DNA of 46,461 bases, from positions 1 through 46,461 of the forward strand of contig CANQKX010000010.1 in the NCBI GenBank assembly GCA_947624565.1, in the 5' to 3' direction. Position numbers and translations under genes: made by a program. This document shows, piece after piece, positions 1 to 46,461 of the stretch (positions within the stretch are counted from its first letter, which is position 1; each line of letters begins with the position of its first letter). Under the pieces are notes generated by a model, which ran no database searches, was not told the DNA's origin, and was given only the letters and a program-made list of their open reading frames with translations. The DNA is from an uncultured Bacilli bacterium (lineage in GTDB: Bacteria; Bacillota_I; Bacilli_A; RF39; UBA660).

Positions 1-290
1 GCTACAACACTTTTTGATTTATTTAACATTTCATTAAATGTCTTTTTTCTTTCAGGTCGTTCCGTTTTCATTCTTTCGTTGTGTTCTTTTTCATAATCTT
101 TTACTTTCAATTTAAAACCCTTAACATACTTTTCTGTTAAGGGTACTAATTCAATATTATTTTTTGTTAATTCTAACTTAATATCTTTATTGCTTTTATA
201 TGCTTTCTTTTCTCTTTTATTGTGTGATCCGATTTGTGCTAAATCATTGATAGTCATTATCGGTTGACTTCTAAATATTCCATAATTCAT
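1..290 (-). CDS. MobV (Mob/Pre) family relaxase, N-terminal part, cut by window edge
   Basis: An open frame runs from ATG at 290 to the left edge without a stop (96 codons plus 2 bases). The start reads MNYGIFRSQPIM, followed by LAQIGSHNKREKK and, near residues 75-95, an ERMKTERPERKKTFNEML stretch ending in KSVV. This order (N-terminal Y/F-R-xx-xM, then a xxHNxR motif, then a KSVVA-type block) is that of plasmid recombination/mobilisation proteins of the MobV class, which nick an origin of transfer and pilot the strand into a recipient through a coupling protein. An AGAGAGGA ribosome-binding site lies 7-8 bases upstream of the ATG. The oriT and catalytic C-terminal parts lie outside the window. 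It is transcribed away from the rest of the window. Family is fairly sure from the motif order; whether the gene is intact cannot be seen. Confidence 0.85.
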   Translation of the reverse strand, partial: MNYGIFRSQPIMTINDLAQIGSHNKREKKAYKSNKDIKLELTKNNIELVPLTEKYVKGFKLKVKDYEKEHNERMKTERPERKKTFNEMLNKSKSVV

Positions 291-399
291 TATATCATCC
301 TCTCTTTCTTATATTTTTGCATAATAAAAGATACTTTTATCAAGTACCTTAAACTCTTGTATTTACTTACCAAAATAGCCATTTCTTCTATTTTTGGAT

Positions 400-453
400 T
401 TAACCGATACCTCCGTGTCCTGCATCAATAACCACCTTAACATTATTATTCAT
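400..453 (-). pseudogene. 5' stub of an N-acetylmuramoyl-L-alanine amidase (Amidase_3)
   Basis: A strong ribosome-binding site (GAGGAGG) stands before ATG at 453 and the frame reads MNNNVKVVIDAGHGGIG, then stops at 400. VVIDAGHGG is the signature start of Amidase_3 cell-wall amidases, whose first zinc ligand is the His of GHGG. A neighbouring frame continues with NPKIEEMAILVSKY, which weakly resembles the next block of such enzymes (IEKD..L.ISKY), so a frameshift plus deletion is likely. It lies directly upstream of the relaxase on the same strand and is probably decayed cargo of the same element. The 17-codon length cannot encode an enzyme. Confidence 0.6.
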
Positions 454-566
454 AATTATTCCTCCTCAAAGTATTTTATGATAAACACAAAATTAGGTGA
501 TTATATTGGTTAAAATATCTAAAAAGTTAAGTTTTTATTTAAATTAAATACAACTTAATTTTTATG

Positions 567-575
567 TGATATAAT
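567..575 (+). promoter_or_regulatory. Extended -10 promoter for the small membrane protein
   Basis: TGATATAAT (TGnTATAAT) occurs about 40 bases before the start codon at 617. No convincing -35 hexamer stands 17 bases upstream. The extended TG is common to many promoters in this window. Confidence 0.5.
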
Positions 576-616
576 AAATATAATATAAAAGATTTCGAAT
601 GTTTTGGAGGTAGATT

Positions 617-1078
617 ATGAAAGAAAAATTGAAAAAATTATCAAAAAAATGGTGGTTTTGGGTTATTATTGCTTTTTTAATAATTGGATCAATTGGAATG
701 GAATCCGATAATAACACACAATCTAAAAAATATGTATTAACAGGTGAATCAGTTGGGAAATATGGTAAAGAGGTTATACTTAATAAAAATACTGATTTAC
801 CAACTACTAAATATCTATATAAAATACCTTCTGGTAATTATAAAGTTACAACTACTTATGAAAAAATCGCTGTTTTTTATATTGTAAAAGATGAAATAAA
901 TACCACTGGAAGTGCTGAATATCCTGAAGAACTTAACTATGTTGGAGAAGCATATACTCTTACTAATGGTAATGATGTACTAAACGAACAAATAAATAAG
1001 AGTATTGAAATAACTATTTTAGATGATGAAAGCATTGAAATAGTTGGTACAGAAACTTTGATTTTTGAAAAAGAATAA
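617..1078 (+). CDS. Small membrane-anchored protein of unknown function
   Basis: The 153-residue product has a Lys-rich start, a KKWWFWVIIAF entry into one membrane segment (about residues 11-27), then a hydrophilic outer part of about 125 residues. No lipobox follows the hydrophobic segment, so it is a signal-anchor protein or is cleaved by signal peptidase I. The outer part contains a KYLYKIPSGNYKVTT block typical of small beta-rich exported domains, but I do not recognise a family. The start is supported by TTTTGGAGG with 7-bp spacing and an extended -10 promoter. The next gene has its own promoter. Function unknown; it lies in the accessory left end. Confidence 0.8.
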   Translation: MKEKLKKLSKKWWFWVIIAFLIIGSIGMESDNNTQSKKYVLTGESVGKYGKEVILNKNTDLPTTKYLYKIPSGNYKVTTTYEKIAVFYIVKDEINTTGSAEYPEELNYVGEAYTLTNGNDVLNEQINKSIEITILDDESIEIVGTETLIFEKE

Positions 1079-1132
1079 TTATCAATTTGATATATTTTTT
1101 ATATATATTATATCTAAACACCATTGAAATAA

Positions 1133-1160
1133 TTGATTTTTTTTAAATTAGTGATATAAT
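1133..1160 (+). promoter_or_regulatory. Promoter of the Thr/Glu-repeat lipoprotein
   Basis: TTGATT (1133-1138), a 16-base spacer and TATAAT (1155-1160) with TG at 1152-1153. Transcription should start near 1167, downstream of the ATG at 1161, which supports ATG 1185 as the real start. Confidence 0.6.
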
Positions 1161-1184
1161 ATGCTCACAAAGAGGGTGTTGTAT

Positions 1185-2012
1185 ATGAAAAAGAAATTAT
1201 TAAAAAGAAAATTACTATATTTATTATTACTCTCTACACTTTCTCTTAGTGGATGTAATAATAACAAAAATTATGAAAATAATGTTACTGAAGAATCTAA
1301 CGAAGATATTTATAACGAAGAAATTACTGAGAATAATACTGATAAATACATACCAGAAACAGACTATATAATTATTGAGAGTGCTACTACAGAAAATATT
1401 ACTACCGAATCTTATACTACTGAAAACATTACTACCGAAGAATATATTACTACGGAAAATATTACTGAAGAAAATATTACCACTGAAGAAGTTCCAACTA
1501 ATGAAGTCATAACAACAGAATCAACTACTGAAGATAAAAATAATAAAAATGATAATATAGTATCAAGTTTTAATAATGATAAAGAAGAAATTGAATATTA
1601 TCTTTCTGATGAATCAATAGATATTGAAACTGTAAAACAAAAAGGCAAAGCATTTTTTATTAAATGTGTAGATTTTATATTCTATGATACTGAAATTAAT
1701 GGTGTTACATTTGATGAATTAACTGATGAAGCAAAACAAGACATATATGATACATTCTGCTATATAGATAGTTTAATAGTAGGTTTTGCTCCTGATTATA
1801 AAGAAAATATATCAGAAAAATATCAAATTGTAAAAGATTTTACTGTTAACGCATATTATTACTCATTAGATAAAATTAAACAAGCAATTGGTGAAAATAA
1901 TTATAATAAAATCAGTGAAATAAAAGAAAATGTAAAAAATACCATTACTGATACTGCTCAAGATGTAAAAAATAAAGTAAAAGAATATTATGAAGATTTT
2001 AGATCAAATTAA
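1185..2012 (+). CDS. Lipoprotein with Thr/Glu-rich repeat stalk
   Basis: The start at 1185 (MKKKLLKRK) is chosen over the in-frame ATG at 1161 because GAGGGTG precedes it and the promoter's start site lies between the two. The 275-residue product has a signal peptide with lipobox LSLSGC (Cys about residue 23), so it is anchored to the outer face of the membrane. Residues about 65-120 are a low-complexity stalk of repeated TTEN/ITTE units, which would make an extended, acidic spacer. A C-terminal domain of about 140 residues follows, mostly predicted helix, with a four-residue FYDT and an INGVTFDELTDEAKQ segment. I do not recognise that domain. It ends in the shared terminator with rmuC. Confidence 0.8.
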   Translation: MKKKLLKRKLLYLLLLSTLSLSGCNNNKNYENNVTEESNEDIYNEEITENNTDKYIPETDYIIIESATTENITTESYTTENITTEEYITTENITEENITTEEVPTNEVITTESTTEDKNNKNDNIVSSFNNDKEEIEYYLSDESIDIETVKQKGKAFFIKCVDFIFYDTEINGVTFDELTDEAKQDIYDTFCYIDSLIVGFAPDYKENISEKYQIVKDFTVNAYYYSLDKIKQAIGENNYNKISEIKENVKNTITDTAQDVKNKVKEYYEDFRSN

Positions 2013-2042
2013 AACATGTACTTATAATACATGTTTTTTATT
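2011..2042. terminator. Bidirectional terminator between the lipoprotein gene and rmuC
   Basis: AAAACATGTA (2011-2020) and TACATGTTTT (2028-2037) form a 10-bp stem with a 7-base loop, flanked by T runs in both directions. The stop codons of both convergent genes lie in or beside it. Confidence 0.8.
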
Positions 2043-3105
2043 CAATAGACTCAGTTTTATCTATTTCAACACTATTAATACTATTAAACCTTTTTGTTAT
2101 TTTATCTGTAGTTGTGTGTATTTCTTCAACATCTTTACTTACTGTTTGTATGCTTCTAGAAAGTTTATCCCAACGTTCTTTATAACGAGAAAACTCAATA
2201 GATAATTTATTTAATTCTTCAGCAATCACTTTAGCATATTTATCTCTTTCAATATTTTTAATTATTACCTGTATTGTTGTAAGTGTGCTTATAAGTGTAG
2301 TTGGTGATGTAATCCATACTCTTTTTTTATAAGCATATTCAATTATATCACTATGGTATGCATTCAATTCTGCAAATATTGCTTCTGCTGGTAAAAACAT
2401 TATTGCTTGATTAGATGTAACACCATCTATTATATATTTACTTGCTATTGCATCTATGTGCTTTTTTACATCTAATTTAAATGATTTTGCTGCTAATTCT
2501 CTATCTGATTGACTATATTTTTTATCAACCATTATCCTATAATTTTCAAGTGGAAATTTAGAATCTATTGCAACTAATCCTAGTGGTTCAGGTGCAAATA
2601 ATACTGCATCTGCAATTGTATTATTTGGAAGTGAATATTGAGTTTTATAGATATTATCATTCTTATCTCCAAATACATTTGATAATATATGATTTAAATT
2701 AACTTCACCATAAATTCCTCTACTTTTCTTATCTGTTAATATTCCTTGTAAAGAAACTATATCATTTGACAAATTATCTATCTTCTTTTGTGCTTCATCA
2801 ATTTTACTTAATCGTTCAAGTACTGATGTAAATGTCTTATTTGTCTTTTCAAAATTTTCATCTAATCTTTCATTTACTCTATCATTAATTAAATTTAATC
2901 TATTTTCTATTTTCTCATTTAATTTATTTATATCTTCGTTAATATTTCTATTTATATCAGACTTAAATTCTCCAAGTTCTTTCGTAACATTAGTTTCAAG
3001 TTTCCCAAGTCTTTCTGTTATATTTCCTTCATTTATATTTTTAAATAAACTAATAGTTACTAAAACTACTAATAGTACTAATATACCTATAATAATGTAC
3101 TCCAT
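2038..3105 (-). CDS. rmuC: DNA recombination protein RmuC family
   Basis: The 355-residue product has one N-terminal membrane segment (about 3-20), then a coiled coil to about residue 125 (repeated NEDINKLNEKIENRL-type heptads), then the RmuC nuclease-like domain. The domain begins KKSRGIYGEVNLNHILSN and contains DAVLFAPEPLGLVAIDSKFP, the characteristic core in which Asp and Lys form a PD-(D/E)XK-like site. RmuC limits inversions at repeats and in other bacteria restricts long imported DNA; the exact chemistry is poorly known. AGGAGG precedes ATG 3105. It follows the membrane-protein gene by 8 bases and is co-transcribed with it. Confidence 0.93.
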   Translation of the reverse strand: MEYIIIGILVLLVVLVTISLFKNINEGNITERLGKLETNVTKELGEFKSDINRNINEDINKLNEKIENRLNLINDRVNERLDENFEKTNKTFTSVLERLSKIDEAQKKIDNLSNDIVSLQGILTDKKSRGIYGEVNLNHILSNVFGDKNDNIYKTQYSLPNNTIADAVLFAPEPLGLVAIDSKFPLENYRIMVDKKYSQSDRELAAKSFKLDVKKHIDAIASKYIIDGVTSNQAIMFLPAEAIFAELNAYHSDIIEYAYKKRVWITSPTTLISTLTTIQVIIKNIERDKYAKVIAEELNKLSIEFSRYKERWDKLSRSIQTVSKDVEEIHTTTDKITKRFNSINSVEIDKTESIE

Positions 3106-3113
3106 ATTACCTC

Positions 3114-3680
3114 CTATTTTACAAACTTATTAACTACTTTTGATACTAAATACGCTAAAATTAACATAATTACTATTTGAGCAATAGTATATGGATCTGT
3201 TATACTTTCAAGTAAAGTTTTTCCTATAAATCCCCAAAAATATACCATTGGAATTTTTCCAATTAATAATGCAGAAAAAAATCTTTTTGAATCAATATCA
3301 GATAATCCTGCACCTATATTAATCGCAAATGCTGGTGTAAAAGGAAGTGCAAGTAATAAAACTAAATTACTATAAGATATTTTATTTAAATATTTCTTAA
3401 ATTTTAAAATACTTTTATTGCTTTGATATTTTTTTTCATATTTATTTTTTAGTTTTCTACATATATAAAATGATAACATGCATCCAATTACAGTTGCAAG
3501 CCAAGATATTATAAAACCAAAAACTGACCCAAATGTAAATATATTAAGTGCTATAAATACTGCTAAAGGTAATACTGGAATAATTGATTCAATTATTATT
3601 AATAAAAATCCAGAAATAAAACCAAATTGTCCCATATATTTAGTTATTACATCTATTATTTGATTAATTATTGTTTCCAT
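3114..3680 (-). CDS. VTT (DedA/TVP38-TMEM64 type) membrane protein
   Basis: ATG at 3680 is preferred over the longer frame starting at 3707 because GGAGG lies 4-9 bases before it. The 188-residue protein has about five membrane segments. Around residue 35 it has ESIIPVLPLAVFIALN, and around residue 120 ALPFTPAFAINIGAGLSDI. These are the two re-entrant Pro/Gly motifs of VTT-domain proteins, thought to move or scramble lipids such as undecaprenyl phosphate or phosphatidylethanolamine. The subgroup (YdjZ/TVP38 rather than classical DedA) is suggested by the short, Arg-poor second motif. It is the first gene of a pair with rmuC. Confidence 0.85.
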   Translation of the reverse strand: METIINQIIDVITKYMGQFGFISGFLLIIIESIIPVLPLAVFIALNIFTFGSVFGFIISWLATVIGCMLSFYICRKLKNKYEKKYQSNKSILKFKKYLNKISYSNLVLLLALPFTPAFAINIGAGLSDIDSKRFFSALLIGKIPMVYFWGFIGKTLLESITDPYTIAQIVIMLILAYLVSKVVNKFVK

Positions 3681-3712
3681 ATTTCCTCCATTATTATTAT
3701 ACATCATATTAT

Positions 3713-3741
3713 CAAAAAAAATAAAGTATTTAAACTTTATT
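3713..3741 (-). terminator. Terminator of the rhodanese gene
   Basis: On the minus strand, AATAAAGT and ACTTTATT form an 8-bp stem with a 6-base loop, followed by seven T residues. Confidence 0.7.
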
Positions 3742-3748
3742 TATTAAT

Positions 3749-4015
3749 TTAATAGTTTTCAAAACCATCTTCTACATTAACAACATTATAACCTTGAGCC
3801 TCAAGCATCTTACAACACCTTCTACTTTTTAAACCTGATGTACAATATATATAATATATTTTATCCTTTTTTAAATACATATAAGGCATATCTATTAAAT
3901 TATTTTCATCTATATTTTTAGCATTATATATATGAGATTTCATATAACTGTTTTTACTTCTAATATCAATAATATCATATTCTGGTTTTAACTGTTTTGC
4001 CTTTATACTTTTCAT
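3749..4015 (-). CDS. Rhodanese-like domain protein
   Basis: The start at 4015 (MKSIKAKQLK) is preferred over the longer frame at 4072, because GGTGAAG precedes it and the longer version would begin inside the ung terminator. The 88-residue product is a single minimal rhodanese domain: YDIIDIRSKNSYMKSHI early, the active-site loop YCTSGLKS with its catalytic Cys near residue 61, and the closing VVNVEDGFENY. Such single domains carry sulfur as a Cys persulfide for thiosulfate or other sulfur-transfer reactions; the partner is not visible here. Terminators on both sides make it a single-gene unit. Family assignment is firm, substrate unknown. Confidence 0.85.
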   Translation of the reverse strand: MKSIKAKQLKPEYDIIDIRSKNSYMKSHIYNAKNIDENNLIDMPYMYLKKDKIYYIYCTSGLKSRRCCKMLEAQGYNVVNVEDGFENY

Positions 4016-4040
4016 ATACTTCACCAGTATATAATATGAA

Positions 4041-4070
4041 AAAAAGGTAAAACTGTTTAAACATTTTACC
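4041..4070 (-). terminator. Terminator of ung, overlapping its stop codon
   Basis: On the minus strand, GGTAAAA and TTTTACC make a 7-bp stem around a partly pairing loop, followed by eight T residues. The TGG TAA end of ung lies inside the upstream arm. Confidence 0.75.
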
Positions 4071-4716
4071 AATCTATTTTCTTAATATTATTTTTTTCTA
4101 AAAATTCATTAGTTTTCGAAAAAGGTTTAGATCCAAAGAAGCCTTCACAAGAAAATGGAGATGGATGAGCTGATTCAATAATTAAGTGTCTACTATTTGT
4201 AATAAATTTCTTTTTTTCTCTTGCATTATTACCCCACAATATAAATACTACAGGATTCTCTTTTTCATTTAATTTTTGTATTACAGTATCCGTAAATGTA
4301 TGCCATCCTATATTTTTGTGTGAATTAGGTTTATCTTTTTCCACAGTTAAACCTGTATTTAAAAGCATTACTCCTTGTTTTTGCCAATTAGTTAAATCTC
4401 CATTACTGTAATCTTTTTCTATACCTAAATCATCATATAATTCTTTATATATATTTTTTAGTGATGGAGGTAATTTTTTAGCATGTGTTGAAAATGCATA
4501 TCCATGTGCTTCACCTTCACCATGATATGGATCTTGACCAAGAATTACTACTTTAACATCTTTATATGGAAGTTTAAAGGCATTAAATATATCTTTTTTT
4601 TCAGGATAAATAGTTTTAACTTTATATAATTCTCTAAGTTGATATAATATTTTTAAAAAATATTCTTTATGTATTTCCTCATTTAATATTTCATCCCAAT
4701 CATTATTAAATAACAT
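4066..4716 (-). CDS. ung: Uracil-DNA glycosylase, family 1
   Basis: ATG 4716 (MLFNNDWDEIL) is preferred over the GTG at 4725 because AGGTGA is then correctly spaced. The 216-residue length is normal for the family. It has the water-activating loop VVILGQDPYHGEGEAHGYAF (catalytic Asp in GQDPYHG), the uracil-binding LLNTGLTV with Asn nearby, and the minor-groove loop HPSPFS with the catalytic His. It removes uracil from DNA to start base-excision repair. It lies 27 bases after the LysR gene and may be co-transcribed with it; a TGTTATAAT lies between, but its leader would be only about 10 bases. Confidence 0.97.
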   Translation of the reverse strand: MLFNNDWDEILNEEIHKEYFLKILYQLRELYKVKTIYPEKKDIFNAFKLPYKDVKVVILGQDPYHGEGEAHGYAFSTHAKKLPPSLKNIYKELYDDLGIEKDYSNGDLTNWQKQGVMLLNTGLTVEKDKPNSHKNIGWHTFTDTVIQKLNEKENPVVFILWGNNAREKKKFITNSRHLIIESAHPSPFSCEGFFGSKPFSKTNEFLEKNNIKKIDW

Positions 4717-4743
4717 ATACTTCACCTATTTAATTATAACATA

Positions 4744-5631
4744 TTATCTATTAGATTTTAAATAATCTATAAACTTATTACTATATGATGGCAATATATT
4801 ATTTTTTAGAGTTACTAATCCATATTCTATAGAATCTGTTTTTGGATATACATCTATTTCATATAACTTTTTTTCTTTTAATTCATCTAAAGTATACATT
4901 TTAGTTACATAACCTATTCCATATCCAATAGATGCAAAATCAATTAATAAATTTGAACTACCAATATTCATTTTTGCTTCTACATTTATATTATTATTTT
5001 TAAAATACCTATCTACACTATTTCTAGAATTAGATGGAGATTTTTGAAGTAGTAATGGATATTTAACTAATTCATTAATACTTACTTTTCTATTTAATAA
5101 TTGCTTATAATTTTCATTACATACAAATATATATTTAGTTTTACCAAGTTTGATATAATTAAGTTCTAAATCAATATAATTAGAAAATTTACATATTATC
5201 ATATCAATTAATCCATTTTTTAATTGTTTTATTAAGTCTTTTGTAATATCTGTGCTAATATCTATAACTATATTAGGATACTTTTTATGAAATTCTTTTA
5301 TATATTTTAATAGATATTTTCTTGCTAAGCTTGTACTAATTCCAATTTTAATCGTACCTTTATTCATCTTTTTATATTCACTAATTTCTTTTTCTGATTC
5401 ATCAAGTAAGGTTAATGCATTTTTTACTTTTAAATATATTTTTTCTCCATATTCATTTAAAACTACACCTTTTTTAGTTCTTATAAATAGAGGAAATCCT
5501 AATTGATCTTCTAAATTTTTAATATGTTTAGTTACTGCAGGTTGTGAAATATTAAGTTCTTCACTAGCCTTTGTAATATTTTTACAAGTTGCAACTACAT
5601 AAAATATTCTATATAATTCTAAATTAATCAT
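4744..5631 (-). CDS. LysR-family transcriptional regulator
   Basis: The 295-residue product is normal for the family. Residues about 1-60 form the winged helix-turn-helix (ATCKNITKASEELNISQP then AVTKHIKNLEDQLGFPLFIR), followed by a linker helix and a periplasmic-binding-like effector domain. The effector part has the usual KIGISTSLARKYLL start of the first subdomain. GGAGG precedes ATG 5631. It is divergent from the HD-domain gene, sharing an 89-base region with overlapping promoters, so it probably controls that gene and itself. The closest functional group is the CysL/YwfK-like set by general appearance only; the inducer is unknown. Confidence 0.93.
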   Translation of the reverse strand: MINLELYRIFYVVATCKNITKASEELNISQPAVTKHIKNLEDQLGFPLFIRTKKGVVLNEYGEKIYLKVKNALTLLDESEKEISEYKKMNKGTIKIGISTSLARKYLLKYIKEFHKKYPNIVIDISTDITKDLIKQLKNGLIDMIICKFSNYIDLELNYIKLGKTKYIFVCNENYKQLLNRKVSINELVKYPLLLQKSPSNSRNSVDRYFKNNNINVEAKMNIGSSNLLIDFASIGYGIGYVTKMYTLDELKEKKLYEIDVYPKTDSIEYGLVTLKNNILPSYSNKFIDYLKSNR

Positions 5632-5670
5632 AATAACCTCCAGTTATGGTGAACATATTCTATTTGTATT

Positions 5671-5698
5671 TTAATTATAATAATTTTTCTGTTATAAT
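5671..5698 (+). promoter_or_regulatory. Promoter of the HD hydrolase gene and candidate LysR site
   Basis: TATAAT (5693-5698) with TG at 5690-5691 and a weak TTAATT at 5671-5676. The two opposed -10 elements also form an inverted repeat, AATTATAA-N11-TTATAATT (5673-5699), which matches the spacing of LysR boxes (T-N11-A). Confidence 0.55.
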
Positions 5699-5702
5699 TC
5701 AA
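5674..5702 (-). promoter_or_regulatory. Promoter of the LysR gene
   Basis: On the minus strand, TTGAAT (5697-5702), a 17-base spacer and TATAAT (5674-5679). It overlaps the divergent promoter of the HD gene almost completely. Confidence 0.6.
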
Positions 5703-5720
5703 GTATAAAGAGGTGCTAAT

Positions 5721-6617
5721 ATGGATAAAAATGAGATCAAAAAGATTCTAGAAAGCGTAGATAAAGAGAAATTTTCACACGTTCTAATTTGTGTAGATAA
5801 ATGGGATTACCACTATTTTGTAAAGTATGTAAAAAGACAAGAGGACATTGATGAATTTATTGAAAAATTTTTTAAAGAACATAAGGGTGGAATGTTTGGT
5901 ATACAAGAAGTATATAATTTGGATTTAGATATTGATATGCAACTATCTGAATTTAGATCAAACCATAGAGAAAAATCAAATAAAAGTACAATAGTAAATA
6001 AAAATTCAAAGAATGAAATGATATCAGAAAGGGCATTAAAATATGCAACAAAAAAGCACGAAGGTCAATATAGAAAGGATAAACAACATAAAGAATATAT
6101 CTGTCATCCTATTGGAGTTGCTAATCTTGTAAAAATATATAAAGGTAATTCAGATAATATTGATGAATTATTAGCAGCAGCATATTTACATGATACATTA
6201 GAAGATACTAATACTACATATGATGAATTAGTAAATGAATTTGGACAAAAAGTTGCTTCTATAGTACTAGAACTTTCAAATGATGATGTTTTAAAAAATA
6301 AAATTGGAAAAAGTAAATATTTAGCAGTAAAAATGAATAATATGACTAATGATGCTCTTGACATAAAATTATGTGATAGGCTTAATAATATCTCTGGACT
6401 TGCAATTACAGATAATCAATTTAGGGATAAATATATTAATGAAACTTTATATATAATTAAATATTTAATGGATAATAGAAATTTAACTAATGATCAATTA
6501 AATATAATTCAATCAATACTTGTTGTACTTAACTGGTTAATAGCAAGTTTATATGATGATGATAGTAAAGAATCACATGATATATTATCTCTAACTACAA
6601 AATATGAAGAAAAATAA
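5721..6617 (+). CDS. RelA/SpoT-type HD domain (p)ppGpp hydrolase-like protein
   Basis: The 298-residue product has an N-terminal part of about 95 residues of unknown family (containing HVLICVDKWDYHYFVKYV), then an HD domain of the MESH1/SpoT type. It contains YATKKHEGQYRKDKQHKEYI then CHPIGVA, the metal motif AAYLHDTLEDT, and KLCDRLNNI. These match the His, HDxxED and KLxDRL motifs of enzymes that remove pyrophosphate from (p)ppGpp. No synthetase, TGS or ACT domain is present, so it is a stand-alone hydrolase or a related HD phosphohydrolase. GAGGTG precedes ATG 5721. Divergent from and probably controlled by the LysR regulator. Substrate inferred from motifs. Confidence 0.85.
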   Translation: MDKNEIKKILESVDKEKFSHVLICVDKWDYHYFVKYVKRQEDIDEFIEKFFKEHKGGMFGIQEVYNLDLDIDMQLSEFRSNHREKSNKSTIVNKNSKNEMISERALKYATKKHEGQYRKDKQHKEYICHPIGVANLVKIYKGNSDNIDELLAAAYLHDTLEDTNTTYDELVNEFGQKVASIVLELSNDDVLKNKIGKSKYLAVKMNNMTNDALDIKLCDRLNNISGLAITDNQFRDKYINETLYIIKYLMDNRNLTNDQLNIIQSILVVLNWLIASLYDDDSKESHDILSLTTKYEEK

Positions 6618-6641
6618 AAAAAATCTTTAAGATTTTTTTAT
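6617..6641. terminator. Bidirectional terminator between the HD gene and rlmH
   Basis: AAAAAAATCT and AGATTTTTTT form a stem with a TTA loop, with A and T runs giving T tracts in both directions. Confidence 0.7.
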
Positions 6642-7090
6642 TTATGATATGATTCATTATTAATAATTTTGTATGCTCTATATATTTGTTCTAATAAAAT
6701 TAATCTAAATAATTGATGTGGAAAAGTCATTTTAGAAAAAGATAAACTATAATTACTAATATTTTTTATATCTTTATGTAGACCATATGAACCACCTATA
6801 ATAAAACATATATCACTATTATGAATAAATATATCATTTAATTTTTTAGAAAATTCAACACTTGATATATTTTCTCCTTCTATATCTAATGTTATTATAT
6901 AATCTTTATTAGAAATATACTTTAATATACTATCTCTTTCCTTTTCTAAAGTTTTACTTATATCATAATTTTCATCTGGTACTTCTATTATATCGATTTT
7001 AACATATTTACTTAATCTTTTTAAATATTCATTTATTCCATCAATTAGATATTTTTCTTTTATTTTTCCAACACTTATTAATTTTATCAT
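6638..7090 (-). CDS. rlmH: 23S rRNA (pseudouridine1915-N3)-methyltransferase RlmH
   Basis: The 150-residue SPOUT methyltransferase has a MIKLISVGKIKEKYL start, FIIGGSYGLHKDI (the S-adenosylmethionine knot) near residue 100, and a C-terminal NNESYHK that matches the family's conserved YHK/YHR tail. It methylates pseudouridine 1915 in helix 69 of 23S rRNA on assembled ribosomes. It is the last gene of the rplI-dnaB-M23-yycJ-rlmH run, overlapping yycJ by 4 bases (ATGA). Linkage of yycJ with rlmH near the origin is common in Firmicutes. Confidence 0.97.
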   Translation of the reverse strand: MIKLISVGKIKEKYLIDGINEYLKRLSKYVKIDIIEVPDENYDISKTLEKERDSILKYISNKDYIITLDIEGENISSVEFSKKLNDIFIHNSDICFIIGGSYGLHKDIKNISNYSLSFSKMTFPHQLFRLILLEQIYRAYKIINNESYHK

Positions 7091-7854
7091 ACTTCTATTA
7101 ACTCCGTGCTTTCATTTTGTTTTGCTATTATAACATTATCAAATTTCATATTATTTTTTTGTAGAGTTTGATTAAATGTTTCTAATACTTTTTCATCAGT
7201 ATTGTTATGTTCACTAACATGTGCAAATACTATTTTTTTAGTATTTTTCCCTATAAATCTACATAAATAATCACTCGCTTGTTTATTTGATAAATGTCCT
7301 TTATCACTTATTACTCTTTGTTGTAAATAATATGGATATGGTCCTTCTTTTAACATTTTAACATCATGATTACTTTCAAGAATATATAAATTATTATTAG
7401 ATAATTCATCATAATATTTACTATTTATATATCCAGTATCAGTAATATATACCATTGATGATGAGTTATGTTTTATTATAAAACCTACTGAATCTTCTGC
7501 ATCGTGTGATGTTTTTATAATATTTATTGTTAAATCTTCTATTATTGACTTCTTATCAATATACAATTCATATTTGAAGTTACCCACTTCTTCTTTTAAT
7601 ATTTTTAATAATTTTTCAGTAACATGGATAATAGGATTATATTTTTTTATAAATATTTTTAATCCTTTAATATGATCTGCATGATTATGGGTTATTAATA
7701 CATGAGTTATTTGGTTACAATCAATATTTAAATCTTTTAGTGACTTTTCTACATAAGCGCAAGTTGTACCAATATCAATTAATAGTTTTACTCTATCTGT
7801 AACTACTAAAGTACAATTGCCTTTACTTCCACTTGATAAAACACATACTTTCAT
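7087..7854 (-). CDS. yycJ: YycJ/WalJ-type metallo-beta-lactamase-fold protein
   Basis: The 255-residue product begins MKVCVLSSGSKGNCTLV, with SSGSKGN a hallmark of the YycJ group. It carries the metal motif THNHADHIKGL, later metal-ligand regions around TSHDAEDSVGF and ITDTGYI, and the terminal FAHVSEHNN. This fold holds two metal ions; YycJ proteins are predicted DNA exonucleases linked to mismatch repair and to coordination of wall synthesis with replication. Its ATG overlaps the stop of the M23 gene (TAATG) and its end overlaps rlmH, so all three are translationally coupled. The WalKR two-component system, its frequent partner, is not in the window. Confidence 0.92.
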   Translation of the reverse strand: MKVCVLSSGSKGNCTLVVTDRVKLLIDIGTTCAYVEKSLKDLNIDCNQITHVLITHNHADHIKGLKIFIKKYNPIIHVTEKLLKILKEEVGNFKYELYIDKKSIIEDLTINIIKTSHDAEDSVGFIIKHNSSSMVYITDTGYINSKYYDELSNNNLYILESNHDVKMLKEGPYPYYLQQRVISDKGHLSNKQASDYLCRFIGKNTKKIVFAHVSEHNNTDEKVLETFNQTLQKNNMKFDNVIIAKQNESTELIEV

Positions 7855-9341
7855 TAATACAACGACCTTGGATCGATTGGTGATCCATTTACTCTTATTT
7901 CAAAATGTAAATGTGTACCTGTTGAAGAGCCACTATTACCCATTGTTCCAACCATTTGTCCTCTTGATACTCTTTGACCTACTGATACAGTTACTGTATT
8001 CAAGTGTCCATATTTTACAACTACACCATTACCATAATCTATATATGCAACATTACCATATCCTCCACCACATTTACTTCCATAATATCCTTGTCCTGGA
8101 CAAGAATTTACTACTTCTGTAACAACTCCTGAACTTATTGAATATATTGGAGAGCCAAATCCACATCCTGATATATCAATTCCTGCATGTAATCTTCCCC
8201 AACGATATCCAAAATTACTTGTTATGATATATGGGTATACTGTAGGCCATCCCCAACTTCCTGAAACTTCAGCAGGCTTTCCACCTCCTATATATCCATT
8301 TTGTTTTGTACCTTTCAATACTACTTTATTTGTTGGTTCAACTATCGTAGTTGAATTTGTTATATATGCTGGCTGAGCTTCACCATTAATATATTTAACT
8401 TTTGATGTTACTCTTTGAACACCATTAACACCTTCTGTTTCAACTTTTGTAGTACCTACATACAAACTAGAATCATTTTTCTCTATTGTTTCAAATGGTT
8501 TATCCATATCTTCAACTACATGCTTTTCAACAACTATACTAAATATTGGATCAATTAATGCAATATTTACACTTTGTCCTACACTAAGTAAATTATTACT
8601 ACTAGTAAACTCAGGATTAACTATTAAAAATTCCTCTACACCAAGTTTATTATTAAAAGCAACTGTTTCAATTGTATCTCCAGGTTTTACAATATATTCT
8701 TTATTACTATCTAAAGATCCAAATAATAGATACTGGGATAAAGTAGTTTCATCTGTAAATATTATTTCATCAGTAGATATAAATGATTCAGTAATTGTTA
8801 CTTTTTCATCAATATATATATTTTCTATTATACTACCTGTAGTTTTTATTTCTTTTTGTGTATCATTTTTATAATTTTTAGCATCTTCTGCATTGACAAA
8901 AACATTAAGTACTTTATTTACTGCTTTATCAAAAATGTCTTTATTTAAAACGTTTATTTTTGTTTCCTTGTCATCTGAATCAACAATACTTACTACATAT
9001 CCTTTTATAGTAAAACTTTTATTTTCTTTTATTTTATTGTATATTTGTTTTTCAGATAAAATTTTACTTTCATGAGTAATGCATTTTTCTATATCTATAC
9101 CATTAGGTACATATACTTTATCAACATCAAACTCTTCTTTTAACTCTTTTTGTTCATTATCTATATATTTTTCTAAAGATTTCTTTGAATTAATTGAACC
9201 CAATAATTTACCATCTAAATACACATTATATACTTCTTTAATATCCGTATCTTCTACTTTATTAAACCCTATAACAAGAATTATTATAAATGATATTAAT
9301 AAAGATATAATAATTGGTACATATTTTTTAAAATTATCCAC
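7854..9341 (-). CDS. Membrane-anchored M23 endopeptidase with LysM and G5 domains
   Basis: The 495-residue protein starts at GTG 9341 with GGGTGAT six bases upstream. Order: membrane anchor (about 8-26); a YabE-like linker region; a LysM domain (about 215-260, EYIVKPGDTIETVAFNNKLG); a G5 domain (about 270-345); and a C-terminal M23 peptidase (about 385-495). The catalytic set is complete: HAGID, YGHLN and THLHFEI, giving the zinc ligands His, Asp, His and the catalytic His pair. It should cleave peptide cross-links of peptidoglycan outside the membrane. It lies 24 bases after dnaB and overlaps yycJ, so wall turnover is transcribed with replication genes. Confidence 0.93.
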   Translation of the reverse strand: MDNFKKYVPIIISLLISFIIILVIGFNKVEDTDIKEVYNVYLDGKLLGSINSKKSLEKYIDNEQKELKEEFDVDKVYVPNGIDIEKCITHESKILSEKQIYNKIKENKSFTIKGYVVSIVDSDDKETKINVLNKDIFDKAVNKVLNVFVNAEDAKNYKNDTQKEIKTTGSIIENIYIDEKVTITESFISTDEIIFTDETTLSQYLLFGSLDSNKEYIVKPGDTIETVAFNNKLGVEEFLIVNPEFTSSNNLLSVGQSVNIALIDPIFSIVVEKHVVEDMDKPFETIEKNDSSLYVGTTKVETEGVNGVQRVTSKVKYINGEAQPAYITNSTTIVEPTNKVVLKGTKQNGYIGGGKPAEVSGSWGWPTVYPYIITSNFGYRWGRLHAGIDISGCGFGSPIYSISSGVVTEVVNSCPGQGYYGSKCGGGYGNVAYIDYGNGVVVKYGHLNTVTVSVGQRVSRGQMVGTMGNSGSSTGTHLHFEIRVNGSPIDPRSLY

Positions 9342-9365
9342 TTAAAAATCACCCATTTTTACTTT

Positions 9366-10706
9366 CTATTCATCTTGCTTGCTATAGTTAGCAAAAGTAC
9401 TAGTATTTTTCTTAAATAATAATTCTATTGTAGCAGTTGGTCCATTACGATGTTTAGCAACAATAAATTCACTAATACTTATATTACCATCCATTTTAGC
9501 CTCTTTATTATAATAATCATCTCTATAAAGAAATGCTACTATATCAGCATCTTGTTCAATAGAACCTGATTCTCTTAAATCACTCATTAAAGGTCTTTTA
9601 TCATCCCTACCTTCAACTGCACGAGAAAGTTGTGCAAGTGCAATTACGGGTACTCCAAGTTCTAATGCCATTGTTTTAAGACTTCTAGATATTTCAGATA
9701 CTTCTTGTTGTCTATTTCCTACATATCTACTTGAACTAGATATAAGTTGAAGATAATCTATTATAACTATGCCAAGACCTTCTTTAGATGCAGCAAGTCT
9801 TCTACATTTACTTCTTATATCACCAATAGTGATACCTGGTGTATCATCTATAAAAATTTTTGTATCAGCAAGTCTACTAATACCTTCACTTAATTTCTTC
9901 CAGTCATTATTATCTAATTTACCTGTTCTAAGTTTATTCCCTTCTACTTGTGAAAGAGATGAAAACATACGCGTAACTAACTGTTCTGCATTCATTTCCA
10001 AGTTAAATATTGCAACTGACTTATCTGTAGTTGTAGCTATATTAGTTGCTATATTAAGTGCAAAAGCAGTTTTACCCATTGCAGGACGCGCTGCTATTAT
10101 AATAAGTTCATTTTCATGAAGTCCACTTGTTAATTTATCTATTTCATAAAATCCAGTAGCAAGTCCTGTTATTTCTCCTTTTTGATTAGATAATTTTTCA
10201 AGATTTTCTTGTGCTTTAAAAACAACATCTTGTATTTTATGAAATTCTGAAGATTTTCTTGTTTTGGCAACATTAAATATCTTCATTTCTGCATTATCTA
10301 ATATTTCATTAACATTACCATTTTCTAAATAAGATTCACTTGCTATATCGTTTGATACATTTATTAATCTTCTAAGTATTGCCTTTTCATGAACAATATT
10401 AATATAATATTCAATATTTGATGCACTTGGTACAGAATTTATAACTTCTAGTAAATATTCGATGTTACCTACACTAGATAATGTCTTATTTTTTTCTAAT
10501 TTATCAGTAACAATAGTTATATCTACAGGTTTACCTTCATTATTTAATTCACATAATGCATCAAATATTTTCATATGTGATTCTAAATAAAAGTCATCTG
10601 TATTTAGTTCATCACATATTCTTTGAAGTGCAAATTTTGATAAAAATGCAGATCCAAGTACTGATTGTTCTGCTTCTAAACTAAATGGCATATTTCTTTT
10701 ATCCAT
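9366..10706 (-). CDS. dnaB: Replicative DNA helicase DnaB
   Basis: The 446-residue protein has the N-terminal primase-interacting domain (MPFSLEAEQSVLGSAFLS onwards), a linker helix, and a RecA-like C-terminal domain. The latter carries GLATGFYEIDKLTSGL, Walker A ARPAMGKTAFALNIA, Walker B IVIIDYLQLI and the DNA-binding LRESGSIEQDADIV. It unwinds DNA ahead of the fork as a ring hexamer. AAGGAG precedes ATG 10706. It lies 6 bases after rplI, the classic Firmicute rplI-dnaC(B) arrangement. No loader (DnaI-like) or DnaD is in the window. Confidence 0.98.
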   Translation of the reverse strand: MDKRNMPFSLEAEQSVLGSAFLSKFALQRICDELNTDDFYLESHMKIFDALCELNNEGKPVDITIVTDKLEKNKTLSSVGNIEYLLEVINSVPSASNIEYYINIVHEKAILRRLINVSNDIASESYLENGNVNEILDNAEMKIFNVAKTRKSSEFHKIQDVVFKAQENLEKLSNQKGEITGLATGFYEIDKLTSGLHENELIIIAARPAMGKTAFALNIATNIATTTDKSVAIFNLEMNAEQLVTRMFSSLSQVEGNKLRTGKLDNNDWKKLSEGISRLADTKIFIDDTPGITIGDIRSKCRRLAASKEGLGIVIIDYLQLISSSSRYVGNRQQEVSEISRSLKTMALELGVPVIALAQLSRAVEGRDDKRPLMSDLRESGSIEQDADIVAFLYRDDYYNKEAKMDGNISISEFIVAKHRNGPTATIELLFKKNTSTFANYSKQDE

Positions 10707-10712
10707 AGTATA

Positions 10713-11156
10713 TTACTCCTTAATTACTCTCACTTTTAATTTTGCAACTACTTTTTGATGTAGTAGTAAATCTACGATTGTAGTTCCTAATGTATTAATT
10801 TGATTATTAATTATTATTTTTTTCTTATCTATCTTATATCCTATCTTATTTAATTCATCAGATATTTGTTTACTAGATATACTGCCAAACACTTTATCTT
10901 CTTTTCCTGTTTTCACTTTAAAAACTATTTCTTTATTTTCAAGTTCTTTTTTTATTTTTTCACACTCTTTAATTAACTTTTCTTCATTTTCTTCTCTTAA
11001 TTTAATTTGATTATCTAATATTTCACTACTTCTTGATGTATATTTAATTGCATATCCATTTTTAATTAAAAAGTTTTCTGCATAACCATCTTTTACTTCT
11101 TTTATTTCATCTTTTTTACCTTGCCCTTTTACATCTTTTAAAAATATTACTTTCAT
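10713..11156 (-). CDS. rplI: 50S ribosomal protein L9
   Basis: The 147-residue protein has the N-terminal L9 signature [31 protein letters not shown] for binding 23S rRNA at the base of the L1 stalk, a long connecting helix and the C-terminal domain containing [15 protein letters not shown]. It is the first gene of the rplI-dnaB operon, driven by a good promoter at 11195-11223. Confidence 0.98.
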
Positions 11157-11194
11157 ATTAAGGCACCTCTTTTCAAAATAATTATGCTAGTAAT

Positions 11195-11223
11195 ATTATA
11201 CAATAATTTTAGACATATGTCAT
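11195..11223 (-). promoter_or_regulatory. Promoter of the rplI-dnaB operon
   Basis: On the minus strand, ATGACA (11218-11223), a 17-base spacer and TATAAT (11195-11200). The -35 overlaps a 10-bp palindrome, GACATATGTC (11212-11221). Confidence 0.6.
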
Positions 11224-11231
11224 TAATTAAA

Positions 11232-11259
11232 CAAAATAAAATACTCAAAAAAGAGTATT
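11232..11259 (-). terminator. Terminator of the lipoprotein gene upstream of rplI
   Basis: On the minus strand, AATACTC and GAGTATT form a 7-bp stem with a 6-base loop, followed by a T-rich tract. Confidence 0.7.
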
Positions 11260-11266
11260 ATAATAA

Positions 11267-11944
11267 TTAATCAAGTTCAAGTACCTTTTCATTAAATTCT
11301 TCTTTATTCAAATAATATGAATCACTAGTATATTTTTGAACAAAATCTTTTTCGTTAAAATAATTATATCCTTCTTCTATATCATCAATTGTAAATGTTT
11401 TAAAATTCTTACTAACTAAATTACCATTTTCATCTATTTTATAGAATTTAAATTCATATGTAATATCCCTTACCTTATTTTCTGTATATTTATCTAAAGG
11501 TATATCTTGCCATTCATACTCCCAATGATACCCTGTAGTCAATCCATAATTAAATACATAATCTCCTGAATTAAAATCATAATGATATCCATATCCATAA
11601 TAACTACCATATACATAACTATTAATCCAAGCTTCTCTTTTTTTAGTATAATTAGACATTATACTGTTTATATAATCAATATTTTGACTTGCTAAACATA
11701 AATTATTTTTACTAACTTCATTTATTATTGTAGAATTGCTTGTATACTTATCGGTCCAATAAAAATCTCCAACATATTCCTTTTCACCAGAAATATACTT
11801 TTTTAACCCTTCATCATTTACATATTGATGAACATGTTCAGTATCTATATTACAATCCATATCTTTTGCGCATCCCGTAATACTGTATAAAGATAAACCA
11901 AAATATAATAATAATAATTTTGTTTTCAATAAATTTTTTTTCAT
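11267..11944 (-). CDS. Lipoprotein with Tyr/Gly-rich segment, unknown function
   Basis: The 225-residue product has a signal peptide ending in the lipobox SITGC (Cys about residue 25), so it is held on the outer membrane face by lipid. The mature start, KDMDCNIDTEHVHQY, contains a second Cys and two His. Around residues 110-145 there is a Tyr/Gly-rich stretch (YGSYYGYGYHY, then further Tyr and Trp). The C-terminal third (VRDITYEFKFYKIDENG) looks like a beta-rich fold. I do not recognise a family. TAGGTG precedes ATG 11944. It is the second gene of a two-gene unit with the two-TM protein at 11963. Confidence 0.8.
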   Translation of the reverse strand: MKKNLLKTKLLLLYFGLSLYSITGCAKDMDCNIDTEHVHQYVNDEGLKKYISGEKEYVGDFYWTDKYTSNSTIINEVSKNNLCLASQNIDYINSIMSNYTKKREAWINSYVYGSYYGYGYHYDFNSGDYVFNYGLTTGYHWEYEWQDIPLDKYTENKVRDITYEFKFYKIDENGNLVSKNFKTFTIDDIEEGYNYFNEKDFVQKYTSDSYYLNKEEFNEKVLELD

Positions 11945-11962
11945 ATATTCAACACCTACAAA

Positions 11963-12571
11963 TTATATTACTTTTTTTAAAGTAAAATTATCTTCATTTT
12001 TAGATTTTTGTATATTTTTTAAATTTTGTCTAATTCTTTTGATTTCTTTTAATGAATAGTTATCTAACGTATTAATATTTAAATTTTCTTCAGTATTATT
12101 TATTTTTTTAAACAAATCACCATTATTACCATTTTTTTGCTCATTTTCTATAGAATCTTTAATAGATAAATATATATCATATTTGCTTAATTCTCTTACT
12201 TGTTCTCTTATTTTTTCATAATCTTCTTTACTAAATCCTAAAAAAGAACAAGGTGTTATCATCATAATACCTATAAGTTTCGATATTATTGAAGGACTTG
12301 TTATTGTAATTAAAGTCCCAAGTGCTGAAAGTTCACATATCATAACTGTCAAAGAAAACTGTTTTTTACTTCTACATTTAGCAACAAATAATGCTTTACT
12401 ATTTTTTCTTTGTTGTGCTTGTTTAATCATTTTTTCATAAATTTCTTGTTCTTTATCCAAAGGTAATTCTTCAGTATTACCATCCAAATAATTTACAACT
12501 ATTTTCCCATCTAATAACTTATATTCTTTTATTAATTCTTCTTTTTTTGAACCTGGATATGCAAATTTCAT
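11963..12571 (-). CDS. Two-TM protein of unknown function
   Basis: The 202-residue product has an N-terminal soluble part (YPGSKKEELIKEYKLLDGKI, a short beta-type segment), a basic stretch, two adjacent membrane segments (about residues 72-92 and 95-113) and a long charged C-terminal helix region rich in Asn, Lys and Glu. No signal peptide, so the ends are probably cytoplasmic with a hairpin in the membrane. GGGGGATGA precedes ATG 12571. It has its own promoter and lies 18 bases before the lipoprotein gene. No family recognised. The pair sits where gdpP is found in many Firmicutes. Confidence 0.75.
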   Translation of the reverse strand: MKFAYPGSKKEELIKEYKLLDGKIVVNYLDGNTEELPLDKEQEIYEKMIKQAQQRKNSKALFVAKCRSKKQFSLTVMICELSALGTLITITSPSIISKLIGIMMITPCSFLGFSKEDYEKIREQVRELSKYDIYLSIKDSIENEQKNGNNGDLFKKINNTEENLNINTLDNYSLKEIKRIRQNLKNIQKSKNEDNFTLKKVI

Positions 12572-12607
12572 TATAATTCATCCCCCTTCATACAAAAAAC
12601 GAAAAAT

Positions 12608-12636
12608 ATTATAACACATGAAAATAAAAAAGTAAA
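12608..12636 (-). promoter_or_regulatory. Promoter of the two-TM/lipoprotein pair, nested in the rpsR terminator
   Basis: On the minus strand, TTTACT (12631-12636), a 17-base spacer and TATAAT (12608-12613) with TG one base upstream. The -35 hexamer lies inside the downstream arm of the rpsR terminator. Confidence 0.6.
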
Positions 12637-12657
12637 CAGTACATCTTCTGTTTACTT
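12621..12657 (-). terminator. Terminator of the rpsF-ssb-rpsR operon
   Basis: On the minus strand, AAGTAAACAG and CTGTTTACTT form a 10-bp stem with an 8-base loop, followed by a T-rich tract. Confidence 0.85.
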
Positions 12658-12669
12658 ATATATCAAAAT

Positions 12670-12885
12670 TTACTTTGTAAATGGTAATATTGCCATCATA
12701 CGTGCTCTTTTAATTTGAGTTGCTACTACTCTTTGATGTTTTGCACATGTTCCAGTAACTCTTCTTGGTAAAATTTTTCCTTTTTCATTTATATATTTAC
12801 GTAAATCTTCTGCGTTTTTATAATCTAAATCTTTACCAGCACATAATTGACATACTTTTTTTCTCTTTTTTCTAAATTCTGCCAA
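12670..12885 (-). CDS. rpsR: 30S ribosomal protein S18
   Basis: The 71-residue product has [15 protein letters not shown], then [20 protein letters not shown] and the closing [10 protein letters not shown], all typical of S18. The CxxC pair together with the later Cys and His is the zinc-type (C+) form. S18 binds S6 on the 30S platform. AAGGAGG precedes ATG 12885. It is the last gene of the operon and is followed by a strong terminator. Confidence 0.98.
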
Positions 12886-12902
12886 TTTAAATCCTCCTTT
12901 TT

Positions 12903-13361
12903 TTAAAATGCTATATCATCATCACTGATTTCAATTGAATCACCAAAATCAGCAAATACTTCTTCACTCATATCAGTTGTTTGTACACTGTCATTATTAG
13001 CAAAATCAGATGGAGTTACATCTTCTGAAGTCCTATTTTGAGCTTGAGATTTAGACTCTAGAAATTGTACATTATCTGCAACTACGTCTGTAGTATAAAT
13101 TCTTTGTCCATCTTTCTCATAACTACCTGTCTGTATTCTACCTTCAACAGCAACTAAACTACCTTTGGAAACATATTTTTTTACATTTTCTGCTTGTTTT
13201 CTCCAAACAACTATGTTTATAAAATCTGTTTCTCTTTCTCCATTTTGATTTTCAAAAGGTCTATTAACTGCTAATGTAAATCTTACACTAGGAATATTAG
13301 AACTTGTATATCTTAATTCTGGATCTCTTGTAATTCTTCCTATTAACATTACTTTATTCAT
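12903..13361 (-). CDS. ssb: Single-stranded DNA-binding protein
   Basis: The 152-residue protein has the OB fold start [20 protein letters not shown], the [18 protein letters not shown] core, [18 protein letters not shown], a low-complexity linker from about residue 110, and the acidic tail DDDIAF. The tail is the binding tip for replication and repair partners; Ala replaces the more usual Pro of DDDIPF. It lies between rpsF and rpsR as in other Firmicutes. Confidence 0.98.
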
Positions 13362-13382
13362 ACTGCACCTACTTTTCTTTAA

Positions 13383-13667
13383 TTATTTATCTAATTTTAC
13401 TACAATATGACGTAGTATATCTTCACTAATTGTTGCTTTTCTATCAAATTCATCTACTGCTTGTGAAGTTGATTCTACATTAATTAAGAAATAATATCCT
13501 GTTTTATGATCTTTTATATCATATGCTAATTCTTTTTGACCTAATTCTTTTGAACTTAAAATATTAGCTCCATTATCAACTAAAAGTGTTTCAAAATTTT
13601 TAAAAACATTTTTAATTTCATCTTCTTGTAAATCAGGTCTAACAATGAATAATATTTCATATTTCAT
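13383..13667 (-). CDS. rpsF: 30S ribosomal protein S6
   Basis: The 94-residue product begins MKYEILFIVRPDLQEDEIK and contains KELGQKELAYDIKDHKTGYY and an ILRHIVVKLDK end, as expected of S6. It forms the S6:S18 dimer. AGGGAGG lies 8 bases before ATG 13667, in a structured leader that may let S6:S18 regulate the operon. Confidence 0.98.
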   Translation of the reverse strand: MKYEILFIVRPDLQEDEIKNVFKNFETLLVDNGANILSSKELGQKELAYDIKDHKTGYYFLINVESTSQAVDEFDRKATISEDILRHIVVKLDK

Positions 13668-13730
13668 ACTTTTACACCTCCCTTTGGACTAATGGCCTAA
13701 TTAATAGGCAGAGAGTAACTGAATTACTCG
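13668..13730 (-). promoter_or_regulatory. rpsF: Structured rpsF leader, candidate S6:S18 autoregulatory element
   Basis: The transcript predicted from the promoter begins with hairpin 1, GAGTAA-TTCAG-TTACTC (13713-13729), then hairpin 2, GCCTA-TTAAT-TAGGC (13695-13709). CUCUCU (13710-13715) can also pair with AGGGAG (13678-13683), which is the Shine-Dalgarno itself, closing a larger stem around hairpin 2. It shares three bases with hairpin 1, so the two are partly exclusive. S6:S18 leader motifs are known upstream of rpsF in many bacteria; match to that motif is inferred from position and structure only. Confidence 0.5.
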
Positions 13731-13736
13731 TAAGTT

Positions 13737-13765
13737 ATTATAACAAAAAGACTTAAAATTGTAAA
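13737..13765 (-). promoter_or_regulatory. Promoter of the rpsF-ssb-rpsR operon
   Basis: On the minus strand, TTTACA (13760-13765), a 17-base spacer and TATAAT (13737-13742) with an extended TG. Near-consensus. Confidence 0.75.
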
Positions 13766-13788
13766 TAAATTTATTAAAAATATTAATA

Positions 13789-13817
13789 TTGATTTTTAAG
13801 TTTGTAAGTGTTATACT
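13789..13817 (+). promoter_or_regulatory. Promoter of the two-TM plus-strand gene
   Basis: TTGATT (13789-13794), a 17-base spacer and TATACT (13812-13817) with TG at 13809-13810. The predicted start site falls close to the first ATG, favouring the ATG at 13844. Confidence 0.65.
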
Positions 13818-13843
13818 TTTAATTGTTAGAGGATTTGATTTAT

Positions 13844-14110
13844 ATGAAAAAAAAGGCTATAAAATATACAATTTTTTTATTAATTATACCATTACTTGTA
13901 AGTTTAATAATTAGTTTATCAACAGGTGAAGATGCATTTGACCAACCTGCAAGTGGTAATTATAATGGAATTGATATTCCTACATACAACAATAATACAT
14001 TAGAGCATAAAGTAAAAAGTAGTAATACATTTATATATTTAAGTGTTTCTGCTTTAGTAATAGTTTCATGTGGAGTTTGGTTATATATCAAGAAAAAAGG
14101 AGATTTTTAA
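13844..14110 (+). CDS. Small two-TM membrane protein
   Basis: ATG 13844 (MKKKAIKY) is preferred over the upstream ATG because AGAGGA precedes it and the promoter lies just before. The 88-residue product has one N-terminal membrane segment (about 7-25), an outer loop of about 35 residues with an FDQPASGNYNGIDIP segment, and a second segment near the C-terminus followed by a KKKGDF tail. Both ends should be inside. No family recognised. It is the only plus-strand gene in the conserved block, between divergent rpsF and convergent ychF, and ends in a shared terminator. Confidence 0.75.
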   Translation: MKKKAIKYTIFLLIIPLLVSLIISLSTGEDAFDQPASGNYNGIDIPTYNNNTLEHKVKSSNTFIYLSVSALVIVSCGVWLYIKKKGDF

Positions 14111-14122
14111 ATCTCTTTTTTT
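14092..14122. terminator. Bidirectional terminator between the two-TM gene and ychF
   Basis: GAGATTT (14100-14106) and AAATCTC (14109-14115) form a 7-bp stem with a 2-base loop (extended by a further possible A-T pair), flanked by A and T runs. Confidence 0.75.
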
Positions 14123-15218
14123 ATACATTAAATCTAAATAAACAAATATCTCCATCTTGCATTTGATAATCTTTTCCTTCTAATCTAACTTTCCCATTTT
14201 CTTTAGCACCTTTTTCTCCATCATATTTTACATAATCATTAAATGATATTACTTCTGCTTTTATAAATCCCTTTTCAAAATCAGAATGTATAATACCTGC
14301 ACATGCTGGGGCTTTCATTCCTTTTTTAAATGTCCATGCTTTTACTTCTTTAGGACCTGCAGTAAAGTAAGTTGCTAAACCTAAAAGACTATAAGTTGCA
14401 TTTATTAATTTATTTAATCCACTTTCTTCTATTCCTAGTTCTTGTAAAAATATTTGTTTATCTTCTTCATTTAATTCACTAAGTTCACTTTCCATCTTTG
14501 CACATAACACAATAACTTCTGAATTTTCTTTCTTTGCGTATTCTTTTACCTTATCTACGTATTCATTGCCATTATTTATGTCATTATCACTTACATTAGC
14601 AACATATATTAATGGCTTTTTTGTTAGTAAATTAAATGATTTTAATACCTTTTCTTCATCATCGCTATATTCTAATCTTCTTGCTGGAATATTTCTTTCT
14701 AAAGCATCTTTTACTTTTTTCATTAACTCTACTTCAAATAATGCATCTTTATCTTTAGTAGATATTGCTTTTTTCTCTATTCTTCCAATTCTAGAGTTTA
14801 TTACTTCTAAATCAGAAAATATTAATTCTAAATTTATTATTTCAATATCTCTTATTGGATCAGTATTACCTTCAACATGAGTAATATTTTCATCATCAAA
14901 ACATCTAACGACTTCACATATTGCATCAACTTCTCTAATATTAGATAAAAATTTATTACCTAATCCCTCTCCTTTTGATGCGCCTTTTACTAGTCCTGCT
15001 ATGTCAATAAATTCAAAGGATGTTGGTACAACGCTTTCAGGCATTACCATTTCTTCTAATTTAGATAATCTTTTATCAGGAACTACAACCACACCAACAT
15101 TAGGATCTATAGTCGCAAATGGATAATTAGCCGCCAAAATATTTTTCTTTGTAATTGAATTAAATAATGTTGACTTCCCTACATTAGGAAGTCCTACAAT
15201 TCCTGCAGTTAAACCCAT
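14121..15218 (-). CDS. ychF: Universally conserved GTPase-fold ATPase YchF/Ola1
   Basis: ATG 15218 (MGLTAGIVGLP) follows AGGAAGG and is preferred over the upstream GTG. The 365-residue protein has Walker A GLPNVGKSTLFN, NYPFATIDPNVGVV, the DIAGLVKGASKGEGLGN switch region and a C-terminal TGS domain (EVKAWTFKKGMKAPACAGII). The usual G4 NKxD motif is replaced by NVSDND, as in YchF proteins, which prefer ATP. It binds ribosomes and acts in stress responses. The yyaF-rpsF-ssb-rpsR neighbourhood is as in Bacillus. Confidence 0.97.
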   Translation of the reverse strand: MGLTAGIVGLPNVGKSTLFNSITKKNILAANYPFATIDPNVGVVVVPDKRLSKLEEMVMPESVVPTSFEFIDIAGLVKGASKGEGLGNKFLSNIREVDAICEVVRCFDDENITHVEGNTDPIRDIEIINLELIFSDLEVINSRIGRIEKKAISTKDKDALFEVELMKKVKDALERNIPARRLEYSDDEEKVLKSFNLLTKKPLIYVANVSDNDINNGNEYVDKVKEYAKKENSEVIVLCAKMESELSELNEEDKQIFLQELGIEESGLNKLINATYSLLGLATYFTAGPKEVKAWTFKKGMKAPACAGIIHSDFEKGFIKAEVISFNDYVKYDGEKGAKENGKVRLEGKDYQMQDGDICLFRFNV

Positions 15219-15283
15219 AATATACACCTTCCTATCACTTTTTATAGTATATCATAATTATAAATTATAATAAATCTTATTTT

Positions 15284-15310
15284 AAAAAAAACTACCTTTT
15301 TGATAGTTTT
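15284..15310 (-). terminator. Terminator of the J-domain gene
   Basis: On the minus strand, AAAACTA and TAGTTTT form a 7-bp stem with a 9-base loop, followed by T residues. Confidence 0.65.
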
Positions 15311-16280
15311 AATACGATTGAGAATATGTCTCATTCATAGAATTTACAACTTGACAATAATTAGAAATTAAATAATCAAAATTATTTTCTGATTCAAATC
15401 TTTTTAATCTAGAAAAAGACATATCATTATTCCCATTTCTAAATTTATGTACTTTAGCATACATTAAAAAAATTAAATCTTTTGAAGAAAATTCAGCAGA
15501 TGTTCCTACTGTTTGTGAGTATTTTTTATCCAAAAATGCTGAAGCAGTTGAATTTATATTAAAGCATTTATCTTTTATTAAATCGAAAAGTACATTATAG
15601 TTATTTTTATCTTCTCTATTTATTTTATCACATGAAGAATAGAAATCATTTGCCCTTTCTTCAATATTATTTTTATTCATAACTGTTAAAAATAAATCCA
15701 TGACATTATCAAATATATTTGCGCTTTTATTCAAATTTATAACAATTTGATTAATATTTTCAACACCCATATTTCTCATTCTTTCTCTTGCAGAATTTTC
15801 TCTTGTAATTCCAGAAAAATCTCCTCTTAACATTCTACAAAAAGATTCATATGCTTGATAAAATCCATATTTAATAATCATTGTTTCTATTGCTGATTGT
15901 ATATAATTAAAATCTTTTATAATATCTGCATCTTGAGCAAATTGATTATTATTTATTGAATCATTATTGCTTTTTTTCTTGTAATTTAAAAATCCATCAT
16001 ACTCTTGTTTCTTTCTTTCATTATTCTCCATTTCAAATAACTCTTTATTTTTATTAATTATCTCATTATATATGTCATGAAAATTTTTATCAATATATCC
16101 TATTTGATCTGGATGAAACAATTTTCTAACTCTTCTTATATCAGGTTTTAATTCATTAACATTTTTTGCTTGATCAATATCATATAGTGCATAAAAATCA
16201 ACATAATCTGGATGCTGTTTTTTTTGGTCAACATAACTTTTAATTATAAAATAAATTTGTTGTAATGTTTGTGCACTCAT
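15309..16280 (-). CDS. J-domain (DnaJ-like) protein
   Basis: The 323-residue product has a divergent J domain at about residues 24-95: DFYALYDIDQAKNVNELKPD, RRVRKLFHPDQIG, and KKQEYDGFL. The HPD tripeptide, needed to stimulate Hsp70 (DnaK) ATPase, is intact. The remaining 225 residues are helical, Asn/Lys-rich and of no family I recognise. There is no Gly/Phe region or zinc finger, so it is a type III J protein, probably a specialised DnaK targeting factor. AGGTGAT precedes ATG 16280. It has its own promoter and terminator between ychF and the AbgT gene. Partner unknown; dnaK is not in the window. Confidence 0.85.
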   Translation of the reverse strand: MSAQTLQQIYFIIKSYVDQKKQHPDYVDFYALYDIDQAKNVNELKPDIRRVRKLFHPDQIGYIDKNFHDIYNEIINKNKELFEMENNERKKQEYDGFLNYKKKSNNDSINNNQFAQDADIIKDFNYIQSAIETMIIKYGFYQAYESFCRMLRGDFSGITRENSARERMRNMGVENINQIVINLNKSANIFDNVMDLFLTVMNKNNIEERANDFYSSCDKINREDKNNYNVLFDLIKDKCFNINSTASAFLDKKYSQTVGTSAEFSSKDLIFLMYAKVHKFRNGNNDMSFSRLKRFESENNFDYLISNYCQVVNSMNETYSQSY

Positions 16281-16365
16281 AATATCACCTATTTTAATTA
16301 TACAATTTTTTTAATTATAAATTATTTTTTATAATAATATTTTACATTTACTATACTATTTTATA

Positions 16366-16391
16366 CAAAAAAAAACAACATAATGTTGTTT
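16366..16391 (-). terminator. Terminator of the parA-parB-mscS-DUF951-AbgT operon
   Basis: On the minus strand, AAACAACA and TGTTGTTT form an 8-bp stem with a 3-base loop, followed by a run of T residues. Confidence 0.8.
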
Positions 16392-17901
16392 ATATTGTTG
16401 GATATACTCCAGGTCCAATAGGAACTTTTAATACATACCAAGCAAATATTATAAATAACCATAAAAGTGTTATTGATATAAAATATGGCATAATTAATTT
16501 ATAACATTTCTTTATACTAAAATCATTTTTACTATATAACCCAACAAATCCTATAAATACTATAAAATAAGGAAATAATGGTGAAATCATATTTGTTAGA
16601 GATGATGATAATCTAAAAATTGCCCCTGTAAATTCTGGTGTAATATTAGATTTCATAAATAATGGTATTAAACCTGGTACAAATAAAGTCCATTTTGTTG
16701 ATAAAGCAGTCAAGAATATATTTGATATAGCTACAACTAAAAATGATAATATAATCAATACTCCAAAAGAAACATTTGAACTTTCAATTAAATTGTACAA
16801 ATTTGAAGCAATTATATTTCCTATATTAGTATATTTAAAGATAGCAATCAATTGTGAAGTTGCAAATAATAATAATAACATTTCACCAAGACCATTTAAA
16901 CTATTAGTTATACATTTAATTATATCTTTTTCATTTTTTATTTGTTTAGTTATTACTCCATATATAGTTGCACATATAATAAATGCAAATGAAACTATAT
17001 ATAAAATACCATTAACAAAAGGTGCATTCGCACTAAATAATTTATTAACATATAAATCTTGAGTTGAATCTAATAAATAACCTGATAATGGAAGATTTGG
17101 AATTATTGAATACACAAATATAAGTACCATTACACCAAGGGCTATTAATGACATTTTTAAACCTTTTTTATCTAATTTTTCATCAATTTCAACTTCATCA
17201 TTACCTATTCTAACAGGCCTTTTCTTACTTAATATATCTGTAACTATTGTTATTAATAATGCCAAAAACAAACTACAGATAACTATAAAAAACAAATTAC
17301 CAGTATACTTAAATGTATAGTTAGGATCAACCAGTAATACAGATGATTTTGAAAGTTCAATTAAACTATAATCGATTGATGTTATAAATAAATTTATATT
17401 TGCTCCTGCAGCAACTGAAACAAATGCCATTGTCATTCCAACTACTTGACTTCTTTTATATTCAGTAAATAAGATTGCAGCAATTGGTATCATTATTACA
17501 AAAGCTAAATCTGTACTAAATCCCATTATTATACATAAAAGTGAAAATATAAAGAACATAGTCTTTCTTGGTATAAATTTTTGAAGTTTACTAAATATTG
17601 ATTTTAATAAACCTACTTTTATCATTAACCCTACACCAAGCAATCCAATTATTAATGTTCCAAGGGGAGCAAATTTCAAAAAGTTATTAACTGATTCTGA
17701 AATCATAAACTTTATACCATCTTTACTTAATAAGGACTCTACAGTTAATATAGATGTTGAAGATGATCCTAAAGATATATCTGTTTGTGTACCTTGAAAA
17801 TTAAATAAAGATAATATAGCACTTAAAACTATTGTTATTAATATTAGTATCACTAAAAACCAAACTGGATGAATATGACTTTTTTTAGCTTCATTTTCCA
17901 T
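16390..17901 (-). CDS. AbgT-family transporter
   Basis: The 503-residue protein has about 11-13 membrane segments and the typical AbgT start (HPVWFLVILILITIVLSAI). It continues with FAPLGTLIIGLLGVGLMIKVG, GFSTDLAFVIMIPIAAILF, VAAGANINLFITSIDYSL, and the late TALSTKWTLFVPGLIPLFM. AbgT proteins import p-aminobenzoyl-glutamate or export antifolates such as sulfonamides by proton coupling; which applies here cannot be told. TTGGAGGAG precedes ATG 17901. It lies 5 bases after the DUF951 gene, as the last gene of the parA operon, an unusual companion for chromosome segregation genes. Confidence 0.92.
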   Translation of the reverse strand: MENEAKKSHIHPVWFLVILILITIVLSAILSLFNFQGTQTDISLGSSSTSILTVESLLSKDGIKFMISESVNNFLKFAPLGTLIIGLLGVGLMIKVGLLKSIFSKLQKFIPRKTMFFIFSLLCIIMGFSTDLAFVIMIPIAAILFTEYKRSQVVGMTMAFVSVAAGANINLFITSIDYSLIELSKSSVLLVDPNYTFKYTGNLFFIVICSLFLALLITIVTDILSKKRPVRIGNDEVEIDEKLDKKGLKMSLIALGVMVLIFVYSIIPNLPLSGYLLDSTQDLYVNKLFSANAPFVNGILYIVSFAFIICATIYGVITKQIKNEKDIIKCITNSLNGLGEMLLLLFATSQLIAIFKYTNIGNIIASNLYNLIESSNVSFGVLIILSFLVVAISNIFLTALSTKWTLFVPGLIPLFMKSNITPEFTGAIFRLSSSLTNMISPLFPYFIVFIGFVGLYSKNDFSIKKCYKLIMPYFISITLLWLFIIFAWYVLKVPIGPGVYPTI

Positions 17902-17905
17902 ATTT

Positions 17906-18091
17906 CTACTCCTCCAATACCTTTTTTATTTTTTTATTAAATTCTATTCTTTCTAACATTATAATTCTTCCACAATTTATACATTGTAATTTTATATCTA
18001 CCCCTGTTCTTAAAATTAACCACAAATTAGTACCACAAGGATGTCCTTTTTTCATTATAACTTTACTACCTACTTTGTAATCATTTTTCAT
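17906..18091 (-). CDS. DUF951 family small zinc-ribbon-like protein
   Basis: The 61-residue product has the DUF951 pattern: VGSKVIMKKGHPCGTNLW, ILRTGVDIKLQC, INCGRIIMLER. The His-Pro-Cys-Gly and CxxC motifs could bind zinc. Function of the family is unknown. AGAGGT precedes ATG 18091, which overlaps the end of the mscS gene by 11 bases. DUF951 next to mscS and parB is a common arrangement near the origin of Firmicutes. Confidence 0.93.
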   Translation of the reverse strand: MKNDYKVGSKVIMKKGHPCGTNLWLILRTGVDIKLQCINCGRIIMLERIEFNKKIKKVLEE

Positions 18092-18887
18092 AATGTACCT
18101 CTACTTGTGGATATGGAATTTTAATATTGTTTTCATCTAATGCTAATTTTATTTGTTTAATTATTTTTCTTCTTACATCATACTCATCTTTTGCGTTTGT
18201 TTTTGTTGATATTAATATATCAACTGATGAAGAAGATAATGATTCAATACCATTAATTACAATTTTATCTTTTAATCCATCAATAGAATTATTTAATTTA
18301 TCAAATAATTCTTGCAATACTTTTTCAACTTTTTTAATATCTGATTCATACGAAACTGATACTATTATCTTTACCCAAGCATCACATAAACTATAATTTG
18401 TTACTTCACTAATTGTCCTATTAGATATTATTCTAATTTGACCAGTTGCTGATTTAAGTTTAGTTGTCTTTAAATTAAGTGATATAACCTCCCCTTTAAA
18501 TCCATTTATCTCAACTATTTCACCAATAGCAAATTGACTCTCCAAAATAATTGATGCTCCTACTAATAAATCCTTAAGTAAATCTTGGAAAGCAAGCCCA
18601 ATAACCAAACTAACTGCACCTACACCTGCGACTAAAGCGCTTGTATTAACACCAAAAACTTGTAATATACTAAGTATTACTATAATTATAATTACTGTCT
18701 TAATTGTATTCTTAAGTAAAATCAATACTGTCTCTCTACTTCTTTTTTCATGTTTAGTCAAGTTTTTATTCATTTTAATTTTACCATTTAAAAATATGTT
18801 AATAACAAAATCAAATATAAATGCTACTGCTATAATTATAATTGGTAAATATATTTTTTCTGATATTTCTATATTAAATATATTCAT
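18081..18887 (-). CDS. Small-conductance mechanosensitive channel (MscS family)
   Basis: ATG 18887 (MNIFNIEISEKIY) is chosen because GGAGG lies 5-10 bases upstream; a TTG at 18899 overlaps that site. The 268-residue protein has three membrane segments and the pore-lining third helix VSLVIGLAFQDLLKDLLVG after NTSALVAGVGA. The beta domain (FAIGEIVEINGFKGEVISLN) and a mixed C-terminal domain follow. It opens on membrane tension to release solutes under hypo-osmotic shock. It lies 14 bases after parB in the same operon. Confidence 0.95.
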   Translation of the reverse strand: MNIFNIEISEKIYLPIIIIAVAFIFDFVINIFLNGKIKMNKNLTKHEKRSRETVLILLKNTIKTVIIIIVILSILQVFGVNTSALVAGVGAVSLVIGLAFQDLLKDLLVGASIILESQFAIGEIVEINGFKGEVISLNLKTTKLKSATGQIRIISNRTISEVTNYSLCDAWVKIIVSVSYESDIKKVEKVLQELFDKLNNSIDGLKDKIVINGIESLSSSSVDILISTKTNAKDEYDVRRKIIKQIKLALDENNIKIPYPQVEVHYEK

Positions 18888-18901
18888 TAAATCCTCCAAT
18901 A

Positions 18902-19783
18902 TTATTCATTGATATCTATATTCATTATTTCTAATATTCTGTTTAAATCATGTACAGAAGAAAATTTAATTGTTATCTTATCATTACTTATCTTAACATT
19001 TGTTCCTAATTTTTCTTTAAGATAAGTTTCAATATGTTTATATTCATTACTTCTTACAACCCTATTTTTATTACTTAATTTTTCATGACTTGATGATACT
19101 AAATTTTCTAAACTTCTAACACTTAAATCTTCATCTATTACTCTTTGGGCTAAATCCTCTTGCTTTTCAATATCATCAAGTTTACTAAGTACTCTTGCAT
19201 GTCCCATAGATATTTTGTTATACAATACCATATCTTGTACTGATTTAGGTAATTTTAAAAGACCAAGTATATTTGTTATATGACTTCTACTTTTTCCTAC
19301 TTTCTTTGAAAGTTCATCTTGAGTAATATTCATACTTTCTATTATTGATTTATATGCTTTTGCTTCTTCTATTGCAGTTAAATTTTCTCTTTGTAAATTT
19401 TCAAGTAAAGAAATTTGCATCATTTCCTCATCAGAAAAATCTTTAACAATAGCGGGAATACTAGTTAGACCTGCGATTTTAGATGCTCTAAATCTTCTTT
19501 CTCCTGCGATTATTTCATAACCTTTTATACTTTTTTTTACAATTATTGGTTGAAATACACCATGTTCTTTTATTGAACTTGCTAGTTCATTTAATGAACT
19601 TTCATCAAATATTTTTCTAGGTTGATAAGGATTTGCCCTTAACTCAGATAAAGGTATTTCTTCAATAAGATTATTATTTTTAGCATCTTCAATTATTGAT
19701 GTTTCTAAATTATCAAAATTTAATCCACCTTCACTAAATAATTGTTCTAATCCTTTTCCTAATGCTTTCCTTTTCTCATTCAT
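18902..19783 (-). CDS. parB: Chromosome-partitioning protein ParB/Spo0J
   Basis: The 293-residue protein has the CTP-binding/ParB core: LRANPYQPRKIFDESSLNEL, GERRFRASKIAG, SLLENLQRENLTAIEEA. A helix-turn-helix (TQDELSKKVGKSRSHITNIL) and a C-terminal dimerisation domain follow. It loads at parS sites as a CTP-gated clamp and, with ParA, segregates origins. AGGAGG lies 11 bases before ATG 19783, which overlaps parA by 8 bases. No TGTTTCACGTGAAACA-type parS was found in the window. Confidence 0.97.
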   Translation of the reverse strand: MNEKRKALGKGLEQLFSEGGLNFDNLETSIIEDAKNNNLIEEIPLSELRANPYQPRKIFDESSLNELASSIKEHGVFQPIIVKKSIKGYEIIAGERRFRASKIAGLTSIPAIVKDFSDEEMMQISLLENLQRENLTAIEEAKAYKSIIESMNITQDELSKKVGKSRSHITNILGLLKLPKSVQDMVLYNKISMGHARVLSKLDDIEKQEDLAQRVIDEDLSVRSLENLVSSSHEKLSNKNRVVRSNEYKHIETYLKEKLGTNVKISNDKITIKFSSVHDLNRILEIMNIDINE

Positions 19784-20558
19784 TTCTACTAATTACCTCC
19801 TTTGCTAAATTTATATATGCTTCTGTACCTCTACTTGTTGGATCATAATTTGCTATTGGTTTTCCATGAGATGGTGCCTCAGTTAATCTTATTAATCTTG
19901 GAATTATTGTATCATATACTCTTTCTCTAAAAAATCCTCTTACATTTTCAACAACTTCAAGTCCTAAATTTGTTCTAGAATCAAGCATTGTAAGAACAAC
20001 ACCTTCTATTTCAAGTGTTGGATTTAAACTTTTTCTTGCCTGTGTTATTGTATTTAAAAGTTGCATAATACCTTCAAGTGCAAAATATTCACATTGAACT
20101 GGTATAAGAACTGAATCACTTGCTGTTAATGCATTGATTGTAAGAATACCAAGTGATGGAGGGCAATCTATTAAAATATAATCATAATTATCTCTTATTT
20201 CATATAAAACCCTTTTTAATTGAGAGCCTTTAGAAAATGTTGGATCAACCTTTGTTTTTTCTATAAATTCAATATCGATTCCTGCAAGTGTTATAGTAGA
20301 AGGAATAATATGTAAATTTTTAAATTTAGTCTTCATAATTGATTGGATAGGTTTAATTTGGTTTGTTAATGCTTCATATATACTTCCCTTTAAATCTCCT
20401 TTTTCAATGCCTACACCTGTTGTAGTATTTCCTTGAGGATCTAAATCAACTAATAATACTCTTTTACCTAATAATCCTAATGATGCTGCTAGGTTAATAC
20501 TAGTTGTTGTTTTACCTACTCCACCTTTTTGATTAACTAATGAAATTATCTTGCCCAT
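19776..20558 (-). CDS. parA: Chromosome-partitioning ATPase ParA/Soj
   Basis: ATG 20558 (MGKIISLVNQKGG) follows AAGGAAG and is preferred over the GTG at 20567. The 260-residue protein has the deviant Walker A KGGVGKTTTSINLA, A' motif VLLVDLDPQGNTTTGVG and Walker B YDYILIDCPPSLGILT. Its short form without an N-terminal helix-turn-helix is the chromosomal Soj type. It is the first gene of the operon parA-parB-mscS-DUF951-AbgT and lies 158 bases from the divergent phospholipase-like gene. Confidence 0.97.
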   Translation of the reverse strand: MGKIISLVNQKGGVGKTTTSINLAASLGLLGKRVLLVDLDPQGNTTTGVGIEKGDLKGSIYEALTNQIKPIQSIMKTKFKNLHIIPSTITLAGIDIEFIEKTKVDPTFSKGSQLKRVLYEIRDNYDYILIDCPPSLGILTINALTASDSVLIPVQCEYFALEGIMQLLNTITQARKSLNPTLEIEGVVLTMLDSRTNLGLEVVENVRGFFRERVYDTIIPRLIRLTEAPSHGKPIANYDPTSRGTEAYINLAKEVISRNE

Positions 20559-20690
20559 CACATACACTTCCTTAATCTTTTACTGCTATATTATATTTTA
20601 TCAAAATTTAAACATTTTTTAAATAATTTGTAATAAAAAAGTAAAAAAAGGTAAGAATATATGTTTTTTTCATAAGTATATTAAATAAAA

Positions 20691-20699
20691 TGATATAAT
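20691..20699 (+). promoter_or_regulatory. Extended -10 promoter of the phospholipase-like gene
   Basis: TGATATAAT precedes the ATG at 20716 by 16 bases; no clear -35 element. The intergenic stretch to parA (20559-20690) holds the divergent parA control region but no hexamer pair I can support. Confidence 0.45.
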
Positions 20700-20715
20700 A
20701 TTATTGGTGAAGATA

Positions 20716-21684
20716 ATGGCTGGAACTATTACACATGCTTATTTTGCATGTGATGTATATGATAAACTTGATAATATTACAAAAAATAATTTATATAAGT
20801 TTAAAGAAAATTTAAAAACTTATGCACAAGGTCATGATATTTTCTTCTTTATTACAAATATAAATAATAAAGAAAAAAATATTGGTAAATATATGCATCA
20901 CAATAAAACTAAAGAATTTTTTATAAATATGATTACATACATATATAATAACAAATTACAATATAACTATGAAATTATATCTTTTTTGTATGGATATATG
21001 TGTCATTATTTTTTGGATTCAACAGTTCATCCTTATGTAACATATAAATCTGGCATATTTAAAAAGAAAAAGAAAGAAACATATAAATATAATTCAAAAC
21101 ATAGTGATATGGAAAGTTATATTGATGCATATATGGTAAAAACTAAAGAAAATATTAATCCAAAAGAATTTAAAGTTTATAATTTTTGCTTTAATATAAA
21201 AATTTCTAAAGAATTATCTACTATGATTGATTATGTATATAAAAAAACATACAACTTTAATAATATATCAACATATATGAAACAAGGTATATTTAATATG
21301 AAAATTTTATATAGAATACTTAGATATGATCCTTTATCAATAAAGAAAAAAGTATATAAATTTGTTGATAAAATATCTCCAAATAATATTAAAAAATTAT
21401 ATCCAATAAGTTATGCATACAATCTAAATAATGATAATTATTATTTAAATTTAGATAAAAAAACATGGTGTCATCCAAGATACAAAGATGAAAAGTATAA
21501 TTATTCATTCTTAGATTTATATGAAATTGCGCTTAATAATTGTGTTAAAGCAATAAATGATGTTAATAAAATATTATACAATAATGATTCGTTAAAAAAA
21601 TTGGATAAAATATTTTTAAATATATCTTTTTCTAGTGGAAAAGATTGTAATGATAAAACAAAAAATAAATATTTTGAATTTTGA
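20716..21684 (+). CDS. Zinc-dependent phospholipase C-like protein
   Basis: ATG 20716 (MAGTITHAYFACDVYDKL) follows GGTGAAGA and fits the family start, in which an early His binds zinc. The 322-residue product has further candidate ligands in AYAQGHDIFFF-like QGHDIFFF, MCHYFLDSTVHPYV (His, Asp, His) and KHSDMESYIDAYM. The family (Zn_dep_PLPC) includes secreted phospholipases, but many short gut-bacterial members lack a signal peptide, as here, and their substrate is unknown. The C-terminal half is Lys/Asn/Tyr-rich and unrecognised. TGA TGA ends the gene, showing TGA is a stop in this organism. Confidence 0.8.
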   Translation: MAGTITHAYFACDVYDKLDNITKNNLYKFKENLKTYAQGHDIFFFITNINNKEKNIGKYMHHNKTKEFFINMITYIYNNKLQYNYEIISFLYGYMCHYFLDSTVHPYVTYKSGIFKKKKKETYKYNSKHSDMESYIDAYMVKTKENINPKEFKVYNFCFNIKISKELSTMIDYVYKKTYNFNNISTYMKQGIFNMKILYRILRYDPLSIKKKVYKFVDKISPNNIKKLYPISYAYNLNNDNYYLNLDKKTWCHPRYKDEKYNYSFLDLYEIALNNCVKAINDVNKILYNNDSLKKLDKIFLNISFSSGKDCNDKTKNKYFEF

Positions 21685-21700
21685 TGAATAAATATTTTAT

Positions 21701-21727
21701 ATATCACCATTATATTAATGGTGATAT
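21701..21727 (+). promoter_or_regulatory. 12-bp inverted repeat covering the ribosome-binding site of the next gene
   Basis: ATATCACCATTA (21701-21712) and TAATGGTGATAT (21716-21727) form a perfect stem with a 3-base loop. GGTGA in the 3' arm is the only ribosome-binding site for ATG 21730, so the stem would hide it; it has no T tract and is not a good terminator. Confidence 0.6.
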
Positions 21728-21729
21728 TT

Positions 21730-21960
21730 ATGTTTAATGGATTTAGGATTATTAATGATAATTATATTTATTTATTTTTAGATAATAATTATGAATTTGC
21801 TTCTGATGTAAATACTAAAGATAAAAAACAAAATAAAATAATAGAAGAATGTAGTAATTATTTAAATAAACACAATTTAAAATTTAATAATAGATTATAT
21901 TTTGTATCAAATGGAATTGTAATTGGATATATAGATAAAAATAAATTTAATAATAAATAA
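21730..21960 (+). CDS. Small protein of unknown function
   Basis: ATG 21730 (MFNGFRIINDNYIYLF) is chosen because GGTGA lies 5 bases upstream; the in-frame ATG at 21718 has no site. The 76-residue product has no membrane segment. It reads as two short beta-alpha units (LFLDNNYEFASD; LYFVSNGIVIGYID) separated by a charged helix. No family recognised. It follows the phospholipase-like gene by 45 bases and ends in the terminator shared with the coupling-protein gene. Confidence 0.6.
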   Translation: MFNGFRIINDNYIYLFLDNNYEFASDVNTKDKKQNKIIEECSNYLNKHNLKFNNRLYFVSNGIVIGYIDKNKFNNK

Positions 21961-22016
21961 AAAAGAGGATAAATGAAGTGATTTTTAAATAATTCACATC
22001 AAAAATACTCTTTTTT
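21960..22016. terminator. Long bidirectional terminator between the small gene and the coupling-protein gene
   Basis: AAAAAGAG and CTCTTTTTTT enclose an inner imperfect stem (TGAAGTGA with TCACATCA), giving an extended hairpin with A and T runs at both ends. Confidence 0.65.
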
Positions 22017-24236
22017 TTATTCTTCAAAGAAGAAATCGTCAAAGAAATCATCATAATCAGATGAATCTTCACTACTTTCATCATCTTTCTTATTATTAAC
22101 GGATGTTTCTTTTGTATTACTTTTTTCTTCTGGTTTATCTTTAATTTCAAAGTTTTCAAAATCAACCATATTACTATGAACAACCTCTTCAATTTTAGGT
22201 TCATCGCTTGATGGTTTTTCTTCATAAGTTACATCCTTAATTTCACTATCTTTGGAAACTTCAGTTTCTTCAATATTATTTTTCTTTTCTTCGGCTTCTT
22301 TTTTCTTTCTTTCTTCCTCTTCTTCTTTTTCAAGTTCTGCTATTTTAGCATCTATTTCCTTAATCATTTTATCAATATCCATATTATTATCAATTGGAGG
22401 AAAACCTGGTGGGAATGAACCTCCGCCACCAAATGGACTTCCACCTGCAAAAGGACTTGAGTCAATATTAGAAGAAGTATTTGAATCTAAACCAGCATTT
22501 TTTAACTTTTCTTCTTTCTGTTTTCTTACAAATTCTTTTATATCAAAAGTTTGAATAGGTGTCATTTCTCTTTCAGGATAAATTACATTTTTGCCATAAT
22601 GATCTGTTCCTTTACCAAAACCAAAATCTGTTTCATAATCCTTTTTTAATTTTCCTTTAAAAGGTGGACATCTGTGTTTTATAAGTACAATTTCATTATC
22701 TTTCATTCTTTGAAGTTCTGATATTGTAACTAAAGGTCTTGTTTCTTCTTTTTTGTCTTTACCAACCTTTACAAGTTTATCACCGCATAACTTACTAATT
22801 TCTTCAAGTGCAGCAAGTTCACCTGTTAATAAGTAAATTAAGTTCCCACAGTTACCACGTATTGTTTCAGCATCATGATCTCCATATACCTCTTTTATTT
22901 GTGCAAAATTTTGTATTATAAATAAAAATCTTATTCTTCTTGAACGCGCTGCCGTTACCATTGTAGTTATATCTTTAAATTTAGGCATGTTAGCAAACTC
23001 ATCAAGTAGGAAATTAACTCTAACAGGAAGCGCTCCTCCATGTTTATGAGCAACTGAAATTAATGATTCATAACACTGTTTAACAAATATAGTAGCAAGA
23101 GAGTGATATGTTGTCTTTTCATCTTGTATTATCATAAAAACAGCTGTTGGTTTTTCACCAATTGTATCCATCTCAAAATCATTTTTTGATAACATTTCTG
23201 ATAAATTTTTTGTTACAGCAAGTGTTTTAACTTTTTGTTTTAATACAGATACTATACCACCTTTTGTTTCGTTAGGTGCATTAACTGTACCAAGGGCATT
23301 AACACATGCTGGTGATGCAGGATCTTTTGCATTAAAATATTCTTTCAAATAATTTGACGCTCCATATTTATCTTCGCCAATTGTCATCATTAAATTAATA
23401 CTATTTATATTTATCTCTTCTTCTTTAGCATCTTCAAAAAGTGCAAGAGAAAGCCCTGTTAAATAACTAGATGCAGAATCTTGCCAAAATGGATCATTAC
23501 CTTTTCCATCTACAACTATATTAGTTGATAAATCGTTTAAAAGTTCATTTGCTTTATCAAAATTACCCTCTTTTTGAAATTTATATGGCAAATGATATGG
23601 ATTCCAGCAATTACCTTTTTGCGGATCACGAAAATTTAATATTATAATCTCATATCCAAGTTCTCTAAGTAATCCTGAATTATCTTCAAAAATTTCCCCT
23701 TTAGGGTCAGATACAATAATTGATTCTCTTGCTTTCATAAGCATCTTCATAGTTGGATTAATTATACCTGCTGTTTTACCACTACCAGTTGCACCTAAAA
23801 CTAGTGTATGACTTTCTCCATTATCTACATATGCAGCATCTTTATCATATACCAAAGGTACTCCACCAAATTTTGATTCTTTTTCAATAAATGGTACTCT
23901 TTCCATACCTTTAGCTTTTTTTATTTCACTTTCTTTTGCCCATCTAGAATAACCATCTTCTTTTTTTTCACTAGTATACCCAAATCCTTTTTCTCTAGTA
24001 AAAAAATATGATGTTGTTGTTGTAAACAAAAAGGCTACAGATATAATCCAAAATACTAGTGTTGTAACAATATTTCTTGGAAAAAAAGCTGGAAAAGGAT
24101 TTAATCCCCAAGCAGTACCTTCTTGAAGTATTGATTTAATATTTAATGTACAAACTGCTACTAAGTATAACATAAATAAAGCTACACAAGCAAATGCTAT
24201 TACATCCTTTTTTTCTGCTCTAAATTTTAATTTCAT
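22017..24236 (-). CDS. virD4: VirD4/TraG-type type IV coupling protein
   Basis: ATG 24236 (MKLKFRAEKKD) is preferred because the TGTTATAAT promoter at 24274-24282 places the transcript start downstream of the longer TTG start. The 739-residue protein has two N-terminal membrane segments with a periplasm-side loop, Walker A LVLGATGSGKTAGIINP, Walker B NFLLDEFANMPKF and the TAARSRRIRFLFIIQNFAQI block of VirD4 ATPases. A Gly/Pro linker (SPFAGGSPFGGGG) and coiled coil lead to a long acidic tail ending SDYDDFFDDFFFEE. It recruits substrates to the T4SS channel. It is transcribed separately from the main operon, from which a terminator divides it. Confidence 0.95.
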   Translation of the reverse strand: MKLKFRAEKKDVIAFACVALFMLYLVAVCTLNIKSILQEGTAWGLNPFPAFFPRNIVTTLVFWIISVAFLFTTTTSYFFTREKGFGYTSEKKEDGYSRWAKESEIKKAKGMERVPFIEKESKFGGVPLVYDKDAAYVDNGESHTLVLGATGSGKTAGIINPTMKMLMKARESIIVSDPKGEIFEDNSGLLRELGYEIIILNFRDPQKGNCWNPYHLPYKFQKEGNFDKANELLNDLSTNIVVDGKGNDPFWQDSASSYLTGLSLALFEDAKEEEININSINLMMTIGEDKYGASNYLKEYFNAKDPASPACVNALGTVNAPNETKGGIVSVLKQKVKTLAVTKNLSEMLSKNDFEMDTIGEKPTAVFMIIQDEKTTYHSLATIFVKQCYESLISVAHKHGGALPVRVNFLLDEFANMPKFKDITTMVTAARSRRIRFLFIIQNFAQIKEVYGDHDAETIRGNCGNLIYLLTGELAALEEISKLCGDKLVKVGKDKKEETRPLVTISELQRMKDNEIVLIKHRCPPFKGKLKKDYETDFGFGKGTDHYGKNVIYPEREMTPIQTFDIKEFVRKQKEEKLKNAGLDSNTSSNIDSSPFAGGSPFGGGGSFPPGFPPIDNNMDIDKMIKEIDAKIAELEKEEEEERKKKEAEEKKNNIEETEVSKDSEIKDVTYEEKPSSDEPKIEEVVHSNMVDFENFEIKDKPEEKSNTKETSVNNKKDDESSEDSSDYDDFFDDFFFEE

Positions 24237-24273
24237 AAAATCATCTGCTTTCTTAAGAATAATATACAAAAAT

Positions 24274-24282
24274 ATTATAACA
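24274..24282 (-). promoter_or_regulatory. Promoter of the coupling-protein gene
   Basis: On the minus strand, TGTTATAAT (TGnTATAAT) about 31 bases before the ATG, immediately after the terminator of the T4SS operon. Confidence 0.55.
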
Positions 24283-24310
24283 AAAAAATAAGTATTTTTA
24301 AATACTTATT
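24282..24310 (-). terminator. Terminator of the T4SS operon
   Basis: On the minus strand, AATAAGTATTT and AAATACTTATT form an 11-bp stem with a 2-base loop, followed by six T residues. Confidence 0.8.
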
Positions 24311-24326
24311 TATTACTTATTTAAAT

Positions 24327-27083
24327 TTATGGACAATATGAATAACTATTAGTTACTGCACCATTTACATATCTATCATAAATGTCTTTTGCATTCTTTT
24401 GTCTTGTACGAGTTGTAGCATCGGCAGAGCCCTCATATATATCATGAAATTTATCTGCTGCACATTCTGGACTTGTCGCATTATTTACTATATCAAATAG
24501 TGTAGTTGTAGCTTCTATACCATAATATTCAAGTTGCATACCAAGATCATCAATACCAACTTTTTTTTCATTTTTATAATCATATAATCCTAATTTTCTA
24601 GTATAATATGTCCACTGTGCAATTCCATATCCTCTTTTATCATTACCAAAAGAATCTCTATTTATTGTTCCTGAATTTACTCCATTTGTATAATCTTCAT
24701 CACTATATCCCATACCATTTTGTACATTATTTGGAAGGAAACCTGATTCTTGTTGCCAATTTCCCATAATACCTGCGGCTGCTATTTTAGTATAACCTTT
24801 TGACAATAAATAATTCCATATTTTTTCTTCATTAGTATTACCAACAAGATTTGCCGAAGTATTGCAAGGTATAAATAAATTTGATGGATCAATTGCATTA
24901 TCTTGTGTATAATTACCATTTACAAATTCAAAATGTAAGTATGATTCATTATATCCTGAATTACTACCACCAATAGTTCCTATAGTTTGTCCTTTTGTTA
25001 CATTAGAATTTTTACTTAATTTTATAGAAGAAGGGTTAAGATGTCTATATACAGAAGTAAATTCATATTTGTTTTTTTCATTTAAAACTATTGAATGATT
25101 TATCATAATATATGCTCCTTCAGAGCAAGAATTATCCGTTGAATTTTCACATAAATTTACTTCACTAACAGATCCATCTGCTATAGAATATACATTATTA
25201 CCCTCTACACTTCCAGTTGATGTTTCATTTAAATCTATGCCTTTATGAACTTTACCATCTTTTATTCCAAAAGCACTATTTACATCAAAATTAACATTAA
25301 ATCCTTCTTGTACATCAATAGGCTTAGATAAAGATGAAACTAAATTATTATCAATTGCACCTACACATGAATTTGTATAAGCTTCACTATCCGTATCAAC
25401 ATATTGTAAAAATATATCTTCAAATAATTTTTTATTGTCATAAATATCGTTTATAATTTGTTCTTTTTTTATCTCACGTGCCTCACCTGTAGATGGTAGT
25501 AAATTTTTGAATTCAGGCATACTTTCTATATAATAATTTTTTAAATACTTATTATAATTTCCCTCATCAAATGCAAAATCTCTATATGTAATATATATTG
25601 ATACTAAATTAAAATCACAATTTTGATTTCCATTTTCATCAGTAACACATGTTTTTTGACCATATTCTACACTAACATCAGTTATATCAGATAATCCAAA
25701 AAATACATCATTAATTAACATTGCAACAGTTGAAGCAAAATCAGCAGTGATTAACTTAAGATTTTCAAAATATTCACCTTTATATTTTGAATCTAAAAGA
25801 TCTGCCAAAGCCTCATTAAATGGCATAGCAATTGATGATATGGCTAATGATAAAATATCAGAAAACATATCTTTTATATCATTAGATATATTGGTTGCAT
25901 ACATATCCAAAAATTGTGATAAACTTACTTTTTTTTCTGGACCTTTTCTTTCTGGTACTCCAAATACATTAGTGTAAAATTGATTTCTTGCTAGTTTTCT
26001 TATCCTATATATCTTTCCTACACTATATGCCAAACCATTATCATCAACGGTTTCATTTGCTTCGTCAAATTTCTCACGTAAATACTGTTTTATTGCTGCC
26101 CATATTCCAGAATTGCTTCCAGATAATGATTCATCAATTGCAGAATCATTTTCCATCTCACCGAAATTAGTATCATAACCCATACCTTCAGTATAAAATA
26201 CTGTTGATAAAAGCAATGGTACATCTAGTGATTCACCATATCTCTCACTTAATTTATTTATTTCATCATAAAAAGCTTCTTTCGTATCTTGAAAGCCAAA
26301 ACCATTATAAAAATTAGTAACTTTTTCTGAAAAATCAGCTACCTTTGTTATTTTTTCATCTAAATATCCAAAAGCCTCCATTATTGGTCCTAAAATTAAT
26401 TCTATAACAAAAAATATTAAGATTACTCCCAAAACAAAGGGCAATATGAATGGTACAATCTTTTTAATAACAAATTTTTTTATTGTTTGTTGTGCTTTCA
26501 TCTTTGAGGCTTCAATAGGATGCCTTATTGCAAAGTCTTTTGCTTTCTTGGAATCTTTATTTATCTGTTTTTCCTCATTTTTTAACTTGCTTTCTTGATT
26601 TTTCAAATTTTGTTCTTGTTTCTGTGCTTCTTTATTTTCTTTCTTCGCATCCCTTATTTCTTTATTTGAAACAGAACCTTTATTGTTTGCTCTTCTGCTT
26701 TTTAAATCATTTAATCTTCCTTGTGCAGAATCCCTTTTAATGTTATTATTTTTTTTATCATTTTCTAACTCTTCTTTTTTTTGATTTAATTGATTTTTTT
26801 TCTCATTATAATAATTTTCATTATTTAATTTTCTTCTATAAGCTTCTTTTGCATTATCTGCTTTCTGATAATCTTCACTTTTATTTAGTTTATCAGGTAC
26901 ACTTGATCCATCTGATTGCATATCATTATTTAAGTTATCAGAATCATCCACGTTATTATTTAAATTTTCGTTATTACCTTCTTCATTATTTTGTGATAAA
27001 TTTTGATCTACACGTTCAGAATTTTCATCATCAGATATAAAATCTTTTTCATATTCATCAAAATCCTCTTCTTTATCAGGCAA
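24327..27083 (-). CDS. T4SS wall hydrolase: coiled coil, TM, M23-like and phage-type lysozyme domains
   Basis: TTG 27083 (reads PDKEEDFDEYEKDF) is preferred over GTG 27095, because AGGTGGT lies 7 bases before it. The 918-residue protein has a charged cytoplasmic coiled-coil region (to about 195), a membrane segment (about 208-234), a large extracellular region, an M23-like domain (about 615-745) and a C-terminal tail-lysozyme-type domain (about 760-915). The latter has GIMGNWQQESGF with the catalytic Glu and GYGIAQWT. The M23 part keeps HKGID and YRHLN but has YLHFE where HLHFE is expected. It plays the VirB1/CwlT role of opening peptidoglycan for the channel. Last gene of the operon. Confidence 0.88.
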   Translation of the reverse strand: MPDKEEDFDEYEKDFISDDENSERVDQNLSQNNEEGNNENLNNNVDDSDNLNNDMQSDGSSVPDKLNKSEDYQKADNAKEAYRRKLNNENYYNEKKNQLNQKKEELENDKKNNNIKRDSAQGRLNDLKSRRANNKGSVSNKEIRDAKKENKEAQKQEQNLKNQESKLKNEEKQINKDSKKAKDFAIRHPIEASKMKAQQTIKKFVIKKIVPFILPFVLGVILIFFVIELILGPIMEAFGYLDEKITKVADFSEKVTNFYNGFGFQDTKEAFYDEINKLSERYGESLDVPLLLSTVFYTEGMGYDTNFGEMENDSAIDESLSGSNSGIWAAIKQYLREKFDEANETVDDNGLAYSVGKIYRIRKLARNQFYTNVFGVPERKGPEKKVSLSQFLDMYATNISNDIKDMFSDILSLAISSIAMPFNEALADLLDSKYKGEYFENLKLITADFASTVAMLINDVFFGLSDITDVSVEYGQKTCVTDENGNQNCDFNLVSIYITYRDFAFDEGNYNKYLKNYYIESMPEFKNLLPSTGEAREIKKEQIINDIYDNKKLFEDIFLQYVDTDSEAYTNSCVGAIDNNLVSSLSKPIDVQEGFNVNFDVNSAFGIKDGKVHKGIDLNETSTGSVEGNNVYSIADGSVSEVNLCENSTDNSCSEGAYIMINHSIVLNEKNKYEFTSVYRHLNPSSIKLSKNSNVTKGQTIGTIGGSNSGYNESYLHFEFVNGNYTQDNAIDPSNLFIPCNTSANLVGNTNEEKIWNYLLSKGYTKIAAAGIMGNWQQESGFLPNNVQNGMGYSDEDYTNGVNSGTINRDSFGNDKRGYGIAQWTYYTRKLGLYDYKNEKKVGIDDLGMQLEYYGIEATTTLFDIVNNATSPECAADKFHDIYEGSADATTRTRQKNAKDIYDRYVNGAVTNSYSYCP

Positions 27084-27114
27084 ATTTATCACCACCTAAC
27101 TACATTTATATTTT

Positions 27115-28905
27115 TTATAATCCACCTTTTGAGCCAAATGAATCAAGTTCTGCATCGGTTGCTATTACACTTATTTGCATACGTTTGCTACCACATACAA
27201 ATAATGCATCTCCTTGATTATATCTTTTTATTCCTTCTTTTTCATTATCGTTTAGATCTATTAATTTTGATAAATCTTCAACTGCTTGTTTTTTTAATCC
27301 CATTACAAGATAATATGATGCATTATCAAATATTGCTTTACCTTGCATTAATACTTCTTGAGCGGCAAAATCACTTGGTTGTTGAGTAATTATTATTGTT
27401 CCAGAATTATACTTACGAGCTCTTCTTTGTACATTTGCCAAGAAATCTGCTCCTAATGCATTGTTATTTCCTAAAAGGGTATGTGCTTCATCAACTTGTA
27501 ATATTGTATTTGTTGTCGGATCAAGACATAATCCCCAAGCATATTTTAATATATTAAAGAATAACGCATTTTTAATATTTGCCTCCGCATTCATAAGTTC
27601 TCTTATATTAAATACGATAAAATTAGATTTAGGAGATATTGTTGTATGTCCATCAAAATAATGTTCCAAACCTCCAAAAGTTAAAGGTCTAATCTTAATC
27701 TCAAGTCTTTCCATTATATCTCTTTCTCTTGTTGCTTCTCCATAAGATAATATTCTTCCTTTTATAGTTGTATAAACATCACTAAATGTTGGAAAATCAC
27801 CTGAAGTTAATTTATTAAAATCTGTATTTATATTTATTCCAAATCTTTGATATGTTTCAACTACAACTTCATTAAATAAAGTTAATACGTCTTCTTCAAT
27901 AGATGGATCATAATACTTCATAAAAGCCTTAAGAGTTTGAAGTGTTTTAGTTAAAACAGAATATCCTACACCTCTATTTGATTCTTCGTCATCAGAATCT
28001 GGAACTATTTCTAATGGATTAATCATTCCAAATTCTCCTCCACGACCAAGATCAATAAAATCTCCATTATATAATTTTGTCATTTCTTCAAGTTCACCTT
28101 CAGGATCAAGTGCTACTATTTTATAACCATTTCTAATATGCGTTCTTAATAATAATTTTGCAGCAGTTGATTTACCTGAACCAGATGTACCTAAAATTAT
28201 CATGTTAGCGTTATTTCTATTATGTTCTTTTTTTATTTGATATAAAAACTGATTAAATAATATAATACCTCCAGAAAAATCCACTCCAAGTAAACAAGAT
28301 AAACCTTGATCTTTTATACTATCAAATACAAAAGGATACATAGCAGCAAGTGTAGGAGATGGAATTGGAGTACCAATTCGATCTTCAATATCCTGTTTAT
28401 CAAATATTGGCAAACAAGATTTTAATACTTTTTCTTGTTCAAATCTAAGAGGAATAGCTCTCATCTCCATTGATTCTAATACAGATTTAACCTGTACTTT
28501 AGTTCTTTCAAGTTCTTCTTTACTATCAGCAGTTATCATAATGTGAAGTTGAAAATCAAATACTTTAGATTGATTAGTTGTTATTACTTTTATAAAATCT
28601 TCCAAAGAATCATAATCTTGTCTTATTCTTTCTTGATATGTTGGATCAGATTCTTTTTGATATTGTTCATTTAATTCAAGTAATTGTTTATTAAGCATCT
28701 TAGCAACTATTTCGAATGAAACAGGTATATGTTTAGCAACTATTTTAACACCAGATAATCCAGATGTTAAATTAGACAAATATCCAGGTGATATCAATTT
28801 TGGATAAGATACTACAGTTAATATAGTTGCATACTTGTCACTAATAACAAAATCAGTTGAATTAAAAGTCATACCTTTAGGGGCTAATTCCTTTTTAATC
28901 GCCAT
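27115..28905 (-). CDS. virB4: VirB4/TrsE-type T4SS motor ATPase
   Basis: ATG 28905 (MAIKKELAPKGM) follows GGTGAT; the TTG at 28911 has no site. The 596-residue protein begins with the LAPKGMTFNSTDFVISDKYA block usual in Gram-positive VirB4 proteins. It then has Walker A ILGTSGSGKSTAAKLL, ALDPEGELEEM, Walker B ILQVDEAHTLL and the GTIIITQQPSDF sensor. It powers pilus assembly and substrate transfer at the inner face of the membrane. It overlaps the preceding gene by 11 bases in another frame, implying coupled translation. Length is normal, so it is not a fragment. Confidence 0.96.
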   Translation of the reverse strand: MAIKKELAPKGMTFNSTDFVISDKYATILTVVSYPKLISPGYLSNLTSGLSGVKIVAKHIPVSFEIVAKMLNKQLLELNEQYQKESDPTYQERIRQDYDSLEDFIKVITTNQSKVFDFQLHIMITADSKEELERTKVQVKSVLESMEMRAIPLRFEQEKVLKSCLPIFDKQDIEDRIGTPIPSPTLAAMYPFVFDSIKDQGLSCLLGVDFSGGIILFNQFLYQIKKEHNRNNANMIILGTSGSGKSTAAKLLLRTHIRNGYKIVALDPEGELEEMTKLYNGDFIDLGRGGEFGMINPLEIVPDSDDEESNRGVGYSVLTKTLQTLKAFMKYYDPSIEEDVLTLFNEVVVETYQRFGININTDFNKLTSGDFPTFSDVYTTIKGRILSYGEATRERDIMERLEIKIRPLTFGGLEHYFDGHTTISPKSNFIVFNIRELMNAEANIKNALFFNILKYAWGLCLDPTTNTILQVDEAHTLLGNNNALGADFLANVQRRARKYNSGTIIITQQPSDFAAQEVLMQGKAIFDNASYYLVMGLKKQAVEDLSKLIDLNDNEKEGIKRYNQGDALFVCGSKRMQISVIATDAELDSFGSKGGL

Positions 28906-29443
28906 TAACAATCACCGTCCTACTTGAATAATTTACTCCCCCATTTAAGAAATTATCTAAAATCATTCTCAAATCTTCATTTGATACTTGAGAGGCAATT
29001 AAATTGCATTGTGCTAAATTATTTATTAAATTTCTTACTTTCTTTTGTAACATATCAGTACTTGTTTCTTTAAATAAAATAAAATATTCCGTATCAACAA
29101 CACCATTATTCATAAACATTTCTGCCTTATTAATATCATCAACAATCAATTTTCTATATACTGGACTAGTAGTATCATTTAATTGAAGTTGAAGTTGAGA
29201 TATATATAATCCAACATCAACAGGTCTATCTGCAACTAAAAGCCAAAATTCATAGTCTATCAAATTATAAAAAGTTTTTAGGGAATCTATTATACTATTT
29301 TGATAGTTTTCCTCCAATATAAATATATTTCTTGGTTGTATCTTAACTCCAGTAACCATTTGTTTATTATCAAGAAATATTATATTATTATTTATGTTTT
29401 TTACAGATATCCAATTTTCAGTATAAACACTATTTGAATTCAT
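28895..29443 (-). CDS. TrsD-like T4SS protein
   Basis: ATG 29443 (MNSNSVYTENWISV) is the likeliest start; a longer frame from 29485 overlaps the PrgI-like gene by 56 bases and has no site. The 182-residue soluble protein contains MVTGVKIQPRNIFILEE, DYEFWLLVADRPVDVGLYIS and a TEYFILFKETS strand. That layout resembles the N-terminal VirB4-like proteins called TrsD that precede VirB4 in Gram-positive transfer operons (order PrgI, TrsD, VirB4). Identity rests on gene order and general pattern. It probably contacts VirB4 at the membrane. Confidence 0.7.
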   Translation of the reverse strand: MNSNSVYTENWISVKNINNNIIFLDNKQMVTGVKIQPRNIFILEENYQNSIIDSLKTFYNLIDYEFWLLVADRPVDVGLYISQLQLQLNDTTSPVYRKLIVDDINKAEMFMNNGVVDTEYFILFKETSTDMLQKKVRNLINNLAQCNLIASQVSNEDLRMILDNFLNGGVNYSSRTVIVNGD

Positions 29444-29738
29444 CTTTATAACACCAACCCTTCCATTTATAATTTCTTCTTCCATAAAAGAAATCTATCA
29501 TTTCCTTTATTACTGTGAGCACATTATGATAATTTGGTATAGGAATAACTAGAAATCCACTTATAAGTAAAGGAGAAAGACATATAATTGCAACTGTAAG
29601 ATTTTCTGGTCCTATTATTATCAATAGTAATAAAGTTACAACAATTCCAATACTAAGCAATATAATATCAAATTTCGTAAACATTCCAAATATAAGTTTA
29701 CCTTTTTTTGAATTAGCGGGTATTAAGTATTGATTCAT
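29430..29738 (-). CDS. PrgI-family T4SS membrane protein
   Basis: The 102-residue product has two adjacent membrane segments (about 25-45 and 47-68), a VIPIPNYHN motif, and the RRNYKWKGW C-terminus typical of PrgI-type proteins that replace VirB3 in Gram-positive systems. AAGGAG precedes ATG 29738. Its end overlaps the TrsD-like gene by 14 bases, consistent with coupled translation within the operon. Confidence 0.8.
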   Translation of the reverse strand: MNQYLIPANSKKGKLIFGMFTKFDIILLSIGIVVTLLLLIIIGPENLTVAIICLSPLLISGFLVIPIPNYHNVLTVIKEMIDFFYGRRNYKWKGWCYKDEFK

Positions 29739-29756
29739 TTTATATCACACTCCTTT

Positions 29757-32345
29757 TTATTCATTATCATCTTGTCCATTATTTTTATTTAAGTCTTCAT
29801 TCATTCTTTTTATATTACTATTAACTTTATCCATACTATCATTTATGTTATTAATTCCTGAATTAATATTTCTAAGATTTTTATTTTGCGTTTGATTCTC
29901 TGATAATATGTTTTGTTGAGCTTTTAACTGATCATTTAAAATTTTATTAGTTTCTTTATTAGTATCTTGTATTGTTTTAGATATTTCATCAAAATACTGT
30001 GACATGTTAGACATATCTACATTAACATTTTGTTGTGCATTTGATCCAGTATTATTTGAATTTGTCTGTGAATCATTGGTATTTTGTCCACCCTGTGATC
30101 CATTAGTATTTTGTCCACCCTGTGAACCACTAGTATTTTGTCCATCCTGAGATCCATTAGTATTTTGTCCACCTTGTGAACCACTAGTATTTTGTCCATC
30201 CTGAGATCCATTAGTATTTGACGTTTGAGCAGTATATTTATAATGATCTTTACTTGTTTCTTGAATTTTCCTTGAGTATTCAGAATTTAATTCATCAAAT
30301 GTAGCATTTATTACATCTGCTTCTTCTTTACTCTTTGCACTTTGTGAAGCTATTTTTGATATTTGTGCATCATATTCTGCTTTAACATTATCAGCATATT
30401 TTTCTGATTTACCAGCAACTATACCAAGATTTGTTACATTTAATTTTGCTTTACCATCTGCATCTGTTGTCATGAAATTCATACCACCTGCTTGTTGATC
30501 GATAAAATTTTTAAATTCTGAAATTCCTGATGCCGTTTCATTAATACTATATAATTTACTTGCATTTGAAGCAATTTTTGATGCTGAAAATCCTCCAATT
30601 TCTCCATGATCTGCCATTTCATTTAATTTTGATACTATATCATCTAAAGACATATTACCACTTTTATAACCAGTTTTTAGTTCCATCAATCTCTTTTGTA
30701 AAGCTTCATTACCTTGTGCATTTGCAATCATAGTATCAAATTCATTATTAATATTATCGTTAGCATCCTTAGCTTTTGACATAATTGCTTTGACTAAATC
30801 TGCACTGGCTCTTTTTTTCAATATATCTTTATCTTTTTTAGATATATTCATATTTTCAATATCATCAACTAAATTTTTGAATCCTCCTATTGCGCTTTCT
30901 AAAGTATTATCGTTCAATGCTCCAGATTCATTTAATCCTGCACGTTCTCTTTTTTTATTTTTCTTATTAGCACTAATAACTTGTTGCATAGCTTTACCAT
31001 AGTCACTATCTTTATAAGATTTAACTGCTTTTGGTATTGCTGTAATTGGATTACCCTCTGAAAATCCTTTTAACACAGATCCAGCTGTTTTTCCTGCTGT
31101 AGAAACTGCTCTACCTGCTGTTCTTAATCCACTTGCAACTTTTCCTCCTGTTAGTCTATTTGCTCCTAAACCTACAGCTGCTCCTAGTGCTGCTGGTACT
31201 GCTAATCCTGCTGCACCCATTCCGATTAATCCTGCATTTCTTATACCTTTCCATGCTTGTTGAGCATACTTACCTGCTACTGCCATTTCACCAAGTCTAC
31301 CTTCAATACCACCTTTTGATTGAAGATTAGTTCCAAATACTTTATTAACAAAATCAGGGATTTGTTTTATAAAAATTAACATGCCTATTATCAAAAGTAC
31401 AGCCAAAAATCCCTTGTCGATAAATCCAAAATTATCAATTCCTTTAGTGTCATCAAAAACTCTATCCAAAAAGCCATCTAAATTAGCAACTAAAAATATA
31501 AAAAATGCTAAACAAGCTATTCTAACAAAAACATCAACAAAAGTTTTTCCTAATTCTTGTCCCCACTTTTTTATTATACTATCCCCAACTGACATATAAG
31601 ATACAACTATTATAGGTGTTGTTAATTCTAAAAATGCCAATTTAAATATTCTTACAGCCACATCCATAGAAAATATTATAAGCAAATAACAGCACATTAT
31701 TCCCGCTATTATAGCGATTAATCCATCAAATAAAAATGCATAATTTTCTTTTTTAGTAAACATTTTTTCGTTTGTAGTTCCATCCTTTGTTACATTTATA
31801 TCATATTTCATATCATCTATTCTTTTAATATCATTGACAACCATTTCATAATATTCATCAGAAACATCTTCATTTACCGTAACATCGTCACCATCTGGTT
31901 TTAAAACAGAAGAAATTAAAGTACCTGCTATTACTTGCCCACCATTTCCACCATTATTATCGGTAAAATTTACTCCCACAACAATTTTTTCAATTAAATT
32001 ATTAGAAATTACGCTATCTTGTATTTCATATGCCTTATCAAACGCAAAAGGAATTAACACTATCAATGCTAATCCTATAATTGCCCTTTTAAACATTGAG
32101 CCCACACCTTTTTTCTTATCAGTTAAAAGATCTGGATTTGCAATTGCTGCTAAGATGTTAGCAGAAAAAGCAAATAACATTACAACACTAATTAATACAT
32201 AAATATTTGAACTAATACTTTTAATTGTATCTTCTTCAAAAAATCTATGACTACTTAAAACATAAAATATATTATATATTTGTGGTATTAATTTATATAT
32301 AGGCGCACACAAAAATATTGCAAGTTTTCTCAATAATCCACTCAT
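29757..32345 (-). CDS. VirB6/TrbL-like polytopic T4SS membrane protein with repeat tail
   Basis: The 862-residue protein has about seven membrane segments in its first 335 residues, including the VirB6-like FLELTTPIIVVSYMSVGDS and LDGFLDRVFDD regions. A Gly/Ala-rich stretch (about 345-420) follows, then a soluble, helical cytoplasmic or extracellular half. Around residues 715-775 it carries tandem NTNGSQDGQ / NTSGSQGGQ nonapeptide repeats, then a coiled coil to the end. VirB6 proteins form the channel platform. GGAGG precedes ATG 32345, 9 bases after the pilin-fusion gene. The Mycoplasma ICE transmembrane protein type has a similar layout. Confidence 0.85.
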   Translation of the reverse strand: MSGLLRKLAIFLCAPIYKLIPQIYNIFYVLSSHRFFEEDTIKSISSNIYVLISVVMLFAFSANILAAIANPDLLTDKKKGVGSMFKRAIIGLALIVLIPFAFDKAYEIQDSVISNNLIEKIVVGVNFTDNNGGNGGQVIAGTLISSVLKPDGDDVTVNEDVSDEYYEMVVNDIKRIDDMKYDINVTKDGTTNEKMFTKKENYAFLFDGLIAIIAGIMCCYLLIIFSMDVAVRIFKLAFLELTTPIIVVSYMSVGDSIIKKWGQELGKTFVDVFVRIACLAFFIFLVANLDGFLDRVFDDTKGIDNFGFIDKGFLAVLLIIGMLIFIKQIPDFVNKVFGTNLQSKGGIEGRLGEMAVAGKYAQQAWKGIRNAGLIGMGAAGLAVPAALGAAVGLGANRLTGGKVASGLRTAGRAVSTAGKTAGSVLKGFSEGNPITAIPKAVKSYKDSDYGKAMQQVISANKKNKKRERAGLNESGALNDNTLESAIGGFKNLVDDIENMNISKKDKDILKKRASADLVKAIMSKAKDANDNINNEFDTMIANAQGNEALQKRLMELKTGYKSGNMSLDDIVSKLNEMADHGEIGGFSASKIASNASKLYSINETASGISEFKNFIDQQAGGMNFMTTDADGKAKLNVTNLGIVAGKSEKYADNVKAEYDAQISKIASQSAKSKEEADVINATFDELNSEYSRKIQETSKDHYKYTAQTSNTNGSQDGQNTSGSQGGQNTNGSQDGQNTSGSQGGQNTNGSQGGQNTNDSQTNSNNTGSNAQQNVNVDMSNMSQYFDEISKTIQDTNKETNKILNDQLKAQQNILSENQTQNKNLRNINSGINNINDSMDKVNSNIKRMNEDLNKNNGQDDNE
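30060..30220 (-). repeat. 27-bp tandem repeat (minisatellite) in the VirB6-like gene
   Basis: About six tandem copies of a 27-base unit encode NTNGSQDGQ or NTSGSQGGQ. Units alternate between two slightly different versions, which suggests duplication of a two-unit block. In frame, so copy changes keep the reading frame. Confidence 0.85.
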
Positions 32346-32354
32346 GTTTACCTC

Positions 32355-34046
32355 CTATTTACCATTTATAACGCATCTCATTAAATTTGCGTCCCCTCCA
32401 GATATATCTAATATTATACTTACAATAGTTGGAACGGCAACAAATAAAACAAGTAATAATAATCTTTTAGGGAATTTCTTTTTTGACTCTTCCATCTTTT
32501 TTTCATCAGAAGCAAATACTGCCATACCATAATCTACAACTCCAAATAATATTACTATAATCGGTGCTGAAATTCTTAAAATATTATACAAAGTATGGAA
32601 TATTGCAACATCATCACAATTAGCTTTGTAAGGACCAAATTCAACACCTGAAAGATTAATATTTATTTCTTTAAGAGTCTCTTTCATATCATCAAGGGAA
32701 TCAGATATTTCAGAATCATAGTTTTCTTGTAAAATATTATATTTTTCAACTAAACTATTGTAATTTTGTTCACCATAATTTTCTTTCATACAACCTGTAA
32801 AACATGAATCAGTTGATGTTTTTTCACATTTTTCTAGACATTGATTGCGTGATTTTGTACATAAATTTACTGCTGTTCCTGTAAGACAACTGTTATATGC
32901 TGGCGTATCTTTATAATCGTAGCAAATTGCATTACATATATTGTTTTGATATGAATATTTTTGATCAACATTTTTATTTCCTTTTTCACGAGAATTTAAA
33001 AGTTCCCTAATTAATCTAACATGTCTGCCTCCGTCAAGCTGAATATGTGAAAATTCATAAAATTTATAAAAATCAGAAAAATCATTTATATCATCGTTTG
33101 AAGTAAGAACTAACCAATCAACCAATCTAAACCAATCCTCAAATGAACTTTGCATAAATTTTGCATTAATTACAGAATTATAGCAGGTTTCTGTTGGTAT
33201 TTGTGATGAATATTTACTATATGGTGCAGCATTGTTTTCTTGCAATAAATCTGGAAAAACATCTTTATCAATTAAATCTAAGTAAGCTTTCCTATTTTCT
33301 GTATTTTTATTTTCATATGTTGAACAATTCGATGCTAAATCCGAATACACTTGATCAATCGCTTTAGACCACATATTTTTCGTTTGATTATAAAATTCTT
33401 GTTTATAATGTTCTGTTTTACCTTTATCTGCTAAACCAGTCAAGGCTTCTTCAAATTCCTTTGCTACCTCTTCATCAAAGATATCTAACTTTAATTTTGT
33501 TTTATATGATGTTTTTACATTTGAAAAACAAATTGAATTAGATATTGCATTATCATTATCATCTGCTTTTATATTAAAATTTGAATCTAAAGTTCCAGAA
33601 TAAGATACAGAAGAATAACTTTCATTTACTACCTTACCATTATATTGAGTCTTTAAATAATTTTTATAATCATTTATATCAGCTCGCAACGCAACATAAT
33701 CACCTGCAATAGCAATAGCTTTTTTGTAATATGCAACCCCTATATATTTAGGACATTCAGGAGAATTATAAATTTCATCTTGAATAACAGTATCAGCAAA
33801 TTTTTTATCAGAACGAGATAATTTAAATTTATAACCCGTAGTATCAAATGTTAATTTATATGTTAAAGTATTACCAGTATATGTTCTAACAGGCATATAT
33901 CTATTAGTACTACTATCATAGTAAAGACCAGACTCATATGTATACCACGTACAAGAATCCACAGCAGCAACACTTTTTATATTTGCAAAAGATACAAAAA
34001 ATACAAAAACAACAATTAAAATTGTACTAATTTTTTTATGTTTCAT
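32355..34046 (-). CDS. Secreted Cys-rich ectodomain fused to a pilin-like two-TM domain
   Basis: The 563-residue protein starts with a clear signal peptide (about 1-29, ending SVAA). A large extracellular domain follows, with a Cys-rich cluster near residues 370-430: CNAIC, later CLEKC and CFTGC (CX3C pairs), eight Cys in about 45 residues. The last 80 residues are two membrane segments flanking ASDEKKMEESKKKFPKRLL, which closely match the small pilin-like protein at 34135 (about 25 of 59 positions identical by eye). GGTGAAAC precedes ATG 34046. It is in the main T4SS operon. Role inferred: an extracellular pilus tip or channel component built on a VirB2-like membrane anchor. Confidence 0.8.
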   Translation of the reverse strand: MKHKKISTILIVVFVFFVSFANIKSVAAVDSCTWYTYESGLYYDSSTNRYMPVRTYTGNTLTYKLTFDTTGYKFKLSRSDKKFADTVIQDEIYNSPECPKYIGVAYYKKAIAIAGDYVALRADINDYKNYLKTQYNGKVVNESYSSVSYSGTLDSNFNIKADDNDNAISNSICFSNVKTSYKTKLKLDIFDEEVAKEFEEALTGLADKGKTEHYKQEFYNQTKNMWSKAIDQVYSDLASNCSTYENKNTENRKAYLDLIDKDVFPDLLQENNAAPYSKYSSQIPTETCYNSVINAKFMQSSFEDWFRLVDWLVLTSNDDINDFSDFYKFYEFSHIQLDGGRHVRLIRELLNSREKGNKNVDQKYSYQNNICNAICYDYKDTPAYNSCLTGTAVNLCTKSRNQCLEKCEKTSTDSCFTGCMKENYGEQNYNSLVEKYNILQENYDSEISDSLDDMKETLKEININLSGVEFGPYKANCDDVAIFHTLYNILRISAPIIVILFGVVDYGMAVFASDEKKMEESKKKFPKRLLLLVLFVAVPTIVSIILDISGGDANLMRCVINGK

Positions 34047-34084
34047 GTTTCACCACTCTCATACTATTATGATAACATAAATAA

Positions 34085-34118
34085 GAAAAAAAAGAAATAC
34101 ATAACGCATTCTTTTTTC
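34085..34118 (-). terminator. Partial terminator between the pilin gene and the rest of the T4SS operon
   Basis: On the minus strand, AAAAAAGAA and TTCTTTTTT form a 9-bp A/T stem with a 12-base loop and T tract. No promoter of comparable quality follows before 34046, so it probably allows read-through and keeps the first gene more highly expressed. Confidence 0.45.
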
Positions 34119-34134
34119 CTAAACAAATTAATTA

Positions 34135-34491
34135 CTATTCTAAATCACCTGATGCATCAAATGCTTCAAATTTACCATTTGCTGCATTCCAACAATTTTT
34201 CCATTCATTATTATTAGTTGTAACAAGATTCATAACTAAATTAACAATAAATGGTATTATAAATACTATTACAGCTGCTACAATTCTTTTTACGAATGGT
34301 TTTTGTGCTTCTTTTATTTTCTTTTCATCACCAGCAATTACTGCTTTACCCATATCAACTGTACCCATTAAAATTAATCCCATTGGAATTACAATTTGTA
34401 AAATCTTTATTACTGTTCTAACTAAAGTAAGTACATTTAATAATTGACTATCTTGTGGGCATAAACTTTCTGCGCTATCTAAAAACATCAT
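34135..34491 (-). CDS. Small pilin-like T4SS protein (VirB2/TrbC or Mbov_0395 type)
   Basis: The 118-residue product has no cleavable signal by eye. Two membrane segments (about 25-45 and 70-92) flank the cytoplasmic loop AGDEKKIKEAQKPFVKRI. A C-terminal Cys and Trp-containing tail (WKNCWNAANG) follows. This two-helix hairpin with a KxxKEAQKxFxKR loop matches VirB2-type pilin-like proteins of low-GC Gram-positive and Mycoplasma elements. AGGAGG precedes ATG 34491, and it is the first gene after a near-consensus promoter. As pilin it should be the most abundant product of the locus. Confidence 0.8.
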   Translation of the reverse strand: MMFLDSAESLCPQDSQLLNVLTLVRTVIKILQIVIPMGLILMGTVDMGKAVIAGDEKKIKEAQKPFVKRIVAAVIVFIIPFIVNLVMNLVTTNNNEWKNCWNAANGKFEAFDASGDLE

Positions 34492-34517
34492 AAAAATTCC
34501 TCCTAACTCATATAATT

Positions 34518-34546
34518 ATTTTATATGTAATATTTTAAAAAGTCAA
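34518..34546 (-). promoter_or_regulatory. Main promoter of the T4SS operon
   Basis: On the minus strand, TTGACT (34541-34546), a 17-base spacer and TAAAAT (34518-34523), just before the pilin gene. Confidence 0.7.
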
Positions 34547-34586
34547 TAGTTATCTACAAATAATGTAAAATAATGTTAACAAATAA

Positions 34587-34614
34587 AGAAAGAATTTTAT
34601 TCAAAATTCTTTCT
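34587..34614 (-). terminator. Terminator of the giant surface-protein gene
   Basis: On the minus strand, AGAAAGAATTTT and AAAATTCTTTCT form a 12-bp stem with a 4-base loop that contains the final codons and stop of the gene, followed by a short T-rich stretch. Confidence 0.7.
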
Positions 34615-37600
34615 CTGTTTCATAACCATGAATAATAATGAAATGATTACTAGTATTAGTATAGCCATTACAATATATCCTGATCTTACAAATCCTGTCT
34701 GTATTGTTATTATAAGTTCTGCTATTGCTGTTGCTATTACTTTTGATTTTTCTTGATTTATATTGTTTCTTATTTTTCCAACTATATTACCATCTTCTAA
34801 TATACTGAATTGTATTTCTTTATTATCTGATGATACAACTTTATAATTTCCTGTTGGTAAATTATTTATATATAGTCTTCCTCTTACTGTTCTCATTTCG
34901 TCTTCTTTATTTCCTATTGTATATCTTCCTATTTCTTCTTCTTTCTTCATCTTCATTAATTCATAATTATCATTGTTTTCTTTATATAATTTATATGTTT
35001 CATCTGATGATAAACTACTTCCATCTTCCATTTCATATACAATTATATTTTTTACATTTGTTTCTATATTTAATGCTTCTTTTATTAAATTTGTTATATT
35101 TGCTAATATTCCTGTTGGTAAACCTTCTGCTATTTCATCTAAAGTTCCATTTTTTACAAAGTCAAATTCTCCTTTATTTAATGTATGTCCATTTAAATAT
35201 AACTTTATTATTTTTCTTTCTGGTACTACTATATTTTCTGTAAATGTTATATTTGTATATAATATTACATTTGTTTCAACATCATCTGGAGCTGAATTTA
35301 TTGCTTCTTGTAATGATTTAAAGTTTAATCCATTTACTGATGCTACTCTTTCCTCTTCTCCTATCAATGTCAATGTTGCGTTTTTCATATCATCTTTATC
35401 TTGCAATAATATTTTATATCCTGGTTCTCCAACTGTTATTTCTCCTGAAAATGCTGCTTGTCTTCCATTAATTGATCCATCATAGAAATTTACTGTACCA
35501 GTTGTATTATTTATACCATATATTTCACCTGTTATACTTGGTAAACTTGTATCTACTGGAATACCTTTTTCACCAATATTTACTGTCCCTGTTGAACATA
35601 TACCATATGAAGATGATTCTATTGTTCCTCCTAATATATTAAATGTACCAGTACTATTAATACCACATTTACTGGTTTCAGATGATGTACCTATAATTTT
35701 TCCTCCTGTCATAGTTCCTGATCCATTTAACCCAGTAGCGCCTTGTATTGTTCCTGATGAAATATTTATTTTTGATCCAGATACTCCTGTTCCTCTATCA
35801 GAAATAATTTTACCACCTGTTATATTAACTTCACCATCTAAACTTTGTATTCCGTTTTTATAAAATTCTTTTATTTCTCCTTCAGACATTTCTATTGTTC
35901 CTGTTGATTCATTATAGATTCCAGTATCATCAGTTTTTATTTCTCCTCCAGACATTATTACTTTTCCTTCTGAGGCATTGTATATTCCATAACTTGATCC
36001 ACTTATTATACCACTAGACATCTCTACTACTCCTGTTGAATTATTATAAATACCATAACGTGATACTAGTGATAAGTTTTTTATTTCTCCTCCAGACATT
36101 ATTACTTTTCCTGTTGAAAAATTATGTATTCCATAATAAATTGAAAATATTATACCATTAGACATTTCTATTGTTCCTGTTGAGGCGTTATAGATTCCAG
36201 TATCATTAGATTTTATTTCTCCTTCAGACATTATTACCTTTCCTTCTGAGGCATTGTGTATTCCATAAGAGCTGCTAGTTATTGTTCCTCCAGACAACTT
36301 TATCGTTCCATTTTTTTTATTGCTTATCCCTGTTGAGGCATGTATTGTACCATTAGAAACTTCTATTGTTCCTGATGAGTTATTTTGCACTCCAATTGTT
36401 GATGCAGTTATTTTTCCATCAGAAAATAGTAATTTTTTTATAGAATAATTATCAATAGCTATACTAACATTTGAAGTAATATTAACATTTTCTATCTTTA
36501 TTTCTTCATTATTTTTTAGTGTTATTTGACTTGATTCAATTATATTTTCTGTTGACTTGTCATTGATAAATTCTATCACACCATTATTAACAAAATATGT
36601 ACCTCTTAAATATGAATGTATATTATGACCATTTAAATCAAGTATTATATTCTTATCATTTGTTATCTGTCTAACCGTATATATATCTTTTAATAATTTT
36701 ATTGTTTTTTGCGTTTCGTTTCCTTCAATACTATTTATTGCATCTTGTAATGTATCATATTCTTGATCATCTATTGATGCAACATTAGATGATTTTGATA
36801 ATGTCATTGTCTCATTACTTTGTGTTTTTTCTATATTTATATCATAATTATCAGGTACTTTGGATATTACACTTCCTACTTGAATTGAGGCATTTTTTGA
36901 TATAAATGTTCCATCATAATAGTTTATTATTCCTGTTGTATATGATTGTATACCTGTATTTGATTTTATTAATGGGCTATCATTGTTAACATCATCATTT
37001 ACACCTATATTTATTGTCCCTGTTGAACATATACCAAATGAAGACGATTCTATTGTTCCTCCTAATATATTAAATGTACCATTACTACTAATACCACAAC
37101 TATCCGATTTGACAGTTCCAGCAGTCATAGTTCCTGATCCATATACTTCACCTTGTATTGTTCCTCCTGAAATATTTATATTTGATCCATATACTTCACC
37201 CTGTATTGTTCCTCCTGATATTTCTATTATACCAGATGACTTATTATAAATTCCATTTTGAGAATCCTTTATTTCACCGTTAGACATTTCTATTGTTCCT
37301 GTTGAGGCATTATATATACCATCAGTAGACGACTTTATTTCTCCTCCAAACATTTTTATTATTCCTGTTGAGGCATTGTATATTCCATAACGCGATTCAC
37401 TTATTGTACCACTAGACATTTCTATTGTTCCTGTTGAGGCATTATATATACCATAAGAATTAGATAAATTTCCTACAATTGTTCCTCCAGATAATTTTAC
37501 TGTTTTTATTGAATTATTATAAATTCCATAATTAAATATTTTCATTGTTCCGTTAGACATTTCTATTGTTCCATTATTAAACACAATATAACTATCTATA

Positions 37601-40600
37601 TTAATATTATTATAAGTTCCACCTGATATTTTTAATGTTCCATCATTTTCAATCAACTTACTAGATGATATTCCTGCTTCAATAGTACCATCATTAGTAA
37701 TTTCAAAAATACCATTGTTCTTAAATAGAATTTCTTTTTTCGAATTAATGCTATGATTTGATAAATCCAATTTTATATTTTTATCCTTTGTAATATTTAT
37801 AGTTTCTTCACTATCTAATACTATAAAATCTCTTAATAATTGTATTGTTTCTTGATTTTCATCATCAACAGCATTTATTGCAGCTTGCAAAGAATAATAT
37901 TCTTGACCTGTTGAAACAATTTTTGCAACATTTTCCTTCTTCAAATACGCAGATTCAGTATCATCATTTTTTTCGATATAGATTGAATATCCTTCTTCTA
38001 TTTGCATTTTTCCGTAAGTAGAATTATCAATAGGCCCTCTTAACACACCATCATAGAAATTAACAATTCCGTTACTTGCATTATAAACACCATTCTTCTT
38101 ACCTGATATATCTGGTAAATCTATATTTACTGGTTCACCTTGTATTCCAATATTTATTGTTCCTGTTACCTTGTTATATATTCCATATTCTGATGAATCT
38201 ATTGTTCCTCCTGATATTTCTATTGTCCCTGTCGAATTATTATAGATTCCATTTTGAGACTCTTTTATTTCTCCATTAGACATTTTTATTATTCCTGCTG
38301 CTTGATTATATATTCCATATGAAGTTTTAATTATTTTTCCATTAGACATTTCTATTGTCCCTGTTGTATTATTTTTTATTCCATATATAGATGACTGTAT
38401 TATTCCTCCAGACATCCTTATTGTCCCTGTTGCTCCATTTTCTATACCTGTTGAAGCATTTATTGTACCACTAGACATTTCTATTGTCCCAGAAACATTA
38501 GATATACCTGTTTGTTGATTATAAGGAGTTTTTATTTCTCCTCCTGATAAATAAATTATCCCGGAAACATTACGTATACCAGACGAAGAGTTATTTCTTC
38601 CAGTTATAGTAATAGTTCCTCCAGACATTTCTACTATTCCTTCTGACTCATTATTTATTCCGTAATACTGGGAATTTATATCTCCTTTAGATATTTCTAT
38701 TGTCCCAGATGACTTATTATATATTCCATAATTAAAATTATCTATTGTTCCCCCTGATAATGTTATTGTTCCATTTAAATTATTATATATTCCATAATCA
38801 GTCATCCCAGGTACTTTTTGTGATGGTGTTATAATTTCATCTGATATTTCTATCGATCCTGTTGATTTATTATTTATACCATAAATAACTGCATTTATTG
38901 TTCCATTAGATATTAGTAAATCTTTTGTAGAATTATTATCTATAGCAGTTGCATATGAAGTAATATTAACATTATTTATCTTCATTCCGTCATTATTTGC
39001 TAGTGTTAATTTACTTGATTCAATTATATTTTCTGTTGACTTGTCATTTGTAAGTTCTATTACGCCATTATTAACAAAATATGTATCTCCTAAATATGTA
39101 TGTATATTATAACCATTTAAATCAAGTATTATATTCTTATCATTTGTTATCTGTCTAACTGTATATATATCTTTTAATAATTTTATAGTTTTTTGTGTAT
39201 TGCTTTCTTCAATACTATTTATTGCATTTTGCAATGTATTATATTTTTGTTCATCTATTGATGCAACATCAGATGGTTTTGATAATGTCATTACTTCATT
39301 ATCTGCTGATTTTTGAATATCAAGATCATAATTATCAGGTACTTTGGATATTGTGCCGCCTTTTTCAATTGAATTATTTAATGAACTTGTAAATACTCCA
39401 TCATAATAATTTATTATTCCTTCTCCCTTTTTTATACCTATATTCGATTTTATTGATGGACTACTATTATTAACTATATCACCATTTTCTCCAATATTCA
39501 TTATTCTATTACTATCAGAACATATACCATATGTAGATGATTCTATTGCCCCACCTAATATATTAAATGTACCATTACTACTAATACCACAATCACTACT
39601 TAAAGATGATGTTGCTTTAACAGTTCCACCGTTCATAGTTCCTGATCCACTTACTCCAGTCGTACCTTGTATTGTTCCAGATGAAATATTTATATTTGAT
39701 CCTGATACTCCAACTCCTTTATTAGATATAATTTTACCACCTGTTATATCAACTTTACCAGATCTACCAAGAATTGCATTGTTATTAGACGTTATTGTCC
39801 CATCAGATACTATTATTACACCTGTTAAACCATTTTCCATTCCATAACTAGAAGAGTTTATAGTTCCTCCTGATATTTCTATTGTTCCTGTTGATTCATT
39901 ATATATACCTGTAGTGGATGTTTTTATATTTATATCATTTAAAACCACATTTTTTTCTGATTTATTATATATACCATATTTTTTTGAATTTATAACTGTT
40001 TCTTTTTTAGATGTTATAATACCATAATTTTCAACTGCAGAACCATCTATGTAATTGGATTCTAATTTACCACTTGTTAAATTTAATGTGCCTGTTTCAT
40101 TGTTCAAAATTACTGTTGATGTTGTACTATTTATATTTCCTCTTGAATCTTCTCCATTATATTTAGTATCAATTATAGTTAATATACCATCATTTTTTAT
40201 TGTATAATCATTTATATTTGTAGTTAATGCATATCCATTTAAATCTAATATAACGTTTCTTAGTTTTTCAATATTTAACGATTCATTTAAGGATATATCT
40301 CTTAAAATTTGAACTGTATCAGCCTCTTCGTTTAACTTTGGAAGTAAACCTTCATACTTTGGATAAGTTTCTGTAGAATCGATTTCATCTAAATATTCAA
40401 GATCAAGGGTTATATCAAATGCATCTTTAGAAGTCTCCGTTACTTCATTAGAATTTTGTTTATAATATGCAAATTGTAAATAATATACTTTACCTGCCTT
40501 CAACGTTTTTGCTATAGAATTGTTTTCCTGACTATAACTGCTTTTTGAAAGTATAAGTTCGTTTTTATCATATGAACCATATGAGTCATAACTATTGTAA

Positions 40601-43600
40601 TCTATTGCTTTTAACTCATCTTCCATTAGATTTATAAATGCATATCCAGTATTATTCGTTGATAATGAATAAATAATTTTAATTGTTCTATCTTGTTGTT
40701 CTTCTGTTAAATCTATTTTAACATATGCAGCCGCTAAAGAATTAGGAATTCCTTTATTATTATTAGTAAATTTATTGTTCTCATCATCATAAGTAAAACC
40801 ATAATTTTTTTCTGATTTATTTATTTTTTCGTAATCTTTAGTTGGTATTTCTTTTTGATAATCATTTATAGTATCATTTTTTATAACTGGTAATGATCCT
40901 ATATTAAGTAAGTTTGTTGTCATTGGAACAAGTACAACTGATTGAAGTGCAAATTCATAAGATGATGATGGATTATAATTTGCAAAATGTAAATAATACA
41001 CATTCCCTTTTGTTAAAGTAAATTTATAACTTGCGTAACTCCAGTTATAAGTATCTTCTCCACTAGTATAATATAAAACTGAATTATTTTTATTAATACT
41101 TTCATAATCAACATTATCTTTTCCTGTAGTTAGATATAAATATTGTGGAGTTCTTCCATATCCAAATTTTGCCTTAATAACTGCATATTGATCAGTTTTA
41201 GCATCAGTTAAATCTATTTTTACATATGAATCTGCTGTAGATTGTTCACTTGAGCTTTTAGGATAATATGAGTTATAATTATAATCCCATTCAGTAAATC
41301 CTAAATTTTCATTTGTTTTCAAATCATTTTTCAAATTTAATCCTATACCATCAATCAAATTAACATTATATAAATAAATATAACTAGTCTCTTGTCCTCT
41401 TTTATATACAAAATGTACATAATTTACTTCGCCTTTTTTTAGTTTCCCATATAAATAATCATCATGATAATTGCTATATGGATAATTATTGGAATCTATA
41501 AAAGATTCTTTATTTTCTGGCAAATCAGGACTATTAGTAACAACTGCGTAGAAATTTAGTGTCATATATACTTGTAATTTTACTTGTACAGATTTATCCA
41601 TTGTTTCCCTAGTTAAATCTATTTTTATATATGAATGTGCAATTGTATTCTGTGAGTCATCACTTGTATTATTATTTTGAAAACTACCATAACTTTCTTT
41701 AAATCCATAATCTCCAGGTGTAACTAATTCAGTCTTTAAATCAATAGTACTTGATTTCATAATTGGTACTACATCAATCGTATTTATTATAAACTGGTCT
41801 TTTGAATTTCTATTTTCATATTGTTCTTTAGGAAAAGTATCATATCCTTTAAAATAATATATATGTAAATAATACCTCTTCCCATGTGTTAAAACTTTTG
41901 TATAACTTCTCGGTCCAATACCCGAACCACCGTATGATGAAAGATATGCCACTACATCATCACCAGAAGACATATAATTATAATATCTTTTATTAGCATC
42001 TTCTGTTATAAATACATTACCATAACTACTAGTATTAATTGTATCGATAGTAGCATTTACTATTAACTCTTTATCTTCAGATTCATTAGTCAAATCAATT
42101 TCAAAATATGAGGATGCAATTGTATTTGATGTATATTGATTATTTGAACGTAATGTCCCCGTTTGTTCATCATAATTAAAACTATAATTTATAGTTTCTG
42201 CTGTTACAAGACCCGTTTCACTATCTATTTCCAAACTTCCTGTTTTGTAATTTGACAAAGTTATATCTGTTATAACAAGCTTTCTATCTGTTGAATATTT
42301 TTGACTTCCTCCAGTATTATAATTTGTCAATTTTACATAATACATCTTACCTTTTTCAAGAATAAATTTTATAGTAGATGAAGATGTAGAAAATTTTGTA
42401 GAATTTATAAAAGGAGACAATTCATTCCCATTTGAATCATTTTCTCTTATTTCAATTTTACTAGAATTTGAAGAACTATCATAACCTGTTACTCCATCAA
42501 CATAACCCGTTATTGATAATATTTGATTACTATTATATCCTTTTAGATTTATAATTGTATATGATTCTGCTGTAGTATTTGTAAAATTATTATTTGAAAC
42601 AAGAGTATTATCTTCTTCGTTGTAAACAAAACCATATTTACCATCGCTCTCAAATCCCATTAAAAAATTTGTTGTGACATTATTTTCTTCATAAAATCCT
42701 ATATTTGAATCATCAATTGCTTGTTGTAATTTTGTATAATATTGACTACCTATTCTAGCCTCTGGATCTACTATTTGTGCTAATGTTGCTACTTGTTTAT
42801 CTTCTTCATTTTTATTTACAGTAGCATTATAAGATTCAGGTGTTTCATCTACTTTTACATATACTGCTTGAATACCTTCTATTCTTCCATCAAAAAATTT
42901 AAATGTTGCATCTTCTTCTGTATATACTCCATATGTATTTCCTATTATATTTGGTCTTTCAACAGATACTACAAGTTCCTCTTCATTTTCTCCTAATTGT
43001 AATGTACCATTTTCTACATTTTTTAATGCTATCCCAGTATTATTTTGTATTTTTCCTTGTTCTTCACCTTTATCTACTACTATAAAGTTCCCACTATTTT
43101 GTATTGTATAATCTCTTACTCCTACTACATTTTTACCATTTAAATCTAGTGTTATATCTTGTCCTTGTAATACTTCTACACTTTCTTTTGTACTTAATAC
43201 CATTTGTATTGTACATTGTCCTGTTGGACATGCCTTTATTGCTGATTCTAAACTAGGAAAATTTTCATATAAATCTTCTGACTGAAATAAACTATTTTCT
43301 CTTCCAATTATTCTAGCAACTATTACCATTTCTTTTTCTTCTGTTGTTATTTCTTTTTCTTGTACATCACTTATGTTTCCTACTTTATCTATTGCTTCTA
43401 CTTTTATTTTATATGTTGTATTTTCTTGTAAATCATTAAATGAATATGTATAATTTTTTTCTTCATTTAAATCACTTTCATATGTTTTAGTTACTTCTAA
43501 TACTTCATCTTTATATACATTTATCTGTCCTAATCCTGATTCGTTATCTTTTGCACTTACATCTATATCAAAACTTGATATTTGTATATTTGATTCTTCA

Positions 43601-46281
43601 AAATTTGTTATTGTTGGTTTTATTTTATCTATATTTGTTATCTCATGTGTTTGTATTTCACTTTCTACTTCTTGTTTTATTGATTTCGCTACTACTGTTG
43701 AATTTTCATATACCTCAAATGGTTGTGTATATTTTTCATAGTTATTCTCATCTATTTTATACATATAACTATATTCTGGATGATTACTTCCTATTGTTAC
43801 TACTACTTTTTCTCTTGTCCATTCTGTTGGTTCATGTGATATTGTTGGTTTTTCTACTAATTCATAACTACTATATAATGTTATATCTTGTGTTACTAAT
43901 GTATCAAAACTATATAATTCTTCATTTAATGTCCATCCTAAAAAGATATTATGAACTTTACTTGGTTCTGTAGTTGGTTTTACTGCTTTTTCTTTATATT
44001 TAACTGTTTGAGTCTCATATAAATTCCCTTCGTTCATAAATTTTACTGTGTATTCTTTCTTTTCATAACATGTTGTTAATGTTAAATCTTTTGTTACTGG
44101 TGTTTCAAAATCCCATTCATTTCCATTTTCATCTTCCCAGCATTTAAACTTATACCCTTCATGTGTTGGTTCTTCTGGTTCTTCTGCTGGTTTTCCATGT
44201 TCTATTTCTTGCTCATCCCATGGTGTTTCTTCTTGTGTTTCTGGATCTTTATCATTAAATTTTACTGTATATTTATTTATTTCATACACTGCATATAATG
44301 TTGTGGTTTTTATTATTTTTGTTTGAAAATCAAATGCTTCTCCATCTTTTTCAAGTGACCAGTGTTTAAATGTATATCCATACTTTCCTAAACTATTTAT
44401 TGGTTCTACTGTTTTTCCATAATCAACATTTACTGTTGTTATTCTATTTTCATCATTAAATATTACTGCATTTTCTATTATTTTATGTTTTGGATATAAT
44501 TTTATATTTCTTGTTATCAATGTTGTAAAATCAAATGATATTTCACTTGCAAGTTCATACCATCCTGTAAATGTATACCCCTCTTCTTGTAAAACTGGTA
44601 CTTGTTTTGTATCTATTGTTTCTTTATATTTTACTTTTATTTCTTTTTCTATTTTGTTTTCATAATTGTAAAACTCTACTGTATATTCTTTCTTTTCATA
44701 ACATGTTCTTAATGTTAAATCTTTTGTTACTGGTGTTTTAAAATCCCATTCATTTCCATCTTCATCTTCCCAGCATTTAAAATCATATCCTTCATGTGTT
44801 GGTTCTTCTGGTTCTTTTGCTGGTTTCCCATCTTCTATTTCTTGTTCATCCCATGGTGTTTCTTTTCCTGTTTCTGGATCTTTATCATTAAATTTTACTT
44901 TATGTGTTTCTTTTGTTTTTCCATATAATATTAAATCTTTTGTTACTTCATTATTAAAATTATATTTATTTGTATATTTTTTATCTGTATACCATCCATC
45001 AAAATTATTATTCTCTATTTTTAATTCTTCTAATTTTTCTCCTTCTAATACTTCTAATTCTTTATATGTTTTTCCATCTAACACATACGCCACTTTTTCA
45101 TATACTTCTCCAAGTGTTGTTACTTTATTTATATATGTTTTTGCTTCTTTTGTTTTATCTATATCAAGTATTAATGTTACTTCTCTTTCTTCATTTGCTT
45201 TTAAACTTATTCCTTCTAAACTTTCATTATATACTTTACCATCTTTTAATTCCCAATCTGGATTCTTACTTTCTACAAATGTTAATCCTTCTGGTATTTC
45301 ATCTTTTACTACTGTTACTATTCCTTCTTTTTTTCCTATATTTTTTACTACTATTTTATATGTTATTTCTCCTTGTATTTCCTTTAGATTTTTTATTGCT
45401 TGTTGTACTTTTTCTATTTCTCCATATGTATATTTTTCTTCTTTTGAATTGTTTATTATCTTTAAAGATGTTATATATTTTTTTAATTGTATTTCATATG
45501 GTTTTACGCTTTTTACACCTATATTTAATACTTGTCCATCTTTTATTTCTATTGTAGATTCTGTTGTTTTTTCATATACTTCTTCTTCTACTTCTACTGT
45601 ATATATTCCCTCTTGTATATCACTAAATGTATACATCCCATCTTCATCAGTATATGTTCTTTTTATTTCTTCTTTATCTTTCATTAATTTTAATTCTATG
45701 TTGCTTACTACTGTTTTATTTTCATCTCTTACTTGCCCTATTAAACTATTTGTTTTTACCTGTATTTCATCTGTTTGTATACTTTTATATTCTTCAAAAG
45801 TTTCTTCTTTTATTTGTATTGTTGGAGTTACTTTATATCCATCAGGTGCCCCTGACACTAACATTTTTATAGTTATAGTATTTTCTTTTTCTACTTTTGC
45901 ATCTTCTACTCGTATTTGGATTTTCTTTTTATCATTACTTAATGTACTTGTTACTTTTTCTCCTGTTATTTTTTTAAATGTTGTATATTTATCATTTTCA
46001 TCTATTGTTGCTTCTATTATTACATTTCTTGTTTTTACATTTTCTTTATTTTCTAATGTATATTTTAAGACATATTCAATCTCATCATATCCATTTATGA
46101 TGTTAGATGAATCAACTACATTTGCAGACAATCTATTTATTTTATCTACATATGCTTTTTGTACTGCAATTTTATTTGCATATTTATCTATTTGTCCTAT
46201 CCTATTTATAGCAATTATTCCTAATACTAACACAACCATTATTATTAATGCTATATATTTTTTCTCTTTTAATTTTCTCAT
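34597..46281 (-). CDS. Giant repeat-built surface protein with TM at both ends
   Basis: ATG 46281 (MRKLKEKKYIALI) lies 8 bases after AGGAG. The product is about 3,890 residues. Order: N-terminal membrane segment (about 9-27); beta domains including a CNA-B/carboxypeptidase-like unit and a DUF11 unit; InlB-type B repeats (about 400-815); an FN3-like region; five beta-sandwich modules (about 1200-1965, each beginning near YGF and containing SYxKIDLT); then a beta-helix region (about 1975-3700) of 20-25-residue units such as GIYNASTGTIEMSNG. A C-terminal membrane segment (about 3870-3890) and a KQRKNFE tail end it. No LPxTG was seen. Probably a contact adhesin. It has its own promoter and terminator and lies directly upstream of the T4SS operon on the same strand. 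Confidence 0.9.
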   Translation of the reverse strand: MRKLKEKKYIALIIMVVLVLGIIAINRIGQIDKYANKIAVQKAYVDKINRLSANVVDSSNIINGYDEIEYVLKYTLENKENVKTRNVIIEATIDENDKYTTFKKITGEKVTSTLSNDKKKIQIRVEDAKVEKENTITIKMLVSGAPDGYKVTPTIQIKEETFEEYKSIQTDEIQVKTNSLIGQVRDENKTVVSNIELKLMKDKEEIKRTYTDEDGMYTFSDIQEGIYTVEVEEEVYEKTTESTIEIKDGQVLNIGVKSVKPYEIQLKKYITSLKIINNSKEEKYTYGEIEKVQQAIKNLKEIQGEITYKIVVKNIGKKEGIVTVVKDEIPEGLTFVESKNPDWELKDGKVYNESLEGISLKANEEREVTLILDIDKTKEAKTYINKVTTLGEVYEKVAYVLDGKTYKELEVLEGEKLEELKIENNNFDGWYTDKKYTNKYNFNNEVTKDLILYGKTKETHKVKFNDKDPETGKETPWDEQEIEDGKPAKEPEEPTHEGYDFKCWEDEDGNEWDFKTPVTKDLTLRTCYEKKEYTVEFYNYENKIEKEIKVKYKETIDTKQVPVLQEEGYTFTGWYELASEISFDFTTLITRNIKLYPKHKIIENAVIFNDENRITTVNVDYGKTVEPINSLGKYGYTFKHWSLEKDGEAFDFQTKIIKTTTLYAVYEINKYTVKFNDKDPETQEETPWDEQEIEHGKPAEEPEEPTHEGYKFKCWEDENGNEWDFETPVTKDLTLTTCYEKKEYTVKFMNEGNLYETQTVKYKEKAVKPTTEPSKVHNIFLGWTLNEELYSFDTLVTQDITLYSSYELVEKPTISHEPTEWTREKVVVTIGSNHPEYSYMYKIDENNYEKYTQPFEVYENSTVVAKSIKQEVESEIQTHEITNIDKIKPTITNFEESNIQISSFDIDVSAKDNESGLGQINVYKDEVLEVTKTYESDLNEEKNYTYSFNDLQENTTYKIKVEAIDKVGNISDVQEKEITTEEKEMVIVARIIGRENSLFQSEDLYENFPSLESAIKACPTGQCTIQMVLSTKESVEVLQGQDITLDLNGKNVVGVRDYTIQNSGNFIVVDKGEEQGKIQNNTGIALKNVENGTLQLGENEEELVVSVERPNIIGNTYGVYTEEDATFKFFDGRIEGIQAVYVKVDETPESYNATVNKNEEDKQVATLAQIVDPEARIGSQYYTKLQQAIDDSNIGFYEENNVTTNFLMGFESDGKYGFVYNEEDNTLVSNNNFTNTTAESYTIINLKGYNSNQILSITGYVDGVTGYDSSSNSSKIEIRENDSNGNELSPFINSTKFSTSSSTIKFILEKGKMYYVKLTNYNTGGSQKYSTDRKLVITDITLSNYKTGSLEIDSETGLVTAETINYSFNYDEQTGTLRSNNQYTSNTIASSYFEIDLTNESEDKELIVNATIDTINTSSYGNVFITEDANKRYYNYMSSGDDVVAYLSSYGGSGIGPRSYTKVLTHGKRYYLHIYYFKGYDTFPKEQYENRNSKDQFIINTIDVVPIMKSSTIDLKTELVTPGDYGFKESYGSFQNNNTSDDSQNTIAHSYIKIDLTRETMDKSVQVKLQVYMTLNFYAVVTNSPDLPENKESFIDSNNYPYSNYHDDYLYGKLKKGEVNYVHFVYKRGQETSYIYLYNVNLIDGIGLNLKNDLKTNENLGFTEWDYNYNSYYPKSSSEQSTADSYVKIDLTDAKTDQYAVIKAKFGYGRTPQYLYLTTGKDNVDYESINKNNSVLYYTSGEDTYNWSYASYKFTLTKGNVYYLHFANYNPSSSYEFALQSVVLVPMTTNLLNIGSLPVIKNDTINDYQKEIPTKDYEKINKSEKNYGFTYDDENNKFTNNNKGIPNSLAAAYVKIDLTEEQQDRTIKIIYSLSTNNTGYAFINLMEDELKAIDYNSYDSYGSYDKNELILSKSSYSQENNSIAKTLKAGKVYYLQFAYYKQNSNEVTETSKDAFDITLDLEYLDEIDSTETYPKYEGLLPKLNEEADTVQILRDISLNESLNIEKLRNVILDLNGYALTTNINDYTIKNDGILTIIDTKYNGEDSRGNINSTTSTVILNNETGTLNLTSGKLESNYIDGSAVENYGIITSKKETVINSKKYGIYNKSEKNVVLNDINIKTSTTGIYNESTGTIEISGGTINSSSYGMENGLTGVIIVSDGTITSNNNAILGRSGKVDITGGKIISNKGVGVSGSNINISSGTIQGTTGVSGSGTMNGGTVKATSSLSSDCGISSNGTFNILGGAIESSTYGICSDSNRIMNIGENGDIVNNSSPSIKSNIGIKKGEGIINYYDGVFTSSLNNSIEKGGTISKVPDNYDLDIQKSADNEVMTLSKPSDVASIDEQKYNTLQNAINSIEESNTQKTIKLLKDIYTVRQITNDKNIILDLNGYNIHTYLGDTYFVNNGVIELTNDKSTENIIESSKLTLANNDGMKINNVNITSYATAIDNNSTKDLLISNGTINAVIYGINNKSTGSIEISDEIITPSQKVPGMTDYGIYNNLNGTITLSGGTIDNFNYGIYNKSSGTIEISKGDINSQYYGINNESEGIVEMSGGTITITGRNNSSSGIRNVSGIIYLSGGEIKTPYNQQTGISNVSGTIEMSSGTINASTGIENGATGTIRMSGGIIQSSIYGIKNNTTGTIEMSNGKIIKTSYGIYNQAAGIIKMSNGEIKESQNGIYNNSTGTIEISGGTIDSSEYGIYNKVTGTINIGIQGEPVNIDLPDISGKKNGVYNASNGIVNFYDGVLRGPIDNSTYGKMQIEEGYSIYIEKNDDTESAYLKKENVAKIVSTGQEYYSLQAAINAVDDENQETIQLLRDFIVLDSEETINITKDKNIKLDLSNHSINSKKEILFKNNGIFEITNDGTIEAGISSSKLIENDGTLKISGGTYNNINIDSYIVFNNGTIEMSNGTMKIFNYGIYNNSIKTVKLSGGTIVGNLSNSYGIYNASTGTIEMSSGTISESRYGIYNASTGIIKMFGGEIKSSTDGIYNASTGTIEMSNGEIKDSQNGIYNKSSGIIEISGGTIQGEVYGSNINISGGTIQGEVYGSGTMTAGTVKSDSCGISSNGTFNILGGTIESSSFGICSTGTINIGVNDDVNNDSPLIKSNTGIQSYTTGIINYYDGTFISKNASIQVGSVISKVPDNYDINIEKTQSNETMTLSKSSNVASIDDQEYDTLQDAINSIEGNETQKTIKLLKDIYTVRQITNDKNIILDLNGHNIHSYLRGTYFVNNGVIEFINDKSTENIIESSQITLKNNEEIKIENVNITSNVSIAIDNYSIKKLLFSDGKITASTIGVQNNSSGTIEVSNGTIHASTGISNKKNGTIKLSGGTITSSSYGIHNASEGKVIMSEGEIKSNDTGIYNASTGTIEMSNGIIFSIYYGIHNFSTGKVIMSGGEIKNLSLVSRYGIYNNSTGVVEMSSGIISGSSYGIYNASEGKVIMSGGEIKTDDTGIYNESTGTIEMSEGEIKEFYKNGIQSLDGEVNITGGKIISDRGTGVSGSKINISSGTIQGATGLNGSGTMTGGKIIGTSSETSKCGINSTGTFNILGGTIESSSYGICSTGTVNIGEKGIPVDTSLPSITGEIYGINNTTGTVNFYDGSINGRQAAFSGEITVGEPGYKILLQDKDDMKNATLTLIGEEERVASVNGLNFKSLQEAINSAPDDVETNVILYTNITFTENIVVPERKIIKLYLNGHTLNKGEFDFVKNGTLDEIAEGLPTGILANITNLIKEALNIETNVKNIIVYEMEDGSSLSSDETYKLYKENNDNYELMKMKKEEEIGRYTIGNKEDEMRTVRGRLYINNLPTGNYKVVSSDNKEIQFSILEDGNIVGKIRNNINQEKSKVIATAIAELIITIQTGFVRSGYIVMAILILVIISLLFMVMKQRKNFE
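35190..40370 (-). repeat. Beta-helix coding region with large segmental duplications
   Basis: Many short repeats encode the consensus GTIEMSGGTI-xSS-YGIYN. Longer blocks recur: a cap (YxTLQxAINSI, then TIKLLKDI, NIILDLNG) at about 39,250, 36,750 and, more diverged, 37,890 and 35,310; and a GTFNILGGTIESS unit at about 39,560, 37,060 and 35,640. The blocks at 39.6-38.8 kb and 37.1-36.4 kb are near-copies about 2.5 kb apart. Confidence 0.85.
44040..44900 (-). repeat. Two near-identical direct repeats of about 220 bp (InlB B-repeats)
   Basis: Copies at about 44,040-44,262 and 44,680-44,900 both encode KFNDKDPETxxETPWDEQEI, EEPTHEGYxFKCWEDE and WDFxTPVTKDLTL, with few base differences by eye. Confidence 0.8.
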
Positions 46282-46320
46282 ATACATAACTCCTATTTTA
46301 ATCTACTATATTTTATTTTT

Positions 46321-46349
46321 ATTATATCATTTTTGTATTTAATTGTAAA
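46321..46349 (-). promoter_or_regulatory. Promoter of the giant surface-protein gene
   Basis: On the minus strand, TTTACA (46344-46349), a 17-base spacer and TATAAT (46321-46326) with an extended TG. Confidence 0.7.
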
Positions 46350-46403
46350 TTCAAATAGTAGTAAAAACTTAAGATTTATAAAAATGTAGATTATTTTTGA
46401 AAG

Positions 46404-46420
46404 TGCACAATTGTTGTGCA
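46404..46420. promoter_or_regulatory. 17-bp palindrome upstream of the giant gene, candidate operator
   Basis: TGCACAA-TTG-TTGTGCA is a perfect inverted repeat with 7-bp arms, about 55 bases upstream of the -35. It is more GC-rich than its surroundings. No T tract follows. It resembles a dimeric regulator site; the regulator is unknown. Confidence 0.5.
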
Positions 46421-46461
46421 GTTAATTTTAGAATCATATATAATATCTTTCAGCAATTTAT

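Follow-up and report, generated by a model that had tools for sequence, protein, structure and literature searches.

Uncultured gut Bacilli of the GTDB order RF39 carry a chromosomal type IV secretion system (T4SS) that is resident in the order and inherited vertically. We consider it probable that this machine derives from a conjugation system of Bacilli, has shed its relaxase and mobility genes, and serves contact-dependent protein export. Several features of the sequences point in this direction: the system occurs almost throughout the order with its gene order and site conserved, VirB4 distances agree with those of ParB, the ATPases are under purifying selection, no relaxase was found, the VirD4 tip is confined to the resident proteins, and over most of the order the operon is linked to Tad genes. 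The window, i.e., the whole stretch of 46,461 nucleotides analysed here, is the entire contig G000:C10 of a 1.06 Mb RF39 genome that is 94% complete. Eight open reading frames at 22,017-34,491, every one on the minus strand as the initial annotation had stated, encode a monoderm T4SS.

From high to low coordinates, the operon encodes a short pilin, a long pilin, VirB6, a PrgI/VirB3-like protein, a VirB4 split into a TrsD-like protein and an ATPase, a wall hydrolase and VirD4. The short VirB2-like pilin (34,135-34,491; 118 aa) matches PF18895 at the gathering cut-off. The long pilin (32,355-34,046) has a signal peptide, a fast-evolving ectodomain and a C-terminal VirB2-like hairpin, and over 83 aa its C-terminus shares 35% identity with the short pilin (E 1e-16). 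Its predicted structure has a mean pLDDT of 46, with the helical hairpin at residues 477-548 as the sole usable part. The VirB6/TrbL-like polytopic membrane protein (29,757-32,345; 862 aa) was assigned from weak profile matches and topology. A 27-nt tandem repeat at 30,043-30,221, encoding a GSQxGQNT-type repeat, lies in its long hydrophilic C-terminal region. The PrgI/VirB3-like protein (29,430-29,738; 102 aa) has no Pfam match and was assigned from its position, its two transmembrane helices and its conservation in relatives.

The TrsD-like protein (28,895-29,485; 196 aa) and the VirB4 ATPase (27,115-28,911; 598 aa; Walker A GTSGSGKS) cover residues 98-280 and 295-891, respectively, of the 894-residue VirB4 model NF045975. 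The two reading frames thus tile one model and represent a single VirB4 divided into an N-terminal domain and a C-terminal catalytic part. The ATPase also matches P-loop_TraG (2.6e-11) and the Mbov_0397-type VirB4 model (1.9e-107). The VirB1-like wall hydrolase (24,327-27,095; 922 aa) contains a charged cytoplasmic region, one transmembrane helix, an M23 peptidase domain and a phage-type lysozyme domain (Phage_lysozyme2), the latter two found by profile. The VirD4-type coupling ATPase (22,017-24,269; 750 aa) belongs to the CD1115 family (PF02534, 8.5e-60; NCBIfam CD1115 family, 313 bits, above the model cut-off). It has two N-terminal transmembrane helices, the Walker A motif GATGSGKT and an acidic disordered tail of about 200 aa, which ends in the tip DDFFDDFFFEE (22,020-22,052, minus strand). 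The Walker A motifs are therefore kept in both ATPases, and the VirB4 and VirD4 ATPases together with VirB6-, VirB3- and VirB1-type parts place the system among the monoderm (MPF_FA/FATA-like) T4SSs.

The profiles and the pilin comparison bear out the initial annotation for the coupling ATPase, VirB4, the wall hydrolase, the VirB6-like protein and the two pilin-like proteins. The TrsD-like and PrgI-like genes that it listed are both present, but the former is the N-terminal part of VirB4 and the latter lacks a Pfam match. Its description of the system as complete-looking is slightly generous, because no VirB8-like protein was recognized by profile in the window operon. The proposal that the operon has promoters and terminators of its own found no support, since promoter-like sites (113 against 120 expected) and terminator-like sites (2 against 2.6) were no more frequent than in shuffled sequence.

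Next to the short pilin gene lies a minus-strand gene (34,597-46,287) for a surface protein of 3896 aa, with an N-terminal signal or transmembrane segment, six Listeria-Bacteroides (Flg_new) repeats and a C-terminal transmembrane helix. No LPxTG motif is present near its end (terminus ...IQTGF-hydrophobic-KQRKNFE), and no clustered counterpart occupies the same position in the congeners mapped. The protein is a possible adhesin partner of the adjoining T4SS, although its membership in the system is uncertain. The contig ends 174 bp past this gene, at 46,461. On the other side of the operon, between parA and virD4, a plus-strand gene (20,704-21,684) encodes a zinc-dependent phospholipase C-like protein, and it stays beside parA in congeners.

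The closest named relatives of the window genome are uncultured gut genomes of Bacilli, Erysipelotrichaceae and Tenericutes, including Candidatus Faecisoma and Candidatus Pelethosoma; Faecisoma was placed by its authors in family CAG-822 of GTDB order RF39 (PMC8035907). The window is assigned to RF39 on the strength of these relatives. RF39 genomes are reduced and auxotrophic, without the pathways for fatty acids, amino acids and vitamins (PMC6784871); a peptidoglycan wall is predicted for most of them (PMC10868615). At a threshold of E at most 1e-100, VirB4 (65-91% identity) was detected in 216 of the 241 sampled RF39 genomes, nearly always as a single copy. Within the family, VirB4 at 65-91% identity was found in nearly 50 of 58 sampled relatives, and identity to VirB4 from other families of the class is at most about 31%. 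The order of the core genes is identical in the 80 loci fetched, as far as their contigs extend. In G022, VirD4 and the Tad ATPase do not share a contig with VirB4 (G022:C10 and C14), which suggests a further rearrangement of the locus. We asked whether genomes with no VirB4 match have truly lost the gene, and part of these cases had to be rejected: the G008 contig breaks off within PrgI, and VirD4 with its tip is still encoded in G018 and G021. For G043, a genome that is 98% complete, the missing cluster appears to be a genuine loss. Because some RF39 genomes such as this one seem truly to lack it, the cluster is not indispensable. In the open-licence full-text literature we found no paper on an RF39 T4SS; an earlier report elsewhere is possible.

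The operon occupies a conserved chromosomal site. In the common RF39 arrangement, surface-protein genes, sometimes with a sortase gene, are followed by a Tad operon and then by the genes for the pilins, VirB6, PrgI, TrsD, VirB4, hydrolase, VirD4, a rhodanese, a VTT/DedA protein and rmuC. Among the 52 loci with at least 9.5 kb of downstream sequence, the downstream neighbour is the rhodanese gene in 43 and parA in one. The initial annotation had placed the operon in normally conserved, origin-proximal territory next to parA. Synteny across the order does reveal a conserved site, but it is the rhodanese-VTT-rmuC site, and parA is not the ancestral context: adjacency to parA was seen in the window and in G006 only, so that origin-proximal conservation by way of parA had to be abandoned. 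The congener G004 has the operon at the rhodanese-VTT-rmuC site, flanked by the rhodanese gene and the uracil-DNA-glycosylase gene. In the window and in G006 these two genes are adjacent, and the operon is found about 18 kb away, beside parA. This indicates that the parA neighbourhood results from a recent local relocation, which left the ancestral neighbours rmuC, VTT/DedA and rhodanese behind at 2,038-4,072 (minus strand).

The divergence of VirB4 follows that of ParB. Congruence with ParA had been suggested as a check; run with ParB distances from 19 genomes, it gave a Mantel r of 0.72 (p = 1e-4), and the correlation was 0.83 (p = 1e-4) for the 13 genomes outside the window genus and its sister. 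In a VirB4 tree that includes plasmid and integrative and conjugative element (ICE) sequences, the resident proteins form one clade with bootstrap 100 and a long stem, and the ICE VirB4s of the same genomes fall outside it. Between congeners, dN/dS was 0.06-0.16 for VirB4 and 0.08-0.30 for VirD4, values that are rough because synonymous sites are far diverged. The hydrolase, VirB6 and the pilins evolve fast, as exposed parts do. Occurrence, order, site and ParB congruence agree with the initial annotation that the machine is resident and vertically kept.

No relaxase accompanies the resident system in the families searched. Profiles for the four families PF03432, MobA_MobL, Rep_trans and NCBIfam MobP3 were all negative in the window genome; a relaxase of another class (MOBC, MOBV, MOBM or tyrosine-recombinase-like) may still be present. 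MobP2/MobP3 and MOBP profiles matched nothing in the reading frames of the 80 resident loci and 27 flanking stretches, and the same profiles were positive on ICE and plasmid controls. In genomes of the same bacterial family, relaxases were found within about 10 kb of second, divergent VirB4s, on the same contigs. Such ICE-like loci with their own VirB4 and relaxase (G010:C5, G010:C6, G006:C20, G015:C32, G026:C6, G055:C10 and G032:C37) are a built-in positive control for the absence of a relaxase from the resident loci. No relaxase or integrase was recognized among those proteins of the window that were scanned, in line with the initial annotation. The window contig has no tyrosine recombinase (the three of the genome lie on C2, C4 and C7), and the flanks of the locus contain no att-like repeat and no tRNA gene, the right side being limited by the contig end. 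The proposed search for relaxases and att repeats thus came out in favour of residency; with a distribution that is neither patchy nor discordant with phylogeny, the locus is very unlikely to be an ordinary ICE.

In most other RF39 genera, CpaB, TadA, TadB, TadC and pilin genes adjoin the T4SS. The Tad operon of relatives encodes DUF5411, CpaB, TadA, TadB, TadC, small pilins and a TadZ-like protein, of which TadB, TadC and the TadZ-like protein have no profile match and were assigned from gene order and sequence features. Where the Tad ATPase and VirB4 share a contig (14 genomes of the family), they are 9-13 kb apart in 13 genomes and 42 kb apart in the remaining one. The Tad ATPase scores highest with VirB11 and conjugation-associated TadA models. 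In the window genus no TadA-class match was obtained (the window genome has a PilB-type ATPase on C12 and otherwise weak matches only), and the Tad operon is lost there. MobP3 or MobP2 relaxases are present on conjugative plasmids of Bacilli that combine a CD1115-family VirD4 with VirB4 and genes of the CpaF type. The ancestor is best read as a conjugation system of Bacilli of the kind whose VirD4 belongs to the CD1115 family and which often includes a Tad-pilus module, and in the simplest history such a combined system would have been domesticated and lost its relaxase. Tad-like genes accompany T4SS genes elsewhere as well. In a different Bacilli family, TadA/TadC-like genes directly precede VirB6, PrgI and VirB4, with ArdC and a DNA methylase nearby (G063:C17), apparently a Tad-T4SS mobile element, with no evident VirD4 within 32 kb. 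The cold-seep Mycoplasmatota plasmid CP074574.1 has genes for VirB4, CpaF and a type II secretion F (TadC-like) protein, and no VirD4 or relaxase is annotated within the stretch examined.

In 67 of 68 resident VirD4s the extreme C-terminus is TDDQFFDDFFxD, the order-wide form of the tip, and it follows a tail of 121-303 residues after the ATPase core, a disordered linker rich in E, K, N and P. Mean identity among the resident proteins is 93% for the tip, 36% for the aligned linker and 66% for the core. The tip is absent from the conjugative VirD4s examined, i.e., ICE VirD4s of the same family and four plasmid VirD4s. We also considered whether FFDDFF might mark other proteins across the genome and rejected this idea: the FFDDFF-coding pattern occurs once in the window genome, inside VirD4, and the other DNA pattern matches examined either do not read as FFDDFF in frame or fall within frames that are short or unrelated. 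Other coupling proteins use their C-terminal tails for recruitment: that of Legionella DotL brings in adaptors, those of TrwB/TraD relaxosome proteins (PMC12857230, PMC7434980). We therefore propose that the VirD4 tip may be a dock for a substrate or adaptor. Just upstream of the pilin gene, G006 additionally encodes a 336-aa VirD4-like ATPase (L168:12355-13365) that has no counterpart of the N-terminal part of the resident VirD4 and shares 35% identity with its residues 149-431.

A relaxase-free machine that nearly all RF39 inherit as an ordinary chromosomal cluster has probably been turned to another job, such as the passage of proteins to neighbours. The pilins on the surface would hold a neighbouring cell jointly with Tad pili or with large surface proteins, and the wall hydrolase would open the cell's own peptidoglycan. 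The flexible tail of VirD4 and its invariant DDxFFDDFF tip might capture protein substrates or an adaptor, and VirB4 with VirB6/VirB3 would then pass the captured proteins out. For a wall-bearing auxotroph, the likely gain would be that effectors are delivered to neighbouring gut cells by contact, or that these cells are exploited, as has been proposed for Patescibacteria. Judged from the genes, protein export appears to be the most likely function and DNA export its main rival. Several points weigh against the main reading: neither an effector nor an adaptor or secretion signal was identified, no VirB8-like part was recognized, some RF39 genomes do without the cluster, a relaxase outside the four families may exist (three tyrosine recombinases are encoded elsewhere in the genome), and VirB4 is nearest to the model from mycoplasma ICEs, a minimal-machine system for DNA transfer. 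The match to the mycoplasma model favours a resident DNA-export machine that, like mycoplasma ICEs or the gonococcal island, transfers chromosomal DNA from cell to cell, with a non-canonical or trans-encoded nicking enzyme. Mycoplasma ICEs mobilize large chromosomal segments (PMC12857230), and acidic VirD4 tails can bind relaxosome proteins too (PMC7434980). However, the relaxase families tested are absent from the genome and from the 80 locus neighbourhoods, and the fixed site is not that of an element; we regard DNA export as unlikely, if still to be reckoned with.

A channel turned to the uptake of DNA or nutrients by an auxotrophic, epibiont-like cell would suit the missing biosynthetic pathways of RF39 (PMC6784871), and uptake is also one of the proposals made for the T4SS of Patescibacteria (PMC12857230). 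The purifying selection on VirD4 and its conserved tip point instead to the export of captured substrates, and no partner for uptake was identified, which makes this improbable. Still less probable is a helper machine kept for mobilizing relaxase-bearing integrative and mobilizable elements or plasmids that have no channel of their own. Relaxase genes do occur in some RF39 genomes, but several adjoin their own VirB4, and the system is retained in the window genome, which has no mobile relaxases of the families tested. Moreover, the low dN/dS and the retention of the system across the order indicate that the cell itself benefits. An ordinary or decayed ICE beside parA, finally, seems very improbable: the core genes all descend from conjugation genes and the locus has moved within the genus, but it has no relaxase, integrase or att repeats, and near-universal occurrence (216 of 241 genomes), the common site, congruence with ParB and purifying selection contradict it.

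A 2025 review treats it as a long-standing open question whether T4SSs of Gram-positive bacteria have become dedicated effector translocators, and the cases it cites are the 89K system of Streptococcus suis and the systems of Patescibacteria (PMC12857230). RF39, a common uncultured gut order, adds a second large lineage in which a relaxase-free system is kept vertically. The VirD4 tip provides a concrete molecular handle, and RF39 genomes with or without the cluster, and with or without Tad, form a natural comparison set. The T4SS may also help to explain how these auxotrophs live off their neighbours. More tentatively, the RF39 system could be a dedicated protein translocator, order-wide and contact-dependent, a domesticated conjugation T4SS joined to a Tad pilus with substrates docking on VirD4 by the invariant DDxFFDDFF, and so the second lineage-defining T4SS in a reduced-genome group after that of Patescibacteria, probably of independent origin.

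The Patescibacteria T4SS is likewise relaxase-free, chromosomal and lineage-wide, has several VirB2-like pilins (PMC12102498), and is essential for epibiotic growth in Southlakia epibionticum (PMC12857230); RF39, Bacilli and Tad are not mentioned in the former paper. Both systems are monoderm, belong to reduced-genome lineages and have VirD4 and VirB2-like pilins (several in many RF39 loci), and some members lie near the origin. In contrast, the RF39 system belongs to Bacilli, is usually joined to Tad and has the DDxFFDDFF tip. This likeness is one of shared traits, the VirB4 tree covering RF39, plasmid and ICE sequences. The Tad-carrying plasmids of Exiguobacterium (pEYLC1.2, NZ_CP082335) and Paenibacillus larvae (NZ_CP019656) share with RF39 a CD1115-family VirD4, VirB4, a VirB6-like protein, a hydrolase and a CpaF-type Tad module, but they carry MobP3/MobP2 relaxases, their VirB4s are only 28-29% identical and their VirD4s have no tip. 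The mycoplasma ICE T4SS (Mbov_0395-0397) provides the best curated VirB4 model and related VirB6 models; it is mobile, however, its VirB4 is one gene where that of RF39 is split, and hydrolase and Tad genes are absent from the stretch examined. As in the Trs systems of the pGO1/pSK41 type, where TrsD lies beside TrsE, a small TrsD-like gene directly precedes the VirB4 ATPase gene in RF39. The same order is annotated on Lactococcus pAF22 and a Mesobacillus plasmid, but these two TrsD-bearing plasmids are distant in the VirB4 tree, and pAF22 has a MobQ relaxase. The IncI and PAPI-1 T4SSs, which work with a type IV pilus (PMC12857230), resemble the RF39 arrangement in that a machine of the type IV-pilus family operates with VirB4 and VirD4; they are Gram-negative and conjugative, and the likeness is one of description, not of sequence.
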